Virus record (IMG/VR): IMGVR_UViG_3300022845_000008
Span: 1 to 41,443 of that record
DNA length: 41,443 nucleotides
Direction: 5' to 3' (one strand)
Source of the DNA: a virus
This document shows positions 1 through 41,443 of this stretch, piece after piece (within the stretch, counting starts at the first letter, position 1; each line of letters begins with the position of its first letter). Made by a program: the position numbers and the translations under genes. The notes under the pieces were generated by a model, which was not told where the DNA came from, searched no databases, and saw nothing but the letters and a program-made list of their open reading frames with translations.

Positions 1-125
1 CAATCGAGGGTCGCGGCATCCATCCCGATCCGCCCGGAAACCGAACCGATCAGCGACCGGATCCACCCCTTTTATCGACCGATTCCGGGGCAAATGCCGT
101 AGCAATTTATTAGTGGTGTTGATTA
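1..125. other. non-coding stretch at the window edge
   Basis: No convincing gene is seen. Together with 41365-41443 it would form a gap of about 200 bp if the molecule is circular. It holds one copy of a 15-bp repeat (TGCCGTAGCAATTTA, 95-109) whose other copy lies upstream of the integrase at 2461-2475. The first and last bases of the window do not overlap, so circularity is not proved from the sequence. Confidence 0.5.
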
Positions 126-746
126 TCAATGAGTTACGCATATTTTAAGGTGATTGGTTGTCACTTCCGGCCTCGATCTCGACCAGCTGCCCACGATCGA
201 CGCCTCGCGCGTTTGGGCGCTTTCTTCGCCATCGGAACCGGTTCCTGTGACGTTGCGGAGCCGTGCATTGAGTGTGTCCACGCTGAAACGCTTGGGGCCT
301 TCGCCTGACTGACCGACGATGATCGACGGCGAATCGCTGAGGACCTGCATCTTGTCGGTCGCGATACCCAGGGAGACCATGAGCTTATCGATATCGATCT
401 TATCCACTTCGTTGATCGCTCGATCGAGACCGAGCTCAACGAAGATCCCGAACTTGCGCGCTAACCTTCCTTTTAGTGTAGCTAACTTCGTGGCGTGGCG
501 CTGCTCGAGCTCGGCGATCGTGTGACTGCTCACCTTGAACGCCGTGCAGATCTGCCTGATAGGAAATCCCATTGCCCGGGCCTGGATGATCTGATCCACG
601 CGCTCTTTATTCTTCTCGACGATCTTGCCCGAGTAGAGCGCTGACTGGCTTTCCGGTGTCGCGAGCAGTTCTGATCCAAACGAAGCATCGCCTTCGATGC
701 CAGGCAGGAGAGGTTCTGTTATCTCGGTATTGTTTTCCATCCTCAA
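126..746 (-). CDS. HTH-type DNA-binding phage protein
   Basis: 206 aa from a TTG at 746, or 204 aa from the ATG at 740; neither has a well-spaced ribosome site. Around residues 55-85 (GFPIRQICTAFKVSSHTI) is a helix-turn-helix-like segment, followed by a basic helix and a stretch ending IATDKMQVLSDSPS that resembles regulatory or small-terminase-like phage proteins. It is the last gene of the leftward operon that begins at 1272. The function is not certain: a transcriptional regulator or a small terminase are both possible, since no other small terminase candidate stands beside the large subunit. Confidence 0.6.
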   Translation of the reverse strand: MRMENNTEITEPLLPGIEGDASFGSELLATPESQSALYSGKIVEKNKERVDQIIQARAMGFPIRQICTAFKVSSHTIAELEQRHATKLATLKGRLARKFGIFVELGLDRAINEVDKIDIDKLMVSLGIATDKMQVLSDSPSIIVGQSGEGPKRFSVDTLNARLRNVTGTGSDGEESAQTREASIVGSWSRSRPEVTTNHLKICVTH

Positions 747-751
747 AAAAT

Positions 752-1060
752 TTAAGCGGCGACTCCGTAGCGCACTCCCTCGAGCGGCCGGGCTTTCGCC
801 TTCTGTTGGGCGGCATACATTGGATCATCCTCGAGGCGATCCATGTGGCGCAGGTGACGATCGATCGCCGTTTGAGTTATCCGCGTGCACTTGTGACTCA
901 CCCGGAACACTGGCCAAAGGCCACCGAGCAGCGGGTGCGGGCCCTTCATGCGGCGCCCCCAATAGAGCAGCTCGTGCAGCTTGGTCTTCTTAATCCCGAA
1001 ATGTTCCATGACCTCGGCCGTGGAAAAAGTAGCTTCGAGCTGTGCAGAAGATCGCGCCAT
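752..1060 (-). CDS. small MerR/excisionase-like DNA-binding protein
   Basis: 102 aa. The N-terminal part (STAEVMEHFGIKKTKLHELL, about residues 13-32) reads like a winged helix-turn-helix of the excisionase/HTH_17 kind, followed by TRITQTAIDRHLRHMDRL. Its ATG overlaps the stop of the upstream gene (TAATG), so translation is probably coupled. Position in the first leftward operon opposite the repressor fits an early regulator or directionality factor. The assignment rests on motif resemblance only. Confidence 0.6.
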   Translation of the reverse strand: MARSSAQLEATFSTAEVMEHFGIKKTKLHELLYWGRRMKGPHPLLGGLWPVFRVSHKCTRITQTAIDRHLRHMDRLEDDPMYAAQQKAKARPLEGVRYGVAA

Positions 1061-1272
1061 TATTTGACTGGAAAAGGGTCCTCTTTGCGGCGCGAAAAGC
1101 TCGCAGCCATTGGTAGCGATTGGGCCTCATTGAGGCCCTGCAGCTTTTCATCCGCCATCCGCTCGACTTCCATCGCCGCCATAGCGGCATCGATATCGAC
1201 TTTAGAAGCGCGGCGAGTGAGCCGGGAAATATCCCGAATACTCTCCCAAAATTGTGCGACACTGGCTGACAT
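1060..1272 (-). CDS. small early protein opposite the repressor
   Basis: 70 aa when started at the ATG at 1272 (MSASVAQFW...). A longer frame reaches 1485 but would run through the operator region and into the repressor gene on the other strand, so the short start is preferred. It is mostly helical and charged (ASKVDIDAAMAAMEVERMADEK). It is the first gene of the leftward operon and sits where a Cro-like or other early gene is expected, but no DNA-binding motif is recognised. Confidence 0.5.
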   Translation of the reverse strand: MSASVAQFWESIRDISRLTRRASKVDIDAAMAAMEVERMADEKLQGLNEAQSLPMAASFSRRKEDPFPVK

Positions 1273-1354
1273 GCCAAATAGGGAAATATGCCGTAACTGG
1301 AATTGGCAACAAAAATGTTTGCCAAATCCCAATATTTGCTGTTTTGGCATACAT
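1270..1354. promoter_or_regulatory. divergent control region with repeated GCCAAA/TTTGGC boxes
   Basis: The 80-bp space between the leftward early gene (1272) and the rightward repressor (1355) holds repeated half-sites: ATGCCAAATA 1271-1280, TTGGCAAC 1303-1310, TTTGCCAAA 1318-1326 and TTTTGGCAT 1342-1350. They occur in both orientations and the region is AT-rich compared with its surroundings. This is the expected form of a phage immunity operator with divergent promoters. Binding by the neighbouring repressor is inference. Confidence 0.55.
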
Positions 1355-1738
1355 GTGAGCCGATTCACACGAACATTTAACGCAGCCCTACAAGCCGATG
1401 GCACCCTGCGCACCCACGCAGCCGTGCGGGCCGGGATCGCCCAAAGCGTGCTATCTCGGATCCTCAACAACGAGCGGCCGGTCACGAGCGACCACGTGCG
1501 CGGACTGCTGCCAGTATTAAGGCACCGGGAAGATCAAGAGCATTGCTTGCAGAATTTCTTGCTCGATGAATGTCCGGCTGATTATCGCGATGAGATCGTG
1601 ATCCACTTCGGCCAGCTCCGCGAAGACAAAGAATTTACCGACACCCTCAAGCACCAACTCGCCAAACTCGAAGAACATGCCACCAGCAACTCCGATGTGG
1701 CTCAGCTAATTAAAAACCTCGCTTCTATTCTTGATTAG
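1355..1738 (+). CDS. XRE/Cro-CI-type phage repressor
   Basis: 127 aa from a GTG at 1355; the open frame continues far upstream but over the minus-strand early genes, so the first start after the operator region was chosen. Residues about 17-47 (LRTHAAVRAGIAQSVLSRIL) form a typical XRE helix-turn-helix. The C-terminal half is a charged helical region without a LexA-type peptidase motif. Divergent from the early operon and adjacent to integrase, it is most simply the lysogeny repressor. With no self-cleavage domain, induction would need another route, for example an antirepressor such as the broken P63C gene at 3.7-4.4 kb. Confidence 0.75.
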   Translation: MSRFTRTFNAALQADGTLRTHAAVRAGIAQSVLSRILNNERPVTSDHVRGLLPVLRHREDQEHCLQNFLLDECPADYRDEIVIHFGQLREDKEFTDTLKHQLAKLEEHATSNSDVAQLIKNLASILD

Positions 1739-1764
1739 CACCGCATCGTCCGCATTTTAGCGCC

Positions 1765-2235
1765 GTGCAAATACTCCGACGCGCAGAAGATCCATTCGGT
1801 CGGTCCGTATCCGTGAAAAACACAACAACAACAGAGATCGGCTGCATTATCGCGCTAGGACTGTTTATTATATTATCAATCTGGCAGCCCCGGGAGACGA
1901 GGTGGAACTCCATTAACGAACCACCACCCTACTTGCGCGGCATGTGGATCAATGTATCAACCTCATTCTCCACGCGTGAAGTCCTGTATATAACCGCCGA
2001 GTCACTCGTGCTAGACCGGAATGGCACGAAAATAGCCTACTCGATCGAAACAATATCCAATACCGACGATTACAATCGATTCCGCATCACCTCGAGCTCG
2101 ACGATTTCTACCCCCACCTTTGAAATTCTCGTTAAAGGCGATGACCTCATCCACATCACCGAGCATCTCTCCGGGAGCACTCATTCCCGCGGCTACTTTG
2201 CCAACACCCTTTCCGCCCTCAGCGGCCCCCATTAA
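1765..2235 (+). CDS. single-pass membrane protein next to the repressor
   Basis: 156 aa from GTG 1765, or 140 aa from GTG 1813; no clear ribosome site decides. One transmembrane segment (IGCIIALGLFIILSIW) lies at residues 25-40 of the long form, close to the N-terminus, followed by a polar, beta-rich domain that would face the periplasm or the outside. It is co-directional with the repressor and would be expressed in the lysogen, which fits a superinfection-exclusion or lysogenic-conversion factor. That role is inference from position; the family is not recognised. Confidence 0.6.
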   Translation: MQILRRAEDPFGRSVSVKNTTTTEIGCIIALGLFIILSIWQPRETRWNSINEPPPYLRGMWINVSTSFSTREVLYITAESLVLDRNGTKIAYSIETISNTDDYNRFRITSSSTISTPTFEILVKGDDLIHITEHLSGSTHSRGYFANTLSALSGPH

Positions 2236-2239
2236 TCCT

Positions 2240-2260
2240 CCGTAGCGGAACCCGTAGCAG
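2240..2260. repeat. CCGTAGC boxes left of attP
   Basis: Two copies, CCGTAGCGG (2240-2248) and CCGTAGCAG (2252-2260). Similar boxes lie right of the tRNA remnant at 2463-2471 and 2486-2494. Pairs of short direct repeats on both sides of the crossover region are what integrase arm-type or excisionase sites look like. No binding is shown. Confidence 0.35.
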
Positions 2261-2315
2261 TCAAATAATAGAATCGTAAGCACTTGATTTGCAGCACTTA
2301 GCAAAACAACAAGAC

Positions 2316-2364
2316 GTGACTGTTAATCACTTGGTCGTAGGTTCGACCCCTACCCGGGCAGCCA
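2316..2364 (+). other. attP core: 3' half of tRNA-Asn(GTT)
   Basis: The segment holds the anticodon stem-loop of a tRNA-Asn (loop CTGTTAA, 2320-2326, anticodon GTT), the variable loop, a full T arm (GTAGG TTCGACC CCTAC) and the 3' acceptor strand CCGGGCA-G-CCA ending at 2364. The complementary 5' acceptor strand (TGCCCGG) and D arm are absent upstream. Such 3' halves are carried by phages that integrate into tRNA genes and restore the gene on insertion. The integrase follows at 2515. Confidence 0.8.
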
Positions 2365-2370
2365 CTCTTA

Positions 2371-2406
2371 AAAGGCCCTCTTCACCACTGGTGGGAGGGC
2401 CTTTTT
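2371..2406. terminator. strong hairpin terminator after the tRNA remnant
   Basis: GGCCCTC (2374-2380) pairs with GAGGGCC (2396-2402); between them CACCA/TGGTG pair as well, and the hairpin is flanked by an A tract and a T tract. It can act in both directions. It was probably carried with the tRNA fragment and may be part of the att identity segment. Confidence 0.75.
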
Positions 2407-2460
2407 CATGCGCTGTTTTGAAATAATAAGTTCGCAAGATTTCGCTTGCTTTCGTGGTAT

Positions 2461-2498
2461 TGCCGTAGCAATTTACGTGCAGATTCCGTAGCAACTAC
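2461..2498. repeat. 15-bp repeat and second CCGTAGCAA box before integrase
   Basis: TGCCGTAGCAATTTA at 2461-2475 is an exact copy of 95-109; a shorter relative, TCCGTAGCAAC, follows at 2485-2495. They lie between the terminator and the integrase start, so they may be integrase arm sites, integrase-gene operators, or both. Confidence 0.45.
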
Positions 2499-2514
2499 GC
2501 GAAACATTCCCCAC

Positions 2515-3687
2515 ATGAAAGCATATAACTGGTCTAAAATATCGCACTTAGTCGTGCGCGGAAAAGGTAAATGGTGTCATGCTCGGATCGAGATGGACGG
2601 CAAGGAACACTGGCGCGCACTCAAGATCCAGGCCGATGAGGAGGGATTAAATGCCCCCTTTGTCATCGAAGCGCTGCGGGCGTTCAAGGTCGAGCTGGCC
2701 CGCGATACTTATGCGATCCTGCAACTTACCAGGACCCGCGACGATTGCTCGACCTTTGCCGAGCTCTTCGCGGCTTATCGGCAGGTTTGTGCCGGGCGAT
2801 CGATCAATCCGATCACGATGGAGCGCAATATTAAGGATATGCGGCTGATCATCCGGGCGATCCACGGCAAAAACTTCTCGGTTGATACCGCGCGTCTCTC
2901 GCTCTGCACGCTGGATCTGCTGATCGATTTCCGCGCCAAGCGCACCGAGGAGTTCAAGGCCAAGGCCGATGCGGCCGGCTGGGATCCCGAGATCTACAAA
3001 GCAAAGCTGCGCAGCGCCAGGGTGACGATCAAGAGCACGATTGGCCACGCTCGATCCCTCTTCGCCCAGGTAGTCCGCCAAGAGCGGGCCTATCGCGATC
3101 TATCGATCCCGGAGATCTCCGAGTTTATGGCCTTCCAGGCCGGCGGTGGCACCACGAGAGAGTTTATCATGCCAAAGCCCGAGGTGATCGCGGCGCTCAA
3201 GGCAGGCGCCGAGGAGTTTCTCACCTCGAATCCGCCGCTCTGGTTTGCGCTGGTCCTCACAGCCAACGGCGGCCTGCGCCGCGGCTCCGCGAAATACGCC
3301 AAGTGGGATTGGTTCAACAACGGCGCGGCCGATGGCTCCGCGATCATGCGGGTAGCGGTCGCCAAGCGCGGCACCTACACCACCGGGATCTCGCCCCGCA
3401 CCTGGGCCGCGATGAAGGAGCACCGGCTCAGCCCTTCCGAATACATTTTGCCCGGAGATCTCGCCGAGCGCGACGAAGTGCTCGAGGAGCTCAAGATCTG
3501 GCTCCGAGAGATCGGCTATCAAGAAAACCGTTGCCCGGTGCACGAGCTGCGCGGGCTCTATGGTAACACCGCCGCGAAAGAGCACGGCCTGCAAGCCGCC
3601 TCGGAAGGGCTCGGCCACCGCGACCAACGCACCACCCGAGATAGCTACGTGGAACACGGCACCGCAAAATTCACCGATGCCGTTTAG
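2515..3687 (+). CDS. int: phage tyrosine integrase
   Basis: 390 aa from the ATG at 2515 (the frame opens earlier at 2446, but that part crosses the repeat boxes). It is a site-specific recombinase of the tyrosine family. The catalytic domain is complete: first Arg in GGLRRGSA (about residue 264), a beta-strand Lys in VAVAKRGTYTTG, the HELRGLYGN box with the second His/Arg pair, and the GHRDQRTT...SYVEH end with the nucleophilic Tyr. The N-terminal arm- and core-binding regions precede it. Location 150 bp from the tRNA-Asn remnant indicates that it acts there. It shows nothing that identifies it as an integron integrase. Confidence 0.92.
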   Translation: MKAYNWSKISHLVVRGKGKWCHARIEMDGKEHWRALKIQADEEGLNAPFVIEALRAFKVELARDTYAILQLTRTRDDCSTFAELFAAYRQVCAGRSINPITMERNIKDMRLIIRAIHGKNFSVDTARLSLCTLDLLIDFRAKRTEEFKAKADAAGWDPEIYKAKLRSARVTIKSTIGHARSLFAQVVRQERAYRDLSIPEISEFMAFQAGGGTTREFIMPKPEVIAALKAGAEEFLTSNPPLWFALVLTANGGLRRGSAKYAKWDWFNNGAADGSAIMRVAVAKRGTYTTGISPRTWAAMKEHRLSPSEYILPGDLAERDEVLEELKIWLREIGYQENRCPVHELRGLYGNTAAKEHGLQAASEGLGHRDQRTTRDSYVEHGTAKFTDAV

Positions 3688-4357
3688 AAAAACGCAAAAA
3701 TAATTCATTGCTTAACAACTCAGATGAGGTGCGAGCGAAGCGAGTTACCGATACGAACGATGAAGGCGCGAGTGCTTTTGACCGGCGCAATTCTAAGAGT
3801 GCCTTGCAATAGTCGATGACTAGCTGGCCTTCAAATCCAAACGCCATAACCCCGTTGGGCGTGATAAATTTTATGGGGGTTTGGGTGTCCAATGCTAACT
3901 TGCTGAGCTTAGGGCTCTTAAGCCCTGCATTGGTGATAATAGCCCCGATGCGGTGTCCAATCTCTTTTCTCCCCCGCATTTCGATAATCTCCATAAATCC
4001 GCGTTGTGAGATTAGGCGACGACCATCAGCCAAATTGTAACACGGGATTTGCCACGACCCTATCGTGACATCACCGGCGTGGGTTGCGGTTGGAAGGTTC
4101 CATCTTGCCGCCGCAGCCTTGCGGGCAATATCCGCCCGGCGCTCGCTCGGCTGGATCGGCCATTAGATATCGCGTTCAATAAGGGTCTTAGCGATATCGT
4201 CGAATTGGGAATGATCCCCATCGGCGGCCGCAACCAGAGCGGAGACAGTATGTTCAGAAACACCATTATTAAGCACAGGTTCATGCTCAACATTTCCTGC
4301 GGGCGTGCGATTGGTGACCAATGTGGTCCAAATTTCACTGAAGCGTTCGTATTTCAT
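3671..4357 (-). pseudogene. broken P63C-domain antirepressor-like gene
   Basis: Read from 4357, the frame gives 64 aa (MKYERFSEIWTT...) and meets TAA at 4163-4165. The same frame then continues with ERRADIARKAAAARWNLPTA, DVTIGSWQIPC and RLISQRGF...TQTPIKFITPNGVMAFGFEG to 3671. This middle part matches my knowledge of P63C-domain phage proteins (KAAAARW, THEG.L.IG...I.C, RLLTQ.G, T.PI.F..P.G). After about ALLELRRSKA the family likeness stops and the frame ends opposite the end of integrase. So the gene has an in-frame stop and a lost C-terminus. If the stop is a sequencing error, a shortened protein would still result. Confidence 0.55.
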
Positions 4358-4377
4358 GGGTATGGATAGATAGAGAT

Positions 4378-4670
4378 ATAATAATATCAGCGACGATGTA
4401 ACAACGTGTCTTGATCACAATGGAATAGCAAATTCGCATGTTCTTGTCATTTTTACATTAAATTTACAATTTAAGGATTGTGTAAGGCATTTTAAAATCA
4501 AGGCAGCGAAAATTCAACTGACCCACTACCCAGCGAAGGGCAAAGAGTTTGTTCCGGCCACCGGTGACAACGAGGCCGATTACCAGCAATGGATCGAATC
4601 GCTTACATCGATCGCCGAGCTTCACGGCGCTTAGTGTTTGAATTCCCCCACCCGATGCTTGCTAAAACGC
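4378..4670. other. AT-rich gap with a possible gene remnant
   Basis: No full gene. The part 4380-4490 is AT-rich. On the plus strand, 4495-4634 reads open to a stop (KIQLTHYPAKGKEF...DYQQWIES...AELHGA) without a start codon of the usual kind, so it looks like the last about 45 codons of a lost gene. It separates the integrase-side genes from the end of the late operon. Confidence 0.35.
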
Positions 4671-4674
4671 TCCC

Positions 4675-7600
4675 TCACTTCCCCCGGATCATGTTTTGCA
4701 GGATCCGGTTGCGGCTATCCGGGCGGTCGAAGTAGGGAATGTATTGGCCGCTGATCAGGAGCGCCACATCGAGCTTGCTCAGGCCGGCGCCGAGTTGCGC
4801 GATCGCGATCTCGCCCTGGCTTACGCCGAGGCCCCGCGCCGCTTGGCTATCGAGTGAGCCGATCCGGTAGAGCTCGCGCCGGGCGGTTTCCATCGTCTCG
4901 CGCGCGGCCTCTTTCTGTTCGGGTGTCACCTCGCCCCGGTTGTGCTTCACACGCAGATAGATCTGCTCGATCGCGCTCTTGCGCGCCGAAAATTCCTTCG
5001 CCTTGCTCAGATACCCCTGGTGTGCATCGAGCGATTGCGCGCGGGCACCAGTGAGCACGGCGCCCACCTCACCCTTGAGATCGTAGAGTCGCCCGCTATC
5101 GCTCTTTTCGCCCTTCGCGGCCTTCACGATGCGCCGGCCCTGGTTGATAAAGCCCGGCTCGAAAGTGCGCCACACATGATTGAGCTGCTCGATCGAGCGA
5201 TCGATAAAGGGCAGCTCGGGATTGAAGATTTGATACCCGCGCGCGTCCTGGTTGCGCGCCAGGTCGAAGATTGATTTCGTGAGAATACCCTCGCCCGCAA
5301 ACGGTGCGGAAGCCTCGAGCATCGCCTCGGTGATCCCCTGCTCCCAATTCTCCCCGTTGAGCATCGCCGTGAGCGGTTTCTTGAGATAGTTCCACGGATC
5401 GAGGTAGCTCGCATCGATCATCTTGTAAGCGCCCTTGCCATCATTGCCCAGGTGATAGAGATCGGCATTGCGATTCCACTCCGGGAGGAAGCGGCGCAGC
5501 TTGCGCTCTTCATCATCATCCATCCCGGTCAGCCATTTGCTCATCATCGAGATCGCGGCCGGGAGCGTAGCCACGGTGATCAGCCCGGCGGCTCGCTTCG
5601 CGCCCATCGCTTTGATCCGAGGATTCGCGCTGCGCAGATCCTGCTGCATGTAATTAAGCGCGTGCCAAGTGGTGCGCACCACCTCGGCCGGAAAGGAGAG
5701 AAACGATCCGGTAAGCGCGACCCGGCGCACCTTTTGCGCGGCGTTGGGGATCAGGCTATAAGTGGGCAGCGTATTACGCACCCGCTCGGCCGCGATCGTA
5801 TCGAGCTGCTCGGCCGTGAGGCCCGGCTCGGCACTCGCCCAAGCGGCGCGCTCGTTCTCAAACGCATACACCTTGAAAATCTCATCATTGAGCCGGTAGA
5901 GACGAGCGGCCAATTTGAACGGCGATTTCGCCGCCCGAGTGAGCCGGTGCTCGGTCCACTCCTCGAAGCCCTGCAGTTTCATGCCCGCATCGCCGAGCGC
6001 TTCCTTGAGCTCGCCCGCACTCACGCTCTCGCCCAGGATCCCCAGGCGCGAGAGCTTGGCCACATAAGCGCGGCCCTTGCGGTCGTTGAAAAGTTCGGTG
6101 CGCATCGCGCGCCAGACCTCGGCCACCTTATGCCCGCGCCAGTGGCCATTGGCCACGAGGAAACCGAGATTACCCGCGAGATTGCGGGTCTGAGTCATGG
6201 GAGAAAATACGGTCTTGGCGGTCTTGGCCCAGCCATTGAGGCGCAGCCACCAAGCCCAGGCGGGATCGGTCGCGGCGAGCTGGCTCTTGAGCGCCGCGGC
6301 GATTTCCGGCGTGGTGTAAAGTCCATTAAGGGGAGCCCAGGCATCGCTGCCCTCGCCCGCGAGCGGCACGGTATAGTTGCCGGTCGCATTGCTGATCGGG
6401 CGATCGTGCAACCAATCGCCCAGGCCCAGCTCGCGCAGCTTCACCAGGTAGGCGTGGCTCTCCACGATCTGCGCCGTCTTGCCCACGCTGCGCAGGTAGT
6501 TCACGCGGGGATCCTTGTATTCACCCAGGAGCGCGCGGATCTCGGGGGGGATCTGTTTGCGCTTCGTGAGCACGCGCAGATCCTTCTGGCCAGAGTTGGG
6601 CGCACTAAAGAGTTGCCCAGGGCCCGTCACATCCTTGCCGAGCAGATACTCGATCATGCCCTGCACCTGCTCCTCGGGCACCTGCACATCGTCGCGGCCG
6701 GCGATCTCATCGCGCACCAGTTGATACTCGGCGCGCTTGCGGTCCTGGAAATTGATTTGCGGCTCGGCCTGTTCGCCCTCGATCAGCTCGCCCTGCTGTT
6801 CCGGTTGAGCGCCCGCGAGGAGTTCGGAGCCGCGCGGTTTACCCAGGCGCAGATATTCCGCATCGGCGAGATCCTGCACCAGCTTGTTGCGCAACTGCGC
6901 GCGGATCGTGGTCGCCGCCCGGTTGCGGATCTCCTGGGGCACCTTCTTAGCCCACTTGGGATCATCGAATTTCCGATAAGAACGGTTGAGATAGAAGCCA
7001 ATATTGCCGTCGATCTTCGCGGCCATCGTGCCCTCGATCGCTCCCTCTTTGATCAAGCGCGAGCTCATCGCATCGATCTGCGAGCGCATCGTGCCGAGCG
7101 GGCGCTGGATGCGGGCATCCAAAGATTCGAGCGGCTGCCTGCCCCCGAGCACCTCATTGAGCTGTTCGAGCTGGGCCTCAGTCATTTCCGCATAGCCGCC
7201 ATACACGCCGTGGATCGCGAGATCGAGATCCTTCAAGGCAAATTCCATCTGCTTAGAGATCGACGCCAGCCGACCCTCGCGCGCTACCTTGGCGCGAAAC
7301 GCCTCGATCGGCATCCCGCCCGCGCTGGTAAAATTGCGCACGATCCAATGCTTAAACGCATCCTTCGCCCCGGCCAGCCGCTCCGAGATCGAAAGCCCGG
7401 GCTCCGTGCGGCGCCGCGCAAAATCGAATCCGCCCTGGGCTTGCTCTTGCTTCTTCTTGGCGTCGAGCACGAGCTCGCGCTCATCCATGAAGCCCTCGGC
7501 ATCGATGGCGGTGCCGCCAGCCAGCGCGCCATCGCTAAAGATATCCGTTTGCGCATCGGGGGTGAGCTTGGCGCGCCGAGTCTGCACCGGGCCCGATCCC

Positions 7601-10338
7601 GACTTGGCCTCGAGCGGCGCGGGGGTCGTGAGAAACTGGCGGAAATCGACGTTGATCGATTCGCCGCGCGCTTCTTGGATCCAGCCCTGCAGTTGGGCGA
7701 GGAGCTGGCGAAATTGTTGGGAGAGGCGCCCGAAGATGCCTTGCCCGGCGCCGCTGTGAGCGATGGCCCAGCCGCGATTAGCCCAGGCGAGGCGCTCGGC
7801 ATACCATTCTTTCACGCTGCTTTCCACGCCCTCGGCCACGCCGGTGCGCAAGCCCTTGCCGGTATAGAGCGGGCCCGACTTCTCGCCTACTTCGCGGCGC
7901 CAAATCGTGAGCAGCTCGGCCTGGCGGGAAGGAGTTAAAGTATCGTAGTGCGCATGCCCCAGCTCGTGCACCAGATTAAGCATCGTGGGGGCATCGGTCG
8001 AAGCCTGGAGCGATTGATCGAAGAGGTAGAGCATCCGCTCCGTGGCATCGTAAGCGGCCTGTTCGTAGCCGGTGAGCGTGCGGGTATCCAGCTTGCCCCG
8101 GCGGATCAACTGCTCGGGATTGCCAAACTTGAGCCCGAAACGCCCGATCAAGCCCGGCGCGATCTGCTCGAGCTTGGCCTTCCATTCGGCGCGCTTCGCT
8201 TCGAGCGCGGCCCGGTGAGCCTGGCGCTGCTCGGGAGTGCGGCGGGCAAAGGGCACGTCCTCAGTAGGTGCGGTTTGCTTTTCCCGCCGGAGGGTTTTCT
8301 TATCGGGGTAAATTGGAGTATCGGCGGGCACGGATTGAGTGCCGTAGCGGGGGCCATCGCGGATGATGAGAGCGCCGGTATCGGGATCAATATCGGTGAC
8401 GGTGAAGGGCTCGCCTTTTACGCGGAATGTAGTGCCGACGTTGAGAGTATCCGAATTGACGGATCGCACCGGCGCATCGGCCTTGCGCCGGCCTTCGTTG
8501 TCATAGATAGCAGTTTCAAATTTACCTTGGTCGATCTCGGCTTTGACATTTTCGCGCACGGTCTGGCGCTCTTCGACGGCGCGGGCGACGGCGTTGTAAA
8601 AATCATCGGTGGTCTCGAATTGAAACTCTCCTGATTCATTTAAGTCGGCGATGAGTTGATCCACCTTACTGCCACCCTTGCGCACGAGCACGCGAGCGGG
8701 CCCGGCACCAAAGGTTTCCTTGAATCCATCATATTCGCCGCCGGGGTCCTTAACGGTGGAAGGCCCGGCGATACCGCCATTATCTTGGATTTGATCGAGG
8801 AGATCAGTCACCCCATCCTCACGCGATCCGAGTCGAAAACTGCGGCCTTTTCGCTTGGTTTTAACGATAGTTTCCGGTATAGGTTGCTCACCAGATTGCT
8901 CCGTAACTTCGGAGGCTTGCGCTTCCAAAGGTTGGGTTTCGACCGGGATCAAATCTGCGGCCACTGGTGCCGGACCGGTCTCCACCTCGGGGGCCGGTTG
9001 GCCCAGAGTCGGTGCGACTGTTTCGACTTCGGGCAATGCGGAATCGGGAGCGAGATCGCCCCACTCTTCCGTGATAGGTGAAGCTTCGGGATCCGTAGAG
9101 CTGGCGGCATTCTCGGTGGGATCCGGCCCGGCGCCAAACACCGCTTCGCGCTCCGCATCCAAGCGGGCGAGATCTTCGGCCATTTGCTCGTTGAGCTTTT
9201 GCAGCTTCGAGCGGTCGCGCACATTGCCCGCGCCATTGGCTAAACCGGAAGCCCCACCGGGCAGCATGGCCACGAGGCCCGCCTGGCCGATCGTTTCGCC
9301 CAGCCCTTCCGAGAGCTTGCGCTCGGGATCGACGGTGCGCAGCGCCGCATTGGCTGCCACCTTGCCGCCGCCCTCTTCGAGCATCTCTTGGGCACCTTCA
9401 CCGGCGCCACCGATAGCCATGCGAGCGAGCAAGCCGCGCGCCTTGCCGGCCGCGGGCCCGCCGACGAGAGCCTTTTCAATCGAGCGACCACCGGGGATAA
9501 GCTGCGAGCCCACGCTGATCGCGGCGGCTCCGGCCCCGGTCTTGCGCGCGGCAGTGAGAGCAAGCGCGAGCTTGGCCTCATCGAGATCCGCGCCCTGGTC
9601 GAGTAAAGTTTTGATCTGCGGGATCGCGCGCGCTTCCTTCTCGGGCATCGCCTCGAGCTCATCGATCATCTGCTGGTAAACATCGCCGCCCACATCGCTG
9701 CCCTGCATGCCTGCGCCGGCACCCACGGCCGACGCCACGCCCACCTGGGCCGAGCGCTTGGCCACCTGTTCGGCGGTTTGAGTCGTGAGTTTCTTGAGCA
9801 GCACCTTGGCGCCGCCCTGGGCGATCTTACCACCGGCGCCGAGCGCCACGAGATTCGGAGCCTGTTCCGCCAGCGCAGCGGAAAGCAGGCGCGGATCTTT
9901 GACGGTCTCGCGCACATAAGCCCAGGCTTTGCCGAGCTCATCATCGGCGCCATCGATCGCCTGGCGGCGCGTGGCATCGCTGGCCTTAAATTCATCGCTC
10001 AGCCGCTCCTGGAAATACTCGATACCGTGCTCGCCATAGTCGCGCAGCGCGTTGTCCATATTGCCGGTGGCCAGGCCGTAGAAATCGCCCGCCATCTTGA
10101 GCAGCGCATTGGAGCCCTTGCCGAAATTCATCGCCACATCGGCGCCCGCTTCGATTAAGTCGGTGCCGGTCTCAGGTTTGGGCGGCCCACCGTTGAGCTC
10201 ATCGCGCATCGCCACGAGCTCAGCCGTAGAGAAACGGCTCAGATCCGGCGGATCATCTTGGGGCGGTGGAGAGTTCTGCAACTCTTCGCGCATCGCCACG
10301 AGTTGCGCGGTCGTGTATTGAGATAGATCGCGGGGCAT
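4675..10338 (-). CDS. giant internal virion / ejection protein with zincin-like motif
   Basis: 1887 aa, the last gene of the late operon. The N-terminus has two copies of a short repeat (DLSQYTTAQLVAMREEL, DLSRFSTAELVAMRDEL), a common start of large ejected podovirus proteins. A glycine/alanine-rich part with possible membrane segments follows (residues about 180-370), then a variable proline/glutamate-rich linker (about 400-490). HELGHAH at residues 791-797 is a HExxH zinc-protease-like motif. The last third contains a segment (KTVFSPMTQTRNLAGN, about 1380) typical of large polyvalent phage proteins, probably the LPD38 family. It is probably packaged in the head and injected with the DNA. 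A domain search is needed for firm boundaries. Confidence 0.75.
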   Translation of the reverse strand: MPRDLSQYTTAQLVAMREELQNSPPPQDDPPDLSRFSTAELVAMRDELNGGPPKPETGTDLIEAGADVAMNFGKGSNALLKMAGDFYGLATGNMDNALRDYGEHGIEYFQERLSDEFKASDATRRQAIDGADDELGKAWAYVRETVKDPRLLSAALAEQAPNLVALGAGGKIAQGGAKVLLKKLTTQTAEQVAKRSAQVGVASAVGAGAGMQGSDVGGDVYQQMIDELEAMPEKEARAIPQIKTLLDQGADLDEAKLALALTAARKTGAGAAAISVGSQLIPGGRSIEKALVGGPAAGKARGLLARMAIGGAGEGAQEMLEEGGGKVAANAALRTVDPERKLSEGLGETIGQAGLVAMLPGGASGLANGAGNVRDRSKLQKLNEQMAEDLARLDAEREAVFGAGPDPTENAASSTDPEASPITEEWGDLAPDSALPEVETVAPTLGQPAPEVETGPAPVAADLIPVETQPLEAQASEVTEQSGEQPIPETIVKTKRKGRSFRLGSREDGVTDLLDQIQDNGGIAGPSTVKDPGGEYDGFKETFGAGPARVLVRKGGSKVDQLIADLNESGEFQFETTDDFYNAVARAVEERQTVRENVKAEIDQGKFETAIYDNEGRRKADAPVRSVNSDTLNVGTTFRVKGEPFTVTDIDPDTGALIIRDGPRYGTQSVPADTPIYPDKKTLRREKQTAPTEDVPFARRTPEQRQAHRAALEAKRAEWKAKLEQIAPGLIGRFGLKFGNPEQLIRRGKLDTRTLTGYEQAAYDATERMLYLFDQSLQASTDAPTMLNLVHELGHAHYDTLTPSRQAELLTIWRREVGEKSGPLYTGKGLRTGVAEGVESSVKEWYAERLAWANRGWAIAHSGAGQGIFGRLSQQFRQLLAQLQGWIQEARGESINVDFRQFLTTPAPLEAKSGSGPVQTRRAKLTPDAQTDIFSDGALAGGTAIDAEGFMDERELVLDAKKKQEQAQGGFDFARRRTEPGLSISERLAGAKDAFKHWIVRNFTSAGGMPIEAFRAKVAREGRLASISKQMEFALKDLDLAIHGVYGGYAEMTEAQLEQLNEVLGGRQPLESLDARIQRPLGTMRSQIDAMSSRLIKEGAIEGTMAAKIDGNIGFYLNRSYRKFDDPKWAKKVPQEIRNRAATTIRAQLRNKLVQDLADAEYLRLGKPRGSELLAGAQPEQQGELIEGEQAEPQINFQDRKRAEYQLVRDEIAGRDDVQVPEEQVQGMIEYLLGKDVTGPGQLFSAPNSGQKDLRVLTKRKQIPPEIRALLGEYKDPRVNYLRSVGKTAQIVESHAYLVKLRELGLGDWLHDRPISNATGNYTVPLAGEGSDAWAPLNGLYTTPEIAAALKSQLAATDPAWAWWLRLNGWAKTAKTVFSPMTQTRNLAGNLGFLVANGHWRGHKVAEVWRAMRTELFNDRKGRAYVAKLSRLGILGESVSAGELKEALGDAGMKLQGFEEWTEHRLTRAAKSPFKLAARLYRLNDEIFKVYAFENERAAWASAEPGLTAEQLDTIAAERVRNTLPTYSLIPNAAQKVRRVALTGSFLSFPAEVVRTTWHALNYMQQDLRSANPRIKAMGAKRAAGLITVATLPAAISMMSKWLTGMDDDEERKLRRFLPEWNRNADLYHLGNDGKGAYKMIDASYLDPWNYLKKPLTAMLNGENWEQGITEAMLEASAPFAGEGILTKSIFDLARNQDARGYQIFNPELPFIDRSIEQLNHVWRTFEPGFINQGRRIVKAAKGEKSDSGRLYDLKGEVGAVLTGARAQSLDAHQGYLSKAKEFSARKSAIEQIYLRVKHNRGEVTPEQKEAARETMETARRELYRIGSLDSQAARGLGVSQGEIAIAQLGAGLSKLDVALLISGQYIPYFDRPDSRNRILQNMIRGK

Positions 10339-10341
10339 CGT

Positions 10342-11220
10342 TTATCCCCGTTGGCGCCAGGAACCATTGTTGTAATCCTCGCGGCCTTTCAGCGCCTCTT
10401 CGATCTGCGCGGGAGTCAGCGACCCCAAATTAAGTTTACCGCTCGGCTTCTTCGGCGGCGTCTCTTGCGCGGGCTCCTGGTTGGCGATCTGCAAATCGCG
10501 GAGATACTGCTGGTATTGCTTCGGATCATTCCCGGTGATCAGCCAATCGGTGGCACTCATCGGGCGAGCTTGGGCACCGGCGGCATCTTGGCGCGCCATC
10601 TTGCGGAAGAGCTTGGCGCCTTCGTGATCGCCCAGCTTTTCTAAGCGATCGGCATCGGCCCAAAGTTTACCTATCGAGGAATTGGGCTTTGTCGTGGCCT
10701 CATCCGGGCGCACGTATTGGGCGCTGTTCTTGCTCTGCGTAAAGAATTTGTTGCCGTCTTTATCGGTGAGCATCTCGGGTTTGAAAGGCGTTTCAAGATC
10801 CTTGATATTGAGATCGTTCATCGTGAGTTTCTGCTCGTGAAGGGCATCGTTCTGCCCGGCCACGGTTGGCGCGCGCTGGTTTTGCCACTGCGCGGCGGCG
10901 ATCTGTTCGTCGGTATATTGGCGCTGTTTGAAATTGGAGATCAGGCTAATGATCATCGGCATCGCATACTTGGCCCCACCGGCCGCTTTTACGGCGACCT
11001 TGGCCTTGTCGGCGTCCATCTTCATGCCGTATTTATCCGCGTTTTCGGTGATCCATTCCGCGGCGGCCTCATCCTCTTCCTTCTTTTGCTTGGCCTTGCG
11101 ATGCTTCTCGAGCGCCTTGGCGATACCCCGGCCCGCCTCGCCCAGCCCGGCGGCGAAATTCTCGCCGGCCTTGCTGTTGAGGAGGATTGAACTTTTATCC
11201 CATCTGTTTCCGCGTGACAT
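10342..11220 (-). CDS. probable internal virion protein
   Basis: 292 aa, three bases upstream of the giant protein and co-transcribed with it. It starts MSRGNRWDKSSILL and has a lysine/glutamate-rich coiled-coil-like stretch (residues 35-55), then a glutamine-rich helical middle and a C-terminal helix-prone tail (LTPAQIEEALKGRED). No enzyme motif is seen. Position between two ejection-type proteins and the lack of a signal peptide suggest a head-internal or ejection protein; this is inference. Confidence 0.65.
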   Translation of the reverse strand: MSRGNRWDKSSILLNSKAGENFAAGLGEAGRGIAKALEKHRKAKQKKEEDEAAAEWITENADKYGMKMDADKAKVAVKAAGGAKYAMPMIISLISNFKQRQYTDEQIAAAQWQNQRAPTVAGQNDALHEQKLTMNDLNIKDLETPFKPEMLTDKDGNKFFTQSKNSAQYVRPDEATTKPNSSIGKLWADADRLEKLGDHEGAKLFRKMARQDAAGAQARPMSATDWLITGNDPKQYQQYLRDLQIANQEPAQETPPKKPSGKLNLGSLTPAQIEEALKGREDYNNGSWRQRG

Positions 11221-11223
11221 AGT

Positions 11224-12471
11224 TTAAGCCTCCAGGGTTTGAAGTGGTGAAGTGCGAAGGATCGATTCGAGCAGGCCGTGCACGTGCTCGCGCAGCGTGG
11301 TGGAATGCCGGATGCGCTCAGCCAGGGCGGGAGCCTTGGCGTAATACGCCGCGAAGAGCTCGCGCGGGGCGAAGCGGAGGAGGTGCTGGCGGAAGAGCAG
11401 CCAGCGAGGATTGGCCTCGCCGTAGATCTCGCGCGCTACCCAGCACATGCCGCCTACCGCACTACCGGCGGCGCCGATGATCGCCCCTGTAACCGCGCTG
11501 CGGTTGTTGGCGGTGGCCACGCGGGCGGCCATCTCGTTGGCCTGATTTCCCGCGTAGATATCCATGATCGAGGAGTTAAAAGGATTAAACATTTGAGGGC
11601 CAGCGTTCGCCGCTCCTTGCGCGTTTTGCCCGGCGTTCATGCCTTGGTTTACGGCGCCACTGCGGCCGAGCACGAGCTGGTAAGGGTCTTGCGCTTGGCT
11701 CTGGTAGAGCCCGGCGAGGCTGTATTCGCGGCCGTATTGATCGGCCTGCGCCGTGCGGCCCAGCTCGGAGATGCCGGTGGCATAGGTGCGCGATTGGTTG
11801 ATCTGCTGCTGGCCGGTGGCATCGACGCCCTGGGCAAAGTTGAGCGATTCGCTCAGGCGCTGGCGGCGGGCGCTATCCTTATTAAGAATCTCCGCACCGA
11901 TCGCCCGGTTGCCATCGTAGAGGCCCCGCGCGGCGAAGCCCTTGCGGGTATCCTGCTCGACTTGCTGCTCTTCCTGGGGAGTGAGATTGCCCATCGTGCC
12001 GAGCTGCTTCATCGCCTCTTCCTGCAGGCGGTATTGTAGCGGGCTCACTTGCCCGAGATTGGTATTGGCATCGCTGGTTAAACGGCTGAGGAGCTCGGGC
12101 GACTTGCGACCGGCGGCTACTTGCTGCGCCATTTGCGCGGTCTGCTCCTGCAGTTGCGGATTGGCGGCCTTAAAGGCATCGACGGCTTGGGCGCCGTATT
12201 GCTGCACATCGGCGATATCGGCGCCGCGCTGTTGCGAATTGGCATCGCGCTGCATCCCGCCGAGGCGCTCCGTGGCCTGTTGGTAGAGATCGAGCTGGCC
12301 GGGCAGTTGCTCCTGGGCGATCTGCGTATCGAGCCCCGCGTATTGCGGGCGAAATTGTTGCTCGGCGGCGAATTGCTGCGGGGCGAGCTCGAGTTGAGTC
12401 TCCAATGATTCGCGGCCTACCTGGGCCGGATTGATTGGCGTTGGCGCTTCTACTGTAGTTGATCCACCCAT
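11224..12471 (-). CDS. glutamine-rich ejection/tail protein with CWVAREIYG C-terminus
   Basis: 415 aa. Residues 1-330 are Gln/Ala-rich and low in hydrophobic residues, and a glycine-rich segment (SAVTGAIIGAAGSAVGG) could insert in a membrane. The C-terminal 75 aa begin CWVAREIYGEANPRWLLFRQ, a motif I know from internal or ejection proteins of podoviruses and relatives. Its start codon overlaps the stop of the preceding gene (TAATG). It probably travels with the two neighbouring downstream proteins into the cell. Confidence 0.75.
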   Translation of the reverse strand: MGGSTTVEAPTPINPAQVGRESLETQLELAPQQFAAEQQFRPQYAGLDTQIAQEQLPGQLDLYQQATERLGGMQRDANSQQRGADIADVQQYGAQAVDAFKAANPQLQEQTAQMAQQVAAGRKSPELLSRLTSDANTNLGQVSPLQYRLQEEAMKQLGTMGNLTPQEEQQVEQDTRKGFAARGLYDGNRAIGAEILNKDSARRQRLSESLNFAQGVDATGQQQINQSRTYATGISELGRTAQADQYGREYSLAGLYQSQAQDPYQLVLGRSGAVNQGMNAGQNAQGAANAGPQMFNPFNSSIMDIYAGNQANEMAARVATANNRSAVTGAIIGAAGSAVGGMCWVAREIYGEANPRWLLFRQHLLRFAPRELFAAYYAKAPALAERIRHSTTLREHVHGLLESILRTSPLQTLEA

Positions 12472-12851
12472 TATCCGATCCTCCTTTTAAGTTGTTTCGT
12501 GTCGTAAATATGTAAGTGCGGCGAGCCGGTGAACTCCCGGCGCCAGGCGATGCTCGGCAGGAAGTAAGGCATCTGCGCGATAAACCAGCGCACGAGCCCG
12601 GTGCCGATGGCGAGGTGCACATACCAGGCATCGGCCTCATCGCCGGTGGCCGCGAGCCACTCGCGCGGGCGGCCGAGGTTGATCGGGCGAGCCAGCATCA
12701 TGCGGTCCTCAAATTTAATCACCACGCCATGCTCGAGATACGCGCCGATATCCTTCGCCAGGTTGAGACCGTGGGTGTGATAAAGCTCCTTGGCTTGGTA
12801 GATCGCCGAAGGGGCTGAGCCAGTCGATAGGCCGGAGTGGTTATTCATCAT
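12471..12851 (-). CDS. conserved hypothetical phage protein
   Basis: 126 aa starting at the ATG at 12851 (a second ATG follows at once). It has an ordered, tryptophan-containing C-terminal half (AWYVHLAIGTGLVRWF, IAWRREFTG) and looks globular. Neither motif nor family is recognised. It overlaps the stop of the small upstream gene by 11 bp, so it belongs to the late structural operon, between tail-fibre-like and ejection genes. Confidence 0.6.
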   Translation of the reverse strand: MMNNHSGLSTGSAPSAIYQAKELYHTHGLNLAKDIGAYLEHGVVIKFEDRMMLARPINLGRPREWLAATGDEADAWYVHLAIGTGLVRWFIAQMPYFLPSIAWRREFTGSPHLHIYDTKQLKRRIG

Positions 12852-12999
12852 CGCTCACCTCCGGTTGGTCCAGGTGGTCGATCAGTTGGGTGAGCAGTTG
12901 GATGCGCCCGAGCGCCGCATTGACCTTGGCTATCGCTTCATCGCGCGCCTCGCCCTCGGCTTTGCGCTGCTCGATTAAAATGTCTCGGGTGATTTGCAT
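12841..12999 (-). CDS. 52-aa helical protein
   Basis: A short gene: ATG at 12999, stop at 12841. The product (MQITRDILIEQRKAEG ... LLTQLIDHLDQPEVSDDE) is predicted to be one long amphipathic helix with an acidic end. It starts just after the preceding gene's stop and overlaps the next one, so it is translated within the operon. Small helical proteins at this position are frequent in phages, but no function can be given. Confidence 0.6.
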   Translation of the reverse strand: MQITRDILIEQRKAEGEARDEAIAKVNAALGRIQLLTQLIDHLDQPEVSDDE

Positions 13000-13004
13000 C
13001 GGGA

Positions 13005-13568
13005 TTAGTCGGCCAGGGCGGGGATCCGGTAAGCGGTGCCATTGGAGTCATAGATCACCAGGTAGCCGGTCGCGGTTGGCGCGCCGCTATTATAGCTCGA
13101 GCCCAGGCGAAAGGTGCGATTGGGGATCATGATAAAATTGCCATTCGTATCGACACGGAAGCAGTCGATGCGCGAGGTGCCATCATCATTGAGGAGCTGC
13201 GCATTCATCTGCCCGGTCACCATCGAAAACCGGAAGCGTTGCAAATCGGCCGTGTAATCGCTATCGATCACATCGAGAAACCCACCCGCCGCGGAGCTCG
13301 CGGTGAGGCCCGCCATCGTAGGCGTATCGGTAGCGCCCACGCCCAGCGTGCCTCGCGCCGTCGCGGCATCGGTATCATCGATCAGCGAGCGGCCGAAGGC
13401 GCCGCAAGTGATCTCCTCCCAATCGCCCGCGCCGGCCGTCTTGCGACCCACCAGCACATCGGTGCCGGCAAAGGTGATCTTGCCATCATCGACCAAGCTG
13501 TGCAGGCGCGCTTGGGTGACGGTTTTGACGGAGGTTGAGAAGGTGAATCCTTTGGAGAGAGTAGGCAT
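13005..13568 (-). CDS. tail-fibre-like structural protein
   Basis: 187 aa. It contains GRSLIDDTDAATARGTLGVG (about residues 59-78), a motif that recurs in tail fibres and tail spikes as a head of trimeric repeats, followed by beta-rich sequence and a short C-terminal domain (GYLVIYDSNGTAYRIPAL). It lies directly downstream of the nozzle-like protein, fitting a small fibre or tail tip subunit. Confidence 0.65.
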   Translation of the reverse strand: MPTLSKGFTFSTSVKTVTQARLHSLVDDGKITFAGTDVLVGRKTAGAGDWEEITCGAFGRSLIDDTDAATARGTLGVGATDTPTMAGLTASSAAGGFLDVIDSDYTADLQRFRFSMVTGQMNAQLLNDDGTSRIDCFRVDTNGNFIMIPNRTFRLGSSYNSGAPTATGYLVIYDSNGTAYRIPALAD

Positions 13569-13580
13569 GAGATAATTTGA

Positions 13581-15413
13581 TTAAGATTTTTCGCGTTGAT
13601 CGGAGCCGGGCACCGTGGCCGCGAGGGTGAGCGCGCGGATCTCGGGTCGGCCCGCCGTGGTATCGATCTGCACGGCCGCGGATACGCCGCGAGCGCGAGG
13701 CCGGGCGCGCAGCGTGGAGCCGCCGGTGGCTTGCGCCGTATGGCTGAGCACCGCTTGAGTGAGATCGGGATTGTGCGCCTCGAGCGTGATTGTGAGGGCA
13801 TCGCCGAGCGTCTCGGTGAGCTGCACCTCGATGCTCTTAAACGCCTTGCGATCGTAGCCCACCTGCGCCAGGTAGCGGCGCGTAAGGAGCTGGCCCGCGA
13901 TCGGGTAATCCGCCGGGGTAGCATTGGCACTTGCCCAGGAGTCGGCGCTGTTCTCCTCGTAGAGGAAAACGAAACCGTAGGAAGTCGTCACATGCAGGCG
14001 CTTGGCGCCGGCCTTATCGATCACATGCAGATCCTGCACATCCATATCGCCGGGGAAGGTGTCGAGCGATTCCCATTCGCGGTTGAGAAAGTTAAACACC
14101 AGCACGTGGCGGCAGCGATCGGCGCCATCGAGGGGCAGCGCCAGGTAGTAGCGGTTTTGCCAGTAGATCGAGCAAATGCGCTCGCGCTCGGTCCAGTTGA
14201 TCCGCTCGAGCAGATCCTGCACATTGTCCGAGAAAGTAGTCGCGGCCGGTTTGAGGTTCAGCTCGCCGGTAAACTCGAGGGCCTTCACGCCATTGTCCGA
14301 AAGCAGCAAGATGCGATCATCGCAGAGCTGCACACTGCGGCGAGCGGCGCAGCCAAATTGCCGGGTCACCACATCGATCGCGGTCGGCTCGAGCGCCGTC
14401 TCCGAAAGCGAGACCAGGTGCAGGGAGTAGCGGTAGAGCACGAGGATCCGCGTGCGCTCGTAGTTATCTGCCCCCACCAGCCAGTCGCGCGTGCCAGGCA
14501 TGATGCGCAACTGCCCATATTGCGTATCGTAGGTATCGGCATCGCCGAAACTGGAAAGGATCAACTCATCGCGGCCGTAAGGCAGCACCATCCGCCGGGT
14601 CGCATGCGCCCCCCAGGCCGCATCGGGCATCTTGATAAACGTGCCGCCGCTCGCGTGCGCCCCGCTGGGCACCGCCACGAAATCGCTGGCCGGATCGAGA
14701 TCCCACTCGAGCCCATTATCGCCATCGCGGAAAAGATACACCTTCGAGAGAAACTGCAGCACCGCGCACTTTTGCCCGGCCGCAATCACCTCGCCGCTCG
14801 GATAAGCGATCTCCGCGCTGGCCACGCCCTCGATATAAATATAAGCCGTCGCGCCCAGGCAAAGCACGATGCCCTCGACATTGGCCGCCGTCGCATACGG
14901 GCAGGAAGCGCGCACCTCGCTGTCGTAAATATCTAAAATCAGCTCGCCCTGGGTGGAAGTGATCGTGCCGGTGGCCGGGGTCGTGGGCGTAGCGGCGCCG
15001 ATATCAAAAGTAAAAGTATTAACCCCCGTCACGGTGATTTGCCAATCGCCATTGTAATCCGTCTCGACTGCGCCAGCGATCACCACCCAATCGCCGGTCG
15101 TCATGCTGTGAGGATCGGAGCGCGTGCAAGTCACCGTGGAGCTCGAGCGCGTCATGCTGTTGATCGAGAGCTCTTCGTAGGTTTCAAATTCGATTTCGAG
15201 CGCCGCCGCGGATCCCGGATCGATATCCGTGGAAAGGGGCTCCAGGCCCTTGCGCGGGCGGGCCGTGCCGCGATCGCAACGCATGTTCTGCAAATACTGA
15301 GCCACGCCCGGAGGCAGCGCCGCGCCCTGCACCCGCGAACGAAACCCCACAAACGCCCCATCCCCATCGGGCACGAGTGGCGTATCTAAAGGGCCTAGTT
15401 GTTCGGAGCGCAT
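13581..15413 (-). CDS. tail nozzle / tail tubular B-like protein
   Basis: 610 aa. The N-terminus (LPPGVAQYLQNMRCDRGTAR PRKG) and the repetitive beta-strand pattern are those of podovirus nozzle (T7 gp12-like) or P22 gp10-like stabilisation proteins, which form a six-fold beta-propeller tube below the tail adaptor. No transmembrane segment or enzyme motif is present. The spacing upstream (15414-15567) is filled by a repeat element, so it may have its own transcript end or processing site. Confidence 0.7.
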   Translation of the reverse strand: MRSEQLGPLDTPLVPDGDGAFVGFRSRVQGAALPPGVAQYLQNMRCDRGTARPRKGLEPLSTDIDPGSAAALEIEFETYEELSINSMTRSSSTVTCTRSDPHSMTTGDWVVIAGAVETDYNGDWQITVTGVNTFTFDIGAATPTTPATGTITSTQGELILDIYDSEVRASCPYATAANVEGIVLCLGATAYIYIEGVASAEIAYPSGEVIAAGQKCAVLQFLSKVYLFRDGDNGLEWDLDPASDFVAVPSGAHASGGTFIKMPDAAWGAHATRRMVLPYGRDELILSSFGDADTYDTQYGQLRIMPGTRDWLVGADNYERTRILVLYRYSLHLVSLSETALEPTAIDVVTRQFGCAARRSVQLCDDRILLLSDNGVKALEFTGELNLKPAATTFSDNVQDLLERINWTERERICSIYWQNRYYLALPLDGADRCRHVLVFNFLNREWESLDTFPGDMDVQDLHVIDKAGAKRLHVTTSYGFVFLYEENSADSWASANATPADYPIAGQLLTRRYLAQVGYDRKAFKSIEVQLTETLGDALTITLEAHNPDLTQAVLSHTAQATGGSTLRARPRARGVSAAVQIDTTAGRPEIRALTLAATVPGSDQREKS

Positions 15414-15419
15414 TGCGAT

Positions 15420-15567
15420 TTTATGTGGAAAGCTGGAAAGTCAGGAAAGGGAGGGAATCGGAGCCGGGAGGCCCTACTTCGCCAAGGCTACGAAGGGCAG
15501 GCAGGGATCGGGGTATTATCCGGTTTGTATCTGTGTAATCTGTGGTTAAAAATTCTGAGGTTTGGGA
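15420..15567. repeat. dispersed intergenic repeat element, copy 1
   Basis: Begins TATGTGGAAAGCTGGAAA (15421-15438) and ends ATCTGTGTAATCTGTGG TTAA (15529-15549) plus AATTCTGAGGTTTGGGA. The same pieces recur at 20.2, 23.9, 24.6, 27.1, 27.4, 29.5 and 37.5 kb, always in gaps between genes. No ORF is supported in it. Confidence 0.8.
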
Positions 15568-15927
15568 TTAGTTGCGGTTTTCGTAGGATTTATTAGCGCG
15601 CTGGGTGGCGATGAGATCGGCGAGCATGAGTTTCATCTCGTTGATCTGTGAGGTTTGGATTTTCATCTCGGCAGCGATCTTTTCGTTTTGGCGGGTGGAT
15701 ATCGCTACGGCCTCGGCTACGGCTTGGCTACGTAGGATCGTGGCATTATCCGCGGTGAATCGGGTGGTCTCGATTTTCAAAATTCGATTGTCGTGCTTGA
15801 GGATCGCCAAGCCCTGAGTTTCCACGCGCTCGGTAAAGGTGCCCCAAAGCGCACCGACCGCGAGAAGGTTGATCACAATGGTAAGCACAAATCCCGCCCC
15901 TATCTTCTTTTCCAGGGTAATTGCCAT
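15568..15927 (-). CDS. membrane-anchored coiled-coil protein, spanin/holin-like
   Basis: 119 aa with one N-terminal transmembrane segment (AGFVLTIVINLLAVGALWG, residues 12-30) and then a long helical, coiled-coil-prone region to the end. The layout fits an inner-membrane spanin or a phage protein of the holin-associated kind. It stands next to two other membrane-associated genes (15927-17140), which together look like a lysis or envelope cluster. No endolysin is recognised nearby, so the lysis role is inference. Confidence 0.6.
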   Translation of the reverse strand: MAITLEKKIGAGFVLTIVINLLAVGALWGTFTERVETQGLAILKHDNRILKIETTRFTADNATILRSQAVAEAVAISTRQNEKIAAEMKIQTSQINEMKLMLADLIATQRANKSYENRN

Positions 15928-16664
15928 TAGTTTGTGGGCTCCGTTTTCAGTTTGGTCAGGCGTCGGATCATGCGCTGTTGCAGGGGGGTGGTCGCATTAT
16001 CCAGCGCGGAAAGGGGTGACTCACTGCCTCGGATATCCCGCACCACATTCGATAAGGCGTCGGGTGAAAGGTGAGTGAGCTTTGTGTAAATGTATAAACC
16101 GGCGATCAGCCCGCCGATGATGATCACGCGCCACATGGTTTTGCTCGCGGCCAGTCTCGCGGCGGCGACTTCGGCCAGCTCGCGGTCGATGGCGGTGCGC
16201 TCGGCTTGGGCTTTGGCGCGGGCGCTGTTGGCCACGATAAGATCGCTGGCGAGTTCATCGGCCCGGGTAAAGGCATCGCCGTAGAGCCGGTTGGATTCGG
16301 AGAGCTTGCCCTCCATGATTGCCAGCCTGCGCTCATACGCGGCTTGCATCGCCAGCGCATCGGGGGCGGGCAGATTGGCCTGGGCCACTGGCACCTCGCG
16401 CGTGATAAATTGTTTCTCGGGAGAATCTTCCAGCGTGCTCGCGGCCACTCCGATTTGTGCCACACTCGCGGCAGCGGTCGCGGAGCGTTTGATCGCGGCA
16501 GCTTCGGCCTCGGCGGTCGCTTGGCTCACGGCAGCAGTCGCCTCTTGGCTCGCGGTCGCGCGCTTACTATCGCCATCCAAAAACTTTGGCTTGAGCGCTG
16601 GAAAGGCGAGCCCGAGCAACGCCAGAGCAATCAGCACTTCGATGGTGGTAAAGGCGCGCTTCAT
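15927..16664 (-). CDS. two-TM protein with prepilin-like N-terminus
   Basis: 245 aa. The start MKRA-FTTIEVLIALALLG resembles a type IV prepilin leader: short basic leader, Phe +1, Glu +5, then a hydrophobic helix (residues 8-22). The middle is Ala/Glu-rich coiled coil (residues 35-175). A second transmembrane segment lies near residues 176-192 (MWRVIIIGGLIAGLYIYTKL). It overlaps its neighbours by one to four bases. It may be a membrane-spanning lysis or envelope factor; the pilin resemblance could be chance, because hydrophobic anchors converge on such sequences. Confidence 0.6.
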   Translation of the reverse strand: MKRAFTTIEVLIALALLGLAFPALKPKFLDGDSKRATASQEATAAVSQATAEAEAAAIKRSATAAASVAQIGVAASTLEDSPEKQFITREVPVAQANLPAPDALAMQAAYERRLAIMEGKLSESNRLYGDAFTRADELASDLIVANSARAKAQAERTAIDRELAEVAAARLAASKTMWRVIIIGGLIAGLYIYTKLTHLSPDALSNVVRDIRGSESPLSALDNATTPLQQRMIRRLTKLKTEPTN

Positions 16665-17140
16665 TGGTCTGGTGCCACGCGGTAAATGGCGACGGCAGTT
16701 GAAATGTAGTTGGCGCTCGTTACTCGTTCGTCGGGCTCGCTGCGGGCGTTGTTGTCGCCACTGGCGATATACCCATCGCGTGCATTGCCACTCACGAATC
16801 GGTGCAGGAGATGCTGGCCGTTCTCACGGCGATAGACTCCGGCCTTGCCGAGCAGAGCATCGGTGAATACTTCGCGCTTCGTCACGATCCAGTCGCCAGC
16901 GTAGATCAGGGGCTCCATCGAACCGCAGCACTTGTTCTGGTGGTAGTCACCAGCGATATCCCGAGCGTGCAGGCGGGCGGCTTCTTGCGCAGCGGCTGGG
17001 CTTGATTCACGGTAAAGATCGGGATCTTTGTGCTTCGCGTAGCCACACCCTGAGAACATCAAACCAGCCAGACAAAGCACGGCCACCAGCCCAGCCATCA
17101 CGGCGGCTTTGAGTAGTGAATTGTCGGCGTGGATGATCAT
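16661..17140 (-). CDS. lipoprotein with signal-peptidase-like (S26) domain
   Basis: 159 aa from ATG 17140, directly after the upstream stop (TAAGATG). An N-terminal hydrophobic stretch ends in a lipobox (LMFSGC, Cys32), so it is probably a lipoprotein. The rest resembles signal peptidase I: GSMEP with Ser74, LLHRFV with His113 and GDNN...D at 128-137. A His in place of the usual bacterial catalytic Lys is the Ser-His arrangement of archaeal, ER (Sec11) and SipW-type enzymes. The protein could process a phage or host envelope protein, or be a relic fold. Its neighbour has a prepilin-like leader. Confidence 0.6.
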   Translation of the reverse strand: MIIHADNSLLKAAVMAGLVAVLCLAGLMFSGCGYAKHKDPDLYRESSPAAAQEAARLHARDIAGDYHQNKCCGSMEPLIYAGDWIVTKREVFTDALLGKAGVYRRENGQHLLHRFVSGNARDGYIASGDNNARSEPDERVTSANYISTAVAIYRVAPDQ

Positions 17141-17141
17141 C

Positions 17142-17336
17142 TTAGATGGGTTCGGGCAGCAATCCCTGCTCAATCGCATCGGCATCCACGAGAGCTTGCA
17201 GCTCTGCGCCGGTCCGTTCGGCAGTGAGCACCACGCTCACGAGGTGGCCGTGTGAGATCAGAACATCGTCTTCATAGATGTCATACTCGACTTGGCCGAA
17301 TTGCGGTTTGATCGTTACTATTTTGGCGGTCTTCAT
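17142..17336 (-). CDS. small hypothetical protein
   Basis: 64 aa (MKTAKIVTIKPQFGQVEYDI...). Beta-strand-rich first half and an acidic helical end. It lies between the tail fibre and the lipoprotein gene with only a few bases on each side, so it is part of the operon. Small proteins after tail fibres are sometimes chaperones, but nothing in the sequence shows it. Confidence 0.55.
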   Translation of the reverse strand: MKTAKIVTIKPQFGQVEYDIYEDDVLISHGHLVSVVLTAERTGAELQALVDADAIEQGLLPEPI

Positions 17337-17340
17337 AGGA

Positions 17341-18984
17341 TTAAAATATGCGTTCGAGGATGGTATCGACTGCGACCTTGCCCACGGTTACGGAGGCAGA
17401 GAGTTGCAGGTAGATTGTGCGGACGGATGCGCTTGGCGTTTGCAATGCGCTGGCTTCAAGCACGTAGGCAATGGCATCGAGTGCCATGTCGGAGGCGAAG
17501 GCTTCGGGTGTGCCCGAGATGCCTACATCCAGCACGCGGGAAGCATCGAAGGCCGTGATCACATTGAGCTGCGTTTCTCGCACCACCCAACCAGCCGGGA
17601 GGATCGCGTGGGCAGTCGTCGCGGCGGTCGTGGAAATATCACCAAAGTCGTATGTCTTCGGAACACCGTAGCGTGTGCCAACGGGCGAGGTCTTGCTCCA
17701 CCGCATCCCCGTCATCGTGCCGATCACCGGAGCATTAGAGCGCGTGCCGTCGAGCACGATACCATCTGGCCCTTGGACGGGGATTGAGAGTGCTCCTGCT
17801 TTGACTGCTGTGCCTGTGCCGGTGCCTACACCCGTTGAAGTGAAACGCAATCCAACTGTGCTAGAGGCGGCCCCAATAAGGGTGAAATCTGTAGTGCCGA
17901 CTGTGGTGATCGTGTATTCTGTGCCAGAGACAAATGATCCCGCAGTGATGCTGACCATACTCCCACCAGCCACAACCCACTCGGGAGGCTGGCCTGTCGT
18001 GCGCCAGTAGGTGCGGTCTGCATCGGAGAGTGCGCCGTTGATCCATTGGCCGAGGGGTGCGGGGCCGGAGGGCCAGTTGTAGCCAGCGACCAAGAACGAA
18101 CCGATCATTGTGGCATCTAGCCAATCTGGGACTGTCCCAGCTGAGCCTGTGGCGAACGATGCAGATATATCAATGTCATTCACCCGCACGACTGGAGCGG
18201 TTGTGCCATTGGCGTAAGCGACTTCTAAAAAAATATACTGACCAGAGTATGCCGCCCGAAAATCCGTGTAGAGGAAATATCTATTGCTTGGGAAAGCTGC
18301 GCCCCACTGCTGAAGAGTCAAATTGCCATTTGATCCAATGACTGCGACCAGTTCGTTTGCGTAGAATGTCGTGCCCGCGGTCGCGCTTCCAGCGAGCTGG
18401 TGAACCACTATGTCAACGGTTGGATCACTCTCTGGCACATAGACCAGTCCCCGCCATGTCGCCGCTGGTGCGCCTGCAAGATTGGTGCGAGTGGTGCCTG
18501 TCTGCACGACTGCGCGATTCGAGGTCGCTCCGTCGCTGATCGGTAGGGCGATGGGGGCGCGGTTGGCAAAGCGCGGTCCACCATAAGCGTGCAGCGTATC
18601 CGGTGCGATATACTTGGCGTTTTCTACGCCTGCGATCGCTTCCGCATCACTCGCGGCGGGCACGCCCCAGCCGGTGCCGGCCACTTGCGACCAGTTGCCC
18701 GAGGTGCCTTCGTAGATGGCGATATCGCCCACGGCCCAGGTGATCGATTGCGAGGTGCCAGCGGCATTGATCACATACCAATCGCCGGCGCTCGTGCTCG
18801 TGGCCGCCACGCTACCACCGGCGACTTCTCCGGAATAGTCGCCGAGGGCGGTCACCCAGGTGCCATCACCTCGCGGTAGTTTACCTTCGTCGCCTGCTTG
18901 GGGCGCGGGGAAGTATCCGGCAGAGCCTGCGGCGCCACTGCTGGCGCCGATCATGATCCGAGGAGGGGTGCTGGGTGTATTCAT
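17341..18984 (-). CDS. tail fibre / receptor-binding protein
   Basis: 547 aa, Gly/Ser/Thr-rich and beta-rich. The N-terminal part (DEGKLPRGDGTWVTALGDYS) is of the kind that attaches fibres to the tail. A segment near residues 355-400 (GTTDFTLIGAAS...GTGTGTA) is a widespread phage tail-fibre motif. The C-terminal 100 residues are beta-rich and may bind the receptor. No enzymatic residues are recognised. This is probably the main host-range protein. Confidence 0.75.
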   Translation of the reverse strand: MNTPSTPPRIMIGASSGAAGSAGYFPAPQAGDEGKLPRGDGTWVTALGDYSGEVAGGSVAATSTSAGDWYVINAAGTSQSITWAVGDIAIYEGTSGNWSQVAGTGWGVPAASDAEAIAGVENAKYIAPDTLHAYGGPRFANRAPIALPISDGATSNRAVVQTGTTRTNLAGAPAATWRGLVYVPESDPTVDIVVHQLAGSATAGTTFYANELVAVIGSNGNLTLQQWGAAFPSNRYFLYTDFRAAYSGQYIFLEVAYANGTTAPVVRVNDIDISASFATGSAGTVPDWLDATMIGSFLVAGYNWPSGPAPLGQWINGALSDADRTYWRTTGQPPEWVVAGGSMVSITAGSFVSGTEYTITTVGTTDFTLIGAASSTVGLRFTSTGVGTGTGTAVKAGALSIPVQGPDGIVLDGTRSNAPVIGTMTGMRWSKTSPVGTRYGVPKTYDFGDISTTAATTAHAILPAGWVVRETQLNVITAFDASRVLDVGISGTPEAFASDMALDAIAYVLEASALQTPSASVRTIYLQLSASVTVGKVAVDTILERIF

Positions 18985-18988
18985 AGCA

Positions 18989-19333
18989 TTAAGCCTTCCA
19001 AGCGTTGTAGCGCACGGTCGTGCCCGCGAAGGACACCACGCCGATATAGTCGTCGATCACGAGAGCGCCGCCGGTGCCATCATCGGCCGCGCCTCCGCCT
19101 TGCAGCACGTAGTTAAAGAGAGAGGTGGTGGCCCCGGTGGCCCGGCGCACAAAGAGCGCATCGGTATCGAGGTTTTGGATAAAGAGTCGCTCGCCTGCGG
19201 CCAGGGTGATATCGGCCGCGCTGGTGATCGGCGCGCTGTTGCTCGGGGCGGTTTCGACTTGGGGCGCCAAAGATACGGGCACCGGATTGGCATCCGTCAC
19301 CTGCTTGCTGCGCACGACTAGGGTGGTATTCAT
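18989..19333 (-). CDS. small structural protein
   Basis: 114 aa from ATG 19333 (MNTTLVVRSKQVTD...). The upstream extension of the frame to 19420 overlaps the previous gene and is rejected. A compact beta-rich protein (AADITLAAGERLFIQNLDTD, ALFVRRATG). It looks like a small virion or tail-associated domain, similar in style to decoration or fibre-cap proteins. Neighbours are the tail adaptor and the tail fibre. Confidence 0.6.
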   Translation of the reverse strand: MNTTLVVRSKQVTDANPVPVSLAPQVETAPSNSAPITSAADITLAAGERLFIQNLDTDALFVRRATGATTSLFNYVLQGGGAADDGTGGALVIDDYIGVVSFAGTTVRYNAWKA

Positions 19334-19365
19334 AATTGATTGTCTCCGGTATAGGTTTTTGAAAA

Positions 19366-20199
19366 TTACACGCGCACTTGCGGGCGGCCGGTCTGGCCTT
19401 GCAGCTTGGTGAGCTGCCACACTTGCTCTTCGAGCTGGTAGTTAAATTTGCCTTCCCACTTACTCGCCTTGGAGTCCTGGTCGTTGTTGGTCAGGTAGTC
19501 GGCGAAAGCGCCGGCCTTGATCGCCCGGGCGAGCCGGTAGGGGATGGATTGCAGGGTGAATTTCGCGGGCGCCGTGCTCGGCAGATCCCCGGCGGTCGTC
19601 GTCGCGCCCACGAGGTAGCACTCGTTTTCCGCATACACCAAATCGCCGATCGCATAAACCGCGGTCGCGCTGTAAAGCGCACATTCAAAATCGGGGCAAC
19701 CGGATCGAAACTCGACCCACACGGTCGCCTCTTCGGTGCCGGGATCCAGCACGAGGCCATCGGCCACGAGCTTATAGTCGAGCTCGCGCGCGCTCTCGTA
19801 AGTATCGGGATCCTGGTTCCACACGCGCAGCACGGCCTCGATGGCCGTCTGCCCGGTTTGCGCCCAGGGGATGCCTTTGCGGAAAGTGGTAAGCGGCGAC
19901 CAATAATCGGTATCAGTCGGCAGATTGCCGGTGCTCGGCGCGGTGCAGGTGTAATAGGCCGTGAGGTAAAACACCTCGGAGCCGATCGCGTAAGTGGTCG
20001 CCGCATCGTAGGCCAGCCGGTAGTTGCGGGGCTCGGTGAGCATCTGCTCGGGCCAGCGGTAAAACTCCCAGGCATCGCGCGTGCGATCGGCGATGAACTG
20101 GATCACCGCGCGTTTATCCGCATCGCTAAATTGCGAGGGATCTCCCCCACCCATTTGATACACCCCCTCGAGGACAGATTTGAAAGTAACTCTAGGCAT
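19366..20199 (-). CDS. tail adaptor / tubular protein A-like
   Basis: 277 aa. The N-terminal helices (ADKRAVIQFIADRTRDAWEF) and C-terminal helices (IPYRLARAIKAGAFADYLTN) fit a head-tail adaptor of the gp11/gp4 kind. Two similar beta inserts (ATTYAIGSEVFYLTAYYTC and ATAVYAIGDLVYAENECYLV) are carbohydrate-binding-like repeats often inserted in this family. It lies between head genes and fibre genes as expected for a connector. Confidence 0.65.
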   Translation of the reverse strand: MPRVTFKSVLEGVYQMGGGDPSQFSDADKRAVIQFIADRTRDAWEFYRWPEQMLTEPRNYRLAYDAATTYAIGSEVFYLTAYYTCTAPSTGNLPTDTDYWSPLTTFRKGIPWAQTGQTAIEAVLRVWNQDPDTYESARELDYKLVADGLVLDPGTEEATVWVEFRSGCPDFECALYSATAVYAIGDLVYAENECYLVGATTTAGDLPSTAPAKFTLQSIPYRLARAIKAGAFADYLTNNDQDSKASKWEGKFNYQLEEQVWQLTKLQGQTGRPQVRV

Positions 20200-20220
20200 C
20201 AGCTCGATCCCCCAATCAGT

Positions 20221-20390
20221 TTAATGTGGAAAGCTGGAAACAAGGCAGAAACGGAAGCCGTGAGGCAGCGCAGTTTCTTAACCACAGATTGCACAGATGG
20301 CCACAGATCCGAGAGGCAGTGCATCGGGATCGTTCCTGCCTTTCTTTCGTTTGCTTCCACATTCAAAATTCTGAGGTATTCGGGTATCAT
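20221..20390. repeat. dispersed intergenic repeat element, copy 2 (full length)
   Basis: Starts ATGTGGAA (20224-20231), contains AAGGCAGAA (20242-20250) and TTAACCACAGATTGCACAGA (from 20279), and closes with an inverted end, TTCCACAT (20355-20362), followed by AAAATTCTGAGGT. The terminal inverted repeats make this the most complete copy. The minus-strand open frame through it is not considered a gene. Confidence 0.8.
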
Positions 20391-20941
20391 CAGCTCGCCC
20401 ACCGCCCCCCACGGCTGGCCGGTTTAGCTGGCCCGGCTTTCACCGGACCAGCCGTAACACAGCTATCGCATGACTTCCCTGAGTCCCCACTCGGGAAATT
20501 AGTTTCGACCGTGACCATCGTTTTACCGGGGGTCGTGATCTTAAAGCCGGGATTGCCCACGCCGCCACCGGCGCGCTTTTCAAAGTAATCAAGGGTATCC
20601 TCCTGCAGCCAAAATTCGGGCCCTTCGCGGGCGGTCCATTCTAAATACATTTCCATCGGGATCCTCGCCGCGCAACGTCCGAGCCCTTCGATGGCGCGGT
20701 GTTCGAGATCCTTGCTGGTTTCAATCACGCGCCGCATGCGCGCTTCCGTGAGGATCGCCTTCGCGGCCTCGCCGCGGTGCAGATCCTTCCAAAGCAAATC
20801 AAGCAGCTCCTGCTCATCCATGCCGCCGGGCATCACGATTCCCGGGCCATCCGAGGCATCGAGGCCAGTATCATCGAGATACTCCCCATCGATCCCCAGG
20901 TGATCCTCAACCAGTGTATCCGGCGGCATAGTAGCAGTCAT
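20390..20941 (-). CDS. hypothetical head/connector-region protein
   Basis: 183 aa, acidic N-terminus (DTLVEDHLGIDGEYLDD), then a helical middle (ARMRRVIETSKDLEHRAIEG) and a Gly/Lys C-terminal tail. The C-terminal part (MEMYLEWTAREGPEFWLQEDTLDYF) looks conserved, but I cannot name the family. Position between the small virion protein/capsid and the tail adaptor suggests head completion. Confidence 0.6.
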   Translation of the reverse strand: MTATMPPDTLVEDHLGIDGEYLDDTGLDASDGPGIVMPGGMDEQELLDLLWKDLHRGEAAKAILTEARMRRVIETSKDLEHRAIEGLGRCAARIPMEMYLEWTAREGPEFWLQEDTLDYFEKRAGGGVGNPGFKITTPGKTMVTVETNFPSGDSGKSCDSCVTAGPVKAGPAKPASRGGRWAS

Positions 20942-20953
20942 GTAACAAAACGC

Positions 20954-21415
20954 TTATTCAGCGTTGATATTGCGCAGCTCGGGGAGGCTGATCTTGTTGA
21001 AGTAGATCCGCGCCCGGCCCGCCGTGAGCGTGCTCAGATTCGCACCCGTCGCCGTAAACAGCGCCGTGAGCGAATACGATTCCAAGAACGCGACGGCGAG
21101 CGTGCTCACCCCCGTATTGATCGGAGTCGCATCGGCATGCAGGCTTTGAGCCACGGCCAATCCATTCGGATCATCCGTGCCCGCGGCCAGATCGTAGCCC
21201 ACCTGCACGGTGAGTTCGGAAGTAGCGCCGCCGTCGAACTCAGTCACGAGATCGATCAACACGCGGTCCACCACATCGCCCAGGACGCCACCGGCATCGA
21301 AGGTGAGGGTTTTCGTGGTCGCCGCGGTATCGCTGAGATCGGTGTGATCGATTTCGGCAGCATAGCGGCACCCGGTGCGCACCTGCTCTTGGAGAGTTAA
21401 TTCACTTATATTCAT
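20954..21415 (-). CDS. virion protein after the capsid gene
   Basis: 153 aa, beta-rich, Asp/Thr-rich (TLTFDAGGVLGDVVDRVLIDL). It follows the major capsid gene directly, where decoration or minor capsid proteins are commonly found. No signal peptide, no enzyme motif. Function is inferred from position only. Confidence 0.6.
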   Translation of the reverse strand: MNISELTLQEQVRTGCRYAAEIDHTDLSDTAATTKTLTFDAGGVLGDVVDRVLIDLVTEFDGGATSELTVQVGYDLAAGTDDPNGLAVAQSLHADATPINTGVSTLAVAFLESYSLTALFTATGANLSTLTAGRARIYFNKISLPELRNINAE

Positions 21416-21457
21416 AATCTGTAATTTCCTTAGTTAAGGGTTTCGTGGTCGCGGTGA

Positions 21458-22474
21458 TTAAGCCGAGACGAGGATCGCACCGTTGGCCTTCGGGCTCTTG
21501 GCGCGCAGGCCAAAGATCGTATCGACGATGCCACGAGGGCCGCCGCCTTGATCTTCCAGCTTACGATGGCCGGGAGTGCGTTTAAAGGTGAGGCCCCACT
21601 TGGAGAGATCGAGGATGTAGCCCGAGCCGCGGCGCTGGGCCGTAGTCGTAGCCGCACCGGCGCCATCGAAGTAGCGCATCCGGGTGCAGGGCACCAGAAC
21701 CACGCGACCGAAATCGCCCACCATGATATCGACCGTAGTCTGCAAGACTTCGCCCGCGGATTGGTTGATCCGGCGCACCACGGTGTTGCTCGCCTTGTCG
21801 GGCTGATAGATCGACATGAGGCTGATCTTCTGCTTGAGCTCGGAGCCCACTGGAGCGTGGAATTTACCCATGCCATTCGTGGCCTCGAAGACTTCTTGCG
21901 CGATGTTATTCACATCCGACTCCTCGAGAGCGGCGAGCGTGCCGGTGTAAACCTGCGCGGCCGCGGGGCGGAAACGCTCAGGCACGATCTGCGCACCAGT
22001 AGGCGCGCCGGATTTGAGGAAACCACCGATCGAGCAGGTGCCGTATTTAGTGGCGCCACTCTGCGCTGTCCCTTCCACCTGGGAAAGTATGCGCTTTTCC
22101 ACGCGGAACTTGATGCGAATCGTCGCCTTGCGCACGGCCTCGGCGTATTCGCCTTTGGAGATCGCCGGGTTTTCGCTCACGTTTTCCGCGAGATCGTCCA
22201 CCATCGGCACTTCCCGCATCTTCATGACGTAGTTTTCGATGATCCCACGGTTTTCGGCCATGTTATCAAACGAAGTCACATCCTCGCCGGAGCCGACGCC
22301 GTTGATATCGTCGGTATCGCCATAGTCATCCACTTGCGTTTCAAACTTGGTATTGTGCACGGTGTCCTTGGGGAGCATCGTGAAGAGCGGCGTTTCCGAG
22401 CGCTCGATGTTGGTGATGTAGTCGGACAAATCCTGACGCTTGCCGACTTGGTTTGGTTCTTGTAATCCTGGCAT
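21458..22474 (-). CDS. major capsid protein, SU10/DUF5309-like
   Basis: 338 aa. Sequence features such as YITNIERSETPLFTMLPK near the N-terminus, a helical EYAEAVRKATIRIKFRVEKRI (about residue 108) and the C-terminal GHRKLEDQGG fit the HK97-fold capsid family seen in SU10 and many environmental podoviruses. It follows a scaffold gene and precedes head-completion genes, the normal order. Identification is from family resemblance and gene order. Confidence 0.8.
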   Translation of the reverse strand: MPGLQEPNQVGKRQDLSDYITNIERSETPLFTMLPKDTVHNTKFETQVDDYGDTDDINGVGSGEDVTSFDNMAENRGIIENYVMKMREVPMVDDLAENVSENPAISKGEYAEAVRKATIRIKFRVEKRILSQVEGTAQSGATKYGTCSIGGFLKSGAPTGAQIVPERFRPAAAQVYTGTLAALEESDVNNIAQEVFEATNGMGKFHAPVGSELKQKISLMSIYQPDKASNTVVRRINQSAGEVLQTTVDIMVGDFGRVVLVPCTRMRYFDGAGAATTTAQRRGSGYILDLSKWGLTFKRTPGHRKLEDQGGGPRGIVDTIFGLRAKSPKANGAILVSA

Positions 22475-22522
22475 GATATTTAGTTTTTGGATGGCCCAGC
22501 GGCGCCTTCGCCGGGCCGGTTG

Positions 22523-23656
22523 TTATTCGTTTAATACCGCGAGGAGCGCCGCGTTGTCCTGGTCGTGCCCGGTTTCCGTGAAGCGCTTGGCAGCGGTCTT
22601 CTTCTGGATCGCCTGCGCATGGACGCGCGCGGGCCGGGTGCCGCCCGCCGGTGAGGCGGGAGCCTTGCGAACACCGGGCAATTTGCCGGTGGCCTTACTT
22701 TTCGGATCTGCTTTCTTCGCCGCCTCTTGGGCTTTGATCAGGCGCATATTCCGGCCAATAAACATATCGGCCATAGCCAGCTTCACATCGGGCACGAGGC
22801 CGCCGAGCTGCGGGTATTGCCGCAGGGCTTTCTCGATTTCGACGGCGCCAGCCGTGGCCTTGTTTTTAAGCCAGGGGTAAGCCGATTCGGCTTCCTGGTC
22901 GGCCGTGTGCCGCACACGCAGAAACTCGCGCCGAGCGGGCACGTGCTCCTCGATCAACTCCTCGGCTTCCGCGAGCATTTCGCCCACTTGTTCCGGGGTA
23001 AACTCGACCTGTTTTCCGTCCTCAGCATCGAGCAGCGCGCCGTTGAGATTGGCGCGAGCCCAGCGACGGCGCTTGCGCGCGATCGTGAGTCGCTCCTCGA
23101 GCGCGGCCTCATCGGCCACATCCAGGAGCGGGTTGTCGGGAGTAGGAGCAGCGGTGGCGGGCGGATTAGCGCGCGCCTCCTCGAGCTCGGTCTGCAGTTG
23201 GGTGAGCGATTGCTCGCGCTCATCCAGTTGCGCTTTGATCTCTGCGGTCTTGCGCGACTTCTTAGCCATCGCCTTGTCGAACTGCTTTTGCTGTTCGGGC
23301 GTAAATTTAGCACGCGCCTTAGCATCTTCCTCATCCAGTTCTTCGGTAGCGTCCGCGGCCTCATCGGCCTCGGTTTCCTCGCCCTCCGCTTCATCCTGGG
23401 CTGCCTCGGGATCCGGCTCATCGCCATCGCCCGCGGCGGGGTTTTCCTCCTCGTCGCCGAGCTCATCATCAAATTCGGGATCGTGGCCGGCGCCCGCGCC
23501 CTCCTCTTCGATTAGTTCGCCTTCGATTGCTTCATCACTGGCAGCCTCGGCTGCGGGATCCGGTTGAGCTTCCGTCGGAAAGAGGATCGTATTAAGATCC
23601 ACCTCGGTAGCTTCGGTTGATTGGGGTGTGGCGCTTTCGCCGGCTGGATTACTCAC
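22523..23656 (-). CDS. scaffold protein
   Basis: 377 aa from GTG 23656, which has GGAAGG at a suitable distance upstream; the open frame continues to 23767 without a better start. Residues 20-110 are extremely acidic (runs of Asp/Glu); the middle is coiled coil (SRKTAEIKAQLDEREQSL); the C-terminus is basic with AKKADPKSKATGK. This acidic N / helical / basic C pattern, directly before the major capsid gene, is typical of capsid scaffolds, whose basic tail binds the capsid protein. Confidence 0.8.
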   Translation of the reverse strand: MSNPAGESATPQSTEATEVDLNTILFPTEAQPDPAAEAASDEAIEGELIEEEGAGAGHDPEFDDELGDEEENPAAGDGDEPDPEAAQDEAEGEETEADEAADATEELDEEDAKARAKFTPEQQKQFDKAMAKKSRKTAEIKAQLDEREQSLTQLQTELEEARANPPATAAPTPDNPLLDVADEAALEERLTIARKRRRWARANLNGALLDAEDGKQVEFTPEQVGEMLAEAEELIEEHVPARREFLRVRHTADQEAESAYPWLKNKATAGAVEIEKALRQYPQLGGLVPDVKLAMADMFIGRNMRLIKAQEAAKKADPKSKATGKLPGVRKAPASPAGGTRPARVHAQAIQKKTAAKRFTETGHDQDNAALLAVLNE

Positions 23657-23989
23657 GGGTTTTGACCTTCCGTTAAGGTTACGCCGCTGAGGGAACCAGG
23701 CACGCAAAGCGAGCCCGGTATGATCTGCCAACGACTGAGCAGGGTATTCATACCCCCTACCCACCACGCCCCCGCCAAGGGTCGCAAAACATCGCCCTAC
23801 CTACCCCACCCTAGACACCGCTACCCCCCTCATTTAACCGCCTTCTTTAAGTTTTATACGCCGTGAGCCGCGCCGAAATATAGAATGTGGAAGCAAACGG
23901 AAAAAAGGCAGAAACGGACTGAGAGGCAACTGATCGACTTCTGCCTTGTTTCTGGATTGATTCCTGATTTCCACATAAAGTGCGGGGCC
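23657..23989. other. gap with G-rich tract and a palindromic repeat element
   Basis: About 330 bp without a gene. On the minus strand 23795-23829 carries four G runs (GGGGGG, GGG, GGGG, GGG) that could form a G-quadruplex, upstream of the scaffold gene. 23883-23980 is repeat copy 3. A TATAAAAC stretch (about 23855-23862, minus strand) could be part of a promoter, but no pair of boxes is convincing. Confidence 0.4.
23883..23980. repeat. dispersed intergenic repeat element, copy 3 (palindromic)
   Basis: ATGTGGAA (23885-23892) and AAGGCAGAA (23905-23913) are mirrored by TTCTGCCTT (23939-23947) and TTCCACAT (23969-23976), so the whole element can fold back on itself. This copy lacks the TTAACCACAGATT insert found in copies 1, 2 and 8. 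Confidence 0.8.
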
Positions 23990-24151
23990 TCACGGCTTCG
24001 CGCTCTTCGCGAGCTTCGCGTTTAATCTCCGCAGCTCGATCTCGAGTTGCTGCGCGAACTTCAAGGGCACCCACTTACCACGCATCAATTCACTGAGTGA
24101 TAGAAATGGATCGTGCTCCGCATCGCAGAGAGGGGTCTTACTCTTGCTCAT
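23990..24151 (-). CDS. 53-aa basic protein
   Basis: ATG at 24151 with GCAGG just upstream; it overlaps the end of the upstream gene by 14 bp. The product MSKSKTPLCDAEHD ... FAQQLEIELRRLNAKLAKSAKP is helical with a Lys-rich end. Function unknown; belongs to the portal-scaffold interval. Confidence 0.5.
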   Translation of the reverse strand: MSKSKTPLCDAEHDPFLSLSELMRGKWVPLKFAQQLEIELRRLNAKLAKSAKP

Positions 24152-24596
24152 CATCCTGCGCATCCTCACGAGCGCGCCGGGTGTGGATCGCCATGAGCTT
24201 ACTTTGAAACTCGCGCAATGCCTCGGCCCCGCCGGCGGCATATTCGCGCTGGGCAGGGGTGAAGCCTGCTTGCGGTGGGAGCGTAGATTTATCGAGCTGA
24301 TCGGAGATCTCATCATCGAGGAGCTGGTGCAGCGCCTTGAGCGCACCGAGCCCGGGATCGGCCCCGATCTCCTCACTGATCTGCAGATCGCTCAACCGAT
24401 CCGCCGGTTTCGGCCAGGCAACGGGACGCAGAGCTTCGCTCTCACGAGCTGCGGCCTCGAGGAGCTCGCGGCGCAGATCGTGGATCCGGCTTTCGTGCAG
24501 CTCGCGCCAGCATTTATCAGATTCGCACCTCTTCTCGAGCTCGCGGACATTGGCCCGCAGTTCGCGGATCTTCTTAAATGGATTATATAATTTCAT
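24138..24596 (-). CDS. coiled-coil protein after the portal
   Basis: 152 aa from ATG 24596, preceded by AAAGGA at about 9 nt. Charged, almost wholly helical (IRELRANVRELEKRCESDKC, QREYAAGGAEALREFQSKL) with an acidic end. It lies between portal and scaffold genes. It may be a minor head protein or scaffold-associated factor; family not recognised. Confidence 0.6.
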   Translation of the reverse strand: MKLYNPFKKIRELRANVRELEKRCESDKCWRELHESRIHDLRRELLEAAARESEALRPVAWPKPADRLSDLQISEEIGADPGLGALKALHQLLDDEISDQLDKSTLPPQAGFTPAQREYAAGGAEALREFQSKLMAIHTRRAREDAQDDEQE

Positions 24597-24626
24597 GATC
24601 TAGTTTTCCTTTCGTGGGGGTTTTGA

Positions 24627-24668
24627 ATTTCTGCCTTGTTTCCTGACTTTCCTGATTTCCACATAAAT
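24627..24668. repeat. dispersed repeat element, copy 4 (right half)
   Basis: TTTCTGCCTTGTTTCCTGAC continuing to TTTCCACATAAA. This matches the right arm of copy 3 (23938-23979) with the gene-proximal orientation conserved; the left arm is missing. Confidence 0.7.
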
Positions 24669-24690
24669 TCATTAGGTGGTTTCTGTTTCC

Positions 24691-26823
24691 TTATCCGGCT
24701 TGCACGCCGACGCGGCCGGTTTGTGCGTTCTGCGGCTGCTGTGCCATAAATTGCAGGTGCTGCAAGCGCTTCTGGCTGATCTCATCGCTATCGGGGAGCT
24801 GCGCGAAACGCGCCATCGCGCCGGGTTGCTCCATCTTGTTTTGCAGCCATTCCAAGCGCAGTTGGAAATTCTGGTTATCCTCGTGCATCGGCGGCTCTTC
24901 GCCCGCCATGATCAAGGCCCAATTCTTTTGCTCATCCTCGATCTCGCGCGCGCTGCTCTGTGATACATCCTCGAGCGCCGCATCGCTAAACTCGGGGAAA
25001 TAGTGCGCGACGAGCCCGGCCACGATCGGCGCCGGGTTGATCTGCGAAGCCCGGTCCATCGGCATGATCAGCTTATGGAGCGTCTCGAGCTTGGCCTTCA
25101 TCTTCTCGGGATCCAAGGTATCGGTGTTAAACGTGAGCTTGAGATCGTATTCGCCCTGGATCTCATCGCGGGAAACGGTAAACGGCACCGGCTTGCCGCC
25201 GACGATGCGGTGGAACTTCTGATCGCTCTCGAATTGTTGCGCGAGCTGCAGCGTCATGCCCCAGCACTCGGCCAGCTCGCCGCACCAGGTATCGGCCAGA
25301 TCCTGATCGTAGAGCCCGGCGCGCACCGGATTGGCCACGCGGTCGCGGGCGTAATAGCGATCGGCATCGCCCATCACCTCGAGCTCGAGCGGCTTCGCGG
25401 CCGGCGCCGTATCGGGCACACTCATTTGCCGGGTGGATTGGCCCCCACCCCGGCGCTCGCCGATCTCGCCGCGCGGCTGGATCTTGAGCGGCAGGCCGAT
25501 CTCGCGCTCGGGGCGGATCATCGGCGGTTGCAAATAAAGATCCGTCTGATTGAGCCCGGCATCGCGGAGGTGCTTCTTCTCCTGCTGCCAGGAGCCCGCG
25601 ATTTGTGCCACCCCGCGGCTCTCGATCAACTGGCGATCCGCGAGCTCGGCCCGCAGCTCGACAAAGGGCATCTTGCCGTGATCGTAGCCCACCGGCTCAT
25701 CGATCCCGTAGAGCGGGCCATCGAGCCTATCCTTGGCGATATGCGGGCTCATTACCGTGCGGTAGCGACAAGGCACGCCGTGCTCATCGGCCTCGGTGTA
25801 GTAAAAATAGAACACCTCATGCAGGCCATCCATCGCCTCGGCGCGATCGGCGGTCTGGCGATCTGTCGCGACCCGCCCGCCGTCGATGTTTTCTAAAATC
25901 GTGGTGCCTTCGGTTTTCTGCACCGCGGCGATAAAATCGGGATCCCAGCCCTCGCTGAGCGCTTTCTCCTCGAGCTGCGAGGCATTGAGCGTCACGCGCC
26001 AGGCGATCCACCGCGCGTTTTGCACCTGCTCGGTATTGGCCGGGAGAAACACATCGCGCCACGGCTTGAGCGCTTCCCATCGCGGCTCGTTTACCCGCAA
26101 GTAGCGCACCGGCAGCTCCATCGTGCCCGCATCCTTGAGCGCCTTTAACTGGCTGAGCGCTTCCTTCTTCGTGAGATCCTCGTAGACGGCCATCAACTGC
26201 GCCGCCAAAGCCGCGCGCACCTCGGGCTCTTCGGAAAACAGATCGGCCACCAGCGCCGCACTCTGTTGATCGCCCTGCTGGGCCGCTTGTTGCAGCCCCT
26301 CGAGGGTAACCACCTCGTAATCGCGACCGTATTCCTGCGCCCAGGTAATGCTCATCAAAGCAAAGCCATGCGTTTGCCGCCAGTTGGCCGCGAGCTCGCT
26401 CTCGGTCGCCGTATTCTCCCGGATCCGGGTATCGCGAAGCTGGTCCAGGTAAATCTGAGTCTTGCCGCCTCGCGCCATATCCCCGGCCTCGGTGCCGCGC
26501 ACCGTGAGGCGCGAGCGCCGCTGGGCGACTTTCATCATCGTCACCTGATCGCGCACGATCTCATCCACGAGGTGGTGCCGGGTATCGGCACTATACGCCC
26601 ACGGCTCGGCCGGGCGCCCATCGGCGCCGATCAGGCCCTTGCGGCCACTGGCATTTTGCTGCGACCACCGGCAAAAGCGGGTATCCTCATCGGTCGCCAT
26701 CGCGGTGATGCGATCACTCGCCTGCTCGGTCGATTGCTGCAGCTCCTCCTCCATTAAGGAGAGGTTGGGTTGATCATCATCGAGGCGCATCGCGGCACCG
26801 TGGTTAAGTTCATCGTTTTTCAT
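24691..26823 (-). CDS. portal protein
   Basis: 710 aa from ATG 26823 (MKNDELNHG...), which overlaps the stop of the upstream gene (ATGA). Size and motifs (VDEIVRDQVTMMKVAQRR near the N-terminus, WRQTHGFALMSITWAQEYG, a beta-rich middle, QLAQQFESDQKFHRIVGG and a Gln-rich C-terminus) fit P22/SU10-type podovirus portals, which form the 12-fold DNA gate. It follows the terminase and precedes scaffold and capsid, the standard order. Confidence 0.8.
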   Translation of the reverse strand: MKNDELNHGAAMRLDDDQPNLSLMEEELQQSTEQASDRITAMATDEDTRFCRWSQQNASGRKGLIGADGRPAEPWAYSADTRHHLVDEIVRDQVTMMKVAQRRSRLTVRGTEAGDMARGGKTQIYLDQLRDTRIRENTATESELAANWRQTHGFALMSITWAQEYGRDYEVVTLEGLQQAAQQGDQQSAALVADLFSEEPEVRAALAAQLMAVYEDLTKKEALSQLKALKDAGTMELPVRYLRVNEPRWEALKPWRDVFLPANTEQVQNARWIAWRVTLNASQLEEKALSEGWDPDFIAAVQKTEGTTILENIDGGRVATDRQTADRAEAMDGLHEVFYFYYTEADEHGVPCRYRTVMSPHIAKDRLDGPLYGIDEPVGYDHGKMPFVELRAELADRQLIESRGVAQIAGSWQQEKKHLRDAGLNQTDLYLQPPMIRPEREIGLPLKIQPRGEIGERRGGGQSTRQMSVPDTAPAAKPLELEVMGDADRYYARDRVANPVRAGLYDQDLADTWCGELAECWGMTLQLAQQFESDQKFHRIVGGKPVPFTVSRDEIQGEYDLKLTFNTDTLDPEKMKAKLETLHKLIMPMDRASQINPAPIVAGLVAHYFPEFSDAALEDVSQSSAREIEDEQKNWALIMAGEEPPMHEDNQNFQLRLEWLQNKMEQPGAMARFAQLPDSDEISQKRLQHLQFMAQQPQNAQTGRVGVQAG

Positions 26824-27023
26824 AATTCTTGAGATAAAGGTTCGACGAGCTTTCGCTTCACGTCTGATTTTGCATAATAGTTTTTCGCGCACCCTGGCAA
26901 TTTAACGACGGTCAGGTGCGGCTGAATCTTGCGCCACTGCTCCACGGAGATCCCATCGCACCACGCCATGATATCCCCCCGCTGTAATAAATGCCCCTCG
27001 GGCTCTGGATTGATTGTGATCAT
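26820..27023 (-). CDS. small HTH-like protein before the portal
   Basis: 67 aa (MITINPEPEGHLLQRGDIM...). The segment MAWCDGISVEQWRKIQPHLTVVKLPGCAKNYY looks like a small winged-helix or excisionase-like fold. Stop and portal start overlap as ATGA, so translation is coupled. Function unknown. Confidence 0.55.
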   Translation of the reverse strand: MITINPEPEGHLLQRGDIMAWCDGISVEQWRKIQPHLTVVKLPGCAKNYYAKSDVKRKLVEPLSQEL

Positions 27024-27130
27024 TTCGATTTTGGATTTTGGATTGCGGAATGTGGATTGCTGGGAGGCAGAGCAGTTATGTGGAACTCAGAAAGAAATTC
27101 AGGAAACGGAAGGAACGGACTGTGAGGCAG
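27020..27130. repeat. dispersed repeat element, copy 5 (left half)
   Basis: 27024-27065 has the GATTTTGGATTTTGGATTG type sequence also seen at 36.53 and 37.43 kb; 27077-27130 has TATGTGGAACTCAGAAAG ... CAGGAAACGGAAGGAACGGA and GTGAGGCAG, the left arm of copies 1-3. The end overlaps the 3' end of the zinc-ribbon gene. Confidence 0.7.
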
Positions 27131-27338
27131 GATCGTGGTCGGCGAGCTGGGCGGTAAACCCCACATCGCGGCAGTTGTCGCAGTAAATCTTCACTTGATT
27201 TGGTTCGGTAGGTTCCCAATCGGCCATCATATCATCGCCCTCTTCGAGCTCGACCACTCGGCCGCAGGTCGGGCAGGTTAATATCAGTCCGACCCACCAC
27301 TTCCCGATCTGCGCACTTCCTTCTTTAATGATTTTCAT
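27099..27338 (-). CDS. zinc-ribbon protein
   Basis: 79 aa from ATG 27338 (MKIIKEGSAQIG...). Two Cys pairs, CPTC (about residue 23) and CDNC (about residue 55), predict a zinc ribbon. It stands between terminase and portal, and its last codons (SQSVPSVS) are contributed by repeat copy 5. Function unknown. Confidence 0.6.
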   Translation of the reverse strand: MKIIKEGSAQIGKWWVGLILTCPTCGRVVELEEGDDMMADWEPTEPNQVKIYCDNCRDVGFTAQLADHDPASQSVPSVS

Positions 27339-27340
27339 AA

Positions 27341-27410
27341 TTCCGTTTGTGCCTTGTTTCCTGATTTTCCAGCTTTCCACATAAAGCGCGTTGCCTCTCG
27401 GTTCCGGGCT
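27341..27410. repeat. dispersed repeat element, copy 6 (right half)
   Basis: GTGCCTTGTTTCCTGATTTT ... AGCTTTCCACATAAA (to 27386) is the inverted right arm of the family, next to the terminase stop. Confidence 0.7.
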
Positions 27411-29429
27411 TCATGCGGCGTTTTCTCCGTAGTCTTCGGTCTCGGCGAGGATGAGGTATTTCACGAGATCGATAAAATCCTTGCAGGCGCCTTTCTGGCC
27501 GTCTTCCCCGGTCCAGTTCTGCAGCGCAAAGATTAAGTTTTTGCATTCCTTGGCGATATAGAGCCGCGGGCAATTCAAGCTATCGATCGGCTGCCCCTCA
27601 TCGTAGTCCAGGAGATCATTGATCAAGTGCACCCAATGCACCTTGGTATCATCGGCATAGGCGCCGCCGCTCGCGGGCACAAACTCCATGCCGAGCTCAT
27701 CGAGCTCCTCGAGCAGGGTGGTCGAGCCCTCGCGCTGCTGCGTGGGATGCGCGGCCGCGCGGCTGTCTAAGATCCGTGAATACACATCCTCCCCCTGCTC
27801 AGGGCGGCGCTTGCGCTTCCTGATCGGCGTATATTCGGGGGTATCATCCTTATCCCACTGGAAAGGTTTATCATCGAGCACGACCTCCTCCCAATCGGTG
27901 CGACCTTCGAGCCGGTAGATCTCGCGCAGGTAGCGATTCAGGCCCCAGCCGAGCGCCGTTTGCGCGGGGCCTTTGGCGCCATCGTGCTTTTCGCCCGGCA
28001 CCGCCCACTCGCCCATATCGCCCACGCCCGGCACGTAGCGGCCGGGGCAAGGGCTCTCGCGATAAATGTAATACGTTTTCCCGCGCGGCGTATCGAGCAC
28101 GCGGCACCAGAGCATCGCCCAATTACGACCGCTGCACGGATCGACCACCATATAAGCCGTGCCCGCGCGCGGCATCTGCTCGCCGGCCATCGCGGCGTGC
28201 ACGGCGGGATTGAATCGCGGAAATTTCCCCGAGATCGATTTCTCCGCGAGCCCGTAAAACCGCATGAGCTTATCCGCCGTAGGTGAATCTTTATAGAGCG
28301 CCACGAGCTCGGGCGCATTGCCATACGCATTGTCGAAACTGTGAAAGAAGAACACGCCGGATCTCTCATCATCGATCGCCATCACCCGCGGCACCTTGCG
28401 AAATTCACGGCCTGGCGCCGGCGCGGGTTGGCTCGGGCGCCCCTCCGCAAGCGCGATCAAATCCTGCCCGGCGAGCGTGAGCTCGAGATCGGGCTCCCCA
28501 CCATCGGCCGGGCACATATACGCCGTGCCCTCGGCGGTCGTGGTCGCGCGGTCGAGAAACATTTTAACCGTGGGCGAGTAGCCACCGGCCGCGGTGCCGA
28601 GCTCGCCGACCGGGGTAAAGGTAATCAACAACCAGCCCGCACGAGTCGCCACGCGAGCCTTGAGCGTTTCGATCCAGGAGGCCGGCACCAGCTCATCGCA
28701 CCAGACCACATCCAACTCGCCGCCCTCGATCTTGGCCGCATCCTGCTCGTAGTAGCGAAACGATAAATCACTGCGATTCGGCCACACGAGCTTCTCCTCC
28801 GAGAAACCCGTCTGCTGCTTGTAGGCAATGTAGGCCGGGTTGAGGCGGATACCCTTCTCCGTGCGCAGCTCGGCCGGAATATATTTATAAATCAGCGGCT
28901 GCTGATAGTCGCGACTCATGCTCGCATCCTGGTGAAAAGCCCAGGCGCGCGCCCCGGCCTTAAACTGCAAGAGCTTGTTTACCCGACTTGCGGCCCACTC
29001 GCTCTTGCCGCCCCGATTGCCGCCATTAAGCAGCAGGATCTTGATCGGCGCATCGCGCTTGAGCAACCGGCGCCGCACCGCCAGCGCCCAATCCTGCTTG
29101 GCCTGGAGCTCCTCGCGCTCGGTGATCGACTTCGCGGTGAGAATCATTTCCCGCGACGGATCCTCCCAGGGGAAACCGCACAACGCATCGAGCACCTTCC
29201 ACGATCCGGGCTCGAAACCATACCGCGCCGGATCGGCCTGCATCCGGTGAATCGTCTCCTCGCGCTCATTCAAAAACTCGAGCAAAGCCCCCACGCTATT
29301 CGCGCGCAGCCAAGCCTCATCCGGCAACGGTGCCACCGGGTGCGGAGTCACGCCCAGCAAGGCCCAAACGTCCGAGGACCAGGCTTCACCCGGGGCCAAC
29401 AAAGGAGCTGTTTGATCAGAGAGATTCAT
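27411..29429 (-). CDS. terL: terminase large subunit
   Basis: 672 aa. ATPase: Walker A GGNRGGKS (about residues 137-144), Walker B region LDVVWCDEL (about 240). Nuclease: a first acidic motif in YMVVDPCSGRNWAMLW (about 426) and later acidic residues (VVLDDKP, ESLNCPRLYIAKEC region). It drives DNA packaging at the portal. No small terminase is evident beside it; the HTH proteins at 126-746 and 36197-36517 are candidates. It is the first gene after the cassette array and one basic protein. Confidence 0.85.
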   Translation of the reverse strand: MNLSDQTAPLLAPGEAWSSDVWALLGVTPHPVAPLPDEAWLRANSVGALLEFLNEREETIHRMQADPARYGFEPGSWKVLDALCGFPWEDPSREMILTAKSITEREELQAKQDWALAVRRRLLKRDAPIKILLLNGGNRGGKSEWAASRVNKLLQFKAGARAWAFHQDASMSRDYQQPLIYKYIPAELRTEKGIRLNPAYIAYKQQTGFSEEKLVWPNRSDLSFRYYEQDAAKIEGGELDVVWCDELVPASWIETLKARVATRAGWLLITFTPVGELGTAAGGYSPTVKMFLDRATTTAEGTAYMCPADGGEPDLELTLAGQDLIALAEGRPSQPAPAPGREFRKVPRVMAIDDERSGVFFFHSFDNAYGNAPELVALYKDSPTADKLMRFYGLAEKSISGKFPRFNPAVHAAMAGEQMPRAGTAYMVVDPCSGRNWAMLWCRVLDTPRGKTYYIYRESPCPGRYVPGVGDMGEWAVPGEKHDGAKGPAQTALGWGLNRYLREIYRLEGRTDWEEVVLDDKPFQWDKDDTPEYTPIRKRKRRPEQGEDVYSRILDSRAAAHPTQQREGSTTLLEELDELGMEFVPASGGAYADDTKVHWVHLINDLLDYDEGQPIDSLNCPRLYIAKECKNLIFALQNWTGEDGQKGACKDFIDLVKYLILAETEDYGENAA

Positions 29430-29449
29430 GCTCGAAAATTCGGAATAGG

Positions 29450-29495
29450 ATTTATATGGAAATCAGGAAAATCAGGAAACGATCCGAAAGGAATT
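29450..29495. repeat. dispersed repeat element, copy 7 (left half)
   Basis: TATATGGAAATCAGGAAAAT followed by CAGGAAACGATCCGAAAGGAA. It is a divergent left arm in the gap between terminase and the basic protein; the last part overlaps that gene's stop. Confidence 0.6.
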
Positions 29496-29819
29496 ATCGG
29501 GCAGATAGTTAGCCAGCACCGCCGCGACCTTGCGGCCCGCCAGCGTAGGCGAGACCGTGAGCCCACCCCACGGATCGCGCACCGTGCGCAGCTTGACCTT
29601 AACTCCATCATCGAGACACCGGATCGTGAGCTCGAAACCGGAAGGCTTCGCCGCGGGCATCTTGCAATGCGAAGTATCGGGCAGCACATCCGGGAGCGCG
29701 AGCCGCTCTATGCGCTTGCGCTCCTTGGCGGCGCGCATCTTAGCAAACCGAGCCGCGCGGCAGCAGTTCTTACTCCGGTGCAAAGATTTGCGTCTTACCT
29801 GTGTGTTTAGGTGTGGCAT
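29472..29819 (-). CDS. basic protein bordering the cassette array
   Basis: 115 aa, very basic N-terminus (VRRKSLHRSKNCCRAARFAK, ERKRIERL) with a small beta-rich C-terminal domain (GFELTIRCLDDGVKVKLRTV). Its start codon lies 9 bp from the first cassette boundary (29828), so it is the phage gene directly at the array's left end. It could bind nucleic acid. Not recognised as an integron integrase or terminase subunit. Confidence 0.6.
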   Translation of the reverse strand: MPHLNTQVRRKSLHRSKNCCRAARFAKMRAAKERKRIERLALPDVLPDTSHCKMPAAKPSGFELTIRCLDDGVKVKLRTVRDPWGGLTVSPTLAGRKVAAVLANYLPDNSFRIVS

Positions 29820-29834
29820 ATTCAGTTGTTCGTC

Positions 29835-30101
29835 TCAGTAGTGGGTCTTTATGTTCTTCAGCATCGTCACGCGCCCTACAAATACTTTGCTTTCATCGTG
29901 CCTTCCGTCGGCTTCATGTAGCTGCGTGACCTCATCACTCGCCTCCTTTAGCGCCTCGGCCTCAGTGTCAAAATATGAAACATTTGGATAATACGGGTGA
30001 TCTGAAACCATAACCCATTTAGACGAACCAGACACTTCACCCAACTCCTCACGGCGGGCTGGCACTTCGGCGGGTAATGTCTCGATAGTTTCTTGTTTCA
30101 T
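29835..30101 (-). CDS. cassette 1 protein, unknown function
   Basis: 88 aa. Residues 1-26 (MKQETIETLPAEVPARREEL...) are encoded inside junction 1, the rest in the cassette body. The body (KWVMVSDHPYYPNVSYFDTE AEALKEAS) looks like a small alpha/beta domain of the kind found in many short phage proteins. The stop lies against the opening box of the array (29828-29834). Minus strand, same direction as phage transcription. Confidence 0.6.
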   Translation of the reverse strand: MKQETIETLPAEVPARREELGEVSGSSKWVMVSDHPYYPNVSYFDTEAEALKEASDEVTQLHEADGRHDESKVFVGRVTMLKNIKTHY

Positions 30102-30147
30102 TTTGATCCTTTCGGTGGTTCGTCGTCGGGTGAGTTAGATGTTCTAC
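30022..30147. repeat. attC-like junction 1
   Basis: R'' GACGAAC (30022-30028), R' GTTCTAC (30141-30147), 126 bp. Arms: CTTCACCCAAC on the left pairs with GTCGGGTGAG on the right, with an extra base on the left arm. It holds the start codon of the cassette 1 gene and the stop of the cassette 2 gene. Confidence 0.7.
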
Positions 30148-30383
30148 TGCCCGATTGCGGCCAGTTTTGCGCGTTGCTTGGCCCCTACGTGTGGAACGTG
30201 ACGTGATCGAGTCTGCTTCGTTAGCACCTTACCTAGTTTGCTGCGGTGATCGTGAGGGCTGACCTGCATGCCTGTTTTCTGCTTTGGGGTCGCGTCTTTC
30301 ATGTCGACGGGAACGAAGTTGCGTATAAAGGCTGATGACTGTGTCATTTCTTCTTGAGTTAATTGTCCTGATGGAACGTGCAT
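30144..30383 (-). CDS. cassette 2 protein, basic, unknown function
   Basis: 79 aa (MHVPSGQLTQEEMTQSSAFI...). Lys/Arg/His-rich second half (KLGKVLTKQTRSRHVPHVGA KQRAKLAA) suggests nucleic acid binding. The start lies about 43 bp inside the cassette; the stop TAG is made by the R' box of junction 1 (GTAGAAC on the minus strand). Confidence 0.55.
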   Translation of the reverse strand: MHVPSGQLTQEEMTQSSAFIRNFVPVDMKDATPKQKTGMQVSPHDHRSKLGKVLTKQTRSRHVPHVGAKQRAKLAAIGQ

Positions 30384-30412
30384 TATTATATAGTTGAGGG
30401 TTTGATTACGGG

Positions 30413-31180
30413 TTAAATTTCGGAGGTAGAACCATCGTTTCGAGACAACCTCGCTTCGCTCGGCGTCTCACACGAACTGTTCTGCTTCAAAAATTCACGG
30501 CCCACGTATTCCGTGTAAGCGGGCGGTATTCCTAGCGAGAGTTCGCTGAGTGTTAAATTCCAATCGACCTGCATGTGTTCCTTTTGCACCGCGAGCGGGA
30601 CGCGATACTCTCCCACGTTGCACACCGTCCGACCGTTGGGGCGGTTCGTCGATCCGGGGAAGATTCGGGCAGTGAATCGCTTGTGATCGCACGGCACTGG
30701 ATCAATCAGGAAACTCGCCTCAAACAGTCGATGTCGCCGCACCCTAATTCCGAACGATGTCCCGCACAGTTGGACGGGATCTTTCAGCGGAGCTCCTGGG
30801 ACGTTCTCCATAACCCAATGCTTGCCGCTCGCAACCAGTGCTTGCCGGGTCGGCTCGATCATATCCGGCCATTTCGGTTTGTGCCCCGGTCGGCAATTCC
30901 GATAGACTGTGAATGTCTGGCACGGCGGACTTGCGTGAATCACGTCGTATTCGTGCCCGTGAGCTCGCAGATATTCCAACGCATCACCTTGAATGAACGT
31001 GTGGGGATTGTTTGGCTGAGGGTTGATGTCCACCCCTACAATGTCGAATCCGGCTCGGCGGTAGCCTTCCCCTGCACAACCAGCCCCGCAAAACAGATCA
31101 AGCAGAACAAGACGGTGCTGACCAACCTGCTTGGCGCTAGGTGTCGGCGTTTCGTTTTCGATTATACCCTGTTTATTCAT
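30413..31180 (-). CDS. C5 cytosine DNA methyltransferase (cassette 3)
   Basis: 255 aa. It transfers a methyl group from SAM to C5 of cytosine in DNA. Motif I DLFCGAGCAGEGYRRAGF with the VGVD acidic pair, motif IV SPPCQTF with the catalytic Cys, motif VI ENVPGAP and a motif VIII-like RVRRHRLFE are present. It is short compared with bacterial Dcm enzymes and resembles compact phage methyltransferases. No cognate nuclease is next to it, so protection of phage DNA from host restriction is the likely use. Residues 1-27 come from junction 3 and the last about 20 from junction 2. The start overlaps the cassette 4 stop (ATGA). Confidence 0.85.
   Translation of the reverse strand: MNKQGIIENETPTPSAKQVGQHRLVLLDLFCGAGCAGEGYRRAGFDIVGVDINPQPNNPHTFIQGDALEYLRAHGHEYDVIHASPPCQTFTVYRNCRPGHKPKWPDMIEPTRQALVASGKHWVMENVPGAPLKDPVQLCGTSFGIRVRRHRLFEASFLIDPVPCDHKRFTARIFPGSTNRPNGRTVCNVGEYRVPLAVQKEHMQVDWNLTLSELSLGIPPAYTEYVGREFLKQNSSCETPSEARLSRNDGSTSEI
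30426..30485. repeat. attC-like junction 2 (60 bp)
   Basis: R'' GTAGAAC, R' GTTCTGC. TCGTTTCGAGAC pairs with GTCTCACACGA, with an extra C on the left arm, and a GC-rich hairpin lies between. It is identical to junction 14 up to GTTC. It encodes the C-terminal tag ETPSEARLSRNDGSTSE of the methyltransferase. Confidence 0.8.
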
Positions 31181-31234
31181 TCGTTTAACCCTGTTTGGTT
31201 GTTCGTCGCAGGTGGCAGACCTGAAGCGTTCTGT
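31102..31234. repeat. attC-like junction 3
   Basis: R'' GCAGAAC (31102-31108), R' GTTCTGT (31228-31234), 133 bp. GGTGCTGACCAACCTGC pairs with GCAGGTGGCAGACCT, with extra bases on the left arm. It carries the stop of cassette 4's gene and the start of the methyltransferase. Confidence 0.7.
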
Positions 31235-31557
31235 CTCTTGAGTTCGATGATTTCACATGCCGCTTGGACACCTCGATTAAATCGGTAGTATTTATCGGAG
31301 CCTTGTTCGTATGGATTATCGCTGAATGAGCCATCCTTACACTTCCCTGTCTCGTATCCTTCGCGCTGCACGGGATCGGCTAGATCACAGACTATCGCGT
31401 TGGGCATAATTTTATATTTATAGGTGGGAGGTGGCTTGATAGGTCGCTTGCTACGCATCGCGGCAGCATGTCCTGCTGCGTATCCTCTTCGATAATCGGA
31501 TACAGAACCAGTCGCTAGTGTGGAACGCGATTGCTCGCAGTGTGTTTTATCGGGCAT
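31177..31557 (-). CDS. cassette 4 protein, unknown function
   Basis: 126 aa. N-terminal tag MPDKTH.EQSRSTLATGS is encoded in junction 4 and shared with the cassette 11 and 13 proteins. The body starts YRRGYAAGHAAAMRS and includes YETGKCKDGSFSDNPY, a pattern resembling small phage proteins with repeated G..AG helices. The last about 17 residues come from junction 3. Confidence 0.6.
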   Translation of the reverse strand: MPDKTHCEQSRSTLATGSVSDYRRGYAAGHAAAMRSKRPIKPPPTYKYKIMPNAIVCDLADPVQREGYETGKCKDGSFSDNPYEQGSDKYYRFNRGVQAACEIIELKRQNASGLPPATNNQTGLNE

Positions 31558-31624
31558 GGTATTTTATTCGGTTGAGGGTTTCGAGGCCGCGATCTCGTCG
31601 CGTCCCACATCTCGGTCGTTCGAC
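31502..31624. repeat. attC-like junction 4 (123 bp family)
   Basis: R'' ACAGAAC, R' GTTCGAC. GTGTGGAACGCGA on the left pairs with TCGCGTCCCACAT on the right. It is a near-copy of junctions 11 and 13, all exactly 123 bp; identity stops at GAAC and GTTC. It holds the C-terminal tag and stop of gene 5 and the start and N-terminal tag of gene 4. Confidence 0.8.
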
Positions 31625-31947
31625 TGTGCGGGTTCATTGGTAATCGTTTCGGCCTGTCGAATGTATCGAAAAGCTGTTTCGTGCCGTGTTTCATTCGGCC
31701 ATTTTTGAGATACGGCATAAATCAAATCATAGTATTTTGCCTCCAATTGTTCAATTTCGTCTGCGGCTTTTACCATGAGTTCATCGGTCGCGATTTCGTC
31801 CACAGTGGACATTTCTCCACAGTCGCCAGACCAGCGTCGCGGAGTTTGAATTGCGCCCTCGCGTAGTCGCTCAACTAGAGTCGAACCCACAGCCAGAGCC
31901 AACGAGGCCGACTGTCCTTTTTCGGGTGATTGATTTGGTGTATTCAT
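31564..31947 (-). CDS. cassette 5 protein, unknown function
   Basis: 127 aa. The first 22 residues (MNTPNQSPEKGQSA ... AVGS) lie in junction 5 and match those of the cassette 12 protein. The last about 19 (NDRDVGRDEIAASKPSTE) lie in junction 4 and match the end of the cassette 12 protein. The unique body (VDEIATDELMVKAADEIEQL ...) is helical. So two otherwise unrelated proteins share both ends because they share both junction types. Confidence 0.6.
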   Translation of the reverse strand: MNTPNQSPEKGQSASLALAVGSTLVERLREGAIQTPRRWSGDCGEMSTVDEIATDELMVKAADEIEQLEAKYYDLIYAVSQKWPNETRHETAFRYIRQAETITNEPAQSNDRDVGRDEIAASKPSTE

Positions 31948-31992
31948 ATCAGGTATTACTTCGGGCCTCGTTGCTCATCAGAACCGTTAGGC
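31879..31992. repeat. attC-like junction 5
   Basis: R'' GTCGAAC, R' GTTAGGC (canonical integron core form), 114 bp. GAGCCAACGAGGCC pairs with GGGCCTCGTTGCTC; the left arm carries one extra C, as L'' does in integron attC sites. Near-copy of junction 12. Confidence 0.8.
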
Positions 31993-32005
31993 AAAGAAAG
32001 ATCCG

Positions 32006-32452
32006 ATGCGCAGCGAGTATTCAAAGGAAGAAGAGAATCGTTGGTATTCGCTCGGCGAGTCAGTCGCTCTTGCCATCCCATATCTCCCTTGGACAGCAGC
32101 TCCCTGGCTACGGCCAGCGACAACTGATGCCGATTTGCCAGCGCGCGTTCAGGCGTTTGAGCTGATCGAACGGCCCCACGTCGCGCGCATCGAAGCAGCC
32201 GTTGAGCAGTGGCTTCGAGACCAGAAGCCACCCGTATTAGAAGAAGAGCCCATGTTTTTCTTTTCATTACGATTTCAGGTTGTCGGTTCTTTACTGATGT
32301 CATTCCGTTTATTGGCTGATGCGCTGCCATATCCAGCCGACATTTCGGAGCGTGAGATCGCGCATCGTTGGCTGATCGATTGGTGGCGCGATAGTGGGGC
32401 CTTCCACGGAGTTGGCCACACCTCTGCGGAGCACGAAGGAGAGCCTAACTAG
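32006..32452 (+). CDS. cassette 6 protein, plus strand, unknown function
   Basis: 148 aa (MRSEYSKEEENRWYSLGESV...), Trp-rich, helical, apparently soluble (LIERPHVARIEAAVEQWLRD, REIAHRWLIDWWRDSG). It starts 13 bp after the GTTAGGC box and its stop overlaps the closing GCCTAAC: exactly the compact layout of an integron cassette. It is the only plus-strand gene in the array and opposes the phage transcript, so it would need its own promoter. The minus-strand frame under it is judged a shadow. Confidence 0.65.
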   Translation: MRSEYSKEEENRWYSLGESVALAIPYLPWTAAPWLRPATTDADLPARVQAFELIERPHVARIEAAVEQWLRDQKPPVLEEEPMFFFSLRFQVVGSLLMSFRLLADALPYPADISEREIAHRWLIDWWRDSGAFHGVGHTSAEHEGEPN

Positions 32453-32553
32453 ACGCCACAGCGCAACGCGGGCAGCTGTCCGATATTCGCAAGCATCACC
32501 GCAATCATGATCTCTCCTCCTTTGGCCCGCGTGGCTCAGCTTTAACGTAGGAT
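32443..32553. repeat. attC-like junction 6
   Basis: R'' GCCTAAC, R' GTAGGAT (GTA in place of GTT), 111 bp. GCGCAACGCGGGC pairs with GCCCGCGTGGCTC, with an extra base on the left arm. R' was placed by spacing and confirmed by the ATCCTAC closing box of cassette 7. Confidence 0.65.
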
Positions 32554-32921
32554 TTTCGGGCAAAGAACCTCTTGATTTTCTCTGCATCTTCCGGCGAAGA
32601 GGTTTGCAGCATGAGGGCTTTGAATTTCGCCATACTCAGCTTTTCTACATTTTTATCGTATATTTTTTGCACACGCACGAGAGCGGTCACTCGCCATCCC
32701 GTATGCGTTTCCTCGTTCACCAGTCCTGCGAATCCGTCGATTTTACTTTGCTTCCAGTGACGCGGTGGCTTCACCAACAATTGGCGCGGAGGCGGCACGA
32801 TAATCGTGTATCTTACCGTGCCGTCATTAGTTCCAGCCGTGGTGCAGTTCGTGTCCGTGCAGTATGATATTAAGTAATCCCTGCTAGTCGCGGTCGCAGT
32901 TGTCTGATCGTATGTTCCCAT
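32505..32921 (-). CDS. cassette 7 protein, unknown function
   Basis: 138 aa from ATG 32921, preceded by TAGGAT as ribosome site, which is itself the cassette's end box on this strand. A longer frame starts from TTG 32951. The protein has a Thr/Tyr-rich start (TYDQTTATATSRDYLISYCT), an IIVPPPRQLLVKPPRHWKQS segment and a helical charged end. The last codons (EPRGPKEERS) are in junction 6. Family not recognised. Confidence 0.6.
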   Translation of the reverse strand: MGTYDQTTATATSRDYLISYCTDTNCTTAGTNDGTVRYTIIVPPPRQLLVKPPRHWKQSKIDGFAGLVNEETHTGWRVTALVRVQKIYDKNVEKLSMAKFKALMLQTSSPEDAEKIKRFFARKSYVKAEPRGPKEERS

Positions 32922-32928
32922 AGTATTT

Positions 32929-33033
32929 ATCCTACCAGCGATTCGAGACAAGCCGCCTCACGCCGCTGGTTTGCGCGAGAGCTTGGTGTTGTTTAAAGAT
33001 TATTGGTTGGCTGTCTCACTCGGGTTGTTCGCG
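32929..33033. repeat. attC-like junction 7
   Basis: R'' ATCCTAC, R' GTTCGCG, 105 bp. TTCGAGACAAGCC pairs with GGCTGTCTCACTCG, with extra bases on the left arm; the arm sequence and the spacing to R' match junctions 2 and 14. Confidence 0.65.
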
Positions 33034-33311
33034 GAAAGAGCATCGCGGGCGCAGTTTTCGAGCAGCCCGGCGAGCCATGTCGTATTCTCCCCGAACCAAA
33101 GGCAGGCGCACGCGCCCTCATTAAGCATGGTGCCGCTCGGGAGTTTCTTCGGTGGTTGGACACCAGTTCCAGAGCACCGTTTGCAATCGGGAGTTGGCGG
33201 GTAATGCAGTCGGTCTTCAGGGAAGCGGGCGCGAAGCTCCGCTAACAAATCCACAGAGCCAACGCCGTTGGCGTTTTCCTTGAGGGGCGGCGTTGTAGTG
33301 GCGTGGCTCAT
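33000..33311 (-). CDS. cassette 8 protein with Cys motif
   Basis: 103 aa from ATG 33311 (MSHATTTPPLKENANGVGSV...); the longer frame to 33443 crosses the next gene and is rejected. Contains CKRCSGTG, a DnaJ-type zinc half-motif, and CAC. The first 24 residues are in junction 8 and the last about 11 in junction 7. Function unknown. Confidence 0.55.
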   Translation of the reverse strand: MSHATTTPPLKENANGVGSVDLLAELRARFPEDRLHYPPTPDCKRCSGTGVQPPKKLPSGTMLNEGACACLWFGENTTWLAGLLENCARDALSANNPSETANQ

Positions 33312-33324
33312 GTCAGGGTTCGCG
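33240..33324. repeat. attC-like junction 8
   Basis: R'' CGCTAAC, R' GTTCGCG, 85 bp. AGAGCCAACGCC pairs with GGCGTGGCTC; R''-to-L'' spacing equals that of junction 5. R'' has one mismatch to the opening box of its cassette (GTTCGCG). Confidence 0.65.
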
Positions 33325-33921
33325 CTATTCGAGAGCGCCGGACATTTGTTGCATAGTTTCATAGTCGCATCCTGTGTTTTCCATGTCCGATCGCCCCGAG
33401 AAGAATTGTCCCGCGCCAAGTATTGAGAAGGGGTCGCCATCATTCGGATTCCAGATTCCTTCCTCGATCATCCATGCCATGCGATAGAGTGCGCACAGCA
33501 TTCGAGCGCCGTCCTTGCCGTATTTCCCCTCTGAGAATGATTTCTTTCTGGTGTAGCCATTCACGGTCAGCGACGCTTTCCATCTTACGCACACCTGGCC
33601 TGTCCCTGGTCGGTCAAGACGCTTCGAGATTCCGCCAGTCATGCGCGTCATGCAGCCACGCCGGTAACGCCCCTTTGTAGAGTATAGGCGCTGTTTAGAC
33701 TTTCTCGCCGGGCGTAAATCTAGTAGTCGTTTGAGTTCCGATTTGAGTTCTGAAATTTTACGCGCAGCATTTTTACTCCTCACGCCAGCACCTTTATCGT
33801 AGTAGTTTAATGCACATCTTACCCGATGCAGTTCGGAGGCAAGACGCGAACGAGGCGAGACAGCCAACCCGATTGGGCGCTGCTGGTTACTCGCGGGAGA
33901 TTTAAGGTCGTCGGTAGTCAT
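33325..33921 (-). CDS. cassette 9 protein, probable AP2-like DNA-binding protein
   Basis: 198 aa. The first 25 residues (MTTDDLKSPASNQQRPIGLA ...) lie in junction 9. A basic helical segment follows (NAARKISELKSELKRLLDLR), then CVRWKASLTVNGYTRKKSFS and KYGKDGARMLCALYR, which looks like an AP2/integrase-type DNA-binding fold (three strands and a helix) as found in homing endonucleases and phage proteins. No nuclease motif is seen. The stop lies directly against the opening box. The start overlaps the cassette 10 stop (ATGA). Confidence 0.65.
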   Translation of the reverse strand: MTTDDLKSPASNQQRPIGLAVSPRSRLASELHRVRCALNYYDKGAGVRSKNAARKISELKSELKRLLDLRPARKSKQRLYSTKGRYRRGCMTRMTGGISKRLDRPGTGQVCVRWKASLTVNGYTRKKSFSEGKYGKDGARMLCALYRMAWMIEEGIWNPNDGDPFSILGAGQFFSGRSDMENTGCDYETMQQMSGALE

Positions 33922-33951
33922 TGGTCGGGTTGGCTGCTCTTGATGTTCGAC
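33845..33951. repeat. attC-like junction 9
   Basis: R'' CGCGAAC, R' GTTCGAC, 107 bp. GAGACAGCCAACCCG pairs with CGGGTTGGCTGCTC: perfect nine-base core with one extra base on the left arm. Confidence 0.75.
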
Positions 33952-34244
33952 GAAAGAATTTCTAGGAACTCCCGAATCTTTGGCCTTAGATATTTATCGC
34001 GCACTCTTTCGACCACACAGATGTGCCCGTGGTGCTTTTCCTCCCATCGGCGGCAGTGGCTCCCGTATAGGTCTAGCAGGTCGTGAAAATTGTAGAGATT
34101 GATTTCGTCGGAAGCTTCAGCGTCCCACTTAAAAAACCAATACTGCTCCAGGTCTTCTTGGCTTTGCTTAGCTAAGTCATCATCGAGCGATTGAGCCAAA
34201 GATGTTATCGTGTTTTCTATATCTGTTTCGGTTACTTGTGTCAT
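33918..34244 (-). CDS. cassette 10 protein, unknown function
   Basis: 108 aa (MTQVTETDIENTITSLAQSL...), acidic and helical with WFFKWDAEASDEINLYNFHD and CRRWEEKHHGHICVVERVRD. It may be a small regulator; no family is recognised. The start lies inside the cassette body, the last 9-10 codons in junction 9. Confidence 0.6.
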   Translation of the reverse strand: MTQVTETDIENTITSLAQSLDDDLAKQSQEDLEQYWFFKWDAEASDEINLYNFHDLLDLYGSHCRRWEEKHHGHICVVERVRDKYLRPKIREFLEILSSNIKSSQPDQ

Positions 34245-34268
34245 AGTGTTTTCGTTATGTCAGTTAGG

Positions 34269-34328
34269 GTCGAACGAGTCAGAGCTAGCAATTTCGCTCC
34301 GCTCAATCGCTAGTCTTTCATGTTCGGA
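34269..34328. repeat. attC-like junction 10 (60 bp)
   Basis: R'' GTCGAAC, R' GTTCGGA. CAGAGCTAGCAATT pairs with AATCGCTAGTCT with an extra base on the left arm; a short TTTCGCTCCGCTC loop lies between. The stop of gene 11 is inside. Confidence 0.7.
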
Positions 34329-34510
34329 AGAAATAGCGGAGTGATGCACCCCTCTTCGCATCTGCGGCAATAGAGAGTGTATCCACGAGGCTCTATCTTA
34401 CTTGGATAAAGTTCCGCGAACTCGTGTTGTTTACAGGTTGGGCAAACCGGAATTTCCGAACCAGTCGCTGGTGTGGAACGCGATTGCTCGCTTTGGATTT
34501 TATCACTCAT
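34310..34510 (-). CDS. cassette 11 protein, zinc ribbon
   Basis: 66 aa. N-terminal tag MSDKIQSEQSRSTPATGS from junction 11. The body has two Cys pairs, CPTC and CRRC, about 25 residues apart, so a zinc ribbon. The last about 7 residues (LPNMKD) come from junction 10. The coding body is only about 120 bp. Confidence 0.65.
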   Translation of the reverse strand: MSDKIQSEQSRSTPATGSEIPVCPTCKQHEFAELYPSKIEPRGYTLYCRRCEEGCITPLFLPNMKD

Positions 34511-34577
34511 GTTATTTTAATCGGTTGATTGCTTCGTGGCCGCGCACTCGTCGCGTCCCACATCTCTATTGTTCTGC
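34455..34577. repeat. attC-like junction 11 (123 bp family)
   Basis: R'' TCCGAAC, R' GTTCTGC. Near-copy of junctions 4 and 13 between GAACCAGTCGCT and the CCCACATCT region. It holds the end of gene 12 and the start of gene 11. Confidence 0.8.
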
Positions 34578-34918
34578 CACTTCGCATTGAAGTCGTTCAT
34601 CATCTGTTCATCGGCAAATCCCATCCATGTTTCACCATTCACGGTTGCGCCTCCGCTATGCCATTTCCCCGCCTTGCCGTGGATTGGCCACGCTTCGGGG
34701 CCGCAGTATTCACGACACCACTCCATGACGTTCTGCCAGCGTTGAGAGTTTATGCTGTCCGTGTATGCCTCCACCATCCAAGGCGTTCCATCCCACACTT
34801 TATGCGTGAGATCGTCCGTTGAGTCATAGGCCATGACGCGATGATAAAGAGCAGAACCAACAGCCAGAGCCCACGAGGCCGACTGTCCTTTTTCGGGTGT
34901 TTCATTTGGTGTATTCAT
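34517..34918 (-). CDS. cassette 12 protein, unknown function
   Basis: 133 aa from ATG 34918 (MNTPNETPEKGQSA ... AVGS). A longer frame to 35137 covers gene 13 and is rejected. Trp-rich body (KVWDGTPWMVEAYT, WCREYCGPEAWPIHGKAGKW) of unknown family. N- and C-terminal tags are shared with the cassette 5 protein because junctions 12 and 11 are copies of 5 and 4. Confidence 0.65.
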   Translation of the reverse strand: MNTPNETPEKGQSASWALAVGSALYHRVMAYDSTDDLTHKVWDGTPWMVEAYTDSINSQRWQNVMEWCREYCGPEAWPIHGKAGKWHSGGATVNGETWMGFADEQMMNDFNAKWQNNRDVGRDECAATKQSTD

Positions 34919-34963
34919 GTTCTTAGTTTTTCGGGCCTCGTTGCTCATCTGAGCTGGTTCTGC
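34851..34963. repeat. attC-like junction 12
   Basis: R'' GCAGAAC, R' GTTCTGC, 113 bp, so here both ends are fully complementary. AGAGCCCACGAGGCC pairs with GGGCCTCGTTGCTC with an extra base on the left arm. Near-copy of junction 5. Confidence 0.8.
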
Positions 34964-35256
34964 GATGATTCGGCCATCGGGGTTATCGTGAGGGTTTGAT
35001 CCCTTGCGCCGTCGTCGATCCATGTGAATCCGTCGAGCTTGCAGGCGTCCTTCACGCCCATGAGTCGGCCTAGTGTGTTCACTCCCGAGACTGTTACTCG
35101 GGCTAGTTCTAGATAGTCTGCGAGTTCCTCTAAGCATATAGGCAGTCTATCCTTGGGGACTTCCAGGAGGTCCATTACATGGTTGATCGTATATCCGGGA
35201 GCAGAACCAGTCGCTGGTGTGGAACGCGATTGCTCGCCCTGTGTTTGAGTAGGCAT
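34945..35256 (-). CDS. cassette 13 protein, unknown function
   Basis: 103 aa. N-terminal tag MPTQTQGEQSRSTPATGS from junction 13. The body (INHVMDLLEVPKDRLPICLE, ELADYLELARVTVSGVNTLG) suggests a small mixed helical/strand fold. The end (AESSQNQLR) is in junction 12. No family recognised. Confidence 0.65.
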   Translation of the reverse strand: MPTQTQGEQSRSTPATGSAPGYTINHVMDLLEVPKDRLPICLEELADYLELARVTVSGVNTLGRLMGVKDACKLDGFTWIDDGARDQTLTITPMAESSQNQLR

Positions 35257-35323
35257 ATTATTTTAGGAGGTTGATTGTTTCGTGAGCGCGTTCTCGTCGC
35301 GTCCCACATCTCGGTCGTTCTAC
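35201..35323. repeat. attC-like junction 13 (123 bp family)
   Basis: R'' GCAGAAC, R' GTTCTAC. Third copy of the 123-bp type. On this side gene 14 stops exactly at R', so the DVGRDE tag sequence that the junction could encode lies untranslated downstream of its stop. Confidence 0.8.
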
Positions 35324-35643
35324 CCACCGCCGTTGCTGTAGTCGTTGGCGATTATCTCAGGAATCTTGGCGCATAGCACCTCATCGCAATAGTTGCCGTC
35401 GTCTTGTTGATACGCCCTCTTGCCAATTTCCTTCCCGCACTTCTCAAGCAGTCCACGGTAGTAGTCCGTGTTTCGTTGATTCTGTGCGGCGGTGTCCATC
35501 CAGTTTGCGATTCGACGTGCTACTGATTCCGCGAGCACGGTATCCATTTCTATGTGCTTCGTCTCTTCGTCGCACCAACATTGAGCGGCCATTTGACGCG
35601 CTTCTTCCATCCAAGTTTCGGGAGTTGTTGTTGTTGTATTCAT
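35320..35643 (-). CDS. cassette 14 protein, phage-type small protein
   Basis: 107 aa (MNTTTTTPETWMEEARQMAA...). The C-terminal half (DYYRGLLEKCGKEIGKRAY, DEVLCAKIPEIIANDY) resembles small proteins common in phage early regions. The start lies 28 bp before the R'' box of junction 14; the stop overlaps the R' box of junction 13. Confidence 0.65.
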   Translation of the reverse strand: MNTTTTTPETWMEEARQMAAQCWCDEETKHIEMDTVLAESVARRIANWMDTAAQNQRNTDYYRGLLEKCGKEIGKRAYQQDDGNYCDEVLCAKIPEIIANDYSNGGG

Positions 35644-35657
35644 TGTATTATTACGGG

Positions 35658-36200
35658 TTAAAATTCGGAGGTAGAACCATCGTTTCGAGACAACCTCGCT
35701 TCGCTCGGCGTCTCACACGAACTGTTCTCTCTAAGAGATTTGGGGTTCATCACGAGGACTGACTCGCAGTCCCATCCATAGAGGCTGTGTGGGCGAGCGA
35801 AGCGGGTTTCCTGTTGGCCTCTCTCGGTCAGATACACGGCGTCGATTCCGCTCATCTCTAACGGTTGGAACAACGGGAAACTCCAATTAGGCATCAGTTC
35901 GACCCACGGGAGTTGATCCCTCGCGTCTTCCAGCGAGTCGATGACAAGCGCCACCCCCTCAAATTCAATATCGAAATGGGTTGATAGATCACCGAACGAT
36001 TCAGCATCGCACCACTCACGCCATCCGTAATTGCACCCCACGGGGGATGCCCAGAATCCCCCACGAGGTTTCACTAAATGATCGTCCGTAATCGGTTTGA
36101 ACTTCGACGGGTCGTATTGACGCGCACCGTAATGCCGCAAGGAGAGAACAAGTCGCTGCTGAGCAACCGCCGGAGCGGTGGAGTTTTCTTTTGTATTCAT
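35658..36200 (-). CDS. cassette 15 protein, phage-type hypothetical
   Basis: 180 aa from ATG 36200 (MNTKENSTAPAVAQQRLVLS). The longer frame to 36308 overlaps the neighbouring gene. The body (YGARQYDPSKFKPITDD, KPRGGFWASPVGCNYGWREW, Asp/Glu-rich strands) looks like a globular phage protein of unknown role. The first 19 residues come from junction 15 and the last about 20 from junction 14, giving the same C-terminal tag as the methyltransferase. Confidence 0.65.
   Translation of the reverse strand: MNTKENSTAPAVAQQRLVLSLRHYGARQYDPSKFKPITDDHLVKPRGGFWASPVGCNYGWREWCDAESFGDLSTHFDIEFEGVALVIDSLEDARDQLPWVELMPNWSFPLFQPLEMSGIDAVYLTERGQQETRFARPHSLYGWDCESVLVMNPKSLRENSSCETPSEARLSRNDGSTSEF
35671..35730. repeat. 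attC-like junction 14 (60 bp)
   Basis: R'' GTAGAAC, R' GTTCTCT. Identical to junction 2 up to GTTC; likeness also continues about 25 bp to the left of R'', with one difference, so cassettes 2 and 14 share their end. Confidence 0.8.
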
Positions 36201-36242
36201 AGTCTTGGGCGCTCCGTCTGTGGCAGAGCTTGAGCGTTCTGT
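36143..36242. repeat. attC-like junction 15 (array end)
   Basis: R'' AGAGAAC, R' GTTCTGT, 100 bp. CGGAGC (36170-36175) pairs with GCTCCG (36211-36216), and CTGAGCAACC with GGCAGAGC less exactly. It contains the start of gene 15 and the last 14-15 codons and stop of the resident phage gene 36197-36517. Confidence 0.6.
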
Positions 36243-36517
36243 GATTCCATGCGCTGCCAGATCCGCCGGATCGCGGTTTGACCCACCCCAAACTCCAATG
36301 CCAGGCACTTGCGCTCTTCGAGCGAGCCCGCAGTGGCCCGCAGGCGGGATTGGATCTGCGCCCGCTCATCGGGATCGAGCCGCTTCGAGTAAATGCCGGG
36401 CTCCTCGTGCAACGCGCCGCCGCCGGTGCGCATGAGGCCCGGACAGTAGCGAGCAATCAGCGACTGGCACCGGGTCGCCGTGCTGTAATCATCGGAGTGA
36501 GCGTAGGAGGTAATCAT
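36197..36517 (-). CDS. HTH DNA-binding phage protein at the array edge
   Basis: 106 aa. Residues about 50-90 (RAQIQSRLRATAGSLEERKC, LEFGVGQTAIRRIWQRM) form a helix-turn-helix. The final 14-15 residues (SQNAQALPQTERPRL) are encoded by junction 15, so the original C-terminus was probably replaced when the array formed. Role unknown; a late regulator or small terminase is possible because it precedes the packaging genes once the array is ignored. Confidence 0.6.
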   Translation of the reverse strand: MITSYAHSDDYSTATRCQSLIARYCPGLMRTGGGALHEEPGIYSKRLDPDERAQIQSRLRATAGSLEERKCLALEFGVGQTAIRRIWQRMESQNAQALPQTERPRL

Positions 36518-36554
36518 GGTTCGATTTTGGAGCTTAGATTTCGGGTTTTGGAGT
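36518..36554. repeat. short repeat remnant in the gap
   Basis: GATTTTGGAGCTTAGATTTC and GGGTTTTGGAGTT resemble 37.43-37.47 kb and 27.02-27.06 kb, so it is a worn copy of the intergenic repeat's A/T-rich end. Confidence 0.5.
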
Positions 36555-36827
36555 TCAGTCGCCCGCCGCGGTGATCGCGGCTTGCAAGCGGTTTATTAAG
36601 ATCGGGCTCACGTAGTAGCCGTTGAGAGATTCTTGCTTGTCGGCCGCGATCGCCATCGCCACCGCCAGGAGTTCGCGCCGCGTTGTCATGAGGCGCCGCG
36701 CCGAGAGCTGCAGCTTTTCCGCCGGCTCATCGCCGCGGAGATTAAGCTCCGAAGTCACGCAGCCCAGGCGCTTCGTGGAAGAGAGAAAGAGAGCCGAAAG
36801 CTCGGCATGTTCGGCGGGATCAATCAT
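36555..36827 (-). CDS. small helical protein
   Basis: 90 aa from ATG 36827 (MIDPAEHAELSALFLSSTKR); the start overlaps the upstream stop by 8 bp. Helical throughout (EKLQLSARRLMTTRRELLAV) with a YYVSPILINRLQAAI end. No family recognised. Confidence 0.55.
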   Translation of the reverse strand: MIDPAEHAELSALFLSSTKRLGCVTSELNLRGDEPAEKLQLSARRLMTTRRELLAVAMAIAADKQESLNGYYVSPILINRLQAAITAAGD

Positions 36828-37419
36828 CTTTGAATCCCAGGATTTTATGCCAAAAATACTTGGCACAGAAATGCGCGGTCAGACACACCGACCACCACCA
36901 CACATGCGTGACGTAGCTCGCCTGCCAGATCGGCCGCGAGCCCAGCACATAGGCATAACGGATCGGCTCGCCGTCCTCGTGGTGATGGCGCAAGCACAGA
37001 TTATTTTTCGAGCGCGCGGTGCTACTCGAAGACCATACGCCAAACTCGGCATCGAGGAGCGGCGGCCGGCCGCGATAGATCCAATCGCGCAACACATTGC
37101 CGGTGCTGCCCCCCTTGAGCGTGAGGTGCCGGGCTTCGCCGGTCGTCACATCGAAATCCGCAAACAAGCAATCATGATCCTCCGAGGAGATATCCACCCC
37201 ATCCTCCGTGCCCCCATTGACCACTGTGATCCGCGCAAACACTTCCGACAGGCGCCGGTAAAACTTGGCCGTATCTTGCCAGGTGCCGCGCAGCCAAAGC
37301 CGCCGGCCAAACTCATCCGTGGCCGGATCGCTCAACGGATCCAGCACCACATCGGTATGCGGTGGATCATCGCCGCCGCCATCCCATGATCGGTAGTTTC
37401 TATCGTGTCGTGTGCTCAT
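36820..37419 (-). CDS. hypothetical protein
   Basis: 199 aa. Beta-rich, with TWQDTAKFYRRLSEVFARIT and an acidic loop (DISSEDHDCLFADFDV). The C-terminus is Trp/Cys/His-rich (WWWSVCLTAHFCAKYFW) and could enter a membrane. It lies between the replication module and the array; function unknown. Confidence 0.55.
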   Translation of the reverse strand: MSTRHDRNYRSWDGGGDDPPHTDVVLDPLSDPATDEFGRRLWLRGTWQDTAKFYRRLSEVFARITVVNGGTEDGVDISSEDHDCLFADFDVTTGEARHLTLKGGSTGNVLRDWIYRGRPPLLDAEFGVWSSSSTARSKNNLCLRHHHEDGEPIRYAYVLGSRPIWQASYVTHVWWWSVCLTAHFCAKYFWHKILGFKDD

Positions 37420-37427
37420 TTGATTTT

Positions 37428-37545
37428 GGAGTTTAGATTGCAGATTTTGGATTTCACGGAGCCGTGAGGCAGAGAGTCGGGGTATTTAATCCGGTATTCA
37501 TCTGTGTAATCCGTGGTTAAGATTCTGAGGTTTGAGGTTTTGAGA
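37428..37545. repeat. dispersed repeat element, copy 8
   Basis: GATTTTGGAGTTTAGATTGC, then GAGCCGTGAGGCAGAG, then ATCTGTGTAATCCGTGGTTA (37500-37519) and AGATTCTGAGGTTTGAGG. The right end is closely similar to copy 1 at 15.51-15.57 kb. It fills the gap between the zinc-ribbon gene and the next gene. Confidence 0.75.
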
Positions 37546-37714
37546 GATTGAGCTTCGAGGCATCGATCACGGCGCGGTTGATTTCACCTGGGCCGGGATT
37601 GCTCCACTGCCACCAGAGCGAGCCGATCGCGCAATGCGGGCACTCGATAAATCCATGCACTCCGCTCAGCGTGCGCGGATCGCTGGCCTTGCCGCAGTCG
37701 GGGCAGATCTTCAC
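37517..37714 (-). CDS. zinc-ribbon protein beside the helicase
   Basis: 65 aa. CPDC (residues 4-7) and CPHC (about 25-28) form a zinc ribbon. It overlaps the helicase stop by four bases, so it is translated with it. Its C-terminal codons reach into repeat copy 8. A helper in replication or transcription is possible. Confidence 0.6.
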   Translation of the reverse strand: MKICPDCGKASDPRTLSGVHGFIECPHCAIGSLWWQWSNPGPGEINRAVIDASKLNLSKPQTSES

Positions 37715-39276
37715 GAGCCACCTCCGAGGTATTTCGATTTATCGAATTTCACGCCATCGGCCACCGAGGGCGCGCGCGGCGCGGGCGCTGTTCCCGCCGG
37801 GCGCTTGTCGCCATGCGGCACAAATCGGGTGTAGCATTTCTCGAAGACGGCTTTGACCGCACTCGTGCGACCGGTGCGGCGCTTCTCCTGATACCACCAG
37901 ACCTCGATCCGCACGAGGCCGGGCTGCACTTGCGAATTGCCCGCCGTATCTTCGGGCGGCATGTAGAGAAAGATCATGCGATCGGCATCGTGATAGATGG
38001 CCTGGCTCTCGCGCAGATCGCCGCGGTGCGGCATGCGGTGGATCAGCTTGCCATCTTCGTCGTGCTTGGCCTGTCGAGATTCGGAGAGGCCGCTCTCATT
38101 GAGCTGCGCGGCGACCACCATCACACAATCGAGCTCGCGCTGCAGGGCTTGGAGCTGGTGCGAGACAAAGGCCACGCGGGCCTCGCTATTACTCAGGCCC
38201 TTCCGATCGGTATCGAAGATTTGCAGGTAATCGACCAGGATCACATCGGGCGTGCCGTGCAGGTGACACCAGGCGCGGGCATGCGAGCAGAGATCCTCGA
38301 TCGTCGCCAGTGGCGAGGCCGCTTCGTTTTCGATACAGAAGAGGCGCTTATTCGCCCACTCCTCGATCATGCGTTCCATCTCGTCGGAAAAGGCTTTCTG
38401 GCGATCCACCGGCTGATCCTCGATATCGAGATCATACCCCACCTCGGCGCTCGCCATCATCTTGCAAAATCCTTTTACCCCCGTTTCCCGCACATAAGCC
38501 AGGACACGCTGCCCCTGGTGGAGCGAGGCCCGCGCGATCTGGCGCAGTGCCACACTCTTGCCGTGCCCGGAGCCGCCCCCGATCACGATAAATTTATCAT
38601 CGGCCCCACCGGCGCCAAAAGGTTTACACTGCGCATCGAAGCGCTCAAGCCCACTCGGCACCCAGCGACTGCGATCCACTTTGCCCGAGGCCAGCGCGAG
38701 CACTTCATCCTTGGCCGAATCGATCTTTTCCTCGAGGGATTGCTTCGCCGCCTTGCGCCCGAGCCCGATCAGCTTGCGGCCAATATCCGCCGCGCTCTCG
38801 GCAAACTTATCGCGGGTCGAGAAATCAAGGGCCGATTCACGCAGACTCGCCGCGAGCTTCACCGTGTGGCGCATCTCCCAAAGCAGCACCACAAGCTCGG
38901 CATAATAGCGCGTATTGGCCGAGGTGCTCGCGCTGGCCGTCATTTCCGATAGGGCCTGCACACCGCCGATCTTCTCAAGATCGCCGCGCAGCTGCAGCTC
39001 TTCCGCCAGCACCGCCACATCGACCCCCGACTGCCCCGCCTGGCGCAGCTCGTGGATCAGCCCCCATACGAGGCCACTCGCGGGCTCGTAAAATGCCTTC
39101 GCCTTCACCCCGCAATTCACCGCGATCGCCCAGGCTTCGCCGGTATCATCGGCGATCACGCTCGAGATCAGCCGGTGCTCAGCCTCGATCGAGTGCGGCG
39201 GCGCCTGCCCGCCGATCACCTCGATCTCCTGCCCCGCAGGCCCGACGATATGCTCGACTCGTTTCTCGGCGCTCAT
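37711..39276 (-). CDS. replicative DnaB-type helicase
   Basis: 521 aa. The N-terminal domain starts PPHSIEAEHRLISSVI, as in DnaB. The RecA-like domain has Walker A GGGSGHGKS (about residues 236-244), Walker B VILVDYLQIF (about 352), and the H-motif region FVSHQLQALQRELDCVMVVAAQL. It unwinds DNA at the phage fork. Downstream of the initiator gene with a 4-bp overlap. Confidence 0.85.
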   Translation of the reverse strand: MSAEKRVEHIVGPAGQEIEVIGGQAPPHSIEAEHRLISSVIADDTGEAWAIAVNCGVKAKAFYEPASGLVWGLIHELRQAGQSGVDVAVLAEELQLRGDLEKIGGVQALSEMTASASTSANTRYYAELVVLLWEMRHTVKLAASLRESALDFSTRDKFAESAADIGRKLIGLGRKAAKQSLEEKIDSAKDEVLALASGKVDRSRWVPSGLERFDAQCKPFGAGGADDKFIVIGGGSGHGKSVALRQIARASLHQGQRVLAYVRETGVKGFCKMMASAEVGYDLDIEDQPVDRQKAFSDEMERMIEEWANKRLFCIENEAASPLATIEDLCSHARAWCHLHGTPDVILVDYLQIFDTDRKGLSNSEARVAFVSHQLQALQRELDCVMVVAAQLNESGLSESRQAKHDEDGKLIHRMPHRGDLRESQAIYHDADRMIFLYMPPEDTAGNSQVQPGLVRIEVWWYQEKRRTGRTSAVKAVFEKCYTRFVPHGDKRPAGTAPAPRAPSVADGVKFDKSKYLGGGS

Positions 39277-40004
39277 GATACCACCTCCACCCCGCCGGTG
39301 TGCGCATTGACCAACTTCGGATCAAACGGCACCGCGGGCGCCCCGCCGATAAATTTTTTGTCGGAACCAGAATTTCCCGAAGGCCCGAACTCGGTCGTGC
39401 GGCGCTGCCAATTCCGGCACGCGGCGCGCCAGTCTTTGATCGTGGTCTTGCCGCCTTGCTTCCAGCCATTGGCTGAGAAGTGATCGTGAAACTTCTCTGC
39501 TTCGAGTTTCGATAAGCTGATTGTCTCTGCATAGGAGATGACTTCTGCAAGATCTCTCGGCCGCTTTGCGGTCGCGACTACGCCTTCGACTACGTCTTCG
39601 GATACGACTACGACTGAGTGCGCATCTGCTTTCTTCTGCGTATCGCCTGATATTTCTTGCGTAGCATCTGCGATCATTGGCGCATCACATGAGGGAAACT
39701 TGCTGGCAGAGCGCCTTTGTTGGCCGAAATTAACCACTTCCAAATAGTGTTTACCTTTTGATTCGTAGAGCTTTATCAGCTTCGCCTTGGCCACCTCGGC
39801 CAGCATCCGCTTGATCATCGGCTCTTTCACGCGGTCGATGCGCAAGGGATAGAGCGCCGCGCGCAGGAGCCCCGCATGCGCTTCCGTGCGCCCGTAATCG
39901 TCCACAATGGACAACAAGCGCCGGAAAAACACCTCACCCTCAACGGAAAGCTCGTTTATTTTCTCCGAAGTGAGGATCCCGGCTCTGATAATTCTGTTTG
40001 GCAT
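39273..40004 (-). CDS. phage replication initiator / helicase loader
   Basis: 243 aa. The N-terminal winged-helix-like part (IIRAGILTSEKINELSVEGE, FFRRLLSIVDDYGR, TEAHAGLLRAALYP) is that of phage replication proteins of the O/DnaT kind. The C-terminal part (AEKFHDHFSANGWKQGGKTT IKDWRAACRNW) is typical of phage proteins that bind the helicase. A low-complexity linker (SVVVVSEDVVEGVVA) joins them. It directly precedes the helicase gene. Confidence 0.75.
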   Translation of the reverse strand: MPNRIIRAGILTSEKINELSVEGEVFFRRLLSIVDDYGRTEAHAGLLRAALYPLRIDRVKEPMIKRMLAEVAKAKLIKLYESKGKHYLEVVNFGQQRRSASKFPSCDAPMIADATQEISGDTQKKADAHSVVVVSEDVVEGVVATAKRPRDLAEVISYAETISLSKLEAEKFHDHFSANGWKQGGKTTIKDWRAACRNWQRRTTEFGPSGNSGSDKKFIGGAPAVPFDPKLVNAHTGGVEVVS

Positions 40005-40016
40005 AGTTCTGTGTCC

Positions 40017-40379
40017 TTAAATTTTGATCGGGAGCTCTTGTTGATCGCGGCTCCGCACGAGAGGCCGGAGCCGATGAGCCAACGACTCGCGGCCGGGCTC
40101 GGGTTTCAAATCCTGATGTTTGGTGCGCAGAGCGCTCAGCAGATCCGCGAGCCAGGCGCCATTGCCCAGCTCGGTCTCCTGGTCGAGTAGATCGTGGCAG
40201 AGCTCGAAGAGCCCCGCGAAATACGGCGTCTCCCGTAACCACTTGCCGTAAGCGATCACCTCCGTGTGCGAGGGGTGCACGCTGCGCTCGCCGCCATCCC
40301 GATGAGGCCACACGAAGCCGCCCGGCAAAGGATTGTCGTTGAGGTAACGCATCGATGCGTCTCGCGTCCAGAGAGTCAC
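40017..40379 (-). CDS. hypothetical early protein
   Basis: 120 aa from GTG 40379, which overlaps the upstream stop as GTGA; the frame upstream of that is covered by the two-TM gene. It contains GFVWPHRDGGERSVHPSHTE and a helical end (FELCHDLLDQETELGNGAWL). Family not recognised. Confidence 0.55.
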   Translation of the reverse strand: MTLWTRDASMRYLNDNPLPGGFVWPHRDGGERSVHPSHTEVIAYGKWLRETPYFAGLFELCHDLLDQETELGNGAWLADLLSALRTKHQDLKPEPGRESLAHRLRPLVRSRDQQELPIKI

Positions 40380-40642
40380 GGCACGAGCTCCTCGAGTTCC
40401 TGGATCTCCACCCACAACCGCCAAGCCTTCCGGCACTTCACGATCCCCACCACCATCGCAAAGCAGAGGATCCCAATAAAGATACCCACCTGCGCCGGTT
40501 GATCCACGATCAAGAGAAAGAGCACCGCCAAGCACTCCACGATCCCCGCGATCGCGATATCCACGAGCGTCATGATATAGCGATCCCGCAGCCCCCACTG
40601 AGCCGCTGCCGGGTCAATATGCCGAATGGTCGAGCGCTTCAT
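40376..40642 (-). CDS. two-transmembrane protein
   Basis: 88 aa with two hydrophobic helices, MTLVDIAIAGIVECLAVLFL (residues 24-43) and VGIFIGILCFAMVVGIV (about 52-68). Both ends are charged. Starts overlap neighbours as ATGA/GTGA. In the early region it might alter the host membrane or exclude other phages; no evidence beyond the topology. Confidence 0.6.
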   Translation of the reverse strand: MKRSTIRHIDPAAAQWGLRDRYIMTLVDIAIAGIVECLAVLFLLIVDQPAQVGIFIGILCFAMVVGIVKCRKAWRLWVEIQELEELVP

Positions 40643-40809
40643 GCTGCCGCCTTGGTTGAAGGAATGAGGGCAGCCTGCGCCGCGGTGCGGGTCAGATACT
40701 GGCCATCATAAACGCGGGCCGTGCCGGAATTGACCGGCCGCGCAATCGTCCAGCCCCCTTGCGGGTGCGGCACGATCGCGGGATTGGGGTTATTAGTTAG
40801 GGTTTTCAT
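40639..40809 (-). CDS. 56-aa early protein
   Basis: ATG 40809, stop 40639, overlapping the next start (ATGA). The product MKTLTNNPNPAIVPHPQGGW ... DGQYLTRTAAQAALIPSTKA is a short, probably beta-rich protein with a DUF2188-like look (GGW..R, G....TQ.EA), though the match is weak. First small gene after the 41.4-kb regulator. Confidence 0.55.
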   Translation of the reverse strand: MKTLTNNPNPAIVPHPQGGWTIARPVNSGTARVYDGQYLTRTAAQAALIPSTKAAA

Positions 40810-40821
40810 AAGAGTAGTTTT

Positions 40822-41364
40822 TCAGTAGTGGCCGGGGCGCCGCGGGCAGTTGCCCACATGAAACCAAACGCCCGGGCGCTTCGGCTCCTTCGCCTTGAGC
40901 TTCATCCCAGCGCGGAAATTGCGATTCACCTTCACCTTCACCAGCACCTCGGCGCCGCCCGGCGTCGTCGCGTGCAGCACGAGCGGATTGCGCGAGAGCT
41001 TCGCGACCGTGAGCTCGATCATCGGCCGATCCGCCGCCTCGACCTGTTTCGCCACCGCATCCGCACCCGTAAAATTTTTCTCTGGCGCCGGGGCCTCATT
41101 CGGAGCCGCTGGGGTAGCTTCCGCGGGCTCCGCTTTCGGAGCGGCCTTTGCCTTGGCCTCGCCGGGCTCTGCCCAGCCGAACACCTCCGCATCTAAGCCC
41201 AGCCCCTCGAGCAATTTTTCCAGACCCTCTTTCTGATAGTGCACCACGTGCTTGATCAGATCCCAATCGCCGGGCCTCGTGAGGGTTTCCTTTCTCAGCT
41301 TGGCAATCCGTGTCTTCGGGATCCCGATCACTCTCGCGACCATCGGCTCAGGGTAGGTCGTCAT
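40822..41364 (-). CDS. HTH-like regulator with Ala/Pro linker
   Basis: 180 aa from ATG 41364 with AAGGGGG about 8 nt upstream, one of the clearest ribosome sites of the window. The N-terminal 60 residues (MTTYPEPMVARVIGIPKTRI AKLRK) look like a helix-turn-helix with a DNA-reading helix, then a linker rich in Ala, Pro and Lys (AKAKAAPKAEPAEATPAAPN), then a small domain (IELTVAKLSRNPLVLHATTP...KVKVNRNFRAGMKLKA). It heads the minus-strand operon as it runs left from the window end. Confidence 0.6.
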   Translation of the reverse strand: MTTYPEPMVARVIGIPKTRIAKLRKETLTRPGDWDLIKHVVHYQKEGLEKLLEGLGLDAEVFGWAEPGEAKAKAAPKAEPAEATPAAPNEAPAPEKNFTGADAVAKQVEAADRPMIELTVAKLSRNPLVLHATTPGGAEVLVKVKVNRNFRAGMKLKAKEPKRPGVWFHVGNCPRRPGHY

Positions 41365-41443
41365 GATAGAGCCCCCTTTGTAAATAATTCTTCGGAGCCT
41401 GGACCCATTAAGAGGGAAACCACCCCCCCCTTATCGCCAGACC
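41365..41443. promoter_or_regulatory. leader of the early operon, window end
   Basis: Contains the ribosome site of the 41364 gene and a run of nine C on the plus strand (41425-41433, nine G in the transcript direction). It may hold part of an early promoter, but no box is clear. On a circular genome it continues into 1-125. Confidence 0.35.

Follow-up and report, generated by a model that had tools for sequence, protein, structure and literature searches.

Phage-borne integrons and integron cassette arrays without their own integrase (CALINs) have been described previously (Qi et al. 2023, PMC9892861), with examples in Tetrasphaera phage TJE1, Polaribacter phage P12002L, Pseudoalteromonas phage PH101, Shewanella prophage M16-3, and Vibrio phage Va_90-11-286_p16; in the same study, IntI1 recombined five of six tested phage attC sites with attI1. 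Like the locus analyzed here, these are phage genomes with attC sites and cassettes, in most cases lacking intI, and they carry DNA methyltransferase cassettes. The genes of TJE1, M16-3, and p16 lie mostly on the attC top strand, whereas those at our locus are inverted, with the start codon in the attC. The array is also larger than that of TJE1 (three sites), and compared with the published phage arrays its arrangement recurs across a phage clade, mostly beside the terminase large subunit gene (TerL). Cassettes also insert into genomes at secondary sites (attG; Loot et al. 2024, as cited in PMC12901181). As far as that citation describes them, attG insertions similarly place cassettes outside a platform with no intI beside the site, whereas in the phages described here a whole array accumulates, at a position beside TerL that recurs in several of them. 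Phage CALINs are already known (PMC9892861), but recurrent inverted arrays appear to be new.

The window, the whole stretch of DNA analyzed, comprises 41,443 nucleotides of a virus record (IMGVR_UViG_3300022845_000008). From 29828 to 36242, it contains 15 units, each with a 7-bp box at one end and the exact reverse complement of that box at the other (15/15 pairs). Boxes start with GTT in 14 units and with GTA in one (GTAGGAT/ATCCTAC, 32547-32553 and 32929-32935). This GTA pair is probably the mismatch meant by the original prediction, which reported 14 exact boxes and one with a mismatch; the pairing it described holds, and all pairs are exact. Linked chains of boxes reached at most three in 500 first-order shuffles of the region and in 100 shuffles of the whole window, and the remainder of the phage outside the array gave a chain of one. 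These values come from a strict exact-pair detector, a loose mismatch-tolerant version having been dropped because it linked dozens of false boxes anywhere. Applied to the known Shewanella prophage integron M16-3 and to Vibrio phage p16, the strict detector gave 12 and 8 linked pairs, respectively. The 15 linked pairs thus support the predicted integron-like array inside a phage genome, while the accompanying claim that no described phage has an array of this size in its core operon has to be set against prior art (PMC9892861), M16-3 having 12 linked cassettes to the window's 15. As also predicted for a temperate phage, the array lies between replication and packaging genes, namely a DnaB-like replicative helicase (37711-39276, − strand; PF03796, E = 4.2e-25) and TerL (27411-29429, − strand; relatives found, weak Terminase_6N match). 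We consider it very likely that the region is a CALIN of a temperate phage.

The junctions between the units are, on their sequence features, attC sites, all read on the + strand. Beginning near TerL, these are N (126 bp, 30022-30147), M (60 bp, 30426-30485), L (133 bp, 31102-31234), K (123 bp, 31502-31624), J (113 bp, 31880-31992), I (111 bp, 32443-32553; R′ of GTAGGAT, hence GTA and not GTT), H (84 bp, 32929-33012), G (68 bp, 33257-33324), F (107 bp, 33845-33951), E (60 bp, 34269-34328), D (123 bp, 34455-34577), C (113 bp, 34851-34963), B (123 bp, 35201-35323), A (60 bp, 35671-35730), and 0 (100 bp, 36143-36242), the last at the distal end of the array, G↓TTCTGT (36236-36242; the arrow marks the crossover). 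The predicted sizes of 60 to 133 bp, with three junctions of 123 bp, were confirmed, except that a pair given as 113 to 114 bp measures 113 bp in both cases. Mean arm complementarity was 19.3, compared to 11.3 in shuffled sequence (highest of 200 shuffle means, 13.9), which bears out the description of the junctions as attC-like inverted repeats, although G and H are poor attC sites with weak arms. The sites are imperfect R″-L″-L′-R′ palindromes with extra L″-side bases, and the side of the bulge is consistent in most of them. The textbook R′ consensus is GTTRRRY, which is not an absolute requirement. R′ boxes in the window are mostly GTTC and fall outside it, and since the same is true of many Verrucomicrobiota chromosomal attC sites beside IntI, GTTRRRY appears too narrow for this phylum and no bar to membership. 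A search of the array region against Rfam matched no family, and the variable attC loops could not be aligned with MAFFT.

The window was compared with two phage contigs, L002 and L001, which share identical stretches of about 21 kb and 12 kb with it. L002 carries a 16th cassette of 592 bp (C16) that the window lacks, and L001 carries it too, as judged by the cassette's end. It is spliced exactly at the G↓TT of an attI-like insertion point, CATATTCAGTTG↓TTCGTC (29817-29834, + strand), with the rest compared 100% identical. The crossover falls between 29828 and 29829, 8 to 9 bp ahead of the ATG of the adjoining phage gene (29472-29819, − strand). By this comparison, the contigs record the recent gain or loss of a single cassette. 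The junction falls inside a shared word of 9 bp (CGAACAACT), and slippage between short repeats might conceivably explain this single event instead. At the other end of the array, the last codons of a phage gene (36197-36517, − strand) are supplied by attC 0; in a joined empty site, this gene would end in MESQNN and a stop codon 2 bp ahead of the next ATG, as in a compact operon. Arrays of 4 to 12 cassettes also occur in at least six further phages belonging to the same terminase family, in four of the six just upstream of TerL. The predicted site-specific cassette recombination is borne out by near-identical phages that differ by exactly one cassette at G↓TT; these did not show the same genes lacking inverted-repeat junctions, the outcome that the original prediction had set against itself. 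The related phages with different cassette content that it anticipated were found among distant relatives. A small TerL-adjacent gene, considered as a marker of a shared attI across phages, was set aside as weakly backed, with E = 0.003 for one phage (L186, a single comparison) and no such support for another (L206).

The polarity of the array proved to be the reverse of that predicted: the attC top strand, the crossover, and the attI-like end are all on the + strand. The original prediction had placed the end of likeness between duplicated sites at GTTC on the R′ side. Instead, the likeness of the two 60-bp copies (M and A), which are near-identical rather than identical as claimed and differ only in their last R′ bases, extends, on the − strand, beyond GTTCTAC into the adjoining cassette and breaks off at the opposite end. 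Since that end is G↓TT as read on the + strand, the array runs opposite to the direction first assigned, and its genes are consequently inverted relative to attC. (The duplicated 60-bp pattern was absent from the genome contigs searched and, in IMG/VR, occurred only in the same phage.) Three lines of evidence agree on this orientation. The boundary of cassette gain or loss matches + strand polarity. Bulged bases in the 5′ arm support it at seven sites of the window, with five neutral and two against (C and K); in the other phage arrays 36 sites support it, one is neutral, and none is against, with canonical controls giving 11, 4, and 0. A profile of the flanks, trained on 25 attC sites from Verrucomicrobiota chromosomes, supports it in 13/16 cases in the window and in 24/24 in four other phage arrays.

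Whereas an ordinary cassette has its attC 3′ of the gene, 14 of 15 genes in the window lie on the − strand, that is, on the attC bottom strand of a + strand array, and the six related phage arrays are inverted in the same way. The attC is at the 5′ end of the gene, often with its start codon and an N-terminal leader. The start lies within the attC in C15 (88 aa, 29835-30101; start and leader within N), C13 (255 aa, 30413-31180; start within L), C12 (126 aa, 31177-31557; K), C11 (127 aa, 31564-31947; start in J, end in K), C8 (103 aa, 33000-33311; G), C5 (66 aa, 34310-34510; D), C4 (133 aa, 34517-34918; C), C3 (103 aa, 34945-35256; B), and C1 (180 aa, 35658-36200; 0). The remaining − strand genes are C14 (79 aa, 30144-30383), C9 (138 aa, 32505-32921), C7 (198 aa, 33325-33921), C6 (108 aa, 33918-34244), and C2 (107 aa, 35320-35643); C10 (148 aa, 32006-32452, + strand) is the only canonically oriented open reading frame (ORF) of the array. 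Searches of the cassette proteins against Pfam and PHROGs gave no clear match beyond the C5 DNA methyltransferase of C13 (phrog_363, E = 8.9e-37), with a weak AP2 domain in C7 (E = 5.8e-5, below the curated cut-off). Scoring the coding strand by codon usage gave noisy results, and domain matches and start positions were used in its place. In the phage arrays, all eight genes with domain or family support were inverted (PTPS, C5 MTase, Dam, two N6_N4_Mtase, two MT-A70, and C13), and an ORF start was possible inside the attC in 36/51 phage cassettes versus 3/54 in canonical arrays.

Judging from its relatives, the phage is probably a virus of a Verrucomicrobia-type bacterium: TerL relatives occurred in 12 of 388 Verrucomicrobiota genomes versus one weak match in 296 genomes of another phylum. 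IntI exceeded the cut-off in 109 of the 388, and chromosomal arrays with true integron integrases have the same GTTC and GTTG boxes as the phage arrays. Sedentary chromosomal integrons of the phylum (L275, L280, L287, L290, and L298) resemble the phage arrays in attC structure, AAC[AC]A spacer, boxes, and cassette boundaries, and one phage attC is 83% identical to a chromosomal attC. They differ in lying beside IntI and in having canonical genes (L275, 9/9; L290, 7/7 by longest ORF; L287, by ORF reading) with starts outside the attC (0 to 2 exceptions per array).

We think it highly probable that the array is a CALIN on which host IntI acts in trans, its inverted cassettes being suited to the phage operon. 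The attI-like G↓TT (29828) is next to TerL and is followed by 15 + strand cassettes, each closed by a complete attC. In an integron-bearing host, IntI would bind the folded attC bottom strand and recombine it with the attI-like site, as double-stranded DNA, at G↓TT; the L002/window difference fixes the crossover position, and host IntI is the presumed enzyme. IntI's selectivity for the bottom strand may be what sets the observed orientation, laying every inverted gene along the phage operon. The phage transcript would then run through the array. Start codons are found in or just after the attC, and if each cassette is translated from its own start, we propose that no cassette promoter is needed. 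Gain and loss of single cassettes would give the phage an accessory gene set that varies, with recurring DNA methyltransferases that most likely counter host restriction.

It is possible, though unlikely, that the phage's own tyrosine recombinase (2446-3687, + strand) moves the cassettes in place of host IntI, making this a phage-encoded integron-like system. The divergent enzyme has the conserved residues R254, LR344-345, and Y377 (numbered on the 389-aa protein 2518-3684), and 27 bp downstream of its stop codon is a 34-bp stretch (3714-3747) that is 97% identical to the C16 attC and ends at G↓TT. However, this stretch is only half an attC, without the L″ arm, and the protein lacks the IntI-specific insertion, its R254 and HxxR motif being 88 residues apart versus about 130 in M16-3 IntI. 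As a query, it had no match in IMG/VR or among phage, plasmid, or PDB sequences; its weak relatives, all within the Verrucomicrobiota genomes searched, are ordinary tyrosine recombinases. The integron integrase model TIGR02249 was absent from the window and over the cut-off in 0 of 34 phage records, so the window holds no intI with the IntI-specific domain of a complete integron. Somewhat less probable still is that a host chromosomal integron supplied a block in a single capture and that this block is now decaying without adaptation to the phage. The attC type does match host integrons, but a block taken from canonical host arrays would itself be canonical, whereas inversion is seen in seven phages; moreover, the box pairs are exact, and a single cassette separates phages that are otherwise identical. 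That the junctions are RNA or DNA hairpins (terminators or regulatory leaders) with box pairing as a by-product is highly improbable and already largely refuted, for despite strong hairpins and the room left by the lack of an Rfam match, box complementarity spans the two ends of a gene-bearing unit and not the two sides of one hairpin, cassette gain or loss is exact, and the sites are homologous to attC of real integrons.

Returning to a CALIN served by host IntI, we favor, with less assurance, the further view that in one clade of Verrucomicrobiota phages a dedicated cassette platform is maintained next to TerL, fed from a separate pool of inverted "start-side" cassettes in which the attC serves for recombination and also as a translation leader. 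The IntI strand rule would thereby place captured genes in the phage operon, all potentially expressed, in contrast to host arrays, where only the first cassettes are. In-trans cassette exchange between phages and host integrons can now be tested directly, as can cassettes as a source of anti-restriction functions that vary between otherwise identical phages. Such a cassette design, in which the attC serves as 5′ leader and the recombinogenic strand carries the gene, is the reverse of the usual layout but complies with the IntI strand rule, and cassette capture would be a means by which a phage lineage repeatedly acquires genes, not a stray event.

The region at 29828-36242 of this phage is a real integron cassette array, and its inverted design is found again in other members of the clade. 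Its 15 units, each with an exact 7-bp reverse-complement box at both ends, are chained end to end through junctions of 60 to 133 bp. Shuffled sequence yielded no more than 3 such links and the rest of the phage 1, which bears out the original prediction of an integron-like array; applied to the known arrays of Shewanella prophage M16-3 and Vibrio phage p16, the same box detector found 12 and 8 linked pairs, respectively. Arm complementarity of the junctions exceeded that of shuffles, with attC sites G (33257-33324) and H (32929-33012) weak.

The window is the entire IMG/VR virus record (41,443 bases), with nearly all genes on the - strand. A + strand tyrosine recombinase (phage Int, 2446-3687) and a repressor-like ORF on the same strand point to a temperate phage. 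The array is flanked on one side by a DnaB helicase (37711-39276), then small genes, and on the other by TerL (27411-29429) plus one small gene. Joined without the array, the flanks read ...GAA TCA CAG AAC AAC TGA at ATG..., which leaves two neighboring phage genes separated by 2 bp, and the array was thus placed in a formerly compact operon. G+C is 52% in the array and 60% in the flanking phage genes. At the right end of the window (41443), the L002/L005 contig seems to stop at the same base, which may mark either the physical end of the genome or an assembly break common to both.

Two IMG/VR contigs, L002 and L001, have a TerL identical to that of the window and match it over about 21 kb and 12.4 kb, respectively, but for one difference. 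In L002 this is 592 additional bases at the 29828 end; the L001 contig starts within the end of the same insert. At this point the window + strand reads CATATTCAGTTG|TTCGTC and L002 reads CATATTCAGTTG|TTCGATCC ... GGATCGAAC ... CAGCTGAGTTG|TTCGTC. The insert is one complete cassette in first position, at the G|TT (PMC12901181 for G|TT and the R''/R' consensus) of an attI-like site. The junction falls within a 9-bp shared word, and slippage could account for this event taken alone; combined with the box structure, however, site-specific recombination, as originally proposed, is far more likely.

Array direction cannot be read from the boxes, which are symmetric. In canonical attC sites, the L'' side carries unpaired bases. 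When bulges were permitted in one attC arm only, known top-strand sites gave 11 for, 4 neutral, and 0 against, and window sites on the + strand gave 7, 5, and 2. A profile of box-flanking bases, built from 25 attC sites on Verrucomicrobiota chromosomes, favored the + strand at 13 of 16 window sites. Together with the L002 insertion, these results identify the + strand as the attC top strand, reversing the direction first assigned. Since 14 of 15 cassette genes are on the - strand, the genes are inverted relative to attC. The only canonical cassette, C10 (32006-32452), with its ORF on the top strand, is also the only one beginning with a textbook GTTAGGC box.

Of 388 Verrucomicrobiota genomes, 12 had a TerL relative, the closest with 47% identity, compared to a single weak match among 296 genomes of another phylum. 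The search of related phages proposed in the original prediction was productive: besides L002, which differs by one cassette, six further TerL relatives carry arrays. These comprise L206 (11 cassettes), L224 (7), L196 (5), L305 (12), and L388 (4) from IMG/VR, with counts good to ±1 since the last link lacks an attC to confirm it (shuffled controls, up to 3), and L186, a 5.7-kb contig of one of the 12 genomes (TerL about 40% identical), with at least 4 cassettes at the corresponding place. The array lies upstream of TerL, as in the window, in L206, L305, L388, and L186 and downstream in L224 and L196. Genes run opposite to the attC top strand in all of them: the bulge test gave 36 sites for, 1 neutral, and none against, and the flank profile agreed at 24 of 24 sites in the four arrays tested. 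The majority of TerL relatives, many of them fragments, have no array.

Bottom-strand selectivity and its part in cassette orientation have been described (PMC8946536, PMC11023631), as have integrons or CALINs (arrays without their own integrase) in 21 phages, with phage attC recombined by IntI1 (Qi et al. 2023, PMC9892861). In our orientation test, TJE1 attC were canonical relative to their genes, unlike those of the window. A literature search, with most subscription journals outside its reach, returned no description of gene-inverted or Verrucomicrobiota phage arrays.

The likeliest enzyme is a host integron integrase (IntI), which would work in trans on phage cassettes: IntI above the curated cutoff was present in 109 of 388 Verrucomicrobiota genomes and in 0 of 34 phage records checked, and the phage Int, a tyrosine recombinase by its residues, has no IntI insertion. 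Five of the 12 genomes with TerL relatives have IntI. Verrucomicrobiota integron arrays have canonical gene orientation and share the GTTGGNN, GTTCGNN, and GTTCTGC boxes of the phages; one phage attC shows 83% identity with a chromosomal site. The phage's own recombinase is a less likely candidate, favored by a half attC adjoining int, although the missing IntI insertion counts against it. This 34-bp stretch (3714-3747), just downstream of int, matches the attC of the extra L002 cassette in inverted orientation with 97% identity and has G|TT at its end; it may represent either a scar of recombination or the attP of the phage. It also encodes the C terminus of an ORF on the - strand (3671-4033) that looks P63C-like by eye and has no Pfam match; the ORF reads as if recombination had truncated it. 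At an E cutoff of 0.01, phage Int had no match among Pfam integrase families, and its only relatives, in Verrucomicrobiota, are distant.

Possible starts inside attC are common in window genes; examples of the leaders are M..EQSRSTPATGS and MNTPN.(S/T)PEKGQSAS.ALAVGS. Across seven phage arrays (51 cassettes with an upstream attC), the gene strand had an ORF spanning at least 55% of the cassette in all 51, a possible ATG or GTG start within attC in 36, and such a start with a Shine-Dalgarno-like motif in 19; the opposite strand had 40, 20, and 3, and canonical arrays 42, 3, and 0 of 54. The motif is scarce in the window array (1) and also among window core genes (7 of 24), most of which lack it. 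Expression of the array is probably by read-through.

Seven cassette genes of L186, L196, and L206 have Pfam domains (PTPS, C5 MTase, Dam, two N6_N4_Mtase, and two MT-A70), and all seven, like window C13 (phrog_363), lie opposite to the attC top strand. Three L186 cassettes encode DNA methyltransferases. An L388 cassette ORF (3496-4548; ILSLGAGVQSSALALMAANG) resembles, by eye, a PAPS reductase-type protein. The L206 cassette gene for a QueD-like 6-pyruvoyl tetrahydropterin synthase (5297-5641) hints at a phage cassette for queuosine or for deazaguanine modification of DNA. The cassettes may have an anti-restriction role.
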